DNA of 64,000 bases from Macrocystis pyrifera (taxonomy: Eukaryota > Sar > Phaeophyceae > Laminariales > Laminariaceae): NCBI GenBank assembly GCA_031763025.1, contig JASSKH010000002.1, positions 21,839,168-21,903,167 on the forward strand, written 5' to 3'. Below the pieces are notes generated by a model, which saw only the letters and a list, made by a program, of their open reading frames with translations, did not search any database and was not told the origin of the DNA. How positions within the stretch are numbered: the stretch's first letter is position 1; every line of letters begins with the position of its first letter. Made by a program: the position numbers and the translations under genes. Shown here one piece after another: positions 1 through 64,000 of the stretch.

Positions 1-756
1 GGGAACACGGTTGACGAAAACAGGAAAGAGACGGCAGACAGGATAGCTACTGTTAGTATCAGATCGATTAATAGTATATAAAAACCCTGTCTATGCAACT
101 CGTATCACAAACTGCTGCGCCTGTTGTGCTTCGGTTTGCCTACTATTTCCTTGGTCTTACTCTGTTCAGTATATCACGCGTTGTGATACTGTCTATTTCG
201 CTAGTTCTTATGATATCTGCCACATCTCCTTGGGGGGCACCACACGTGGTTCAGTTTCGCACGAAGAGTACACCAGGTATTATATATTATACCGGGTATG
301 TATTTCCAAATGCGTACGAAATAGAGACGTTTTATTACGTTGACCTGTTCGGTCTTGACAACCATGTTTCACCTCTATTCGGATCGCAAAACCTTGAAAT
401 GGGACCTCAATAAGGTAAACTCCCTAGATATTATATATAGTCATCAAACTTGCACCTTAGGACTGCTGCAGCAGCATGAACTATGGTAGTTTATGCCTAC
501 GATTATTAATAACTAGTGGCATATAGTCATCAAGTACCGGTATATGTATGAAGTACAGCGGTATCCACCTACGAAGAAGAAAACCTGCTTCGAGCGCCAC
601 ATTAAAACCTACCGTAAACACCTAAACGAGTACCAGGTATCAGCGGACACGTTGCCCTGGACAGACTGTATTAAGATATCATGATAAATTAGATACTACC
701 ACTACGAACTGGGCCCGCCCTCAAACACACCTGTTTTGTCAATGCGGTGTCGTAAG

Positions 757-1291
757 TGTTGCGGCGCCGTGGAGCTGTTACAGAGCCACAGTGCTTCGAG
801 GAGGATAATACGGCGCGAAACAGCTGTTCTGATCAGTGTCACGCGTCGGGTCTATTCGATGGGCAGAGAGTAAACTCTAGTTAGCTTCTCTGGGCGGATC
901 TTGTAGGGGAAGGGAGGATCCCCGGTGTGGGAACGCCTTCAGTTCTGTGTAAAAAAACAGTAACGAGGTCACGGTGTTTACTAAACACCACCAAGTGAAG
1001 AAAGGAAGTCAAAGCCAAGTGATCTGTGATCTGTGATGCCTGTCCTATCGACCCCCAGCCCCTTGGGCCTTGCCTTGCCCGTTGTGCCCGTCATCGTGTC
1101 TGTGGTGCTTCGTCGAGTGTTCACGCTGGCTGCTTGCATCTACCGCATTGCATCGATCCATGTTCTGCGTGACCTGATCATTACTGCTTGAAGGCACTTC
1201 CTCGAACTCTCAAACAACAGGTGAGCCGGCCTCAGAGATCTAACGAACGCAGGTGCTTCTTAGGGTCTGAGAGCTGTACCCTGCTGTAACA
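757..1291 (+). repeat. 5' LTR of gypsy-1
   Basis: The LTR is 535 bp, begins TGTTGC and ends GTAACA, and matches 10798-11342 at about 95%. It lacks a ~10-bp stretch that the 3' LTR has near 11016. Its first ten bases resemble the LTR of the gypsy-2 family (TGTTGCGGCG), which suggests one lineage. Confidence 0.93.
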
Positions 1292-1309
1292 TGGTGCACC
1301 CAGGGAGAT
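1292..1309 (+). other. Primer-binding site of gypsy-1
   Basis: TGGTGCACCC follows the LTR end directly. Its TGG start is what a tRNA 3'-CCA end would pair with. I did not assign the tRNA species. Confidence 0.65.
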
Positions 1310-2190
1310 CGAAGTGCATTGCAGGAGACCGAAGTGTCTGCAAAACGGTTGCAGAAGATCGAAGTGTTTGCAAAATCGGGGGAATGATACTATCGTGCTC
1401 ATGCGTCACCTCATATTGATCTCGTATAATAGTCATATACACTTGTACACCCACATTCATATGCATGTGAAAACCCGCATGCTTTTGTTTTGCCTGCCTG
1501 CCATTATGGCCGTACTTGCAATGCTGTTATGTGTGCACGCTGCCAATGGCGCTCCGTCTGTTCGTTTTGTATTGCTTTAAAGATATGTGCTCGGTCAATG
1601 CATGCAGGCATACTCCTTGCTCGTGCTTCGTCTGCCTGTTGCCCGTGCTCGTTTCTGCTCGTTGTTCATGATCACACACATGCACGTTCGTTAATAAATT
1701 ACTGCATGCTGTTGACCACATATCATCTTCAAAAACAAATGCACACGACAGGTGTCGATACAGACCGAAGGTGCAGTACGCACTAATACACGCATAGTCT
1801 CGTACCAGTATGCCGTTCGCCCGGGTTGGGTGACACCTGTAACTAATTATGTGGAGCCTATTGCTGTAGTGATGCCGTCCAAGAGCAAGGTCATTTATAA
1901 CACATGCTTTGACGAACACGTAACTCGCTTTCAGGCCAAGCATGGATCAAGAGTTTGAAAACACTAACAGTAACATTTTTTTTCAGGACAAGTCTGCACA
2001 CCTGACACACAGACAATCTCAAGCAACATAAGGGCTGTGAACGATATTGACCGTATGTGAGTATATGTTCAAAATACAGCCAGATACATGTGGCCTTCCC
2101 CTTTTTCTGTGCAGTCATACAATGCCCCGAGCGTACAAACAGGGTGAAACGTACAGCAGATCGCAGAAAGGAAAGGGAAGGGAATTGGAG
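1310..2190 (+). other. Leader of gypsy-1 (no clear coding)
   Basis: This ~880-bp untranslated-looking leader lies between the primer site and the first gag-like reading. It contains short imperfect repeats of a GATCGAAGTG motif at about 1306-1372. Short open stretches here are not supported by any recognisable domain. Confidence 0.5.
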
Positions 2191-4660
2191 AAACATGGAC
2201 AACCGCCACGCCACCAACGAGGACGACCGTTCCGGCGAAGGAGGCAATGCGCGGGGTGACGAACCATCTCGTAGCAGCAGCGACCGGGGGAGCGACAACG
2301 ACCAGGACCACAGTGGTAACCGCAGCAGCAGCGATCAGCCACGCGAACGCGTCCACAGCCCCTACGGTGATCAGGGCCAAGGTGTAGGAGGGGGGGGCAT
2401 GGGCGAACCTTACCCATCTAGTGACTACGACCGTGGTCGCGACCAGGAGCGGGAGGATAGCGGTCCTCGTAGCCGTGGCCGCCGCTCTGGCACCAGCTGC
2501 TACCATACGCAACGCCGCAACCATGGCCGCAGCCATCACAAGAGCGGGCAGGAGCGGCGCCGACGCAGCCGTAGCCGCGACAGCAGCGAGCGCCGCAGCC
2601 GTCGCGGCCGGGGCAGTGACAGCAAGAAACGCAGCCGCCACCGTAGCCATAGCCGCGATAGCCAAGAACGCCGCCGTCGTCACCACGGCTGCAACCGCGA
2701 CAGCAATGAACGCAGCCGCCACCGCAGTCGCGGCCGCGACCACAAGGAACGCCGTCGCCGCCGTAGCCAGGACAGCAGCGACGTCAGTGCACCCTGGGAG
2801 AGCCGCCGCCGCAGCAAAAAGGGGAGGTCGGTACGGAGCCAGCAATAGTCCCCGTCGCCAAAATGTCAAAGGGAACGGCCGTTGTCGCTCTCCCAACAGA
2901 GGCAGCAGCCGCCACAGCAACAGCAGCAGCTGCCGCAGCAACAGCATCAGCAGCTGCCGCACCAGCAGCAGCAGCAGCACCAGCAGCAGCACCGGCGTCA
3001 GCACCAGCAGCACCGGCGTCAGCACCAGCAGCAACGGGTGTCGGCGCAACCCCTGCGCCCGGCACCGGCAACAAGCCTGGCACCACACCCGATTGGCTAC
3101 GCAGCGCATCCATGGAGTCTGGGTAACATGGGGGGGGGTATTCTCGCGCACATTACTCGCCCGCGCAGGCGCCCCAGGCGCAAATGTTACGCCAGCCACA
3201 GCCCGCACCAACGGCATACGTCGGGCAGCATGGAGCACCATACCAGCACTACCGCCGTCCTACCCCCTGTATCTGGCAGCCGAGCCAAAACGCACAGACG
3301 CCCCAACCGGCGGAGGTAGCACCGCCACAGACCGCAACCCACCTGGGGTCATTGGAACCCAGCAGTCCGAAAGAGGGCAAAAGGGTCGTGAGCAAGATCG
3401 TAGGCGACATGGGACTGATAAAAGGCCAAGATGGTTTCGTGGGACTGGTTGTAGCACCTCAGGGCGAGCTCTCATGGAGGAACAACCCAGTGCTGTTCGT
3501 CGACAAGCTTACTAAGATCATGTCACAGGTCGCGGGGGCGGCGTGGGGCATGCCCCAAGACCAGTTCTCCACCGATAGGATCAATCCTGCCCGGCCGCGA
3601 GCAGATAGGCTGACGCCGTGGAGAGTCGAGTGCTTTGGAAAGCTCATCGCAGACACCCTGGCGACACGCGATCTGATGCGTTCGCACTCTACGGTGGAGG
3701 TACCTCTCGTACAAGGGGGTTTTTTCCACATTCCCTTCGAGGACGTCCGATCGCAATGGGATGGAATCCCTCCTTATCCAAGTGGGCACTGACGTTAAGC
3801 GATACCTCACTCCGGTACACGTGGACGCCGGTAAACCTCTGAATCCGTACAGGATACACGGCGGAGAAGTCTCTCACGGCATATTCTACGGCTTGATCAA
3901 CGCACTGCTCACCCGGTGCAGTTGTTACCCCCTAGCCGCGGTACCCCTGACAGGACGGAGCCGAGGCAGCGTAGAGGGGCTAACGCAGAGTCAGCGGCTG
4001 TCCCTGGGACAGAACGAGACGAGGGGGTTTCCGTCGAGGGAAGAATGGGGGAAAAGAGGTAAACCGCGCACCAGGGAACTATCCAAGGCGCAGAGGAAGA
4101 AGATAGAGGCGCTCCGGGACAGTGCGTGCGCGGCGCTGGCCGCGGTAGACGGGGAATTATCCTTTGAACGGCGAGGAGGGAGAGGGGAAGGACGTGCAGG
4201 AGGAAGCGTTTGACAATCGCCCACACGTCGCGTCCTTTTCCAACGTCCGCGCTTCTACCCCGGGTGCACATGGAACCCCGTTCGTAAGCCGCAAAGGTGA
4301 CCGAAACGACCACCCTGGCAGTAGGAACCGAGAAACAACGGACCGCAGGGAGGAATGGGACGAACTACCGAGCCCGGATTCCGAAGACAGGGTGATTATC
4401 GACGCCTTGCGCCAACGAAGGGTTTGCTTCTTCCATCGGAGGGGTTCTAACTGCCCCCACAAGAGCGCTGCCGGTGGAGGAAGGTGCCGCTTCTCGCACG
4501 ACGAGGACGTCGTGCTGTACGGACTGTACCCCCGCAAGACCACCCCGACGCAAGCCCTGCAGCTAGAGCCGGGTATGCTTACGGCACTCGAAATGCGGAG
4601 CGCGTACACGGCCGAGGAGGGCTGGGCCGCCGCAGGTGCCTCGCATGTCTTGCGGGCTTG
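2190..4660 (+). pseudogene. gag region of gypsy-1: RS-rich, Q-rich, capsid-like and CCCH-finger segments
   Basis: Four segments follow one another. First comes an Arg/Ser-dipeptide-rich stretch of roughly 170 codons (about 2260-2850) that looks like the RS domains of splicing factors. Next is a Gln/Pro-rich run (about 2880-3060). Then comes a non-repetitive segment (about 3330-4000) in the place of the capsid domain. Last is a CCCH zinc finger (about 4390-4500; Cys-x8-Cys-x10-Cys-x3-His, ending CRFSH). Gag normally coats the RNA in virus-like particles. Here a CCCH finger stands where a CCHC knuckle is usual, so RNA binding is inferred from the finger type. The region is fossil, with several breaks. 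The RS stretch is GC-rich and open in several frames on both strands, so frame openness alone is not evidence there. Confidence 0.6.
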
Positions 4661-4889
4661 AAGAGGCGCTCCAGGAGGTTCTCTCCTGGGGAACAGAACA
4701 GCAGCCAAAGTGAGCAACATACGCGGGGCTGGGAGGAAGAGGAGGAGAGACGCAGTACTTACGACGCCGCTTCGACAAAGGGCGGGGGGGGCGCAAACAA
4801 CGATGAGGTCGTCTCGGCGCAGCAGTACAGCAACGTCGCGTTGAGCTCTCTAGATGTGGACACCCCAAGCAGCGTGGCGGCCGTGGGAA

Positions 4890-5310
4890 AGGGGGCTAAG
4901 CAGGTGTGGGTGCCCGCATTCGTGTGGCACCACACCAGAACTAGTTGCCGCATTCCTGTGGAGGTGCTGGTCGACACGGGGGCAGGGGGTGGAAATTACT
5001 CTTTCGCGGCATTCGTACGCTCCGTCGAACACAGTGGAAGAGGGGGGCAATCGATGATGAGCCCGAGGGGACAGGGGTGGTTGAGGGCAGCCAACCCCAC
5101 GAACAGCGCAGTCTCGTCAATGAAAAAATTCTGGTCGTGCGAGCTCCCGTTGGTGTTCAGCCCGGAGGACAGGGTGCGCAAGGTACTGGTGCGGGTGGTG
5201 GAGGATCTCCCGTACGGCCTTATCATAGAAGCAGCGTTCCTGAGAAAGAATGGTAGCACTATCAGCGTCGCGGCCGGGGGAGGTTTGAAACCGACACCAG
5301 AGTCACCTTA
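4890..5310 (+). pseudogene. Aspartic protease part of gypsy-1
   Basis: A DTGAGG motif near 4974 follows a hydrophobic strand (VEVLVDTGAGG), the usual catalytic loop of retropepsin-like proteases that cut Gag-Pol. It sits between the gag finger and the RT part, the expected gypsy order. Roughly 5300-6180 holds further pol sequence with no domain I can name. Fossil. Confidence 0.55.
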
Positions 5311-6179
5311 GGTACCCTTCATCTCGTCAACAGGAGCCTCCTCGTCGAAGGTGGCGGAGCGGAAGGCGGTGAGCTGGCATGCGTCTGTCCAACCGAGCAG
5401 AGCAGAAGTGGGGCCAGTAGCGACCAGGAACACGGCAACGTGGGAGCAATTTTGCGCCGTCAGGCCACCCTGTGGAGAGGGAGAGCCGGCGGAAATAACC
5501 GAGCCGCCCACATAACTCAGCGAGGGCTCAGCGGCCTGGGAGGACGATGGCACCCTACAGTGGGAACTACGTCCAGCCCGACATACGGTGGTACCGGGTT
5601 TCGTCAGCGTGCAAGTGGACGCTTATGCCAAGGGAGTCCAACCCCAAGACAGGCAGCTGGTGGTAGTGGAACCGAAGGCTTCATACGACATGGAGACGGG
5701 GGCATAGTTGGGGATCGCGCGCGGGGCGCAGTGGTGGCACCCCGGAATGCCGCTCTAGTGCAAGGTGGTGAACCGTTCGAAAGTACCCTTAGCACTGAAG
5801 CAGGGCGGGGTCGTTGCTCGGAATTTACGCCGTCAACACAAGGGACAAGGAACGCATGCGGATGCTATTAGACCTCGTCGTGCAGGCAGACGGCACGGCG
5901 GAGATGAAGGAAACGTCAGTACTGGTGGCGCCGGAGGAACGCGCGGGTGAGGGGGCGGACGCCGACGGGGTGGACTTGTCGTTGGCCAACATCGCTCAGA
6001 CGAGTGCCCCAGTGAAGAAAGCCCTAATTCGAGCGTTGGAGAAGTACCGCCATGTGTTCCCGGTGAAACCGAAGATTGTCCCGACCTGCAATCGAGCTAA
6101 GTTGCAGCTTCCGCTGACTGACAGCAGTTGAACGCCCCACACAGCAAAACAGCGACGGTATTCGCCGGAGGAAACGGCC

Positions 6180-6950
6180 ATGATCCAGAGCGAGGTGGCG
6201 AAGCAACAGAAAGCAGGGACGATTCGCCGGTCGCAGTCAGCGTGGGCAGCAAACTGCGTCGTTGTGGCAAAAAAGGATGGCACGGCGAGGATCTGTCAGG
6301 ATTATCGAGGGCTGAACGCGTTGCTGGAGTCCAATAGCGGAGGGCTAGGGGATAGCGACTTCGACAACATGAGGGGCGCCACGTGCTTCACGTTCATTGA
6401 TCTAGCGTCAGGTTTCACCCAGTTGGAAGTTGCCGAGGAAGACAAGCACAAGACCGCGTTTCGTGACGCCCATGGGGAGCTGTGGAAATTCAACCGGTGC
6501 GGTTTTGGGCTGAAGACCCTTCCTTCTGGCTTTGCGGCCTATGTGGGGGAGGCGCTGGGTCCGCTAAAAGGAAAAGGAGTTCAGAACTGGCTTGACGACA
6601 TCATCGCCCACACCAAACACGTCGAGGGACATGCGGGCCTGGTGGAGAAGGTGCTGGCGCGGCTCCAGCAATTTGGGTTGTCGGTGAACCTGGCCAAATC
6701 GACTTGGTGCGCTCCGCAGCAGGAGTTCGTCGGCATGGTGGTCAACAGACTGGGCGTACAACCGTCGAAAACGAAGATAGAAGCGGTGGCCAGACTCTCT
6801 CGCGTTAACACTGTAGAGGAGGACAGGTCACGTTTGGGCAAGGGCAGCTACCTCAGGAAGTTTGTGCCAAGATACAGCTCGATCGTGTCGCCTATCTCGG
6901 GCCTGTTAGGGACAAGCGGTTCGCGTCGAAAAAGGCAAGGAGGCTCCGGG
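6180..6950 (+). pseudogene. Reverse transcriptase part of gypsy-1
   Basis: Gypsy-type RT blocks are visible in order: RICQDYRGLN (about 6290), FIDLASGFTQLEV (about 6394), FRDAHGELWKFNRCGFGLK (about 6460-6515) and the LDD active-site block (about 6590). These are the palm motifs of Ty3/gypsy RT, which copies element RNA into DNA inside particles. The region connects directly into RNase H. Fossil. Confidence 0.85.
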
Positions 6951-6959
6951 TGCCGTGGG

Positions 6960-7600
6960 GGGTGGAGCAGGGAAAGGCTCTGAAGGCCCTGATCGAGCTC
7001 CTCACATCGCGATTTTGGCGTTGCCGAATTGGGAGGCCCCGTTTCAACTGCATACGGACGCCAGCGAGTTCGGTGCGGGAGCGGCGCTTACGCAGGACAC
7101 CAGGGGAGAGAAACGTGCCGTTGGATACGCGAGCCACCGGTGGTCAAGGACGGGTGCCAAACGATCCGCAACGGAATGAGAGGTGATGGCAGTGTTGTGG
7201 GCCATCCAGCATTTCAGACCGTACTTGTGGGGCAGGAAAGTCGTTCTGTTCACTGACTGCTCCGCGCTCACGTGGCTGTTCAAGAGCCAGGCCCTCTCGT
7301 CGAAACTCCACCGGTGGGCGCTCAGGTTGATGGAGCACGACATCGACCTCCAGTGGCGACCGGGGGCAAACCATCAGCTGCTGGACGCCCTCTCGAGGCT
7401 GCCGCCTAACGACGCGCCGCGCACGGATATCGATGACTCATTCCCAGACGATCCCTCCCCGAGGACCACGTACCGGGGCCCCAAGGGACGGGTGCTCGAC
7501 AGCGTACTGCTCAGCGAACTGGGGGCAGACGAGTTGAACAAGCCAACGGGAAAAACGCGGCGGTTGGGGCAGTTTTACCCCAGGCAGAGCCGTTGACGCA
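6960..7600 (+). pseudogene. RNase H part of gypsy-1
   Basis: The segment carries the gypsy RNase H series: HTDASEFGAGAALTQ (about 7048-7092), GYASHRWS (about 7122), then VLWAIQHFRPYLWGRKVVLF followed by TDCSALTWLF (about 7191-7280). The end reads W-R-P-G-A-N-H-x-x-L-D-A-L-S-R (about 7356-7400), the typical closing motif. It degrades RNA in RNA:DNA hybrids during reverse transcription. The same WSVNYFRPYAWGRE-type block survives in the gypsy-2 relics in both arms. Confidence 0.85.
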
Positions 7601-7629
7601 GACACTGAGAGAGTCACCACAACGTCCGC

Positions 7630-8170
7630 ACCCGAGGAGCATCCAGTCGCCGTGGTGCTCTGCTGCGGGGGAGCAGGTGGTCTCATGGCGGCGAAGGAGA
7701 TGGTCGCAATCAAGGGTGCTACCGACCACGATTGGAGAGCGCTCGAGTGTGTTAGGGAGAACGGGTTGGACCCATGGAGTTCGACTGGTGAGAGCGGAAC
7801 CAGGGAGGGAAGATTGCAACAGGCTCTTGAACGACTTGAGCCCGGGCGTCGTGATGGGAGATGCATCCAGAAAGTCAGGCCAGCAGGGGCCCGGTGGAGC
7901 AGCAGCCTTGGCAACGAATATCTTGAAGGCCTTCATTGATTCGACGGCCAGGGTTCTCCTGCTGGAATGCTACCCGAATCTACTTCGATCGACGGAGTGG
8001 GGGCAGGTAGTGCTGCCTGCGTTGAGGGAAGCGGCGGGTATGGTGAAGACAGTCCAAATGGCGGCGGACATCGTGGGGGTTCCGTCGGGGGAGAGGAAGG
8101 CGTTCGCTGTCGGCGTAAGGAGCGGGAGGCCCGGAAGGGAAGATGTGAGGAGTGGAGGAGGGATATAGAA
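7630..8170 (+). pseudogene. Cytosine-5 DNA methyltransferase-like module inside gypsy-1 pol
   Basis: Between RNase H and integrase, short blocks recall C5-cytosine methyltransferases. VVLCCGGAGGL followed by GATDHDWRALE (about 7652-7750) resembles the motif I/II S-adenosylmethionine site (FxGxGG and an acidic D-x-D). LLLECYPNLL (about 7954-7985) resembles the ENV motif. AADIVGVPSGERKAFAVGVR (about 8056-8118) resembles the VIII region (GVPQ-R-R-F-G). Order and spacing fit the family. A methyltransferase here could act on element or host DNA in the nucleus; that is inference. Methyltransferase capture by retrotransposons has been reported in some algal and dinoflagellate lineages, as I recall. 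It is part of a broken element, and I recognised the family from motifs only. Confidence 0.55.
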
Positions 8171-8870
8171 AGGCGCGACGCAGGGTGCACATCTCTAGGG
8201 AGATTCTTGGGGAGGAGGGGAACCTACTTCTTCAAGCGAGGCGTGGAAGAGAGGGAGGTCCTTTCGATTGGCGATCTCATCATTTCCATCACTCGAACGC
8301 ACATCATGGGCGGGAAACCTTCCGAAGGAACTTACAGACCGCACCCCTTGGACGCAAGCGATATCGACCAAGCAGACGAGCTGACTTCTGCGGAATACAA
8401 AAAACTCGCCACCGGACGAGCGGACTACCGAATGCCCCCAACCGTCAGCAGGGGAGCAGCGGCCGCGATATTGGCGGACTTCTCATTGCCACCTATGGCG
8501 AGAGAGGCCTTGTCGGGGTTGTGGGCAAAGGGGCTGTTGACAGACAAAGCCAAGGGGGGGCAGCTCCACGGAACTAAATCGCTGGAAGGTTTGCAGGCGC
8601 TCTTCGAGGAGGACATAGCCGGGGTAACGCCGGCGGAAACGAGGTCCAGAGCGGGCGTAGCGAGAGGAAGGTCAACAGAGCAGCATGCGCAGGTGCCAAT
8701 GCCGCTTGTTACACAGTCGACCCCGTCAGCACTACCGTCGTCATCGCAGGTACACCCCACGGAAAACGTGCCGCCACGGTCCAGAGCACAGCCCCAGCTG
8801 AGGCGGCGAGCACCGAGAGCGGAATACTCGGAATACTCGGGATCCCTTCCTTCCATGGTCGGAAGTGCTG
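8170..8870 (+). pseudogene. Unassigned pol segment between methyltransferase-like module and integrase
   Basis: About 230 codons with no named domain. A compact part (about 8330-8560) contains YRMPPTVSRGAAAAIL and FSLPPMAREAL and could be a target-recognition or linker region of the preceding methyltransferase-like module. The rest (about 8640-8870) is low-complexity Pro/Ser/Arg linker. I do not assign a function. Confidence 0.35.
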
Positions 8871-8874
8871 CGTG

Positions 8875-9880
8875 CTAAAGCCGCGACTGGTGCGACGGCA
8901 ACGGGAGGACGCGCGACTTGGCCCTATTTGGAGCAGATTGAGAGGAAGAGGTGACAGGCAGTCACCGGAAGGGACGGTGAACTACGTTCTCGACGATAAC
9001 GACTTACTGTGGAACGCGCCTCGGGGGGAGGCACCGAAGTTGGCCATTCCACGAGCATTAGTGCCAGGGGTGCTGGCACTCGTGCACAGTACCTACGGCC
9101 GCCCGGGCGTTGCGCGGACCCTCCTGCTGATTAAGGGCAGGTACGGATGGCCGACAGTAGCCAAGGACGTCAGGGAGTACGTACTATCGTGCGGTTGCAG
9201 GAGGAGAAAAAGAGCCCGGAGCCAACGCGTGGCCATGATGCCTGCTCGGTTACTGTGGCCTTGGGAAGTGCTTGAGATGGACCTCCACGACATGAAGCAG
9301 GTATCTAGCGCAGGGAATGGGTACCTGCTGGTAGTGGTGGATCGAGCCAGCCGGTTCCTGTTTGCGTACCCGCTGGAGCCTAAGGGTTCTGTGGGAGTGG
9401 CGAGGAAACTCCTGGAGCTGTTACTCACGTTTGGCGTGCCGCTGTCGATTAGGAGCGATGCCGGGGGGGAGTTCACCTCTAAGGTGGTCGTCCACCTGTG
9501 CCAGTGGCTGAGGGTGGAGCTGCATCATGGTCCTGCTGATCACCCTCGTAGTCAAGAAGCCGTGGAAAGGATGGGGGGGGTGGCTCCAGGAGGTCTTGAC
9601 GGAGCAGTGTAAATCTTGGCCGGCAAGGCGGGACGAATATGAAAGCGTGGCCTGTTGGATTCAAAGGACTACGCCGGACCCGTGTCTCCCGCCAGGTGGG
9701 ACACCCTTCGAGGTTCTGTTTGGTCGTGATGCGCACACAAATCTGGATGCTCTTACTCCTGCACTGGACGGTGAAAATTTCCGCACTGGGCTCGAAAATG
9801 TCGTGACGGAGAGACACCAGACGTTCATGGAACTGCGGGCAATGTTGAAGAAGCTTCAGGAGGACGAGAACAAGTGACGC
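8875..9880 (+). pseudogene. Integrase part of gypsy-1
   Basis: An N-terminal zinc-binding segment (VHSTYGRPGVARTLLLIKG ... YVLSCGC, about 9085-9210) is followed by the catalytic core. That core shows EMDLHDM (first Asp, about 9274), a beta-strand VVVDRASRFLFAYP (about 9333-9372) and RSDAGGEF (second Asp, about 9448-9475). It then runs into the helix that carries the Glu. Integrase inserts the double-stranded DNA copy; the 4-bp TAAG duplication is its footprint. The same zinc-binding and core blocks are recognisable in both gypsy-2 relics. Fossil. Confidence 0.8.
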
Positions 9881-10017
9881 GTACGTCACAATGCGGTCAT
9901 TAGGCGACACTCTCCAGGCGAAGGGGTGCGAGTGGGAGATCTGATACTGGTAAAGGAGGCAGACAGCAAGATGGCGCAGCAGGGCACTCACGCCAAGCTA
10001 GCACATGGCCGTGGCGG

Positions 10018-10676
10018 GTGACAGCCATTGCACGACCGGGTATCAGCTACCAGGCTACAATGAGCGGCAGCCGGGCCAGGAGGAGAACGGTTTCGGCTGC
10101 CAGCATTAAGGCATTTTACGTGCGGCTGGAGCATCTGCGCCATACTTTCGAGGACAAAATCGCGCATCTGGCATGGGGCGCGGACTTGGGGTTGGCAGAC
10201 ACCTCGACGGTGGCGGTGCCGCTCTATACCCTGACGGACTGGCGAGCCATGGAGAGCACGGGGACCGGGTGGGAGTGGCAGTACCGAGGGCGATACCAAA
10301 GTGGGGTGGAGTCAGAGTGGCTACCTCAACAGGAAGTAAGGGACAGCTTCACCCCTCTGCAACTCGACGTCTTCCATGCCCTCTGGGAAGTGTACAACGG
10401 AAAGGACTGCCGCCCCCGGCCGCCGGACCACTACCGAAGGAAGAGCGTGACCAGGAGCTGCGAACGAGAGCGCTGCAGGACTTTCCGACGGGGACGCAGG
10501 TCAGGCGGTCGTTTGCTGGATCTGACGGGGTGAGTCGAGCGGCGGTAGGAAGGGTGTACGACTTTTGGGAGCCGTGCTGGCGAGTGAGATACCCTGACGG
10601 AGATTGGGAGGAGCTTAGCCGCAGCGAAGTGACTCTGGGGGTTGAGGAACACCGGAGCGCCGCGGGCCAGGGGTGA
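10018..10676 (+). pseudogene. C-terminal pol tail of gypsy-1 with Tudor/chromo-like module
   Basis: The tail has a conserved block (FTPLQLDVFHALWEVYNGKD, about 10349-10408) that recurs in the gypsy-2 relics as FTSRQLDRFHALYGL. A short beta-barrel-like segment follows: VGRVYDFWEPCWRVRYPDGD with WEEL after it (about 10543-10616). The pattern G-x-V plus Y-x-DGD-x-EEL is typical of Tudor/agenet-like chromatin readers. It sits where many gypsy elements carry a chromodomain, so a role in targeting integration is a reasonable inference but unproven. Confidence 0.5.
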
Positions 10677-10785
10677 CCCCCGTCAGCAACAGGCGGGGAA
10701 CGGAAGCGGTGAGCCGATTAGCATGGGGGGAGAAGAAGCATTCGGCTGCTGGGGGGGGCCGTTTTGCTGCGGCGCATGCTGCGTC

Positions 10786-10797
10786 GGGCAGGGGGGG
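10786..10797 (+). other. Polypurine tract of gypsy-1
   Basis: GGGCAGGGGGGG runs directly up to the TG of the 3' LTR. This is the usual primer position for plus-strand DNA synthesis. The gypsy-2 relic shows the same design (ACTTGGGGGGG before its LTR). Confidence 0.7.
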
Positions 10798-11342
10798 TGT
10801 TGCAGCGCCGAGGAGCTGTTACAGAGCGACAGTGCTTCGAGGAGGATAATACGGCGCGAAACAGCTGTTCTGATCAGTGTCACACGTCGGGTCTATTCGA
10901 TAGACAGAGCGCAAACTCTGGTTAGCTTCTCTGGGCGAATCTTGTAGGGGCAGGGAGGATCCCCGGTGTGGGAACGCCTTCAGTTCTGTGTAAAAAAACA
11001 GTAACGAAATCACGGAACAACCCGGTGTTTACTAAAGACCACCAAGTGAAGAAAGAATGTCAAAGCCAAGTGATCTGTGATCTGTGATGCCTGTCCTATC
11101 GACCCCCAGCCCCTTGGGCCCTGCCTTGCCCGTCGTGCCCGTCATCGTGTCTGTGGTGCTTCGTCGAGTGTTCACGCTGGCTGCTTGCATCTACCGCATT
11201 GCATTGATCCACGTTCTGCGTGACCCCATCATTACCGCTTGAAGGCACTTCCTCGAACTCTCAAACAACAGGTGAGCCGACCTCAGAGATCTAACGAACG
11301 CAGGTGCTTCTTAGGGTCTGAGAGCTGTACCCTGCTGTAACA
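10798..11342 (+). repeat. 3' LTR of gypsy-1
   Basis: The LTR is 545 bp, begins TGTTGC and ends GTAACA, and is followed by the TAAG duplication. It matches the 5' LTR at about 95% with one extra ~10-bp stretch. Confidence 0.93.
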
Positions 11343-11358
11343 TAAGCACACAAAACAA

Positions 11359-11373
11359 GGGGGGGGGGGGGGG
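11359..11373 (+). repeat. Poly-G run
   Basis: About 15 consecutive G. The matching place in the right arm (about 49277-49285) is a shorter C-run, so the run length has changed since the arms duplicated. Confidence 0.8.
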
Positions 11374-12059
11374 CTGATAGATTGCTTTGTTTGGGTGGGT
11401 TTGATGTATACATAATCGCATACGTAGGGTTTATGTTCAATGATGCAAGGGCAACGATAGCGATGGACCTGGTACAAAATTGAGTACTGGTACGCAGGAA
11501 CCTCGAAAACCTAAGAAAAAAAGTATCTCATCAGAAATGCAACTGAGTCGCAGGAAGAGTGCTTCGCTGAGTTAGGTGCACCACAGGTTGTGTTGGGAGT
11601 TTACGATTCGACCACAATACTGCTGATGAAAGCGCGAGTATAGTCCTGTACGTGCATTGCTGTAGTTCGTGGTGGTACACTATTGTTGTTATTTTGGGTG
11701 TCCGTCAAAAACAACGTTGTTGCATGCAAAAGAAGGGAGTGATACAGAAAGGACCACACCCGGTATGCACCCACGAAAACGTCCTCATTATTAATAGGTA
11801 TAGACACAGCAGTGATCCGCATACTGGCTGTGACTCATGGTATGATCTGACAACTTTTGCTAGTCCGTGGTTTCTACTGTTGAGCAGGGATGAACTAAAG
11901 CCACACACAGTACACAGACCTGGCACGAACTGACGACGATGATACCACAGCAGCAGCGTAAGATCAGCACAATCGTGGCAATTTACCGGTATTCTGCACC
12001 TGTTGGTTAGGAGTGATTTGCCATCTTTTCAGGTGTTCATGTTGTTCACAACCTGATTT

Positions 12060-13540
12060 GCACTTATCAACGAGAGGGGTTGTATGCTAGTACGGCTGGT
12101 ATTCTTGGTACAATAGGAAGCGTGAGATGTGCATATCGGCTGTTGTTCGGGTTGCATGATGGATAGTACTCTTGGCTTTCTTGGTATGATAGCATGCCTG
12201 AGATGTTCGCATATCGGCTGTTGTTGGGGTTGCATGACAGTGTGCTTGGTGCTCTTGGTATGGTAACACGCTGGGGAGTGAGAACTTGCCATTACTAGCA
12301 GGCAGGATGGCGAAGTGAGCGCCCCCGAGGATTGATCTCAGTGAAGGCGAGGAGCACTGATGAGCGTAGCACCTTGCAAGTGGAGGTAAGCACTTGTCAT
12401 TATGCTATCGCTCAGAGGGAGGTGAAGGTAAACCCCTCCCTCAGATTGGATGCTGTGGAGATTCCAGGAATTTGGTGGGTTTGTGTGCTGTTGAGTGTCC
12501 TGGAGTCTGGTTTTGTAGCGAGGTGAGCGCCCCCGTAGGTTGAGTTCAGTGAAGGTAAGCACTGAGGGCTTAGCATCTTGACAGTGAAGGTGAGCACTTG
12601 TCATTAGAGGGGCAGATGACGGTGAGCATTCCCCTGAGACGTGAGTTTTGTTGGGTTTGTGGGGGATTTAGTGTGTGTTTACTCTATTGCATAATCGGTA
12701 ATGGGTAGTATAGCATCGTACCACTTACAACTTAAATGCACTCACTGTGATTTCATAATGGGTAATGGGTACGGTGGCACCGTACCACTTCTACCTAGAT
12801 GCATTCACTTTCGCTCAAACGACGTGCGGTTGTGTGTCGTCGTTATGGAACAGTCTATGTCACTTATGCTCAGAGGACGTGAAGTTACGTGCCGTCGTCA
12901 GGGCAAAGGCTGCGCTACTCATGGTATTGAATACTACAGCACCGTACCACTTACCACTTAGATACATTCACAGCAGTGTGCCCTCGTCAGGGCAAACGCT
13001 GTGCTACTCATGGTATCGAATACTACAGCACCATACCACTTGCCACTTAGATACATTCACAGCAGTTATGTGCCGTCGTTGTGGCAAAGGCTACGTCACA
13101 TGTGCTCAGACGACGTGAGGTTGTGTGCCTTCGGTAGGGCTAAGGCTGTGCCACTTATTCCCAGACGACGTGAGGTGCTATGCCGTCATCGCGGCAAAAG
13201 GCTCTGCCAATTTGGCCTAGGCGACGTGAATGTTTGGGCCGTTGCTGCGCCAAAGGATTTGCCTTGTTTGCTTAGACAACGTGATATTGTGTGCCGCCGT
13301 CATAGCAAAGGCGGGCGGTGGGAGGCAAAATATCGTACCCGGCGCCGTGGCAGTTTGCTTCACCTAATTTCTGTTCCGAACGCTGTAACACGTTCGCCCA
13401 GCCGACGAGAGGTAGTGTTATGCATTCGCTGTGACAAACGGCTGCCATTTTGGCCTGGACGGCGTGAGGTTTAGCACTGTCGTTCCGGCAAAGGATTTGC
13501 CACGTTAACGCACACGACGTGAGGTTGGGTGCCGTCGTCA
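12060..13540 (+). repeat. Minisatellite cluster, left arm
   Basis: Three degenerate tandem families lie side by side. About 12090-12290 has ~70-bp units around ATCGGCTGTTGTTGGGGTTG. About 12310-12640 has units with GTGAGCGCCCCCG and GTAAGCACTTGTCATTA. About 12690-13540 has ~70-bp units around CGACGTGAGGTTGTGTGCCG and GGCAAAGGCT. The mirror cluster is at about 47190-48640. No host gene is visible. Confidence 0.75.
13100..13474 (+). CDS. 124-codon CxxC-repeat open frame, left arm copy (doubtful gene)
   Basis: This is an ATG-to-stop frame through the minisatellite, built of repeats of about 23 residues (69 bp) with R-R-R-E-V-L-C-x-x-x-G-K-R-L and V-C-R-R-H-x-K-G patterns. The right arm copy (47283-47657) has exactly the same length and about 82% identical residues (22 differences counted). 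Length conservation is notable, but many differences change residues. A repeat unit that is a multiple of three with no stop can stay open by chance. I see no known domain. I rate it more likely a coincidental repeat frame than a gene. Confidence 0.22.
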   Translation: MCSDDVRLCAFGRAKAVPLIPRRREVLCRHRGKRLCQFGLGDVNVWAVAAPKDLPCLLRQRDIVCRRHSKGGRWEAKYRTRRRGSLLHLISVPNAVTRSPSRREVVLCIRCDKRLPFWPGRREV

Positions 13541-15440
13541 AAGGCGGGCAGTGGGTGGTAGAGGATTATACCCTGCCCTGTGGCAGTGTGCATGTATCTG
13601 ACATCTGTTTTCCACGAGTATTTGGCCTGGGTGCTCCGATATCAGACGCGCAAAGAGCTCTGTACGACCTATGAAGGGCACCTGGTTGGCCTATTGAGGC
13701 GGTCCGTACTTCGACACAGCTCTGTGCATGGCATAGACGAGCAAGCATGCACGGGCGGGCGCCGTATCCGGGTGCGGTCGCGTAGCTTGTCGCTACAGCA
13801 GTTTGGACGTTGCCCACGATGAAATAAGGAACTGCAAGTCCTTTTTCAGTACAGTGTATAGTACCGGGGGTATCCATGCATGCAAAGTAACGGTACAAAG
13901 AAATGCTACACTATCGTTCAGGTGTGTACCAAACAATTGTATCTGTACGTGTTTGATATATTGCAGAGTCTCTATCTTGTTTCATGCACGAATATCCAAT
14001 TGTTCATATAATAAATATGCACTTGTGCGGTAGTGTACTTGATTTGGTGTGTCAGATGAGGTTTTCATTGTTCCAAGCACGATCTCAAGTACCACGGTAT
14101 CCTGATTGCTGCAGTTTTCGGGGGGATGAACGACGGAAGAAAAAACGAAACATAAATGAGATATATCTAAGTTTGTCTACACGTTAAAGTCAAACCCTCT
14201 ACGTATACACCTGCTCATATTACTTGGAACAGCGTCTTTAAACACCTATGCGGACCATCTGGTACGCGCTTCAAGCCAGGAAATAAACCGCGTTACCGGG
14301 TATAACAACGGTAATATGTGGCCGGAACAAAATGGTTGAGTACGCTAATCGAGACGGTAATGAGTGTAGGATAGAGAATGTGTGCCTGACAAAGAATCCG
14401 AACCGGGACCACGACACCAGAAATCAGCCAAAGCAACAGTTTAGCGTCCCACCGAAAATAGTTGTCGTTTTTCCGGTGCATGTGTCACAGTGATAGAGAC
14501 AGGATAGGGTGGATGAAGTTATTCTTCTATGTCTTGCGTTCGCCCAGCCGAGCAAAACGCAAGGGGGGGGGGAGGGAAGCACATCCAAGGTAAGGGGATT
14601 ACTGTTGTCAACTCAACCCGTGGCAGAGGGTGCCTTAGATAAGGGGACTACTGTACTTCCGGCGGTCAACCCAAATTACCACCAAGGTAAATGGGTTATT
14701 CAGGAAGTGGACAATCGACCCCAAGGTGCAGACGTTGGAATTAATGAAACAATCGACTTCAAAAGCATATAGGGATCGCTCCGAAATGTGAAGCAGCCGA
14801 GAGTAGAGTTCCTCTTCTCCTGACGACCGTCCTTGAAGATCGAATGCTCGAAAAGAGGGTAAAAATCATGGAAGGCGGCTCTGTGAGTTAATTCAGTGCC
14901 ACAACCCTTGAGAAATACGGGACTGTGATCAATGTCGCGAAAGCGGAAGGCTCTTTAACTGGGTGCCACACTCTTGAGGCAAACTAGGAGGGTCACAATG
15001 AGACAGAAAGGCTACTGGATCCGGGATTATCACGGATATGGCAAAATAATGTAAGCAGAGTCAAGCCCACGAAACCGGAGTTAAAGGTAACCGGTTCCAG
15101 AGCCACCACGGGTACTACCAAGGAGGTGACAGAGTCACACCCAACGAAGTCAGAGAGAACGGTAACTGGCTGATAAACGGCGCCCAACGCTAAGAATGGA
15201 CCGGCGTGTCTCGACAACTATTTGCACGAGTGGGAGTGGTCAATTCAGGGGTAAGTCCATCACGCTCCAAGATCAACGCTATACTCAACTTGCTCAGGTC
15301 AACGTGCTGGGAAAGGTGAGCCCCTTGGTTAGCGTGGCTTGGTACCGGCGAGCACGTGCCTCCATACCAGCCACTAGAACAACAAACGAACCTGTCCCGG
15401 CCAGACAGAAACGTCCAACACATGCAAGTGTTTGAGATCA
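13541..15440 (+). other. Arm sequence without recognisable gene
   Basis: This is ordinary arm sequence matched by about 45100-47190 in the other arm. A short frame at about 14509-14772 is not maintained in the other arm. The stretch 14760-15440 may be decayed 5' pol of gypsy-2, but I cannot show domains there. Confidence 0.4.
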
Positions 15441-18325
15441 AAGAAAGGGTCTCGCCAGGTACACACGAACTCCGAGCGGGTCATCGAGTGTACTGTCGCC
15501 TTGAGTCAATCAGGCAAATGCTGGGCAGTCGTCCGCGGCACAGGAAGTGAGTGCGATGTTGTGGTCGGTGAACTACTTTAGACCGTATGCCTGGGGAAGG
15601 GAGTTGCCCGTCGTCGACTCGGCTGTTCGAAAGTCAGAGATGTTCCTCCATGCGGCGCAGAAGAGAGCTGCGATTCATCGAATGCGCCACGGACCTGCAG
15701 TAGTCACCCTGAGCTCGTCACCTGCTCCCGAATTTCCTGTCAAGGCTGGCGTGTTCTGCTTTGAGGTTGTAGGTTCAGAGATGCTTTTCCAGATGATCCA
15801 CCTTGTTGTCAAACGTACTGAGGCCCGGAGGGACTAGCATCGGAAGGACTCATCCTTGCGAAGCTTGGTGTAGACGAAGAGATTGCACCGGCAACAGAGA
15901 GTGATACAGGAATTAGAGCCAAACGCTTTGTGTACAAATCAGGTGCCACCTGTTATACATGCATACAACCTGTAAACGCGCTCGAAACCAGATAATCAAC
16001 CGCGTTGTGACCCCCATAACATGCCTGATTAATCAACGTCGATGGTTGTTAAGATGACTGGAATTACGGAAACTTGTGACATTCTTGGTGTTGCCGAGTC
16101 ACTACGCCGTAGCTGTGGGTTATCTCCAAGGGCGACGAGACGGTACGAGGGGCCCGTAAGTCCACCCTCTGCCTTATCAACCCAAGTAATTGATACAGGG
16201 CAGAATTCGCGTCTGTTGGAGGGAGACCAGGGAAGAGGTGGAGTGCTACCATGGAAACACGAATATTCTTAGTCGAGCTTGTGGGTCAGGTGAAGAGGCA
16301 AAGATGAAGAGTGATGGTACCTGCAATACCACGAAGGTATACGCCGGCAGACCCATGATAACGAGGACTCAAAGCCAGCTATATCGAAGGCAATGATACC
16401 GGAATTGTTTGCCTTGGTTCGCAACACGTTTGGTGGTCCGGGCGTGGCATGCACAACGTTTCTGACCCAGGGCAAGTATAAGTATCCCACGTTAGCCAAG
16501 GACGTAAAGTATGTGCTCGTATGTAAGCGCAGGGGGAGCAAAAGGGTGACCACGCAAGTGACAGTATCACTCACTAGCACCCTACAATCGTGGAAGGTCT
16601 CTGAGATGTACATATCAGGCCTAAAGCAGGGGCTGCAAATAGGCAATAGGTTCGAGTATGTGTTGTCCTAGGTGGAAGAACCTGGCACATCCTTTAATCA
16701 CGTGTCCTGTGCCGTCGAAGGAGGCACTTGCGGTAAAGCCTCACACTGAGCGATGTGCGTTTCGGAATCGCTATTGGTCCGGGGGGGAGTTTACAGCCGT
16801 GAACCCCCTGTGCCAGTCGCTGAGAGTGTCGGTATGCTACGGTCTTGTCAACCACACCCGAGGGCAGGGATCCGTTTGAACTATGCGAGAGTGGCTGCAG
16901 AAAGCATTATCGGGACTCTGCAAGTCTTCACCTCTTCAGTGAGACGAAGAAGTACTCTCCGAGTGATGGATTCGGCGTTTCGCCCCAGATCTTCGCCCAC
17001 CAAGCGTTTCGTTGACGTTAGTCAGCCTGCCACTGATGGGTATCAGGCCGGGGTTAAACGTTTGTCATGCCTGTCATTGATTATTGTGATGCCTGTCATC
17101 GACGTTTGACAAAATTTACGTGGACGGGTGCATTGCCAAACCGAGGACGACGGTCTTCGCAGTGGGCATCAAGACTATTCATGAATGCTCCGACCTGGCA
17201 ATACCGTCGATATGGCTCGCGCACTTGGTCGGGGGATCGGATAGAAGACTTGCCGAGAATTACACTTTGGCGGAAACCGTTGTACACGATGACCGATCGC
17301 AAGCTCTCGAGGGACGTCGCAAACACGTGAGTATGCGAGTACGTTTTAGCTGGCTTGACGGGAATCTTCGAGAGTATCACTCAGCTACAGCTGCACGTAT
17401 TCCTGGTGGAGACACGTGAGTATGGGAGTAGTCCATAAAGGGATCCGGATGAGGTGAGTATAGGTTTCACTTCCAGGCAGCTGGATAGATTTCACGCTTT
17501 GTATGGACTGCACCTGTGTTCAGACTGCCGTTCTCGCCCGGAGATGTCAATAAGGGAAGAGCGACAAACAGCTTCCAGAGTAGCGAGCGAGGCACACCGT
17601 CTAGATACCAAGGTCCGGAGGGAGGCTTCAGACGTTTGAAGGTGGCAAACGTTCATCGAAGAAGTGTACGACGTCAGCCATGATAGCAGCGAGTGGGGTG
17701 TCCAGATGAAGATTGATAGCAGTTCAGGCGTCAAGTCTAAACCAAAGAAAGCAGCTGGCGACAACTTCAGCCTAAAGCGTTTGTTCAAGTGGTGGGTCTG
17801 GCTGGAAATGGGAAGAAGACTAGGAGGAGTGGAATCGCCGTAGTTGCAGCGGAGGAAAGGGCTTGCGGCGATCTCAGTCTAGACCGCTTGTTCAAGCGGC
17901 GCGTCTGGCTGAGACGGGAAGAAAAAGCTCTGTCATCCGGGGCCGCACTATGTTAAGATCTGGAGGACCATACCAGACTTGGGGGGGTGTTTGCGGCGGA
18001 GGAACGCGGGAGCAACCAACAGTACGACGAGTCGAGGCATGCAGCCACGAGTCGTTGGGCACAGAGAAGAGGCGAAATACTCTGTGGGTGTGGGATGGGT
18101 GTTTCATTCAGCAGACGGTTTCAGCCTGCTCAATGCAAAACGCCTGACCAAGGTGTATAGCGCATGCAGCGCGTGGACCAACAACGAATGTCTTTAGACG
18201 CTACCCAGGCAAGGAAGATAATACGTGCAAAACTTGAAAAGTGAACTATAGGACTAAAAACTAAAGGATTAAAGGATTAAAGGCTAAACCGACTGTTCGC
18301 TCGCGTATACGCGTCATTACGCGTG
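15440..18325 (+). mobile_element. Gypsy-2 relic in left arm (3' half of a Ty3/gypsy element)
   Basis: Decayed pol follows gypsy-1 in order: an RNase H block (MLWSVNYFRPYAWGRE, about 15556-15603), methyltransferase-like traces (about 15700-16230), the integrase zinc-binding part and core (about 16390-16870), and a C-terminal block (FTSRQLDRFHALYGL, about 17465-17510). Then come a polypurine tract and the start of an LTR at 17988. No 5' LTR or gag is identifiable in the arm. It is heavily broken (well over ten breaks) and clearly older than gypsy-1, since it was already present when the arms were duplicated. Confidence 0.75.
17988..18325 (+). repeat. Truncated LTR of gypsy-2, left arm
   Basis: It starts TGTTTGCGGCGGAGG after a G-run and matches the first ~340 bp of the LTR at 39448-39970. 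The match stops at 18325. Confidence 0.8.
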
Positions 18326-18326
18326 A

Positions 18327-18351
18327 TCTCCCACGTCCCTCCGCCGCAACA
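18327..18351 (-). repeat. Inverted LTR terminus joined to the truncated LTR
   Basis: About 25 bases ending CCGCCGCAACA are the reverse complement of the gypsy-2 LTR start. They abut the middle of the same LTR, giving a small fold-back exactly at the inner border of the left arm. Confidence 0.7.
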
Positions 18352-18934
18352 CAACTCCACCCCAACAGCAGAGGGCCAGGTGACGTCGTGGAGCGGCATG
18401 CTCGTATCATGTACACTCGGACGGCTCTCGGATTCAACTGGCACGGCACTACCGATTGCCATGTCGAGGACCATGGCCATATCGAGATAACCGCATCCCA
18501 ATGTGCACGATGGCGAGATCCTGCACCAGTCTTGATTCCGCACGGACCACCCCAGTCACTCCAGGATGCAGTCAATGCCGTGTTCCTGACCGGAGTCGCC
18601 TCCGACTTCTCATTTCCTGGACCTGCTCCGTGCCCCCCCTGCGACGAGAGCTGCGCCCGGCACAACGCCCCAGATCGCGTTTTATTCGCGTTGGTATACT
18701 CGGGGGGAGTCCACGTCTTGCGACGATTTCGACTATGACTGGTATAATGGTTTCCAGCATATGTATGCCTACCTTTGAAAGTTTATGACCTTGCCTGTTC
18801 CCCAGGCACAAACGACACCAGACCGTAGTGCTAGCTACCATGAGTGCGCAAGCCAAGAACGCTTGGAGATTATCGAGGAGACTAGACAAGGACCCATCAT
18901 ACCTCCGCCTTACCGAAGTCCTGGCCACTACGAC
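18352..18934. other. Spacer segment, no gene seen
   Basis: This unique sequence sits just inside the left arm. A frame of about 116 codons (18388-18738) lacks an ATG start and any recognisable domain. I see nothing else here. Confidence 0.4.
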
Positions 18935-19520
18935 GTGGGGAGCGAAGCTGTGCCTTGACGACTCGACTCCGACGTACCGCCGCCTTGGGCGTCTCACGTG
19001 TTCTTCACATGTGTGTTGAAACGTTTCGATTTTTTGTGTGATATTGCTTCTTGATTCGGACTGCCTGCCTGCTTATTATCCTCTTTTTGCTAGAACGCAT
19101 TTTGCAGAAATGTTGCACGGCGCGTCCAGCCCTTCGAGTTCTGCGCAGCTACATTTATGTTAACTGTTCGGTCGGCAGAGTGTTGTTTACGGGGTGCATG
19201 TACTTAACGATCATCGGCGAAAAGTCTACTTGTATGCTTTTTGTCATGTTGGACTTTACTGCGGCGTTTTATTTGGTATGGCTGTGTTCGCGACACGTCG
19301 AGGTCATCGCGATCTGCGCGATGCGCCTGTGATGTTACGTTTTGCTTTTTTGCTTCGAAATAGCGGCAACTGCAGCATCTTCAAACAAGTACCTGGTAAT
19401 ATTCTACGTGGCAAATATCGACGTCGCGAGAGAATTTTCATACCTCCGTCCAACCTTTGATTATATATGGTAACACCTAGGGAACACCAGGGCAACCCTT
19501 GCCCTGCCCTAAAATTCAAA
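18935..19520 (+). repeat. Direct repeat D, copy 1
   Basis: About 585 bp, starting GTGGGGAGCG, matched in the same orientation by 38725-39290 at roughly 85% by eye. Its last ~145 bp (from about 19363) are a separate dispersed repeat that recurs at about 57120, 60296 and 60800 (CATCTTCAAACAAGTA ... CCTTGCCCTGC). Confidence 0.8.
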
Positions 19521-19980
19521 ATTCCAAGAAGAAAGGGAAGAAGAGCTATCCATACAGGCAGAGCGAAATAAGAACGAGAGAGTGCACAGCATCTCTGTTA
19601 TGTGCGAGTATAAATGGTCCCCAAAGCTTCATTGTAGGCAAGTACTGCAGCAGTATTAGAGAGATACATGAGGCAAGGCTGCACATGCGGTATGTAGGCC
19701 TTGTGCGCTTGTAAGAAAGAAAAACGGAAACAAAAGTAAATCCTGCTGCACTAAAACACACCAGTACCGCGGCAAATGCGAGCGCAACTCGACATGGCTT
19801 GCAACGATACAAGTCCCACGCGTTAGCTCAAGATTGCTCGCTTCTGCAGATACCGGGGTTGTGGAAATCGGTAACGTACAGCTCTCGCAATCGGTAATGC
19901 AAAACACGACGATTTCAGAAAGACACTCGTAAAATATTGGGAGCCTGTACACACCGCGTTTTGTTTGGTCGCTTTATTTT

Positions 19981-19997
19981 TTGGCGCTTCGCGCCAA
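19981..19997. other. Perfect short hairpin
   Basis: TTGGCGC and GCGCCAA form a 7-bp stem around a TTC loop. No T-tract follows and the context is eukaryotic, so I do not call it a terminator. Confidence 0.5.
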
Positions 19998-20028
19998 TTG
20001 AGCTTAATTGCCCATAGGAGGTAAGACC

Positions 20029-20289
20029 ATGAAAGTGCGGCTGATCGTTCCGCTGGTGTGTACTTGCGTGGATGACGTCCTGCATTTAGAGAGCCTACAA
20101 CATTTTCGACTAAAAAATATCATGGCCCGAGACCGGATCTTATGCAACAATATTTTGGGTGATAATGGTGCGGAGGTTTCGGGGTATTTGGTCCCAAATT
20201 ATATCAAAACTGATCAGAACTGCGTCTTCTGGGGTTTGTTTGATGAAAAAAAGTGTTCCTTCATTTATCAAACGCTATTATTTGACTAA
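20029..20289 (+). CDS. Hypothetical 86-residue open frame
   Basis: An ATG frame of 86 codons, beginning MKVRLIVPLVCTCVDDV and ending with TAA. I recognise no family, and no second copy in the window supports it. AGGAGGTAAGA ends eight bases upstream of the ATG. It looks like a bacterial ribosome-binding site but equally like a splice donor (AG|GTAAG). A second short frame follows at once (about 20290-20502). It may be noise. Confidence 0.2.
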   Translation: MKVRLIVPLVCTCVDDVLHLESLQHFRLKNIMARDRILCNNILGDNGAEVSGYLVPNYIKTDQNCVFWGLFDEKKCSFIYQTLLFD

Positions 20290-20876
20290 ATGCTTTTTTT
20301 TGGCGGCATTTTCAACCACTTGATAATATTTTCAAAAGTGATTGAAAACGATTTTTTACGAGACCTCGGAGGCATTACACAATTTTGTATGGGTTATAGA
20401 CTAGGCTCGTTAACGGGTCGCGACGCTACGTGCTTCGATACGGTTATACACAGCTGGGACACAGCACTCGTGCATCGGCTTCCACGGAGAGGGAGGGAAT
20501 GAGCACCTTTGCTACCATCGCGTGCGTTGCGGCCGCCCAACTGCAGCTGCTCTAGGCAAAACAACTTTGGGGACGAATAGAACGAGACTACAGCAGTATC
20601 TAAACAATATCTAACGGTTTTTGTCTGACTAAGACCGCCGCAAGCAGCTCATGCTCCGCGAGAGCGAGAGCTCCTTTCTGGTCCAGCGGCTCGGAAATCC
20701 CTCACGCACCTCCCCAAGAGGGTCCACATTCCGTTCCTTCCTTTGAGGAGCTAGTGTTGAAGGTTGATAGCCCAACTCGGCGTGAACGGCTCGTTCGTGT
20801 CGTGGGAGTTTAAAATCTCAGTTGTGTTGTGTTTTCTTTTCCCCCATGATGTAAAACCAAAATAGCGATAAATGAC

Positions 20877-21495
20877 ACATCGAATTACCTAGGTTTACCT
20901 AGATTTTTGCAGAAGCAAAATCTAAAATCTGTCTCATGAAAATATGACAAAAAACGGTATACCAGCGAATTTTTGCCACTTTACGGTACCGACGTGAAAA
21001 CCAGGTTATCAAGGTACACAAAAAAAACCAAATCAAATGACGTTTTATTGCACGGTATACGGTTTCATGGTTCTCCCTAGGGTATCTAGAAACAAAATTT
21101 AAAACTTATCCTAACGGACAAAATGACAAAAAACGGCACACCAGCGCTTTTTAGCCAGTTTACGGTACAAAAAAATTAAACCAGGAAATCAAGGTACACC
21201 AAACCCAAGTTAGATGACATTTTCTAACAAGGTATACCGTATTATGGCAGAACATCGATGTCCGTCCGTCTTACTTGCCAATTTGACAAAAAAAAACGGT
21301 ACACCATTGTACTTTGGCCAGTTTACGGTACGGAAAAGTGAATCGAGGCGATCAGGGCACACCACAAATCAACGTATATGACGTTTTGCACTTTGCTTTC
21401 GATGTTGCAATATATTAGTGCGCAACCCCCTGCCCAGAAAAGGGGGGTTGGAGAAGGGGCGACCCCCCGAGGCTGCCCCAAAGGCAACGCCACGC
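20877..21495 (+). repeat. Satellite block S1 (three ~190-bp units)
   Basis: The units share GACAAAAAACGGTA(C/T)ACC, TTTGCCAGTTTACGGTAC, CAGGGCACACCAAA and AAGGTATACCG. The block ends in a GC-rich tail (about 21395-21495) that also occurs as the terminal segment of the DIRS-like element. The next block (21500-21995) is a tandem duplicate. Relatives lie at 30235, 36240 and 57350. Confidence 0.8.
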
Positions 21496-21499
21496 TTGG

Positions 21500-21995
21500 C
21501 ACATCGAATCACCTAGCTTTACCTAATTTTTTCACGAGCAAAATCTCAAACTTGTCCGATGAAACAATGACAAAAAACGGTATACCAGTGATTTTTGCCA
21601 GTTTACGGTACAGACGTGAAAACCAGGTTATCAAGGCACACAAAAAAAAACAAATCAGATTTCACTTTACACCGTTTTGTGGTTCTCCCTAGGGTATCTA
21701 GAAAAAAAATTAAAAAAATATCCTAAAGGACAAAATGACAAAAAACGGCACGCCCGCGCTTTTTTGCCAATTTACGGTACAAAAAATTCGAACCAGGAAA
21801 TCAGGGTACACCAAACGCAAGTTAGATGACATTTTCTGTCAAGGTGTACCGTATCATGGCAAAACATCGATGTCCGTCCATCTTACTTGCCAAAATGACA
21901 CAAAACTCTGGACCATTGTACTTTTGCCGGTTTACGGTACGGAAAAGTAAATCGAGGCAATTAGGGCACACCAACATCAACGTGTATGACGTTTT
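21500..21995 (+). repeat. Satellite block S2, left part of an R copy split by the DIRS-like element
   Basis: This is a tandem duplicate of S1. It breaks off after GACGTTTT at 21995, and its continuation (CTGTCAAGGTATAC) resumes at about 28391. The uninterrupted version is seen near 57625-57640. Confidence 0.75.
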
Positions 21996-22175
21996 GCTCT
22001 CTGCTTTCGAAGTTGTATTATACTAGTGCGCAACCCCCCGCCCGGAAATGGGGGGTTGGAGAAGGGGTGACCCACCGGGGCTGCCCCAAAGGCAACCCCA
22101 CGCTGACAACCGTATACTCGAGTCAACTTCTAGTCTAGCTGGCGACATAGAACTCTCGACGCCAGCCAGCCAAAC
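21996..22175 (-). repeat. Split direct repeat B2
   Basis: GC-rich terminal segment with a CCCCC/GGGGG hairpin, then GTATACTCGAGTCAACT and CGACATAGAACTCTCGACGC. It matches B1 at 22856-23045, and a ~100-bp part also ends satellite block S1. Confidence 0.75.
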
Positions 22176-22639
22176 TGCTATCAGAAAAAAGCAGTTTCTG
22201 ACAAACAACTCGAGAAAACATACCAATTCCAATATAACCTCACCACCACGTGCAAAGAAATTTACACACACTTGTACCAGGCATACACAAAGAACACAAG
22301 TACATTTAAACGCACAATGTACTTCAATATTAATATACGGATAACACCCCTTCTCCTATACTTTCAGATTGCGCGCAAAATCCGAGCCGATGCAACACCA
22401 CGTTTACTTTTATCAACCATAATAGTATGATATAAAGAAACCCCGCTTGCATCAAACAATACAAAATGCCAAAGGCCAGGCGGCTAGCCCCCGCCGCCAC
22501 TCGCGCAATCTACGACACGCGGTCGCACCATCAGCGAAATTAACGGGTACGTACAACATACAGCAACAAACACAAACGTTACTGCGACTATTTAACTCCC
22601 CCCCCACTGACTCCCTGAAAAGCACGGGCGGGTGGGTGG
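22176..22639. other. Spacer between B2 and A2
   Basis: About 460 bp with no counterpart in A1 or B1. It contains no domain I recognise and may be a remnant or a later insertion in the element end. Confidence 0.4.
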
Positions 22640-22855
22640 GAACTCAAACTAGTCTGTATCACACCTTGGACCTGTAGCTTTGCCTCTGCTTCACTGCGCT
22701 GTTACGTGTAGGTTGCGGCTACGTACCAGATAAGGTGTGTTTACCGAGGGCTAAGATTCATGCTACCGTGAATCACCGCAGTCATCTGATTGGCTAAACT
22801 TCTTATGTACGTACAAAACTCACATTCTCTCATTCTTCCGAGAATACTCTGCTTT
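22640..22855 (-). repeat. Split direct repeat A2
   Basis: Matches A1 (28172-28390) nearly base for base, from AACTCAAACTAGTCTG to GAGAATACT. Confidence 0.85.
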
Positions 22856-23045
22856 GCACTTTGCTTTCAAAGTTGTATTATATTATTGCGCAACCCCGCG
22901 CCCGGAAAAGGGGGGTTGGAGAAGGAGTGACCCCCCGGGGCTGCCCCAACGGCAACCCCACGCTAACATCCGTATACTCGAGTCAACTCCCAACCCAACC
23001 GGCGACATAGAACTCTCGACGCCAGCCTCCATCACAAATGGGAGT
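22856..23045 (-). repeat. Split direct repeat B1
   Basis: Matches B2 and abuts A2. The B1-A2 junction therefore preserves the joint that a circular intermediate would have. Confidence 0.75.
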
Positions 23046-23137
23046 TGACTCTATTTACTGATGTATTCTTACGACCCCTCCCCCCCCCCACTTGCAATAT
23101 CATAGGGAACGCATGTGATACCACACTTCTCCATAAT

Positions 23138-24330
23138 TTACTTCTCCATAGTCAACTCTAAAAGTGCATTAACTCGCCCCCACTCAGTGCCCTGGCCCGA
23201 GTGGATCCCACCGCTAATTTCTTCCTGGGCCATAACGTCTGCTACCCAACTGGCATCCTTTCCGTGACTGCGAACATACGCCTTGTACGCATCGGACGCC
23301 CATCGGCCCTCACGCTGCAACACCTCTGGTGTCGCCCCCCCCCGCCGACAAGTGTGTTGCGCCTCCAATCGTCAGAGAGTGCAGAGCGTACTCCTCCGCC
23401 CGCACGCCCGCCAACGCAACCACTTTTCACAAAGCTGTCGTCGCTTGCTGCCGTGTCCACCTGAACAATCTGCCATTACCAACGCCGAAAGCGGCAAGGG
23501 GGCCGACGAGGGAAGAAACAAATAACAAGACATCAATTCGATCATGAGATCGACAGCACCGCCACCTTTACCCACGCGCAACGCCGGACCACAACGTACA
23601 CGCGTCAGAACCGCCCATTTCCGCAGTTGGTCCCCTTTCGACCCACGAAACCGAACCTCAACACGGTCTGCGGTAGACCACTGCGCCACGGTGAGCTGTT
23701 TATTTTCTACGAAAAAACGCTACGTCGGCCCGTCGCAAACAATACGTTTGTCGGCCCGTCGCAAAACAATACGTTTCGTGTACACGTGACCGAGTTTCCG
23801 CAAATATTTCCGACGCGCGAGCCAAAAAACAAAGGAAGCACAGAGGGCAAGCCACAAGACGCGACCCCTCGTCTGCCATGTAGATATCAATTTCTCGCCC
23901 AGACAACATTTCCCGTCACACAGGCCGACGAACGGTTGCTTGGTTGCCAGCGTCGGCACGCGAACGAGCGGCGCCTTTGAGTGCATCAACCAAAGCAGGA
24001 TGAGTAGTGTCCAGCTCGAACCCTCGTGAAATTCGATGAAAAGACTTGATCGCTGACAAATGGCTCTCGATAGTTGCCGACCGCAATTTCTTGATGGCAA
24101 GAGCGTATGCTACGTACTCGAACAAATGCCACACGTTGGTCATGCTGTCTCCGCAACAGTCTAGGAATACAGGCATGCCACACCGTACCCGAACGTCTAC
24201 CCATGCGCCAAAGGGCCCCTGATAAGTGCGTTCAGACGAGGTCGCAATGGCATTTCGCATGAGTTCAAGGCCAACACCGAAGTTCAAAGGGATGTGCCCG
24301 CATCCCCCAGGTCCTGCTCCTGCCACACAA
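23138..24330 (-). pseudogene. Tyrosine recombinase part of the DIRS-like element
   Basis: The N-terminal core-binding part (24326 down to about 23916) has SERTYQGPFGAWVDV and IESHLSAIKSFH, as in phage-type recombinases. A helix with LARASEIFAE (about 23800) matches the first catalytic Arg region. VEVRFRGSKGDQ (about 23660) matches the beta-hairpin with Lys. The C-terminal end has HTCRRGGAT, GRWASDAYKAYVR and the Tyr (about 23270-23360), the H-x-x-R and tyrosine boxes. It would integrate the circular DNA copy. Fossil. Confidence 0.75.
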
Positions 24331-24886
24331 TGTCGGGTAGAACAACACGCAAATTAACGAGGACGGAAGCACAATCCCACCGTGAGATACCATCAGCTGC
24401 CACGTTAAAAATTCCCCGTACGTGTTTTGCGTCGAAGTGCCAACCAGAGGACAATTCGAGCACACCAAGGAGGCGCATCAATGCGCCAGATCTCGGCTCC
24501 TTCCCCCCTCGACCACGGCGCACCCACTCTACGGCTGCTTCGTTGTCGCCCCGCAATAACACACATTCCCCCGTTTCGAAGGGACGTTCATCACACGCAG
24601 AGACGAGAACCCATGCAGAAATTACCATGCCCAGCAGTTCGAGGACATTAATAGATATTTCGTTCTCATTTGCAACGGACTTGCTCGATCCACAAAATCG
24701 AGACTGCTCCCCTGCGTCAAGCTCGTATCGCCAGTACACACCAGTTTCAAGGGAAAACCCCACAACAGCAGTTTTAGATGCGTCCAAAAACAGAGTACGT
24801 GTAGGGAGCCCCCAAGCAAATGATACATCGGAGCAGACAAAGTTCCTCCGCGCACGTCCAACCCTTCCTGAACGAACCACCGCCAA
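24284..24886 (-). pseudogene. RNase H part of the DIRS-like element
   Basis: TLFLDASKTAVVGFSLE (first Asp), EISINVLELLGMV (Glu) and LLRGDNEAAVEWVRRG (Asp), followed by HVRGIFNVAADGISRW, are the RNase H boxes typical of DIRS-type polymerases. It overlaps the end of the RT part. Confidence 0.75.
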
Positions 24887-26125
24887 AACTCGAGGTCACC
24901 ATGGAACTCGGGTCCCAGGGCGAGACGCCGCCCGAGGTTTGCCATACGACACGCTCTGGCGGCAATGCGCGGCATACCAACCGAAGTCAACAAGCGGTTA
25001 ACAAAAAGACGCCCCGGACGCACAGCAAAAGAAACATGCATGAGAAAGCCAACTAACTGCGACACCTGCTTCGCTGAGGCGGATGCACGAGACGAGGGCC
25101 ACTCCGCGAGGGTATTGTGCAGCTTGAGGCGCGTATGAGACGGTAACGTGACCGTATGAGCTTCAGTATCAATGATCCATCCCAACACCTTGGGTTGCGT
25201 GTCCCAGCTAGTTATGTTCTCGGCTGACAAGAGGGGTGGATCGGAAACACCCCGTTCGCCCAACAAGCGAAAATGATCCGACGCCAGCGACTGTACAGCA
25301 CGCAAGCAACGGCGGCCGTCCGGCCACCATTGAAACTCGACGAGAATGCCATCGTCTGCGTAGTACCTCACAAAGAATTTGCGCCCGGTGTTGCCCCCTG
25401 CAAGAACGGGCCCACAATCACGCGGAATAGCAACAACCCGAACCCCCCGCGGCGGGGAGAGTTCAACGTGCGCAACGGCGGCAGCCCCTTGTTGGGAAAC
25501 GTCTGCGCTTTGAAACGTAGAGTGGGTGTGAGCATGCTCGAGCGCAGAGGCCATCAACCCCCAAAACCCAGGACTATTACGCCAACCAAACTGCAAGCGC
25601 AAATCCACGACAGCGTGATCGCCGAAAACGTATCCAAAGGTCGATGCGCCCGCCGGATCAACCAAAAACTGTCGAAAAGCGTCTTTGACGTCCACACGGC
25701 ACAGGAGAATCCGAGGGCGAATACGTGCGTCTTCGCAAAAACAACACCCGTGAAAGCACATCTCGAAGCACATGTCCGAGCTCGCACGATCGCTCGGAGT
25801 CAAAGTCAGTGTCACCGTTAACACTGGTTCGACCGCCCTCGCGCGCAAACGTAAGATCGTGAATAATCCTTAACTTGGGTTCGAGAACGACGTTCAGCGG
25901 TGAAATGCGAAGACCTTGGATCTCGTCTGCAAATCGTAAATTAAACACCACCGCTCGGCCATTCACAACGTCTGCGCATATCTCACTATGGATAGCCACA
26001 GTATACGTCGCAACGCCCGGGTGATTACCATACGCGAGTTCTGTGGTCAGGTCCCCCCCCCCGTGCGATGCCGACGGGCGCGTCCAGCGCGCCAGCACAC
26101 GAAGCAACAAAGAAATACGGGGCAA
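24620..26125 (-). pseudogene. Reverse transcriptase part of the DIRS-like element
   Basis: The fingers block LRISPLNVVLEPKLRIIHDL (about 25855-25915) is followed by CRVDVKDAFRQFLVDP (about 25665-25715), LQFGWRNSPGFWGLMASAL (about 25540-25600) and the active-site box YYADDGILVEF (about 25335-25367). These define a DIRS-type RT. About 26130-26675 upstream is Ala/Gly-rich pol or linker sequence with no named domain. Fossil with several breaks. Confidence 0.8.
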
Positions 26126-26677
26126 TTTCTTGATCTCACCAAACTAGTGCTGCACGACGGCAACGTTAATATGCGGAGAGAACAATGAGAAGCCGATGGT
26201 GGACGGGGAAAAGGGGAACACTGCCTCGACACTGTCGCAAAAGTGAGGAGCTGAGCGAAGAAACCTGACCGAGGCTCGCTGAGCCTCGCCCAGACACTGC
26301 CTGCGCCACTACCTTCCGAGCGGCAAGCCACGCATCTATCTCATCTTTTCTCAACGCATCCAAACGCACGTCACCGACCGCACCCTGCACACACACCGTG
26401 TCAACGGGCAAATAACTCACACGCACTCCCATACTCGTACCTTTCTCTGAGAAGGGAACCGAACCCGGAGTCATAGCAACGTAATAGCGCCCGACGCCGC
26501 CATCGCCAGCCAGAGCACCTAAAGCACGCCTACGCAACCCCCCCGCTCCTTCGCGGGTGATCAGCCGAGTCCCAGCTCCGCCGCTGGCGACCAGCGCCGT
26601 CGCCGCTCCGTAACCTGCCCGCGCCGCCGCCGCCCCCCCCCCGGTGTTGGCCCAACCGACAGGAAAGGCCCAGGTCT

Positions 26678-28171
26678 TCATTCCGAACCAGAAACGCCGC
26701 CACCCCCAGCCCCCCCGCGACGACCCCCACCTGGGCGGAGCACCAGAGCCCGCGACCAATCAGCCTGCGCCGCCGCACCACCTCGCAATCCCCCAGCTGG
26801 TGCCGCCGATCCACTGTCGAAGAGAGCTGCAGGAGACGAGGCGTCGGCCGGGCAATTCGCATGCACGAATTTGCAGTCGGAGAACCGGCATTGCCCCGTG
26901 GACGAAAACATCCTGCACAGCGCGGCCTTCTTCTTTCTGGCCGGACCCATCTTGGCGGGGGCGAGGCTTTGATTCCGCTTGGACGCCCCATCCCGGCTGT
27001 CGCGTGGAACTTGGAGACCTTTGACGAGCCTCAGAACGTCGCCACCGGACGAGCAAAAGGAGCGGGTGCGGCTGAACGCAGGGGCAGGCGGCGCGTCAAA
27101 CACGGCGTTAAACTGCGGGGGAGCAGTCAACGGACGAACTTGTGGAGCGAACCTCATGAGGTCGTTCACCCAAAGACGTAGGTCGTCGTTCATCATTTCG
27201 CTCACAACAACCCGCGCCGCGGAGCCGCAAGACAAAACGATGTTGCTGAGAGTGTGACTGCGAAGGCCAGCAGCCGCGGATGTGAAAGAAACGTCGACGG
27301 GTGCCAACCGGTCAAGGCATGCGCGGTCGTCCGCGACGTCAGCCGAGAGTCCAACTCTAAGAACCGCCATAAGAGCCTGGCGCAAGAGGTCCAGGCGGTC
27401 CGCGATCATCGCCAGGTGGTCGACCAGGCGTTCGGTACGTGGCCCATACGAGGCCACGTTAAAATTGCTGACGGCACGAAGCTGAGCCGCCACCTCCGCC
27501 GTAACATTGATGTCCTCATCCACGAACGACTGGATATCCGCGGCTGACTCGCCGAGGTTCTGGGGCAAGCGTCCCCGAAGCAGCCAGTGTTTACGAGACG
27601 ACGTTTTCTTCCACATGGCCGTGTCGTCGGTAAGCTGCGATTTCTGTACGTGACGCTCCCTCGCATCTCCGCTGTTCCGCACAGAAGGCTCACGGTTGGA
27701 AAAGTTGTCCACAAACTGCTGGAGGAGTACTTCGTTGTGGGTGATCTTGGATGCGCTGCTGGTGACGGCGTCCCAAAGGCTAGCCACAGACAGAAGCACG
27801 TTGTCCATTGTAGATCTGACGCCGAGGATGTCCGTATCTATGCGGGAAAACTCGGATACCACCTGGTTCTGCCAATGCAGAACGTCAGCCTTCGATACCG
27901 CTCCCCCCGAGGCTGCCGGCATAGATGGAGGACCAGCCGCAGCCGCAGTGGTAGCAGCAGCAGCAGTGTTGGCCTGGCGAGCGGTCGCAGCAGCATCTGT
28001 GGCCTGGCGAGCCTCGGCCTCGGCTCTCCCAGCACGGCGTGCGTCGACGTCCGCTTGCACAGCAGCTACAGCAGCATGAGCATTCGCCTCAGCAAACAAC
28101 GCAGCCTGCGCCTTGCGCGCAGCGGTAGCCGCTTTGGCCGTGGCCTCCGGCGACTTGCTCTCGTCGGACAT
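26678..28171 (-). CDS. Gag-like protein of the DIRS-like element, with CCCH finger
   Basis: An uninterrupted 497-codon frame from ATG at 28171, directly after repeat A1. Residues 1-95 are Ala/Arg-rich with coiled-coil character, 96-370 are mostly helical and non-repetitive, and about 430-450 form a CCCH zinc finger (CRMFSSTGQCRFSDCKFVH; C-x8-C-x5-C-x3-H). The tail is Gly-rich. The first frame of DIRS/Ngaro elements usually encodes the nucleic-acid-binding Gag-like protein, so that role is inferred from position and finger. GC content is far above the flanks. Confidence 0.7.
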   Translation of the reverse strand: MSDESKSPEATAKAATAARKAQAALFAEANAHAAVAAVQADVDARRAGRAEAEARQATDAAATARQANTAAAATTAAAAGPPSMPAASGGAVSKADVLHWQNQVVSEFSRIDTDILGVRSTMDNVLLSVASLWDAVTSSASKITHNEVLLQQFVDNFSNREPSVRNSGDARERHVQKSQLTDDTAMWKKTSSRKHWLLRGRLPQNLGESAADIQSFVDEDINVTAEVAAQLRAVSNFNVASYGPRTERLVDHLAMIADRLDLLRQALMAVLRVGLSADVADDRACLDRLAPVDVSFTSAAAGLRSHTLSNIVLSCGSAARVVVSEMMNDDLRLWVNDLMRFAPQVRPLTAPPQFNAVFDAPPAPAFSRTRSFCSSGGDVLRLVKGLQVPRDSRDGASKRNQSLAPAKMGPARKKKAALCRMFSSTGQCRFSDCKFVHANCPADASSPAALFDSGSAAPAGGLRGGAAAQADWSRALVLRPGGGRRGGAGGGGVSGSE

Positions 28172-28390
28172 CCTGAACTCAAACTAGTCTGTATCACACC
28201 TTGGACCTGTAGCTTTGCCTATGCTTCACTGCGCTGTTACGTGTAGGTCGCGGCTACGTACCAGACAAGGCGTGTGTACCAAGGGCTACGATTCATGCTA
28301 CCGTGAATCACCGCAGTCATCTGATTGGCTAAAACTTCTTACGTACGTATAAAACTCACATTCTCTCATTCTTTCGAGAATACTTTGCAT
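28172..28390 (-). repeat. Split direct repeat A1
   Basis: This ~219-bp terminal repeat lies directly before the gag-like ATG and is the partner of 22640-22855. Its outer end GAGAATACTTTGCA meets the satellite sequence CTGTCAAGG. Confidence 0.85.
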
Positions 28391-29245
28391 TCTGTCAAGG
28401 TATACTATTTTCTGGTAAAAAAGCAGTGTCCCTGTATAGCTTATAATTACGAACAAAAACCGGGTTCGTGAATAGCTGGCGAAGAAGGGCCAGGGTGAGC
28501 ACCGGGCTTCACGCGAGGCGGGCAACAGGGCTCACTGTGGCAGAGAGAGAGGAGAGCTTTACCCGGACCGAATCGGTGGTGAGGTGGTCGCGAGACTGCG
28601 GGCGCCGTCCCACGCTAAGAGAGCTCTGCTGTTCGTTTTTTTTCTTTTTGACCTGTGCAAGGTGTTCCAATCAGGCAGAAAATTACTACATGAGGGGACG
28701 GGGATAATTGTTTTTTGCGCGCTTTTCCGTACTTCTTCATACGAAAACACTGCACGCGAAATCAGAGTGAGATCCTGCACATAGCAAACGTGGCTTCGCC
28801 GCAGCATAAACTTCAACGTTGATCACTTGTAACCAATCGAAGTATGTTGGTCTATTCAAGCTTTCTGAACGATGAGCGAGCCAAAGTGCAGATGGGCAAC
28901 GGCATTGCGCAGAAAAAATTACGGATCAGCCTACCAGCTGTCCGCGCCGCCTCTGCCTGAGATCGATATCCACCGGTTGTAAAACAGCCAAATTACTACA
29001 GAGTGCGCATCCGACTATCGGTAGATTGGAATTATCAACCATGTGTTATGATACTGCCTTGCCCGTCACATTATTTCGTCATATTCTACTCATTAGGTAG
29101 TATCATAGTGGCGGTAGCGTTGTCTCGACAAAGGATTCTTCAATGGATATACCCAGTCACAGCAGTGCATCATATTCTCCTGCTGTTTGTTGTTGTGCGA
29201 AGCACGGCAGTAGTGATACTAAAGTAAGTAGTAGTAGTAGTAGTG

Positions 29246-29276
<31 letters not shown>

Positions 29277-30230
29277 TAGTAGTAGTAGTAGTAGAAGTAG
29301 TAGGAGCGAGCGCGATCATACAACTAATTATTGTACCAGGTATTATTAGTACGTAACATCTATCTATCGTCTTTTCCACTCCTCTGCTGCTGCTGATTAT
29401 ATTAGGCAATACTATCAACGCGACGAGCAGCACGCAGCGATCCACAGCGCGGACACCCGCATCGGTACACAACGTAGCAATGGACCCGAGTAGCAGTTGA
29501 GACAAACTAACGCGCCCAGGATACCCGTATCTACGTATTATCATGCACCGCGACGGACAGTATGCCAAATAAAAATGGTCTGTTGATGATGCTGTTGGAA
29601 CGCTCGAAAAATTGCGATGTCACGAGTGAGGAGTCACGAGACGGCAGCAGCAGCAGCAGCAGCAGCAGCAGCTACTCGTAAGAGCTTTGGCCGCCGAAGG
29701 CTTTGAACTTTTGCAGCTGCTGCTCCTGAGCAGCGGCTTAGCTGCTGCGTGCCGCTGACTGCGGGAAACTGTTTTTGCAGCTATTAATAGCTGCTTGCTG
29801 GTGTTTCAGAAGCTGCTGTTGAGCTTTGGCCGCCGAGAGCTTCGGCCGCGATCGACATATATATGCTTCTTCAGGTTGTGGCGACGGCAGATACCTAAGC
29901 GACAGAGAGGGCCCGCACCACTACCACAACACGTAACTAGCTGCTCCAGAGCAGCAGCTCGTCTGAGGAATAGCTTAGCTGCCGCCTGTCGCTGACTGGC
30001 GGTATTTTTTGTGCGGCTATTGTTAGCTGCTTCTGCTTCTGCTGCTGAGCTTTGGCCGTCGGGAGTTTTGGCCTCCAGCAGATGCATGAGCGACTACAGA
30101 AAGAGAGAGAGCACCACCACCACAACAAGTAACTTCTGTCGTCGCGATCACAGACAACCGGCCGAGACTACTTGGTACCTACTATTGGCACGATGGTGAT
30201 AGCTTCCGACAGGCCGACTGATGATGTTGT
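28391..30230 (+). repeat. R-family copy, right part (continues 21500-21995)
   Basis: Matches 57630-59945 with an internal deletion near 28470. It contains a (TAG)n run and CAG/GCTGCT-rich stretches near its end. No coding capacity is seen. Confidence 0.75.
29221..29306 (+). repeat. (TAG)n microsatellite
   Basis: About 28 near-perfect AGT/TAG triplets. The corresponding place in the other R copy (58885-58958) is TAG followed by (AGG)n, so the triplet changed between copies. Confidence 0.9.
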
Positions 30231-30232
30231 AT

Positions 30233-30790
30233 TCCCTAGGAAAAACGGTACACCGGCGTATTTTTGCCATTATACGGTACAAAAAGAGTACAAAAAAACA
30301 ACACGAGGTAGTCAGGGCACACCAAACCCGAGTTAAATTACGTTTCCTGTCACGGTGTACCGTTTTCTGTTAAAAAGAAACGTCTGGTGTAGCTTATAAT
30401 AACACACAAAAACCGCGTCAAGCCTAGAAATTTTGTTTCGTTGCGTGTGCGTGCGTGTACTCAGAGCACGGTACCGCGGACGAGCCCGGCGCCGTCGCGG
30501 GTGTCAGTGGGTCCTGGCGGGCAGAGGGGAGGTTGCAAGGAGCGCGGTCGCCGTTTTCGTGGCTAGGCGTCGTGTGGGCCTCGAGAAACGAGGCAAGCAC
30601 GAATGGGCTCTGTCTGGCCTCCTCGTGCGGTTCCGCTTGTTCTATGTACGAGTTTATAAGGGTCGTTTTGCTATATTTTTGCCAGTTAACGTTACGAAAA
30701 AAATAAAACGAGGTAATCAGAGCACACCGAACTTAAGTTAGATGACGTTTTATGTCAACATTTACCGACACAAAACAATCCGAGCGTTCC
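30233..30790 (+). repeat. R-family fragment (head part)
   Basis: Satellite unit with ACGGTACACC, then TGTAGCTTATAATAA and the GC-rich block GTTGCAAGGAGCGCGGTCGC, then another satellite unit. Related to 32950, 36230 and 57350. Confidence 0.7.
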
Positions 30791-32949
30791 TACCGTGTTT
30801 CTGATGCAAGAATAAAACCCGCACAAGCACATGGTGGAGCACGCTGCCGAGTTCCCAATTCGGGGCCGAAGAAAAATTTGTGTCGCAGGATACGAGAGTT
30901 TTATTGTTTTGAGAAATAAATGTTTGCTGAAAGTTTGAAAATAGGAATATTTTCCGAAAGAACATTTATCGCTCTGGACGAGTCCAAAGACATAAAAAAC
31001 AAACGATTCACGGACCTCTGCTCTCCAAACGTATTTCGGACGAAACGCGTTTGCACGTAAAACTAAACTGACCTCTTCTAACCGCACTTACTTTTCTTCG
31101 TGCTTGTTACTCACACGATATATCCAGCGACTAAACCCAACTCCCCAACCAGCCTGGCAGCAGAAGGCTAGGGAGGATCAACGGAGGCTATGGGGAAATA
31201 AAAACACAAGCAAAAACCGGGTTGGGTTACGTGCGCGGCTCGCTATTACAGCAGTTGCGATGAGGCTACTATTGCGGGCTGTGATCTAGCCTTATTTGTT
31301 CCTGCCCGGTGTAGGATGGTTGACATTGATAGTGCTTGATACGGACAGAGCAGGGGCTGTATCGGAGACGCTACCGGTATTCAGGCATACACGACCCTTG
31401 CCTTGCTTGCCATCCCAAGCCTCCGTGATAATCTCACCCACAGCTCGTTTTGTCTACGCTCTGTTCACGCAGGCGAGAATAATAGGAACACACCTGCCCG
31501 GTGGTACTGCTGTTTCGGGTTGATTTTTACGAGCAGCGAAAAATGCCGATACGCCCACACGATATGATTATCCCCACGAGGGTTCTGTGACCGAGCCTTA
31601 GTTCCGACAACTGCTGACATTTCGAGCGCCTGGGGCGGAGACAGCAAAGGCTTAGCAGCGGATGAGATATGCACGTTTGTACAACGTGTTCATTGCTTGG
31701 CATCCCAAGCCTCACATGTCTGTGATCATATCATCCGCAGCTTTTATAAGCTCAGAGCTGTAAATGCACGTGGGAATCAAGTACGAATATGTGTTATTTA
31801 TGTGAGGCAAAGCTCTATCAGGCAGGCCATATATATATACAAACAACAAACGTACGCTCGCGTTGCTGCTACTTGTACGAGTGCTATTCATGAACCCGGT
31901 TCGACCACGGTGCACGTCTCCGTTGGATTCGTTTACTACCGCTGCTGTTCTGCTGTTGCTGCTGCTATGGATATGGCGCAGCATCGTTCGAGAAAAGGCG
32001 AGGCTGTTCGTACCGGTTTGTTTTTTTATTTTTTGGTGAAAAATGCCGATATCTACAGCCTACTGTAAAAAAATAAAAAATAAAAAATGTCTGAACTAAA
32101 ATGCCATGTCGGCGGCCGGCTGTAAATTTCTGCTTCATAGATAAAAAGGTAAGATCGTCATTGACCTTCATATTGCGTCCGATGCCATGCAGGTATATAG
32201 ACGAGCCAGACAAAGACCTCCTCTGGGATGGATAACCGAGCCTGCTTTCCTCCCAAACAACGAAGGCACAAGGAAATTTCGTCAAATCAAGTGTTTTCCA
32301 TATGCGCACATCATACTCGCACGTTGTTTATCGTACATGCCTGGTGGTTCATAATATTATTAGTACGTAGACGGGTCGGGTACCTGGTGTGACAGTGAGG
32401 ATTTCGGCGAAACTCATACCGGTGTACCTGGTATTATATTTGCAAGCCACCTGTGATCCTGCGACCGCGCGCGCTACCGGATCTGTGGTTTGTCCTTATG
32501 TGATCGTGAGTGCTACGAGTACTACTACTGTAGTAACAGAGGGTCCACAGGACGATTCCACAAAGGTGGCCAGCCTTGCGCTCTCCCCATTGTCGAGAAA
32601 ATAATCTCGGAACTTCGTCAAAGGGGGTGTGTTGTCTTGTGTTCTAGACAGCGGTACACTTGTATGATACGGGCTAGGCTGGTCAGGCTGGTCTGTAGTA
32701 GATTTCAAATTCGATGCGAGAAGAAGTGTGTGAAATTAGAAGGACGAAAAGCTACACCAGTCCTCACCGCACCTTGGACCTGTCTTGACGACCCTGCGTC
32801 GCTGCGTCCTCTCGCTCGCGATTCAACTGCTACAGCAGAACTGGTCCCAGGTGCACTTTGGACTGTACGGGTATAACGACCCGTATTGATCTAACTGGTC
32901 AACTTCTCCCGTACATACAAAACACATATTTTCTCGTACCTCGACAATA
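30791..32949. other. Unclassified region with partial tandem duplication
   Basis: No gene is recognised. Two similar segments, each with CATCCCAAGCCTC and GTGATAATC/ATC-type sequence (about 31410-31440 and 31700-31740), and AAAATGCCGATA at 31540 and 32040, suggest a decayed tandem duplication. Other short frames lack domains. Confidence 0.4.
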
Positions 32950-33715
32950 CTCCGCTTTCTGGTAAAAAAACAATGTCTGGTGTAGCTTATAATAATAAAA
33001 ATAAAAATAAATACGCAGAAAAACCGCGATCAAGCGCCTTCTTGTACTCGTATTCATACGAACAAGACTGGTACGAGTCAAGCGTAGCTTGTACTTCTGA
33101 AGAATTTTTATTTCGTTTCGTGCGCGCGCGTGTACTCAAAGCACGGCACCGCCGGCGCGCCTGGCGCCGTCGCGGGCGTCAGCGGGTGCTGGTGGGTAGA
33201 GGGGGGGTTGCAAGGAGCGCTGTCGTCGTTTTCGTGGCCAAGCGTCGCGTGTGCCTCGAGACACGAGGGAAGCACGAATGGGCTCTGTCTGGCCTTCTTG
33301 TGAGGCTCCGCTTGTTCTATGTACGATTTTGTAAGGGTCATTTCGATATGCAAAATAATATTCAAGGTGCTTATTTTTGCGACCAAACTAAAGTTGATAA
33401 AGGGAACGACGCCGTCTGAGCACCAACTTTGTCGAGCTGGCGAGCGAGGGAGGGCCACGGCGAGCACCGGGCTTCACGCGAGGCGGGCGACGGGGCTCAC
33501 TGTGGCAGACAGGGAGGAAACCATTACCCAAACCGAATCGGTGGTGAGATGGTCGCGGGACGGGCGGGCGGCGTACAAGACTGAGAGAGAAGCCCAGCTG
33601 TCCGATTTTTTTATTTTATTTTTGACCGGTGCAAGGTGTTCCGCTCAGGCAGAAAATTATTATATGAGAGGGGATGTAGATACCATGTCCCCGGTAACAA
33701 CACGCCTACGCATAT
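32950..33715 (+). repeat. R-family fragment
   Basis: Runs from TGTCTGGTGTAGCTTATAAT through GTTGCAAGGAGCGC and GAGCACCGGGCTTCACGCGA to GAGAGGGGATGT. Parallels 57660-58350. Confidence 0.75.
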
Positions 33716-34361
33716 AGTCGAAAACCCAGCTCCTTCCAGATTCCATTTCTGGGAGCGTTCGCTCGGTTATGTCAGGAGACTGTCATGAACCATACATCGC
33801 CGGGAAGCCACCGGTCCACATCTGCTCAACGGATCCGTTGGGCCGGCCCCGCCGCCTGATGCAACGTCCCGGCGGGATTCTAGAAACCCCGCCGGGTCGC
33901 CCATATATGTCCCGTCGTCCCGTTGTCCCGGGACCGCAGGGCAGGAGGAGTGACGCTTCCTCCTCGCCCTCCTCCTCACTTCTCTCAGAGTTCTCTCCCT
34001 CCTGTCCTGTCATCAGACCCTCGTCTGAGCCCTTTGTCACGTCATCACTCAGCCGTCGTAGTTCAACAGACAGAACACTCTGTGTCCACAGAGAGACGTG
34101 GGATCACGACCCACCGGCGGTAACGTAGCCGGAACTCTTATTGAGTCAGGAACTCTTAGGGACGGCAATTATTTTTCTGCTGGCCAAGAGGCCAAAATCA
34201 CCCCAAAATCACCTCAAAATTCGAATCACGCTTATTGGACTGTCAAGTTTGGTGAACGAGCGGCACCTTCCGCGCGGCGCCAACACATCACCAGCAGCAG
34301 AGCAGTAGCGGCACAGCAGCAGCAGTAGCAGCAGCAGCAGAATCCTGGACAGTACAGAAGT

Positions 34362-34402
<41 letters not shown>

Positions 34403-36229
34403 AACCAGGCAGTCAGATCTCTCCGTGTTAGGCTGCAGACGCCGAAGAGGAGGAGCGGTGCCAGGAGAAGTCCCAACAGCCTCCAGCAGCAGCAGCATCC
34501 CCGGAGCAGCCGACTTCAAGGGGAAGGCCGTGCTACTATTAATATTGTAGACAGAAGCACCAGCGCCAGCAGCATCAGCAGCAAGCAGCAAGCAGCAACA
34601 ACAACAACCACCACATCAGCAGCAGCAACAGCAGAGGCAACAAAAACAGACCAGGCAGCAGCAGCGGCAGGAAGTGGGAGACCAGGCAGCTCGCGCTCTC
34701 CCACGCGACCAGGCTCAGGATCTACGCAGGCAACGGTTTGAAGCCGCCCATTCTGTTGTACTCACAGGTGAACGGCGGGTTGTGTTACTCTGTTTTTATT
34801 ATACGCGCTTGATCCAGAGCACAGTACAGCTACCAACTTAGCAATGTTATGACGGTAGTCAAGAGCAGACTTGCCTGTTTCGTCAAAACGAGTGACGCAG
34901 GTTGTTTTTTCTTCAAGACTCGACATCGCCTCGACCGGTCGTCCGTGTTCCGCATCGTTTGTTGAACCCATCCCCTGATGACTCCTGTGCTGAACGCCCA
35001 ATGCTTCAGGAGGCTTCTTGTTGCGTCCCTCATATTCCGGGCTACCGCCGGTATCTATGCACCCTCTTCGTCATTTCCATCAAGAGGAAGATACCCAGCC
35101 AACTGCAAAGCTATGCTTCGGTGTTTGCGAAACGCGCATGGCTCCCGAGCATGAAAGTCGCTGCGGGGTCGTCAGCGGGGTGATGCAGCAAGCACCGTCT
35201 AAGAATTTGAGCACTGCCGTGGCCACGCCTCGATTGTTTACTCCCAGCCCCTGAATGCGGGATTCGTTGGCGTCATCCATGGTCGCGGCCGGGACGGTGG
35301 GGGCAGGGGTAGAGATACGAGTCCGCGCATTGCGGGTGGATATCACCAGGGGGGTGGTGGGCGGAGGGAATGGCGGTCGTACACTGATGGAGGAATCCGG
35401 AGGTTGCCAGGAGTGCGCACACCGCATGGGTAGATGGTCTCAGATCGACCCGGGATCCATATTTGGACGAGCAACGGCGTATCGTGCCTGCTAACCCTGG
35501 CCCAGGGACGGAAAACATATTCGTCGAAACGCAGAGGAACATTGAATTTCGTTCTTGCAAGTTCCCTTTGTTCCGTGGGTCGTACGAGGACTCCAAATAT
35601 GGCTGGGTTGGTCGCCTAGGTGATTATGTTTAGTTGCCACTGACGTTGAATATGGGCTAACGTGCCGGATTTGATGTAGCACTGGCTGTTGCTGAAGATA
35701 CGTTTTGCGATTGAAACCGTCTTCTGAACACACGTCGTGGCGTTTTCCGTGTATTGCAATACGTTTTCTTGGAAAAGGCCGAGGGCGACGTAGACTCTGC
35801 GTTGGGTGTGTTGTCTAAAATGCAGTGAACTTCGTCATTCCACCACCAGACAACTCTCATGCATCCATGTTCAACATAGTAGTATATTATACGAGATATC
35901 ACTTCCATCGGTCACGTTGCGGTGAGTATCTCATGTGTGATCGTTCTGTGTCGTCAGAGATAAAATTCCAGAGCAGCAGCTAGCTGCAGTATATTTTCTA
36001 GTTTCTTTGTTGGCTATGTTTGTGACGACACCCCCACAACCTTCACCTGCAATAAATATACCGGCACTGCCAGACTACCTGGAAAGTACCAGGTAATCCA
36101 ACGTGAAAAAACCGTTTGGCAATCGGATTTTATCTCGAACAGATATGCACTACTACTTGAAGTCGACTTTAAACGTTGAAAACAAAATCTTGCCCTCTAC
36201 CAGAACACAGGTAAAGGAGCCCACTGTGA
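33716..36229. other. Unclassified region with CAG-rich stretch
   Basis: 33770-34130 is C/T-rich and vaguely LTR-like but unpaired. 34310-34700 is CAG-rich with a pure run at 34361-34402. 34760-36229 shows no gene, and short frames have no recognisable domains. Confidence 0.4.
34361..34402 (+). repeat. (CAG)n microsatellite
   Basis: Fourteen consecutive AGC/CAG triplets inside a longer CAG-rich zone (34310-34640). Confidence 0.85.
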
Positions 36230-37055
36230 GAGTAAATGACAGAAAAATTCCTTAGGTTTACCTATGGTTATTTAAAAGCAAAAATAATTTCCTGTCCTAA
36301 CGGACCAAATGTCAAAAAACGGTACACCAGCGATTTTTTTGCCAGTTTACGGTACAAAAAACTCAAACCAGGCAATCAGGGTACACCAAACCCAAGTTAG
36401 ATAACATTTTCGGTCAAGGTATGCCGTTTTATAGCGAAACATCCATGTCTGTATGTCTTACTCACCAAAATGACAAAAAAGGTGCACCATTGTATTTTCG
36501 CCTGTTTACGGTACGAAAGAGTAAAACGAGGTGATCAGGGCACACCAAGCCCAATTATATGAATTTTTCTATCAAGGTATACCGTTTTCTGGCAAACAAA
36601 GAATATTCTGGTACAGCTTATATTTTTGAACAAACACGGTGTTCGTCAATAGAAGCGCCTTCTTGTACTCGTGTTCATAGAACTACTTACTTAGATCCCG
36701 ATCTCTGAGCGTGCTCGGTTGGTACATCCCTGGCCTCTCAGGGCTCTCACTTGCAAATCGCCTCCTTTTATTCTTGCCGGACTTTTCCAGCGGGTCTTTG
36801 TTTTCTCCATTTTCCCTCGTACTTTCAGTCCTTCTTTCCTTTTTTTTTTCTTTCGTTTCGTGTACGTGCGTGTACTCCGAGCGCGGTTACGCGGGCGAAC
36901 TTGGCACCGTCGCGGGTGTCAGCGATCGCTGGCGGGTAGAGGGGGGGGAGTTGCAAGGAGCGCGGTCGCCGCTTTCGTGCCTAGGCGTCGCATGCGCCTC
37001 GAGACACGAGGGATGCATCAATAGGCTCTGTCTGGCCTCCATTTGTGATTTTTTA
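36230..37055 (+). repeat. R-family fragment (satellite units plus head)
   Basis: Two to three ~190-bp units, then AGCTTATATTTTTG, TTCTTGTACTCGTGTTCATA and the GTTGCAAGGAGCGCGGTCGC block. Confidence 0.75.
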
Positions 37056-38150
37056 TAGACCAAAAGAAAAAGCGGAAATTCTATGGTACGAATACGTGCT
37101 TCTTATGTAGTTACTTGATGCTTACACTATTTAGATAGGACGATGTACAGCAATTTAGTCCCCACATTCAGGTTAGCGTCTCACGACAACAACATCCGAC
37201 GACAACAGCCTACAACAACAAAGGACGACAGACAACCTGCCCTTCTAACACCCTACACAGCTGGTCGAAACAAAAGTCAGCAGTGATACTGAAAAAAATG
37301 ACAATATACGTGCTCCCTACGTACTTGAGACTTGCAATAGGCAGGACGAAAACGGCCCACGTCAACAACAACGGCCTACAACTCCATACATACAACCTAC
37401 GGTACCCACTATTTCTAGTGCTGAAATTAATTTTTATAGTACCAAGATCAAACAGAAAAAGAGGGAATTCTATGGTACGAATACGTGCTTCCTACGTACT
37501 TTTCTTGATACTTACACTATAGATAGGATGATATACAGCAATTTAATGCCTACATTGAGGTCAGCGTCCCACGACAACAACATCCGACGGCAACAGCCCA
37601 CAACAACAAAGGACGACAGACAACCTACCCTTCTAACACCCTACACAGCAAGACAGCAGTGATACTGACTTCTCCGTACCTAAAACCTACGGTACCCACT
37701 TTTTATAGTGCCAAAAAACCAAATTCTATAGTACCAAAACCAAAAGAAATAAAGCGGAAACTCTACGGTACGAATACGTGCTTCCTGCATACTTTTATCG
37801 ATACTTACAATTTTCGGAGGATAACGGCCCACGTCAAGAACGGCTTACAACTACGAAGAATGACAAACAACCTATCCTTCTAACATACTACACAGGTCGA
37901 AACCATACTGGGTGCCTCCTATTTGTAGTGCATACGGACAAAGACAAAAACAGAATAATAACGTCCCACGACAACAACGTCCGACAACCACGGCCTACAA
38001 CAACAAAGGACGTGCCAAAACCACAAGAAAAATCGGAAATTCTACGTTACGAATACGACGTGCTTCCTACGTACTATTTTTCTTGATACTTACATTATTA
38101 ATAGGATGATAACGGCCCACGTCAACACAACGGTGCTGCCGCTTAGCGGC
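37050..38150 (+). repeat. Degenerate tandem array, about four units
   Basis: Units at about 37050, 37440, 37735 and 38020 share TACGAATACGTGCTTCCTAC, TTGATACTTACA and CCACGACAACAAC. Spacing is about 285-390 bp. A sister array lies at 59990-61000. Confidence 0.7.
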
Positions 38151-38339
38151 CGGCGTATCGATCGGACCCTCTCTGTGGTCCCATCTACTCTACGTGCTAA
38201 AATACCACGGTTTGGAAATATAGACCGATGCAGCAACAGCAGCATCTTCCATCAGCAAAATTCTACCTCGCATGTATCTATGTCGCGAAAGACAGCTACA
38301 AGTAGACACGGCTTATACAGCAGTAAGAGCAGCATGCAG

Positions 38340-38640
38340 CACAGGTCGATTTTTTTTCTTTTTTGACCGGTGCAAGGTGTTCCAATCAGGCAGAAAACGA
38401 TTACGTGAGAGGGGACGGGGATTTTTGCGGTGCTGCTGTGCGGTGCTGTGCTTTCTCTTTCGTGCATACAGCATATCACAACAAGAACAAAACTACCCGA
38501 CCTGGGGTATGTACGTACGTACGGCATTTGTCATTTTTGCGACGTGTTCAGACGACTAAAGTTTTTTGCCATGAAACGGTATACCTTTTGACAGAAAACG
38601 TCATCTAATTTGGTTTTAGTGTACCGTTTTTTTTATCATC
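38340..38640 (+). repeat. Short R-family pieces
   Basis: GACCGGTGCAAGGTGTTCC and GAGAGGGGACGGGGAT match 28660 and 58290. A satellite remnant is at 38570-38640. Confidence 0.65.
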
Positions 38641-38724
38641 ACAGAGGGGGAAAAAAATACCACGGTATGAACATAAAGACAGATGCAGCAACAGCAGTAT
38701 ATTCCATAAGTAAAATTATATACC

Positions 38725-39290
38725 GTGGGGAGCGCAGCTGTGCCCTGCCGACTCGAATCCAACGTACCGCCGCCTTGAGCGTCTCACGTGTTCTTCACAT
38801 TTGTGTTGAAACGTTTTGATTTTTGTGTGATATTGCTTCTCGATTAGGACTGCTTGCCTTCTTTTGCTAGAACGCACTTGGCAGAAATGTTACACGGCGC
38901 GTGCAGCCCTTCGAGTTCTGCGCAGCTACATTCATATTTCCTGTGTGGTCGACAGAGGGTTGTTTACGGGGTGCATATACGTACCGATCATCGGCGAGAA
39001 GTCTGCTTGTATGCCTTTTGTCATCTTGGACTTTACTCCGGCGTTTTATTTGCTATCGGTGTTCGCGACACGTCGAGGTCATCGCAATATGCGCGATGTG
39101 ACTGTGATATTATGTTTTGGTTGTTTTCTTCGAAATAGCGGCAACATCAGCACCTTTAAACAAGTAATATTCTACGTAGCAAGTATCTACGTCGCGAGAG
39201 AGTTTCCATACCTCCGTCCAACCTTTTATTTTATGGTAACACCCAGAAAACAGCTGGGGAACCCTTGCTCTGCTCTACAATACGAAATTT
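38725..39290 (+). repeat. Direct repeat D, copy 2
   Basis: Same-orientation partner of 18935-19520, ending in the same dispersed ~145-bp repeat. It lies just inside the right arm, as copy 1 lies just inside the left arm. Confidence 0.8.
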
Positions 39291-39447
39291 GATAGCGGTT
39301 ATACTGAAGCCAGTATAAAGCGTACCTTTCACGATTAAGAAATTCGGACTGGACCAGCATTCCTGTTTCTTATTTTTCCCCACTATGAGTGTTATGAATT
39401 GTCGCTCGCCCGAGCAAAACGCCTTTATGTAATTCTATATGTATTTC

Positions 39448-39970
39448 TGTTACGGCAAGCTCCCGTTGTGAGCTGTCAACCCTCACCTGACTCGCCTCCT
39501 CAGTTCGTACGTTGGACCCTTCGGCAGTCCCAGTGGCTCCAGGGCTTTGCTCAGGCGAGAGCGAAGCAAACGATGACCAAAGCCCTCGACTGCGAGCGAT
39601 GCAGATACTCGATTATGCCCGTTATCTCGCGTAATGATGCGTATATGCGAGCGAACAGTCGGTTTAGCCTTTAATCCTTTAATCCTTTAATCCTTTAGTT
39701 TTTAGTCCTTTATTCCACTTCTTAGGTTTTGCACGATTTCTCTTCCTTGCCTGGGTAGCGTCTAAAGACACTCGGTGTTGGCCACAACGCGGCATGCGTT
39801 GTACACCTTGGTCAGGCGTTTGACATTCAGCAGACTGAAACTGTCTGCTAAATGAAACGCAAGTCCCACACCCACAGAGTGGTCCGCCACTACTCTGCGC
39901 CCGACGATTCGTGGCTGCATGACTAGACCCGTCGTACGTTAGATTGCTCCCACGTCCCTCCGCCGCAACA
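39448..39970 (-). repeat. LTR of gypsy-2, right arm
   Basis: 523 bp. On the minus strand it starts TGTTGCGGCGGAGG, right after a G7 polypurine tract, and ends CTTGCCGTAACA. It matches the solo LTR at 56448-56953 along its length, and its first ~340 bp match the left arm. Its last ~180 bp lie beyond the arm similarity. Confidence 0.85.
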
Positions 39971-40039
39971 CCCCCCCAAGTCTGGTGCTATCTTCCAGAT
40001 CTTAAGAAAGCGCGGCCCCGGACGACGGAGCTCCTCCCC

Positions 40040-40265
40040 TTTCTCCCCCCCCCTGCCCATTCCATCCCCGCCAGACCCGCCGTTTGGACCAACGGTTTAG
40101 GCCGGGGTGGTCGCCATCGCCCTCCCTTGCTTCCTTTTCTTCCCCCCCTGCCCATTCCATCCCCGCCAGACCCGCCGTTTGGACCAACGGTTTAGGCTTT
40201 CCTCCGCTGTAGCTCCGGTGCTTCCACTCCATATCTTCTTCCCATTTCCAGCCAGACCCACCGCT
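40040..40265 (-). repeat. Three ~90-bp tandem units at the end of gypsy-2
   Basis: CCAGACCCGCCGTTTGGACC recurs at 40071 and 40166, with a diverged copy at about 40252. The left arm has only two diverged units at about 17770-17925, so the array expanded in this arm. Confidence 0.75.
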
Positions 40266-41255
40266 TTGACAAACGGTTTAGGCTGAAGTTGTCGCCAGCT
40301 GCTTCCTTCGGTTTAAACTTGACGCTTGAACTGCTATCTGGACACCCCACTCGCTGTTATCATGGCTGACGTCGTGCACTTCTTCGATGAATGTTTGCCG
40401 CCTTCGAACGTCGGGAAACTCCCTCCGGCCCTTGGTATCTAGCCGGTGTGCCTCGCTCGCTACTCTGGAAGCTGTTTCTCGCTCTTTCCTTATTGGTATC
40501 TCCGGCGGGCAAGAACGGCAGTCTGAACCCGGGTGCAGTCCATACAAAGCGTGAAATATATACAGCTGCCTGGAAGTGAAACCTGTACTCACCTCATCCG
40601 GATCCCATTGGGGAATACTCCCATACTTACGTGTCTCCACCAGGAATACGTGCAGCTGCAGCTGTGCAATACTCTCGAAGATTCCCGTCAATCCAGTCAA
40701 AACGTACTCGCATGCTCACGTGTTTGCGACGTCCCCCCGAGAGCTTGCGATCGGTCATCGTGTACAACGGTTTTCGCCAAAGTGTATTTCTCGGCAAGTC
40801 TTCTATCCGATCCCCCGACCAGGTGCGCGAGCCATATCGACGGCATTGCCAGGTCGGAGCATTCATGAAATGTCTTGATGCCTACTGCGAAGACCGTCGT
40901 CCCCGGTTTGGCAATGCACCCGTCCACGTAAGTTTTGTCAAACGCGATGACAGGCATCACAATAATCAATGACAGGCATGACAAACGTTTAGCCTCGGCC
41001 TGATACCCATCAGTGACAGGCCTGACTAACGTCAACAGAACTCATGGTGTTGAAGATCTGGGGTGAAACGCCGAATCCATCACCCGGAGAGTACTTCTTC
41101 GTTTCACTAAAGAGGCGAAGACTTGCAGAGTCCCGATAATGATTTCTGTCGCCACTCTCGCGTAATTCGACAGATCCCTGCCCTCGATTGCGGTTGACGA
41201 GCCCGTAGCACACCGACACTCTTAGCGACTGGCACTGGGGGTTCACGGCTGTAAA

Positions 41256-43822
41256 CACCCTGGACAATAGACAATGGCCCCTGCAATAGCAATCTAATTT
41301 GGTGCAATGGACGGGTCTATTGTCGTCGGCAAAGGCTATCGATTGGCACGTTCCTCGATCCATTGTCGTCGGTAATGCCTATCGATAGGTTACGTCCCCA
41401 ACATATTGTTCAGGCAGGAGTGTGCTGAAGTACCTGGGTTGAAAGCTACTGTCACCGACAATGGCTATCGACGGATAGCTTGCAGAATCTACTGCGGTCC
41501 ACAGTGGCTATCGATGAACACATTTCTTGATCTATTATGGCCGGCAATGGCTATCGATAGATGCATTTTTTGGCCGGTAATGGCTATCGATATATATGTT
41601 TCTGAATCTATTGTGACCAGCAATGGCTGTCGATAGATACGTTTCTAATATATTGTGGCCGGCAATTGCTATCGATGGACACCGTTGAGAATCGATTGTG
41701 GTGGATAATGTCTATCGATGAACACCATCACCAGCCTGTTTCCACACCTACAATGCACTCTGATTTACTAAGCAACGCAATATTTCGTTCCGCAGCAAAG
41801 TCATATTTTCATCTTGTGATCACCACCAGTATGGAATGAGTGCATGGTGTATCGTGATGAGAGCAGCAATGTCGGTGCATGGCATAGCGTGGAGGAGGGC
41901 TGCAACGTTGTGTGTCTCAATAAAGCAGTGGGCATCATGGGGGTTAAGTGTGTTGCATTGTCGGCTGTAGTGTTGTGGTTAGTACTGGTTAGTACTCTGT
42001 GTTATTAATAGTGATTCCAAATCGGTTACACTCTGTACGGATAAGATAGATGAGGTAAGATGTGCATATACCCTGGACAATAGAAAGGAAACAGAACATT
42101 GCCGCTACGGTAGCCCCGAAAATGCGTGTGTCAATGGATATTGTTAACGACAATAGACTGGCAACGCTGGTTAACGATGTACATTATGAACCACAATAGA
42201 CCGGCAACACTCTCTATCGATAGACACTGCTAACCACAATGGACTGGCAACGCTGTCTATCGATATATGTTGTTAACGACAATAGACTGGCAACGCTGTC
42301 TATCGATAGATATTGTCAGGAAACAAAACATTTTCGGCAATGGAGACAATATGCCTTTGCCCTAACAATGGAGTCACAAGGTTGTCCATAGATGGCCATT
42401 GTCCTGAACAATAGATGTTGGGGGAGCAACCGTGATAGATATTGTTCGAACAATAGACCAAAACGTTTGCCTATCGATGGCTATTGTCACCAACAATATA
42501 CACGCAATAGTATCCATCAATAGCCATCGTCACCCACAATAGACTGTCGGGCGTGTTTTCGTAATAGACTACTACCTAAACCTATTGTATACCGTGGAAT
42601 GATGTATGTCGATGGCCATCCTTGACGACCGCCGAAGCTTCTATTGCCGCCAACAATAGGTACGCGATTTTGTCCAACAATAGCCATCGCCACCCACAAC
42701 AGATTGTTGGCCGGGCTCCGAAAAATATGAATCTGACTTTACTCCATTTCAGTACGAGACAAAATCTCGAGTTAAGAAACGGAAAGCTGATAATTTTCTT
42801 GTCAAGGTGGTTTTGTTTTTAGTATCCAGATTATTTTTGATAGTGCAGTTAATCGAGGACAATGTAAAGGTAACATATCGAATTTATTTCCGAACAAAAA
42901 AATAATCTAAAATATAGATGACCAGCATCCGAAAAAATAACTCTTACTTTCTTGGTTTGAGTATGGGACAAACAAACTCGAGATGAGAAACGGAAATACT
43001 AGAATTTTCAGCGTAAGGTGGTTTGAGTTTAATGATCCACGTTTTATTATAAGTGGAGTTAGCAGACTGTAGGACAAAGCATGGGTAGTAAATCGAGTCA
43101 ATTTCCGAAACTAAGAGCGCACACGAGTTGATGACAGTTACCAATATCTTGGTGCGCGAGTTTCTATTAATGGCGACATCTATATATAATGTATTCTTCA
43201 AATGAGTGTCAGAGCGTATGGTGTCCACAACATGACGATGTCGGTTCACTTACCGCATACATACAGAACATGACATACCTCGTATATCGTGAGATGAGTG
43301 CAAAATATCCTCGAGATGGTTATCGATGGATAGCTTGTACAATCCATTATGGCCGGCAATGGCCATCGATAGACATCTCGTACAATCTATTGTGGCCGGC
43401 AACGGCCATCGATAGACATATCACACAATCTATTGTGGTCGACAATGGCCGTCGATAGACCTCTCGCACAATCTATTGTGGCCCGCAATGGCCATCGATA
43501 GGCCTCTCGCACAATGTATTGTGGTCACCAATGGCTATCGATAGACATCTCGCACAATCTAACGTGGTCGGCAATGACCATCGATCGACATCTCGCACAT
43601 TCTTTTGTGGCCTGCAATGGCCATCGATGGACGAAATTCACCATCTATTGTGTTGGACAATGTCTATCGATCGACAATATCACCAGTCTATTGTCGCCGA
43701 CAATAATTATCGATAGACAAATTCCACAATCTATTGTCGCAGACAATATACATCGATAGATTACCCCCCTCGTCTATTGTCGAAGCAATAGACAATTGTT
43801 ATGTCAAGTTGTCCAGAGTGTG
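41256..43822. mobile_element. Non-autonomous DNA transposon-like element built of TATCGATA repeats
   Basis: A 2567-bp insertion in gypsy-2 of the right arm, flanked by the 5-bp repeat GTAAA (41251-41255 and 43823-43827). The left arm holds the intact site (TTTAC at 16790-16794). The ends are short inverted repeats: CACCCTGGACAA at the left and CACACTCTGGACAA read inward from the right. It has no coding capacity. The interior is ~60-bp units with CAATCTATTGTGG, GGCAATGGC and ATCGATAGAC. They point one way at about 41450-41730 and 43300-43780 and the opposite way at about 42060-42700, with a duplicated AT-rich ~200-bp block between (42720-43110). Five-base duplication and CAC ends would suit a Transib-like mover, but the class is not proven. 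Confidence 0.8.
42720..43110 (+). repeat. AT-rich tandem duplication inside the TATCGATA element
   Basis: Two diverged ~200-bp copies, each with CCGAAAAA(A)TA, CTCGAG and GAGAAACGGAAA/AAGAAACGGAAA followed by AAGGTGGTTT. Confidence 0.65.
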
Positions 43823-45099
43823 GTAAACTCCCCCCCTGCATCGCCCCGAACCAACAATAGCGATTCCGAAATGCACATCGCTCAGTGTGAGGTTTTACCG
43901 CGAGTGCCTCCTTCGATGGCACAGGACACGTGAGCAAAAGATGTGCTCGCTTCTTCCACCAAGGACAACACATACTCGAACCTATTACCTGCTTGCAGCC
44001 CCTGCTTAAGGTCTGATAAGTACATCTCAGGGACCTTCCACGATTGTAGGGTGCCAATGAGTGATACTGTCACTTGCGTGGTCATCCATTTGCTACTCCT
44101 GTGCTTATATAAGAGCACATACTTGACGTCCTTGGCTAACGTGGGCTACTTACGCTTGCCCTGGGTCAGAAAGTTGGGCATGCCACGCCGGGACCACCAA
44201 ATGTGTCGCGAACCAAGGCGAACAACTCCGGTATCATTGCCTTCGATGTAGCTAGCTTTGAGTCCTCGTTATTAAGAGTCTGCCGGCGTATACCTTCGTG
44301 GTATTGTAAGTACCATCCATCTTCATCTTTGCCTCTTCACCTGACCCTCAAGCCCGACTAAGAATTTTCGTGTTTCCGTGGTAGCACTCCATGGAAGAAC
44401 CTATTCCATGATCTCCCTCTAACAGACGCGAATTCTGCACTGTATCAATTACTGCGGTTGATAGGGCAGAGGGTGGACTTACGGGCCCCTCGTACCGTCT
44501 CGTCGCCCTTAGAGATAATCCACAACTACGGCAGTAGTGACTCGGCAACACAAAGAATTTCACAAGTTTCCGTACTTCCAGTCATTTTAACAACCATCGA
44601 CGTTGATTGATCAGGCATCTTATGGGGGTCACAACGCGGTTGACTATCTGGTTTCGAGCGCGTTTACAGGTTGCATGCATGCATAAAGGTGGCACCTGAT
44701 GTATACACAAAGCGTTTGCCTCTAATTCCTGTATCACTCTCTGTTGCCGGTGCAATCCCTTCGTCTGCAACAAGCTCCGCAAGGATAAATCCCTCCGATG
44801 CTAGTCCCTCCGGACCACGTTTGACAACAAGGTGCATCGTCTGGAAAAGCCTCCCTGAACCCATCACCTCAATGCAGAACACGCCAGCCTTGATAGGGGA
44901 TTCGGGAGCAGGTGACGAGCTCAGGGTGACTACTGCAGGCCCGTGGGACATTCGATGAATCGCAGATCTCTTCTGCGCCGCATGCAGGAAAGTCTCTGAC
45001 TTTCGAACAGCCGAGTCGACGACGGGCAACTCCCTTCCCCGGCCATACGGTCTAAATTAGTTCACCGACCACAACACCGCATTCACCTCCTGTGGCGCG

Positions 45100-47190
45100 G
45101 ACGACCACTCAGCATTGCCTGATTGACTCAAGGCGACAGTACACTCGATTACCCGCTCGGAGTTTGTGTGTACCTGGCGACAGCCTTTCTTTATTCTCAA
45201 TCACTTTCATGTGTTGGACGTTTCTGTCTGGCCGGGACAGGTTCGTTCGTTATGCTTGTGGCCGCTATTGAGGCACGTGCTCACCGGTACCTAGTCACGC
45301 TAGCCAAGGGCCTCACCTTTCCCAGTACGTTGACCTGAGCAAGTTGAGCATAGCGTTGATCTTGGAGTGTTATGGACTTACCCCTGAATTGACCACTCCC
45401 ACTCGTGCAAATAGTTGTCGAGACACGCCGGTTCTTAGCGTTGGGCGCCGTTTACCAGCTAGTTACCGTTCTGTCTGACTTCGTTGGGCGTGACTCTGTT
45501 ACCTCCTTGGTAGTACCCGTGGTGGCTCTGGGGCCGGTTGCGTTTAACTCCGGTTGCGTTGGGCTTGACTCTGCTTACATTATTTTGCCATATCCGTGAT
45601 CATTCCGGATCCAGTAGCCTTTCTGTCTCATTGATCACCCTCCTAGCGTACCTCAAGAGTGGCACACAGTTAAAAACCCTTCGGCTTTCGCGACATTGAT
45701 CACACTCCCGTATTCTCAAGGGTTGTGGCACTGAATTTACTCATAGAGCCGCCTGCCATGAGTTTTACCTTATTTTCGAGCATTCAATCTTCGAGGACGG
45801 CCGCCAGGAGAATAGGAACTCCACTCTCGGCTGCTTCGCGTTTCGGAGCGATCCCTATTTATATACTTTTGGAGTCGATTGTTTTATTAATTCCAACGTC
45901 TTCACCTTGGGGTCGATTGTCCGCTTCCTGAATCACCCCATTTACCTTGGTGTTGCTTAGCCTATCGACCTCTTCCTCGTAGGGGAACTCCACGACCGCT
46001 CACAGAAATCCTTACCTTGGATATCCTTCAAGAAGATACGCGTTTTCATCGTAGGTAGAAGCGACTCAACCCCGGGTTGGGTTGACCGCCCAAAGTACAG
46101 TAGTAGTCCCCTTATCTAAGACATCCTCTGCCAAGGGTTGGGTTGACAGGAATAATCCCCTTATCTTGGATGTGCTCTCCCCTCCCCTCCCTTGCGTTTC
46201 ACTCGGCCGAGCGAACGCAAGAGATCGAAGAATAACTTCATCCACTCTGTCCTGTGTCTATCACTGCGACACACCCCCTGGAAGAACGACAACTATTTTC
46301 GGTGGAACGCTAAACTGTTGCTTTGGCCGATTCCTGGTGTCGTGGATACGGTTCGGATTCTTTGTCAGGCATACATTCTGCATCCTACATTCTTTACCGT
46401 CTCGATTTGCGTATTCAACCATTTGGTTCCGGCCACATATTACCGGTGTTATACCCGGTAAAGCTGTTTATTTCCTGGCTTGAAGTGCGTACCAGGTGGT
46501 CTGCATAGGTGTTTAAAGACGTTGTTCCAAATAACATGCGCAGGTGTATACGTAGAGGGTTTACCTTTAACGTGTACATAAACTTGGATATATCCCCTTT
46601 ATGTTTCGTTTTTCCTTCCGTCGTTCATCCTCCTGAAAACTGCAGCAATCAGGATACGGTGGTACTTGAGAGCGTGCTTAGACCAATGAAAAACTCATCT
46701 GACACACCAAATCAAACACACCACCGCACAAGTGCATATTTATGGTTTCAAGTCTTGGATATTCGTGCATGAAACAAAGGTAGACTCTACAAAAACATCA
46801 ATTACGTACAGATACAATTGTTTGGTGCACACCTGAACGATAGTGCAGCATTTCTTTGTACCGTTACTTTGCATGTATGGAAACTCCCAGTACTACACAC
46901 TGTACTGAAAGAGGACTTGCAGTTCCTTATTCATTGTGGGCAACGTCCAAACTGCTGTAGTGACAAGTTACGGGACCGCACCCGGATACGGCGCGCGCAC
47001 GTGCGTGCTTACTCGTCAATGCCATGCACAGAGCTGTGTCAAAATACGAGCGGGCTCAATAGGCCAACCAGGTGTCCTTCACAGGTCATACAGAGCTCTT
47101 TGCGCGTCTGATATCGGAGCACCCAGGCCAAATACTCGTTGAAAACGGATGTCAGATACGTACACACTGCTACAGGGCAGAGTATCATCC
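45100..47190. other. Arm sequence without recognisable gene (right)
   Basis: Counterpart of 13541-15440. No conserved frame or domain is seen. Confidence 0.4.
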
Positions 47191-48640
47191 TCTGCCACCC
47201 ACTGCCCGCCTTTGACGACGGCCCCCAACCTCACGTCACGTGTCTGCGCTAACGTGGCAAATCCTTTGCCGGAGCGACGGCGCTAAACCTCACGCCGTCC
47301 AGGCCAAAATGACAGCCGTTTTCCACAGCGAATGCATAACACTATCTCATGTCGGCTGGGCGAACGTGGTACAGCGTTCGGAATAGAAATTAGGTGAAGC
47401 ACACTGCCATGGCTCCGGGTGCGATCTTCTGTCTCCCACCACCTGCCTTTGGTATGACGGCGGCACACAATATCACGTCGTCTAAGCAAACAAGGCAATT
47501 CCTTTGGCGCAGCGGTGGCCCAAACCTTCACGTCGCCTAGGCCAAATTGGCAGAGCCGTTTGCCACAATGACGGCATAGCACCTCACGTCGTCTGGGAAT
47601 AAGTGGCACAGCCTTAGCCCTAGCGACGGCACATAACCTCACGTCGTCTGAGCACATGTGACGTAGCCTTTGCCACAACGACGGCACATAACTGCTGTGA
47701 ATGTATCTACCAGGTAAGTGGTAAGTGGTACGGTGCTGTAGTATCCGATACCATGAGTAGCACCCCTTTGCACTGACGACGGCACATAACTGCTGTGAAA
47801 GTACCTATGTCGTAAGTGGTACGGTGCTGTAGTATTCAATACCATGAGTAGCACAGCCTTTGCCCTGACGACGGCACACAACTTCACGTCGTCTGAGCGA
47901 AAGAGAATGCATCTAAGTTGTAAGAGGTACGGTGCTGTCGTATCCATTACCCGTTATGTAACGACAGTGAGTGCATTCAAGTTGTGAGTGGTGCGATGCT
48001 ATGCTACCCATTACCGATTATGTAACGGAGTAAACACAAACCAACCCCCCCCCTACACACACACAAAACTCACGTCTCAGGGGAGAGCTCACCATCATCT
48101 GCCCCTACAATGACAAGTGCTCACCTTCATTGTCAAAATACTATGCCCTCAGTGCTTACCTTCACTGCACTCAACCCACGGGGCGCTCACCTCGCCACAA
48201 AACCAGACCCCAGGACACTCAACAGCACACAAACCTACCAAACACCTAGAATCCCCACAGCATCCAATCCTGAGGGAGGGGCTCACCTTTACCTCCCCTC
48301 TCAGCGATAGCATAATGACAAGTGCTTACCACCACTTGCAAGGTGCTACGCTCATCAGTGCTCACCTTCACTGAGGTCAATCCGCGGGGGTGCTCACCTC
48401 GCCATCCTGCCCGCTAGTAATGACAAGTTCTCACTCCCCAGCATGTTACCATCCCAAGAGTACCAAGTATACTGTCATACAACCCCAACAACAGCCGTTA
48501 TGCGAACATCTCAGGCATGCTATCATACCAAGAAGGCCAGGAGTACCATTGATCATGCAACCCAACCAACAGCCGAAATGCACATCCCATGATTCCGATT
48601 GTACCAAGAATACCAGACGTACTAGCATACAACCCTTCTC
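47190..48640 (-). repeat. Minisatellite cluster, right arm
   Basis: Mirror of 12060-13540 with the same three unit families. Unit numbers differ slightly between arms. Confidence 0.75.
47283..47657 (-). CDS. 124-codon CxxC-repeat open frame, right arm copy (doubtful gene)
   Basis: Same start, stop and length as 13100-13474 on the mirrored strand. It has more complete C-x-x-C-G-K-R-L boxes (VLCRHCGKRL, VLCIRCGKRL). Shared length across ~90% identical arms is weak evidence for coding. The residue changes do not look constrained. Confidence 0.22.
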   Translation of the reverse strand: MCSDDVRLCAVARAKAVPLIPRRREVLCRHCGKRLCQFGLGDVKVWATAAPKELPCLLRRRDIVCRRHTKGRWWETEDRTRSHGSVLHLISIPNAVPRSPSRHEIVLCIRCGKRLSFWPGRREV

Positions 48641-49297
48641 GTTGATACATGGAAATCAGGCTGTGAACAACATAAACACGTGCAAAGATGGCAACTCACT
48701 CCCAAACATCAGGTGCAGAATATCGGTATATTGCCACGGTTGTGCTGATCTTACGCTGTTGCTGTGGTATCATCGTTGTCAGTCCGTTCCAGGTATATGT
48801 ACTGTGTGTGGCTTTAGTTCATCCCTGCTCCACAGCATAAACCACGGACTAACAAAAGTTGTCAGATCATACCATGAGTCACAGCCGGTATGTGGATCAC
48901 TTCTGTGTCTATACCTAGTGAGGATGTTTGCGTGGGTGCATACCGGGTGTGGTCCTTTCTGTATCACTCCTATCTTTTGCATGCATCGGACACGCAACGG
49001 ACACGCAAAATACCAACAACAATAGTGTACCACCAAGAACTGCAGCAATGCACGTACAGGACTACACTCGCGTCATCATCAGCAAAGCCCTTTTCCTGCG
49101 ACTCGTTGTATTTCTGATGGGCTACCTTTTTTTCTTAGGTTTTCGAGGTTCCTGCGTACCAGTACCCAATTTTGTACCAGGTCCATCGCCATCGCTACCC
49201 TTGCAGCATTCAACATTTACCCCGACGTATGCGATTATGTATACCTCATACCCACCCAAACAAAGCAACCTGCCAACCCCCCCCCTTGTTTTGTGTG

Positions 49298-49301
49298 CTT
49301 A
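49298..49301. other. Empty target site of gypsy-1
   Basis: A single CTTA (TAAG on the other strand) with flanks that match both sides of the gypsy-1 insertion in the left arm. Confidence 0.9.
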
Positions 49302-50053
49302 TGACACCGCATTGACAAAAACAGGTGCGTTTGAAAGCTGGCCCATTTCGTAGTGGAAGTACAGGTATGTAATTTATCATAATGTCTTTATACGGTCCGT
49401 CCAGCAGGGCAACATGTCCGCTCATACCTGGTACTCGTTTAGGTGTTTACTGTAGGTTTTAGGGTGGCGCTCGAAGCACGTTTTCTTATTCGTAGGTGAA
49501 TACTGCTGCACTTCATATATACCGGTACTTGATAACTATTTGCCACTATTTATTATTAATCGTAGGCATAAACTGCCGTAGTTCATGCTGCTACAACATT
49601 CCTAAGGTGCAAGTTTGATGACTATATAGTATAGCTAGGGAGTTACCTTATTCAGATCCCATTACCCCGGGGCCAGAGCTGTGTGGTTGATTCAAGGTTA
49701 TGCGATCCGAATAGAGGCGAAATATGGTTGTCGAGACCGAATAGGTCAACGTAATAAAACGACTCTCTTTCGTACCCATTTGGAAATACATACCCGGTAT
49801 AGTATACAATCCCTGGCGTACGACCCCCCAGGAAATGTGGTAGATAACACAAGAATCAGCAAAATAGACAATATCACAACATATGCTATACTAAACAGAG
49901 TAAGACCAAGGAAAGAGTAGGCAAACCGAAGCACAACAACCGCAGCAGTTTGTGGTACGAGTTGCGTAGACAGGTTTTTATGTACTATTGATCGATCTGA
50001 TACCTGCAGTAGATATCCTGTCTACCGTCTCTTCCCTGTTTTCGTCAACCGTG

Positions 50054-50064
50054 CCCCCCCCCCC
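50054..50064 (+). repeat. C-run at the outer end of the right arm
   Basis: Eleven C directly outside the last base pair of arm similarity that can be tested. Confidence 0.7.
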
Positions 50065-51129
50065 GAGATGATTTGGCCTAGGCAGCGCAAAACAAACATA
50101 ACAGGCTCGCCGTCCATATGCTGCCCGTGGGCGTGTACGGTTAACACTATATACTTGAGGTCGCCAGACTTGCGGTTTTCTTCACTCGCTCTTTGACCTT
50201 TCAAGATTGTCCAGCATAGACATTAAAAACACGCCCTGACAATTCGCCATCCCGGCATGGGCTATGCTCTTACCACGCTTTGTATCTCGCTTACTTCATG
50301 TCCCCTATCTCGGTGGCACAGCGGTATTACGGGGGTCCATAGTTAATAGGACCTATGGTATACATAAAAACCTATATATTTAACTATTTTTACTAACAAT
50401 ATTCGCTCCTATTTTCTATGGTCCTCCGTAATAGCACATTGCCGTATGTGCTGTACGAGGAAACCTGGTGAGATATGACCGAGGGTGTGTGTGTGTGTTC
50501 TTCACATTAAACCGTTCTTCTACTCGTCGACATCCAGCAAGCCCAGTGTCCGTGCTGATTCTTCACCCTAGAAAGATACGAGCTCTGTGGTCACAGACTA
50601 CGACACAGAGATAACACACCGTAATGCATTAATAGCCTACGTAATACCATGCCTTCGCACTAGGTGCGGCCGACACAATATACATACATACGCCAGCAAC
50701 CAAAATACACCATAAAGAAAGAGAAGCAACGAAAAAAACAAACCGAAAAAGAACAGGAAAAAGAAAAAGAAAAGGAGAAGAATCCCAAATAAATACATAA
50801 AATGGGAAGCCAAAGCTCAGACACATACATACTTACCCCGAGCATGAGCCAAAAGGGACGTGCAAGGGGAAAGATACGAGAAGGAAAAAGGGGACTATGC
50901 ATCCCGGTGAACACTTAACTAAGTAAAAAGAGCAATAGTGAGTGGGCCAAAATACGCTCGTCACCCACCCACTACGTAGTACTTCTTTCATAAGGATAAG
51001 AAGGGAAAAAAATCAAAATGCATACCGAACGGCCGCAGCAGTTGGCGGTACGAGTAGCAAAGAAACGTCCAACCTATTAGTCGGCCTGGTACCTTGCTAC
51101 CCTATCTGCGGTCTCTCTGCTACTCTCTT
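50065..51129. other. Non-coding region beyond the palindrome
   Basis: Contains the MITE at 50311-50444 and an A-rich stretch at 50690-50790. No gene is seen. The part next to 51130 is probably the 3' untranslated end of the LINE. Confidence 0.4.
50311..50444. mobile_element. Small MITE-like inverted-repeat element
   Basis: The left end (CGGTATTACGGGGGTCCATAG within 50311-50342) pairs with the right end (CTATGGTCCTCCGTAATAGC within 50416-50444), with an AT-rich ~70-bp centre. It could fold into a hairpin. I cannot identify a clear target duplication. Confidence 0.55.
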
Positions 51130-51759
51130 CTACCGCGGTTTCCCTTCTACTCCTCCTGTTCCCCCCCTGCCCCCATACACTTGTACGGTATTCCCTCTAC
51201 CCCTCCTGCTGTTACACCTCCCCCCATTCCCTCTAACACTACCTGCAGCGGATGCACGGCGCTGTCTACTCAGCTTTGCCTCAGCCTCGTGCCACCTGCC
51301 CATGAACTGTTCAGCTGCTTCGAGGATTCCCCGGTACCACTTTCCCGTCTGTTTTGCTGCAGTGGGCCACAGTGCGGTCCCAACTCCAAAGACTAAGGGG
51401 TCTTCCGTTGATCCCTCGGTGGCTTTGAACACTCTAAGGTCCTCAGCAATTGCTCTAGGCCAAGTCTTGGTCTGCCCGCCTGGTTTCGGGCTCCCCCCAC
51501 CAGCGATCGTCCCGAACATCAACCGACTGGGCAATCGCCCCTCGTGTTGCCGCACCACAGCCCCCGCAAAGAAGAGTCGCCGTTTACGGATGGTCGTTTC
51601 GATACTTTCGCATCGTGTTATCCTGAGCGCCTTCGCATACGAGAGGGTGGTGTGGTCGGTGCGTAGTCGGCGCTGGAAACCAATGACTCGCAGAAGGACT
51701 TCGTGGTGGGCTGATCGAAGCTTGGCGAAGTTGTCCGCATGAGGGTCCACGTCACGCAA
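51130..51759 (-). pseudogene. C-terminal region of the LINE protein
   Basis: After a frame change near 51740 come RRLRTDHTTLSYAKAL, RKRRLFFAGAVVRQHEGRLP and GGQTKTWPRAIAEDL, the conserved tail seen in RTE-like proteins (R-L-x-W-x-G-H ... GRP-x-x-x-W). It ends at a stop at 51130. Confidence 0.75.
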
Positions 51760-53600
51760 CCGTACAGCAAGATCTCAATCACCTCGGCCTTCAGCATCCG
51801 GACTTTCAGACTAAGCGGTGCGTTCGTCCTATCGTACAGTTCCGGACCATACCGTTTGAGGCATGCCGGCATCAGACGGATTCGTCGCTCGATTTCGAAG
51901 GAGAGGTCAGCGTTCTCGTGGATAATGCCTCCTAGGTACAAAAACTGGGTCGTCTGTTTATACTTTTGGCCTGTAGCTTCGATCGCGAGCGGTGAGGTGG
52001 TAAACGTCTGATCCGGTGTTCGTAGGGGCATCGTCTCTGTCTTCTTCTCGGATACCGTGAGACCTACTGCTTCGAAGACAGTCACGATGACTGTCATCAT
52101 TCTTGCAAGGCCTTCCGCCGACTTCGAGACTATTCCTGCATCGTCTGCATACAACATGCCCCACACAGCCCTTTGCACGCATGCCAACGGTTCCTCTTTT
52201 CCGACAACCCTGTCCTCTTCGAGATGAACCAAATCCCTTACGATGCATTCGTCTTTGCTGAGGCGTACCAGCACGATGTGTATCGCAGCGGCGAAGAACA
52301 CGTTGAACAGTAACGGCGATAGTACGCAGCCTTGCTGCAGTCCCTGGGTTACATTGAACCAGTCCGAGTGTTCACCGTCATCCGCACGCACGCGAGCCCG
52401 CATGCCTTCGTGAAAATTTCGAATGATTGTGAGCATCTTGGTTGGTACACCAAGGCGTGTGAGTACCTCCCACAACAGTTCTCGGTCGACAGAGTCGTAC
52501 GCTTTCTGCAAGTCGATGAAGCACATGTACAGGGGGATTTCTTCTGCCGCCCGAGCTGCTGCAACCGGCGCACGACAAACAGCATATCGACTGTTGACCG
52601 TGCGGGGCGGAAGCCGCACTGTTCTTCAGGGAGTATATGCTCGGTCTCGCAGTAGCTGCTTAGACGGGACGCAACGATTTTCAGCAACACCTTGCCTGCG
52701 TGAGCAACAAGCGAAATACCTCTGTAGTTGTTGCAATCAGTTCTATCCTTCTTTTTATGAAGAGTTTTTATGATCGCATCTTTCCATTGCTGGGGGACTT
52801 CTCCCGTTACCCAAACGTTAACAAGGATACTGTGAAAATACTGCACGAAAGCGGGGTGGTCAAGTTTCAGTACTTCGACCGGGAGACCATCTGGTCCAAC
52901 GGCTTTCCAGTTTGACATACCCTTCACTGCTTCCATCATCTCGTCAATGGATGGTTCATTTCCAAGAGGTAGTTTTAGCGGTCGTGGTGGCACTAGGTCG
53001 ATGATCGTGGGGTTAAGTTTCAGCGATTTCGTGTTCAATAGTTTGTGGTAGTGCCCCGCCCATCTTTCACGAATTCGCGCTTGATCCCGCAACAGCGTGC
53101 CATCCTCGTCCATGATAAACTGTTCACTCCTCGCTTTCGTACCTTGCAACCCTACCGTACTCTTCAGGTGCTTGTAGAACCCTCGTTGATCGGAACTCGC
53201 GAGGAATTTCTCGGTTTCAGCGAGGTACTCTTCAAAATACGCATTGACTCCTGCGGCGACCACTTCCTGCAGATTCGCACAGGCGGATCTCAACTTCTTC
53301 CACGCTGTACTATCTCGGGGGTAGACACGCAGGAGCTGTCTCGCATCCTCCCTCTCTGTCCATGCTACTTTGAAAGCGGCCACCGTTTCGGGGGTCTCAC
53401 ACCAACCGTTTCGGTGGTGGCGACGTGGTGGAGGTGGCACCTCTTTCTCAACAGCATTCATGACAGTTGTGGTGAAAAACTCAACCATGCCAGACGTGCT
53501 ACGAGGCTGGGTAGGTTGGTTAAGAGTGGAAACGACCCTCTCGACTATTCGGTGTCGACGCTCTCCATCGGATAAGAAAAGCTGCCTGTCGAATTCTCGG
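51618..53600 (-). pseudogene. Reverse transcriptase domain of the LINE
   Basis: Blocks are in order: [31 protein letters not shown] then [34 protein letters not shown], (frame change near 52540) [36 protein letters not shown] and MLYADDAGIVSKS (active site, about 52141-52160). These are RTE-type RT motifs. The thumb follows with FLYLGGIIHENADLS. Confidence 0.88.
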
Positions 53601-53659
53601 CGTTTTGGGGGTTTCAGCAATCTTCGGTTAGACGAAAAGTGACCACTAAGTCGGGCCTT

Positions 53660-54637
53660 GATGTACACGATGTTATGGTCTGAATCAGCCTTAGCAGGTG
53701 GTGGGGGCTGTGGGACGACTGTAACATTATGTACTCTAGGTCGGTGGACTTGACGAGTTAGGATGTAGTCTTCGCTTACGATCATTCAGGCTGGTGCCGT
53801 TGTATGTTTGCGATATTCCGCCCTTGCGCGTGCTGAAAAATGTGTTGGTGAGCGCTAGCTTGCAACTGGTAGCGAACGACAAAAGCCGTTTGCCGTTATC
53901 ACTACGAACATCTCGTCCGTATGCTCCGAGCACCCTACATTCATCATCACCGCACCCTTCTATCCTCCCCCCAGTTCGCCCATTGGCATCTATAAGCACA
54001 AACAAACACTCTTTAGCAGGAATCTGCTCAACCAGGTCCTCCAACTTTCGCCAGAACATGCCTTTCTGCTTGGAGTCTTTGGTACAATCAGTTGGGGCGT
54101 ACGCAACGACGAAATTAACCGCATCGCACCGACCGTCCAACTCAAAGCGCATAGACATAAGTCGTTCGTCAATAAACTGCTGAGTGAACTTAGACGTACG
54201 GCATATTGAGTCTTTTACTGCTAAACCTACCCCATACAACCCTTGTCTCGCTGCTGTTTTTTCCTGACCTGAACAAAAAACTTGGTATCCAGCTGCACGA
54301 ATCTCGTGTTGCCGGACCGTCGGGTTTCCTGCAGACCAATGAAGTCACAACAGAGTTGCCGTCCTTTCGCAAGTACGCACTCGTCATGCCCGTACCCGTT
54401 CTTCCCCTTTACGGCCAGGTTACGCACATTGTAGGTCGCTACCACCACAAGTGCCGCCTTCCGCCTCTTACGAGCCTCGCGTGCTGCTTTTTTTGCCAGC
54501 CGACGAGAGGCTCGTCCCCTCCTCCTTTTTTGCTTTTTTTGTCTCTTCTTTTTCTCTATGATAATATTGGCTCTCCGCTTTGTAGCCCGGTGTAATACTA
54601 CCAAACAGTACAATAATATTCTTATCAGAATGTCCAA
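53660..54637 (-). pseudogene. Endonuclease domain of the LINE
   Basis: A basic Lys/Arg-rich start is followed by VVVATYNVRNLAVKG and FIGLQETRRSG (catalytic Glu), then VVAYAPTDCTKDSKQ, LIDANGRTGG (Asp/Asn) and, after a frame change near 53785, [11 protein letters not shown] (the closing SDH box, about 53670-53685). These are the motifs of the exonuclease-endonuclease-phosphatase fold that nicks target DNA to prime reverse transcription. The frame also changes near 54238. Confidence 0.8.
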
Positions 54638-54640
54638 ATA

Positions 54641-56447
54641 GTAAAATCATACCTGGTAGGTATTCACCCCGACCAAAACACACATTTTCTTGTAGAATGT
54701 TATTACAATCATGGACATTTACATTAGTTGTTACTCACGGGATCTTCCACAGCTTTTCGTTCCTAATAAGAACAACGACTCCTTTTTCGCAGGTGATCAT
54801 ATCACTGCAGGTCGCCAGTTTGCGATTTTTCCCATCATCAGACATAAACCGCCTACTCTTTACTAGTGTTGATACTAGAACTACTAATATAATTGCAGCA
54901 GTGCCTGGAGATACGAGTGTCCGTGGCACTGCTCGATGCCTTGGGTACTACTTTGACCAGTACCAGTTGAATGCTCCCTTGGCAATGCAGGGAGCCAGCC
55001 CAGACACTTTTTGTTTGCCTTGCCAGGACTTTACATGAGTTTGGTGTCACCGCCCTACTGTTGACAGGACAAAAGTCCCTTTGCAGCCCACCGCAGGTAG
55101 TACTCGAGCCAACTGAAGCAGACCCAATACCTCACAACTCAGATTCCACGCATAGTTTTTACCGTTGGTGTGTGTCAGCCTACCTCCCCCTTCTGTTTGC
55201 TCGAGACCGACTGCAAGCATCACGTCAGCATTTCTTTTGTCTACTGTACGTGCCTATCAGCACTAGGGAAACGATTCCAAGGTTATGTTAAAATCTTGTC
55301 ACACCCAACCGGCTTTTGGATGCTTTCCGTCTTCTCATATGGACGTAAACACGATCGCAAACAACCGCTCGTCCCAAGCTCCTGCCGATAGTCACAAGCT
55401 GCCTGGCAAACACAGGTAACCCGCAAGCCAGTGTGATATTGATACGGGCTCATTTGCTATGCCGAGCTATATCCAGCTTATGACGAGGGACAGCGTACTA
55501 TCATATTTCGGTGTACGCGACAACGACAGCTGCAGTATGTACCAGGTATACAGCAGTACATGTACTACTGTAAACGTATCGTGGGTGGCTGATCTGTTCT
55601 CCAGTATATAAATACATATATGTTCACTATCACCGCAGTACGTCCTAGATGGTTGTTGGTACAAAATCCGTCGACCGATCGCACACGATAATTAATCCCA
55701 TATTACTGCTGGTATCTCCTCTGAATATGGCAGATTTGGTCCTGTTCACCTGGCATAACTCAATGTCTTGTTGTCACCGGTTAGCTGCTTCCTAGACACG
55801 AATGGCAGCGCCACACGGCTGACAGTCCATCTACCAGCTGCATGTCTGGCTTCGTTCGTACTGCCCAACCACACTTCCTGTCCGTATACGCACCTCTTAC
55901 AACACCGTCTATGACCGATCCACGAAGAGCTTATTTTCCCATTTCACTTGATTTTTTCCGCAGTGGGTTTTCATTTTTATACGACATAATAGTATACGAA
56001 GTACAGGCTGTAGGTCGTCACTAGATGTGATAATTAGCATAATAAAAACCCCTTGCCCGCTCGTTGGTGCTCACGTCACCCTGAGCACTACCCCCGAGAA
56101 GCGCTCACCCCGCGACTCGTTTACTGCCACAACAGTGGGTGTCGGGCGCTCACCTCCGCCTTGCAGCTGCGTACGACAACTTACAAATGTTCATCAGATT
56201 TCACCAGTTCGTCGGGCCCAAGCTTTACCGAACCAATCTCATTATCAGATTCCATCAAGTCCGCAAAAGAAACATTACGGAACAGCATCAGATTCCATCA
56301 GTTCGCCGAACCCCCCAATTGTTTTTTTCGCGGACACCAGCTCTCGAGCAGCTCGTGCTCGTGTTACTTGCTCTCTCCGACCTGCATGGTGCTCGTAACC
56401 CTATCACCACTTCCTGATCCTGCCTGGGTCGATCTCCGGGTTCATCA
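54641..56447. other. Unclassified region
   Basis: No gene is recognised. A short tandem at about 56185-56310 repeats CATCAGATTCCATCAGTTCG-type units three times. GCTCACCTC-type pieces near 56080-56160 recall the arm minisatellites. Confidence 0.4.
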
Positions 56448-56953
56448 TGTTACGGCAAGCTCCCCGGGGTGAGCTGTCAACGCTCACCTGACTCGCCTCC
56501 TCAGTTCGTACGTTGGACCCTTCGGCAGTCCCAGTGGCTCCAGGGCTTCGCTCAGGCGAGAGCGAAGCAAACGATGACCAAAACCCTCGATTGCGAGCGA
56601 TACAGATATGATTATGCCCGTTATCACGCGTAATGATGCGTATATGCGAGCGAACAGTCGGTTTAGCTTTTAATCCTTTAGTTTTTAGTCCTTTAATCCA
56701 CTTCTTAGGTTTTGCACGTATTCTCTTCCTTGCGTGGGTAGCGTCTAAAGACACTCGGTGTTGGCCACAACGCGGCATGCGTTGTACACCTTGGTCAGGC
56801 GTTTGACATTCAGCAGACTGAAACCGTCTGTTAAATGAAACGCAAGTCCCACACCCACAGAGTGGTCCGCCACTACTCTGCGCCCGACGACCCGTGGCTG
56901 CATGCCTCGACCAGTCGTACTTTAGATTGATCCCACGTCCCTCCGCCGCAACA
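56448..56953 (-). repeat. Solo LTR of the gypsy-2 family
   Basis: 506 bp with TGTTAC...GCAACA ends on the + strand, matching 39448-39970 in the same orientation. No internal element sequence flanks it on either side and I see no clear target duplication. It therefore looks like a solo LTR or a fragment. Confidence 0.8.
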
Positions 56954-57329
56954 TTTCTTGACCCTTACCCATGGTCCCTGAGCCTTTTCGCACGTGTTTA
57001 TACGAAAAGGCAATCGTTGCTTGTATTTCTGAACAAATACCTCATGAATTAAAAAAAACACCGAAAAATGACGAAACCGAGGAAAAACGTTAAGAATTGA
57101 CAAAAAAACGAAAACGAAAAAAAATGCAGCATCTTCAAACGAAAGTAGAATTCTACCCAGCAAATATCTATGTCGCGAATCTCGAGAGAATTTCTATACC
57201 TCCCTCCAGACTTTTATTTAATGGTAACACCCAGGAAACAGCAGGGAAACCCTTGCCCTGCTCTACAATCGTTTATTTGCTGCATTTTTCAAAGAACAAC
57301 GCTAACCTATTAATAATTACCTAGGTTAG
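56954..57329. other. Unclassified with one dispersed repeat
   Basis: 57120-57272 is another copy of the ~145-bp dispersed repeat (CATCTTCAAAC ... CCCTTGCCCTGCTCTACAAT). Nothing else is seen. Confidence 0.5.
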
Positions 57330-59945
57330 GCCTAACCTAACAAAATTAATTTCCTGTCCTAACGGACAAAAGGACAACAAACGGTACATGAGTGATTTTT
57401 TTGCCAGTTTGCGGTACAAAACATGAACACCAGCAAATCAGCGTACACCAAACCTAAGTTAGATGACATTTTCTGTCAAGATATACCGTTTACGGCGAAA
57501 AATCCATTTCAACCCGTCTCACCTACCGAAATGCCAAAAAACGGTACACCATCGTATTTTTGCCAGTCTACGGTACGAAGAAGTAAAACGAGGTGATCAG
57601 GGCACACCAAACTCAAGTCACATGACGTTTTATGTTAAGATATACCGTTTTATGGCAAAGAAGCAATGTCTCGATATAGCTTATAATTTCGAACAAAGAA
57701 CGCGTTCGTTAATAGAAGCGCCTTCTTGTACTTGTGTTGTACGAACATACCAGGTACGAGTCAAGCGTTGCTTATAATATTTCTAAAGGCATTTTATTTC
57801 GTTTCGTGCGCGTGGGTGTACAGAACACGGTAACGCGAGCGTGCCCGGCGCCGCTGCGGGCGTCAGCGGGTGCTAGCAGGTAGAGGGGGTGTTGCAAGGA
57901 GCTCAGTCGCCGTTTTCATGGCTAGGCGTCGCGTGTGCCTCGAGACACGTAGGAAGCACGAACGGACTCTGCCTGGTCACCTTGTGGGGCTCCGCTTGTA
58001 CCATATACGAGATATAACGGTCGTTTTGATATGCAAAATAATATTGAAGCGGTGCTTATTTTTGCGACCAAACTAAACTTCGAAGAGACATCCATGCAGT
58101 TTGAGCACCAACTTTGTCGAGCTGGCGAAGAAGGGCCACGGTGAGCACCGGGCTTCACGCGAGGCGGGCGACGGGGCTCACTGTGGTAGAGAGGGAGGAA
58201 AACCTTATCCGTACCGAATCGGGGGTGAGATGACTGATGAGCGGCGTACCAGGCTCAGAGGGAAGCTCTGCTGTTCGTTTTTTTTTCTTATTGACCGGTG
58301 GAACGTGTTCCAATCAGGCGGAAAAATCTTACGTGAGAGGGGACGGGGATATTTTTTCTTTCCGCGCTTTTTCGTACTTGTTCGTGTTCATACGAGTAAA
58401 ACTGCACGCGGATCCCAGATCCTACACGTAGCAAACGAGGCTTCGCTGCAGCTGCAGCATGAGCTTCAACGTTCATCACTTACTTGTAATAACGAATCGA
58501 AGTATGTCGGTCTATTCAAGCTTTCTAAACGATGAGCGAGCCAAAGTGCAGATGGCCAACGGCATTGCGCAGAACAAATTACGGATCAGCCTAACAGCTG
58601 TCCGCGCCGCCTCTGCCTGAGAACGGTATCCATCGGTCGTAAAACAGCGAAATTACAACAGAGTTCGCATCCGACTACTGTACAAACCATGTGTTATGAT
58701 ACTGCCTTGCCAATCAGTCACAATATTTCGTCATGTTCTACTCATTAAGTAGCATTATAGTAGCGGTAGTGTTGTCTCCACGAAGGATTCTTCAATAGAT
58801 ATGCCCAGTCGCAGCACGCAGTACATCATATTCTCATGCTGTTTGTTGTGGTACGAAGCACGGCAGTAGTAGTACTACTACAACAGTAGTAGTAGTAGTA
58901 GTAGTAGGAGGAGGAGGAGGAGGAGGAGGAGGAGGAGGAGGAGGAGGAGGAGGAGGAGCGAGCGCGATCATACACCTATCTATTGTACCAGGTATTGTTA
59001 GTACATACCTGGTAGCATCTATCTATCTATCGTCTTTTCCACTCCTCTGCTTCTGCTTATTACATCAACGCGACGAGCAGCACGCAGCGATCCACAACGC
59101 GAACACCCGCATCGGTACACAACGTAGCAATGAACCAGTGGAGCAGCAGTTGAGACAAACTAACGCGCCCAGGATGCCCGTATCTACGTATTATCATGCA
59201 CCGCGACGGACAGCATGCCAAATAAATGATCTGTTGATGCTGTTGTAACGCTCAAAAAATTGCGATGTCACGAGTCAGGAGTCACGAGACGGCAGCAGCA
59301 ACAGCAGCAGCTACTCGTAAGAGCTTTGGCCGTCGAAGGCTTTGAACTTTTGCAGCTGCTGCTCCTGAGCAGCAGCTCCTGAGCCGCAGCTCCTGCGCAG
59401 CGGCTTAGCTGCTCCCTGCCGCTGACTGCGGGGAACGTTTTTTGCAGCTGGCTGCTTGCTGGTGCTTCAGAAGCCGCTGCTGAGCTCTGTCCGCCGAGAG
59501 TTTTGGCCGCGCTGAGAGCTTTGGCCGCAATCGACGTATATATGCTTCTTCAGGTTGTCGCACGACGGCAAAATTTGAATCAAGCGACAGAGAGGGACCA
59601 AACCACTACCACAACAAGCAGCTAGTTGCTCCTGAGCAGCACCCCTTCCTGAGCAGCAGCTCCTCTGAGGAGTGGCTTACTTAGTTGCCGCCTGCCGCTG
59701 ACTGGGGAGGTTTTTTTTTTTCCGGCTATTAGTAGCTGCTGCTTCTTCTGCTACTGAGCTTCGGCCGCCGAGAGTTTTGGCCGCCAGCAGATGCATGAGC
59801 GACCACAGAAAGAGAGAGACAGCACTACACTACCACCACAACAAGTAGCTGCTGTCGTCGCGATCACAAACAACCGACCGAGATTACCTGGTACCTACTA
59901 CTGGCACGATGATGATAGCTTCCGACAGGCCGACTGATGTTGTAT
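57330..59945 (+). repeat. R-family repeat, fullest copy
   Basis: About 2.6 kb: two ~190-bp satellite units, then TATAGCTTATAATTTCG, the GC-rich GTTGCAAGGAGC block, GAGCACCGGGCTTCACGCGA, a T-rich tract, (TAG/AGG)n and the GCTGCT/CAG-rich end. It parallels 21500-21995 plus 28391-30230 over its length and supplies the site uninterrupted by the DIRS-like element (about 57625-57640). It encodes nothing recognisable, so it may be a non-autonomous element. Confidence 0.75.
58903..58958 (+). repeat. (AGG)n microsatellite
   Basis: About 18 consecutive AGG triplets following TAG triplets. Confidence 0.9.
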
Positions 59946-59989
59946 CATTTTATTTGCTTCATAATTCAAAGAACAAGGCAGACCCATTA

Positions 59990-61000
59990 TTAATAGGCAG
60001 ACTTGAAAGAGTCAGAATATTTTTTTCAAAGAAATAAAAGGCCGACTGCGACAAAAGAGTCACACGGCTCACGACAACAAAGGACGACAGACAACCTGCC
60101 CTTCCACATCAGGTCGAAACAAGACTACGACAGTGATACTACTGACGTCTCCATACCCACACAACCCGTAGTACCTTTTTTGCATCCAAGCACATAGGTC
60201 ACTCCACGGCGTTCGGGTTAGGGTTGAAGTTCGGGTCGGGTGATCAGCGTCATCTCCTGCTGTTATCACTTCTTTCTTCTGAAAAGCCACGCATTCAACA
60301 ACAGTAGCATCTTCAAACAAGTAATATCCTACCTATTAATAGCAAGTATCTACGTCACGACAGAATTTCTATACCTCAGTCAAACCTTGTATTAAATGGT
60401 AACACCTAGGGAACCCTTGCCCTGCTCTACAATAAATTTAGACAGACTTGAAAGAGTCAGAATAACTTTTTCCAAGAAATAAAAGGCCGACAGCGACAAA
60501 AGAGTTAAACGGCCCACGACAACAACGGCCTTCAACAACACAGACAACCTACCTTTCTACACCAGGTCGAAACAAGACTACAACAGTAGTGATACTACCG
60601 ACGTCTCCACACCTACAACCCGCTGTACCTATTTTACATCCAAGCACAGGTCACCCCGTATCGTTCGGGTTGGGGTTAGGGTCCGGGTCTCGGGTGGTCA
60701 GCGTCTACTGTATATGCATGCCTGGTATCTCCTGCTTGCTGCTATCACTTCTTTCTTCTGAAAACCCGCGCAATGAACAACAAATAGCGTCAACAACAGC
60801 AGCATCTTCAAACAAGTAAAATTCTACCTAGCAAGTATGTACGTCGCGAGAGAATCTCCATACCTCAGTCAAACCTTGTATTAAATGGTAACACCTGAGG
60901 AACAGCAGGGCAACCCTTACCCTGCTCTACAATAAATTTAGGCAGACTTGAAAGAGTCAGAATAATTATTTCCAAGAAATGAAAGGCCGACAGCGACTAT
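59990..61000 (+). repeat. Tandem array of ~500-bp units
   Basis: Two full units and the start of a third, each beginning GACTTGAAAGAGTCAGAATA and ending in the dispersed ~145-bp repeat. They include CACGACAACAACGGCC-type sequence shared with 37050-38150 and a short GGGTTAGGGT stretch. Confidence 0.75.
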
Positions 61001-61350
61001 TGATTGTGCTCAGAAACACGACGGAGACGTTACATCTAATATTAGGGAGTTCCATATATTGACATAGGATTATAGGAGAGGGATATTTAGTCGGATATTC
61101 GGGGGGATAAACGGGAGGTTTATTCCCGCGTCATGTTGAATAATAATCTGCATACGATGCATGAGCTGTCACTCGACAGCTCGGATATAATATGAGAGGT
61201 GTTCCGTGTTACTGTCTGGAGTCAACCACGCGTTCCCGTGCCAGCTGCGCCTATACCTTTAGAGATCAATCAACACACTAGTGAGTCCGGCGATCTTCTA
61301 TTGGCAAGCGTAGCCAAGGCCAACCTAGAGAGGTGGGAACCTGCTTCGGC

Positions 61351-62613
61351 ATGCCTAGTTTTGAGGACATGCCCAGTCAAGAAGCCAGCGTGGAGAGTGA
61401 AAAGACCATGGAGGAGATGAAGAAGAAAATAGAGGTCCTGGAAAGGACGATGGAGGAGCAGAGACTGCGCGCCGAGAGGGACGCGCAGGGAGCAGGAAAG
61501 GAAGGGGGGGCCGGTGGGGGGACGAGAGGAGAAGGAACTGCTGGAAGACAACAAGCAGCGTCGACGGTGCCGACACCTGGGCTGGAGGCCCGATCAGGCA
61601 TGTCACTACCTTCTTTGTACCGCCCAAGTTTGTCCCAGTCGAGACCCCCGAAGTTCGATAACGTAGAGGCCCACTTTAGCATGTGGCGTAGTAAGTTTTT
61701 GGCATACCTATCATCGCTTGGGTGCTTGCATGTACTCAGTAGCACAGCAAACCCAGTTATGGTGGATGACATGAGGGTTTCGCCGGAGGAATTAGCCTCC
61801 AGACATTCCCCCCAGGAGATTAGGGACGCGAGATTGGTGTATGGATTGATGATGGAGGCCATTACAGGATACGATATGGCTGAGTTTAGAATGCAAAAGG
61901 CAATGTCTCCGAGTGGTGCTTGGAAGGAGTTGGAAGACTATTATATGCCGAAGACGATAGCCGCAACTCATAGATTGAGGAGGGAATTTGATACAATCCG
62001 AATGGCCGAGGATGAAAACCCCTTGCTATTCCTAGGAAGGGTGGACAAGGCTGCAGATGAGCTGGCAATGCTAGGATGTGGTAAGAGTACGGAGGAAGTG
62101 AACCGCCACATTGTCACCAACCTCTCATCTTTGTATACTATTCAAAGCAAGTCCATTCTTTCCCGCCCTTCCATCCCCCGCTCCGAGATCGATGAGATCA
62201 TCCGTGACGCGTATGCTAACGACAAGGTAGAGAAGGAGATGGTTTCTAGGGCGTTGGGCGTGCAGGGAGTGGTAGATCAGCATGCCTTGTACGCCGGAGG
62301 TGCGCAGCCTGCCGGTGGCGGAGGTGCGGGTCCAGGAGGGGGAAGGAGGAACAGGAGAGGTGGGAGGCTCAAGGATGGGCAGCAGCAGCAGCAGCAGCCC
62401 CAAAGACAGCAGCAGCAGCAGCAGCCCCAGCAGCAGCAGCAGCAGCAGCAGCTCCAGCGACAGTATCAGCAGCAGCAGCAGCAGCATATCAGCAGCAGCA
62501 GCCTCAGCAGCAGCAGCAGCAGCAACGGCAGCAGCAGCGTCCTCAACAGCAGCAGCAGCACCGTCCCCATCAGCAACGTGGCAACCGGGGAGGAGCTTCG
62601 TCGGGGGGGATAA
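61351..62613 (+). CDS. Gag part of the copia element
   Basis: Starts at the first ATG (61351). An acidic coiled-coil-like segment (about residues 20-55, MEEMKKKIEVLERTMEEQR) precedes the copia Gag domain (PPKFDNVEAHFSMWRSKF at about 61645-61698, then WKELEDYYMPKTIAATHRLR and FDTIRMAEDENPLLFLGRVD). Long CAG-encoded runs follow from about 62380. Gag forms the particle that packages element RNA. The CAG runs are slippage-prone. Confidence 0.8.
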   Translation: MPSFEDMPSQEASVESEKTMEEMKKKIEVLERTMEEQRLRAERDAQGAGKEGGAGGGTRGEGTAGRQQAASTVPTPGLEARSGMSLPSLYRPSLSQSRPPKFDNVEAHFSMWRSKFLAYLSSLGCLHVLSSTANPVMVDDMRVSPEELASRHSPQEIRDARLVYGLMMEAITGYDMAEFRMQKAMSPSGAWKELEDYYMPKTIAATHRLRREFDTIRMAEDENPLLFLGRVDKAADELAMLGCGKSTEEVNRHIVTNLSSLYTIQSKSILSRPSIPRSEIDEIIRDAYANDKVEKEMVSRALGVQGVVDQHALYAGGAQPAGGGGAGPGGGRRNRRGGRLKDGQQQQQQPQRQQQQQQPQQQQQQQQLQRQYQQQQQQHISSSSLSSSSSSNGSSSVLNSSSSTVPISNVATGEELRRGG

Positions 62614-62828
62614 CCGGCCCCAAATGGCGTTGGGATGCCGTGGCCTGCAGGTACCGTTGGGATGACTCAGTCCCAGACCCCTTCGGTACGGGTGGAGTAG
62701 TCCCCCCCATGGGTTGGGTACCTACCGACCCACTACCAGGGACGTTGCCGCCGATGCCCCCGCCGCCCGCAGCGACTCCGGCAGGCTGGGGTCCCCCACC
62801 GAACAACACATGGAGGCGCAAGGGGCCC

Positions 62829-62870
62829 TGCTTCCGGTGCGGCAGACCGGGCCACCACGCCGCGGAATGC
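62829..62870 (+). other. CCHC zinc knuckle of the copia element
   Basis: CFRCGRPGHHAAEC fits C-x2-C-x4-H-x4-C exactly, the classical retroviral nucleic-acid-binding knuckle. Confidence 0.9.
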
Positions 62871-63119
62871 CAGGCAGCTCCCGCGCAAATGAATATCGCT
62901 TTCCCGGGTGCCGCTTCTCCTCAAGGTGGCTGGCTGCAGGAGACGCCCTACGGCAGTGGTGGGTATACCTCGGCCGGAGCTTCCCCGCCACAGCAACCCT
63001 CCTTCAGCACTTCCCCCTCCCCTGGCCCAGCGAACAACGGCAACCCTACGCCTACGTTCGATCCGCATCTCCTCACCGCGCAGTTTGCGCACCAAGGCAA
63101 GGCGAATGATGATTTGTAT

Positions 63120-64000
63120 TGGGTTAATGGGAGAGAAGAATGGGTAGCGGATTCGGGAGCAACTTTTCATGTGACTGGCAACCCTTTTGGTATGGCAAAC
63201 TGTACTCCCCCCCCCCCTGGTAAGAGCCGTTTGGTGGTCGGTGACATGAGGTCACTGAAGATAGAGTACTTCGGCCAGATTCCAATTGTGATGCACAGCT
63301 TTCAGGGTGACGTTCAAGTTAGGCTGATGGACGTAGCATACGTACCCGGTGTTCGCTTCAATTTATTTTCGCTTCATGCAGGAATGTTGAAATGCCCGGT
63401 GACACTTGATGCTCAGGGAGCTCACACGTTGAATGGACAGCTGTCTTTCGTACGTAGGGACGCGGGTTCATACGTAGACGCCACGCGGATTGTAGAGACC
63501 CCGATTGCTGCCGCTGTTTTGGCTCCTGGAAAAATGAGGAGGATCGATATTAACGACCTTCACGTTGCCCTTGCCCACTCCCATGCTGACACTCTCCGTG
63601 AGACGGCACGTCAGATGGACATTAAGGTTTTTGGGGAGTTGGTTCCGTGTGCTGGGTGTTCTGAGGCGAAAGGGAGGAGGATGGCGGTGCCGTGGACGAC
63701 CGAGTGCCGTTCTACCAGGCCTCTGGAGCGTCTGTTCGTGGATCTGTCGGGACAACAGCCTACGTCTGCTGGCGGTGCGTCATACTTGATGATGATCGTC
63801 GACGACTACTCGCGACTGGGATGGCCGTATTTCTTGAAGCGGAAGTCCGACGTCCCGAAGGTCTTCGCTGGTTTCCTGGCCGACATCAACGCGAAGGGTG
63901 TGCCGTCCATCGTGGAGTGCCTTCGCTCGGACAACGGCAGCGAGTTCACCAAGGCGGAGTTCGTGGAGTTGCTCAACCACCACGGCATCCGCCGCGAGTA
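63120..64000 (+). CDS. Protease and integrase part of the copia pol (incomplete at window end)
   Basis: The frame is open from upstream of the zinc knuckle to the last base. WVADSGATFHVTG (about 63141-63180) is the copia protease active site. INDLHVALAHSHADTL (about 63550-63600) with CAGCSEAKGRR (about 63649-63682) is the GAG-pre-integrase/zinc-binding segment. FVDLSGQ (Asp, 63741) and LRSDNGSEFT (Asp, 63930), 63 residues apart, are the first two catalytic acids of the integrase core. The third acid and the RT lie outside the window. Confidence 0.88.

Follow-up and report, generated by a model that had tools for sequence, protein, structure and literature searches.

A Ty3/Gypsy retrotransposon of the brown alga Macrocystis pyrifera carries, between the RNase H and integrase parts of pol, a module whose profile and predicted fold point to the cytosine-5 DNA methyltransferases (C5-MTases), and which most likely no longer methylates, because the Pro-Cys of motif IV has been lost. 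The module recurs in two diverged lineages of Gypsy elements in the same genome. We consider it probable that it descends from a captured C5-MTase which lost this Pro-Cys and now serves as a non-catalytic binding part of Pol.

The host element

The element spans positions 757-11342 on the plus strand of the window, by which we mean the whole analysed stretch of 64,000 nucleotides. It shows the hallmarks of Ty3/Gypsy elements, namely LTRs with TG...CA ends, a short target-site duplication, the order reverse transcriptase, RNase H, integrase, and an H2C2 domain. The 5' LTR (757..1291, plus strand), with the ends TGTT...AACA, pairs with the 3' LTR (10798..11342, plus strand), which is preceded by a purine-rich run. 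The two differ by 24 substitutions in 537 aligned bases (756-1292 against 10797-11343; K2P 0.046), and a small scan of the ends found the 4-bp direct repeat TAAG on both sides of the element, at 753-756 and 11343-11346.

All coding regions lie on the plus strand. A probable aspartic protease region (4451..5308), for which the Pfam scan gave no match, includes VLVDTGAG (4964-4987), which we take to be the aspartic protease motif. It is followed by the reverse transcriptase (6132..6980; RVT_1, 3.8e-17), the RNase H (6910..7593; RT_RNaseH, 1.4e-14 on the piece 7180-7593, with a stop at 7177-7179), the C5-MTase-like module (7640..8521), the integrase (8578..9609; H2C2 1.4e-9, rve core 5.4e-10) and a C-terminal Tudor-like domain (10491..10631; PTM_DIR17_Tudor, PF21743, 2.6e-4), whose 21.2 bits fall under Pfam's cut-off of 27.2. 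The same family matches the downstream part (L153) of the genomic copy L099 at 8e-5, likewise under the Pfam bit cut-off, and there shares a frame (3-1301) with the integrase C-terminus. The window copy itself is dead, because stops and frame changes interrupt its pol. It is inserted in an older repeat, parts of which are found at 81-545 and 11786-18288; the other copy of this repeat lies inverted at 39671-49979, and the arms are 81-95% complementary.

The module in the window copy

The original prediction had named four peptides in the order of C5-MTase motifs between RNase H and integrase, and this is borne out: the motif I-like VVLCCGGAGGL (7652..7684; VVLCCGGGGGL in L099) and the motif II-like GATDHDWRALE (7715..7747) share one frame, and the motif VI-like LLLECYPNLL (7956..7985), in which the Glu is kept and ENV is not, shares another with the motif VIII-like AADIVGVPSGERKAF (8061..8105; GVPSGKRKAFAVG in L099). 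The predicted extent of 7630..8170 stands insofar as the module is present there, but the module is longer, reaching from about 7640 to 8521 between the flanking RT, RNase H, H2C2 and rve domains; it is also broken in frame and includes a motif IV position that had gone unnamed. C5-MTases read G-x-P-C-Q at this motif, and the window copy reads GDASR (7857..7871), with a Ser at the site of the catalytic Cys.

The window copy shifts frame twice, near 7800-7815 and in the region of 8126-8160; from there on the module is again read in the first frame, which includes ELTSAEYKKLATGRADY (8378-8428) and extends to 8521, where the module ends in SLPPMAREALSGL. The C-terminal part (8183..8521), a target-recognition-like stretch with the motif IX/X-like ELTSAEYKKLATGRADY...LADFSLPPMAREAL, is weakly assigned: motifs IX and X are co-linear with C5-MTases in a low-threshold alignment only, and the model pLDDT is mostly below 50 in this part.

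A module particular to some Gypsy lineages

When the assembly of M. pyrifera (537,376,219 bases in 223 contigs) was searched with the middle piece of the window module, at least 122 matches were obtained, fragments counted (140 candidates, all scored). In two of the copies, L099 and L109, one open frame runs from within the reverse transcriptase via RNase H and the module into the integrase, and in L099 the flanking domains are confirmed by Pfam. A second lineage, represented by L113, has the same domain order in a frame of 1151 amino acids, its rve match being under the cut-off. L113 is 41% identical to lineage 1 over the module, and a genome search with its own module gave at least 136 matches, which include lineage 1 (129 of 237 candidates scored). 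The genome thus holds related Gypsy elements with the same module at the same place (L099, L109, L113), as it had been proposed to look for. A downstream frame of 118 amino acids in lineage 2 (L155:397-750) gave no family in the scan.

Relatives are likewise present in the protein database, eight of them at E <= 4e-45, of which two run on into H2C2. Two database proteins, P0013 and P0016, start at the RNase H end and continue into the module, and constitute a third lineage. A profile search found 29 proteins at E <= 1, including the further diverged lineages P0009, P0021, P0023 and P0027, and a further profile search added P0031-P0034. A chance string is ruled out by the eight close database relatives, the number of genome matches and the single-frame copies L099 and L109.

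In L099, 563 residues separate the RNase H end motif and H2C2; the distance is 139, 144, 144 and 139 residues in four further Gypsy elements from this genome, which were chosen for their long open frames from 150 scored of 2690 H2C2 candidates. The module is missing from these four, of which two score -1.0 and -1.6 bits and two are unlisted at E <= 10. The module is therefore particular to some Gypsy lineages and is not the usual pol linker, which contradicts the ordinary-linker explanation that had been set against the original prediction.

Resemblance to cytosine-5 methyltransferases

The Pfam HMM of C5-MTases, PF00145, found no match among the window pieces and their read-through, the L099 and L113 modules, the 33 alignment members and the proteins P0031, P0032 and P0009, and the window pieces and read-through matched no Pfam family of any sort. 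Direct Pfam and PDB sequence searches of the module gave no methyltransferase-type match either; the weak matches that turned up (complex-I entries, Pfam entries with one at 0.0036, and two more) were judged to be chance. To this extent the predicted similarity to C5-MTases failed to appear. It does appear, however, in profile-profile comparison with C5-MTases plus 167 decoys, where hhalign aligned 155 columns across motifs I-VIII in register at a probability of 67.9%, with a score that none of the 167 decoys reached. Motifs I, IV, VI and VIII are thereby placed in C5 register, and motifs I, II, IV, VI and VIII of the module follow the order and spacing of C5-MTases.

The predicted fold points the same way at low confidence. 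The best PDB matches in Foldseek are C5-MTases in 30 of 31 cases for one AlphaFold model and in 49 of the best 50 listed for another, both models being of low confidence (mean pLDDT 43.5 and 51.9), with Z ties to other methyltransferases in one comparison. Profile-profile comparison and the two low-confidence models together point to a resemblance to C5-MTases.

Loss of catalytic residues

Residues were counted in 53 distinct copies from 70 loci (L083-L152). These loci comprise the top 30 matches from each of two genome searches together with 10 chosen ones, and identical stretches were merged. The motif IV Pro-Cys is present in none of them. In lineage 1 (n=39) the Cys site holds Ser in 36 copies and Cys, Gly and a gap in one each, and the motif VI Glu is kept in 35. 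Lineage 2 (n=14) shows Cys at this site in 12 copies, without the preceding Pro, and Val and Thr in one each, while its motif VI site reads Gln in 10 copies and Glu, Arg, Pro and a stop in one each. Cys and the motif VI Glu occur together in a single copy of the 53, the decayed lineage-2 copy L130, where the two sites lie in different frames.

The alignment of database and genome sequences, in which both sites are readable in 23 of 38, gives the same picture: 13 have Ser/Glu, four Cys/Gln, and one each Cys/Arg, Phe/Glu, Tyr/Gln, Ala/Gln, Phe/Asp and Cys/Ile, the last two from the weakly aligned sequences P0030, with an E of 0.45, and P0031, whose motif VI is garbled. The pair Cys/Glu is found in none of the 23. 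The Asn and Val of motif VI are not kept among the module sequences listed, except in P0030 (DNT). Judged by these residues, the proposal that the module methylates its own or host DNA is not supported.

Proposed origin and alternative explanations

Homology and position suggest that a cytosine-5 DNA methyltransferase was captured into the pol of an ancestor of this stramenopile Ty3/Gypsy lineage. Two diverged element lineages now have the module in frame, and in the third it follows the RNase H end. A C5-like core of motifs I/II and VI-VIII has been kept, as seen in sequence and profile and, at low confidence, in the fold, and the motif IV Pro-Cys was lost. Such a domain may bind SAM and/or nucleic acid and hold cDNA, element RNA or target chromatin beside the integrase; in lineage 1 the integrase additionally bears the C-terminal Tudor-like domain, a putative reader. 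The structure of C71S M.HaeIII bound to DNA is the second of the best Foldseek PDB matches; since a Cys-to-Ser enzyme can thus still bind DNA, a binding role of the module is plausible by analogy. More tentatively, and with somewhat less than an even chance, a brown-algal Gypsy lineage may have turned the captured methyltransferase into a permanent non-catalytic Pol module that binds nucleic acid or chromatin and is combined with a Tudor reader, and this module may have spread to several diverged lineages, outlived the loss of 5mC in the host and escaped surveys based on PF00145.

The selection pattern bears on whether the module is instead a fading relic, an enzyme that was active when captured and now persists only as a spacer within Pol whose length stays about the same. 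Pooled dN/dS was estimated from distinct open lineage-1 copies (excluding those with stops, with a span below 90% or with an identity to L099 of 80% or less; identical copies merged), with intervals from a codon bootstrap, which ignores the relatedness of copies. It is 0.47 for the module (0.31-0.73, 18 copies) and 0.36 for its I-IV part (0.19-0.70, 20 copies), compared with 0.26 for the integrase (0.18-0.43, 18 copies), 0.58 for RNase H (0.34-1.10, 21 copies) and 0.63 (0.41-1.02, 23 copies) and 0.66 (0.38-1.11, 14 copies) for two linkers. The module is hence under some constraint, to a lesser degree than the integrase and not clearly more than the linkers, with overlapping intervals. That its value is nearer to the linkers than to the integrase is what a relic would show, as is the change of catalytic residues from lineage to lineage. 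Against this, the module interval excludes 1, the module is open in two deeply diverged lineages, and the motif II block is identical at 15 of 17 positions between L099 and L113, compared with 41% over the whole module and 36% in the linker behind it. We regard a relic as unlikely, although it is the alternative that retains most weight.

It is improbable that the module belongs to another class of Rossmann-fold methyltransferases, of the rRNA/tRNA type, and acquired a C5-like motif order by convergence. The Foldseek matches to both models favour C5-MTases, the hhalign register, obtained against C5-MTases, is theirs, and the motif VI Glu is separated from G-V/I-P by 37 residues, close to the 39 residues of M.HhaI.

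A further alternative depends on DNA methylation in the host. In the whole M. pyrifera genome, PF00145 matched a sole locus, with two exon-like matches 3.6 kb apart (L081 and L082; C193:13117374-13124297), and recovered no copy of the module; a large, diverged C5-MTase-like group in this brown-algal genome accordingly escapes a search with PF00145. The protein at the locus reads PPCQPF...ENVRGFE and is presumably Dnmt2-like. Brown algae are reported to lack DNMT1, DNMT3 and DNMT5 and to have kept Dnmt2 homologs, while their sister alga Schizocladia has DNMT1 (PMC13076208). Methylation at 5mC is reported as negligible in Ectocarpus (PMC12477816); about 1.4% of cytosines are reported to be methylated in the kelp Saccharina japonica (PMC6916402), so that its absence in kelps is not beyond dispute.

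Against this background the module might act as a decoy against silencing: without methylating, it would have counteracted the DNMTs that the host lineage formerly had, or would now bind RNA targets of the Dnmt2 type. The DNMT1 of Schizocladia (PMC13076208) and the Dnmt2-like gene still held by the genome are compatible with this, and the dead paralogs DRM3 and Dnmt3L are described as working with active partners (PMC2965745). With no DNMT1/3/5 partner reported in brown algae (PMC13076208), present-day upkeep would need another role, and we give a decoy only a small chance. That an element keeps many copies of a degenerate DNMT, although its host class reportedly has no DNMT1/3/5, raises the question of what use a methyltransferase fold has after the loss of methylation; how far the module has spread in relatives such as Schizocladia or Tribonema could show when the capture took place relative to the loss of 5mC.

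That the module is an active C5-MTase which methylates element or host DNA is very unlikely and is rejected as the leading reading: single residues persist (Glu in most lineage-1 copies, Cys in most lineage-2 copies, both in the decayed L130) and the DNMT domains of other retrotransposons are described as active (PMC5890265), but Pro-Cys is absent throughout the census, Cys/Glu is absent from the aligned sequences, and neither the negligible 5mC of Ectocarpus (PMC12477816) nor the reported lack of DNMT1/3/5 (PMC13076208) speaks for a methylating element.

Comparison with known systems

Non-catalytic retention of a captured enzyme, as we propose for the kelp module, has a parallel in the dUTPase-related region of BIV, which lies between RNase H and integrase. 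The BIV protein is a captured retroelement enzyme domain with no detectable activity that is nevertheless needed for replication; it differs from the kelp module in being a dUTPase of a lentivirus (PMC4261571). Among C5-MTase paralogs, DRM3 and Dnmt3L are without the motif IV Pro-Cys and still functional, and OsDRM3, predicted to be inactive, resembles lineage 2 in having the Cys but not the Pro before it; these are host genes with active partners and not transposon domains (PMC2965745).

The closest known element is KnitGypsy-Dnmt3 of Klebsormidium nitens, an LTR Gypsy present in several copies that likewise has a C5-MTase domain in its Pol ORF (PMC5890265). Its domain is reported to be Dnmt3-related, with conserved key residues, in a host with 5mC (PMC5890265), whereas the kelp module has no PF00145 match, has not conserved the key residues, Pro-Cys being lost, and resides in a host whose class is reported to lack DNMT1/3/5. 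Symbiodinium also has retrotransposon-borne C5-MTases in hundreds of copies, SymbioLINE-Dnmt and SymbioDIRS-Dnmt3, which differ in being of LINE and DIRS type and in their conserved key residues (PMC5890265).

In brown algae, Gypsy elements of Ectocarpus are reported to carry chromodomain, Tudor and NADAR domains, and one of them, Gypsy-10_Ec32 (Tudor-Gypsy), with a homolog reported in Tribonema, has a C-terminal Tudor domain like the kelp element; the description on which this comparison is based mentions no C5-type module (PMC12477816). The Sola1-1 element of Ectocarpus resembles the present case as a brown-algal transposon with a methyltransferase, which is predicted to be of the N4C/N6A type and is a separate gene on a DNA transposon (PMC12477816). 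The titles and abstract openings of the literature searched name no C5-MTase-bearing Gypsy of brown algae. A Gypsy with a DNMT is therefore known already; a catalytically degenerate one, in a host class reported without DNMT1/3/5, looks new.

Other features of the window

Further traces of mobile elements are found downstream. On the minus strand, RVT_1 pieces (8.5e-22 and 4.9e-7) lie in two overlapping frames at 51621-53785 and appear LINE-like by eye, and on the plus strand a Copia-type gag (Retrotran_gag_2, 1.2e-6) at 61285-62607 is followed by a GCA-repeat stretch. An open frame of 501 amino acids (26681-28183, minus strand) shows a weak CCCH zinc finger (0.0012, under the cut-off), and at 41318-43760 there are several tandem arrays whose repeat period is 43 bp.
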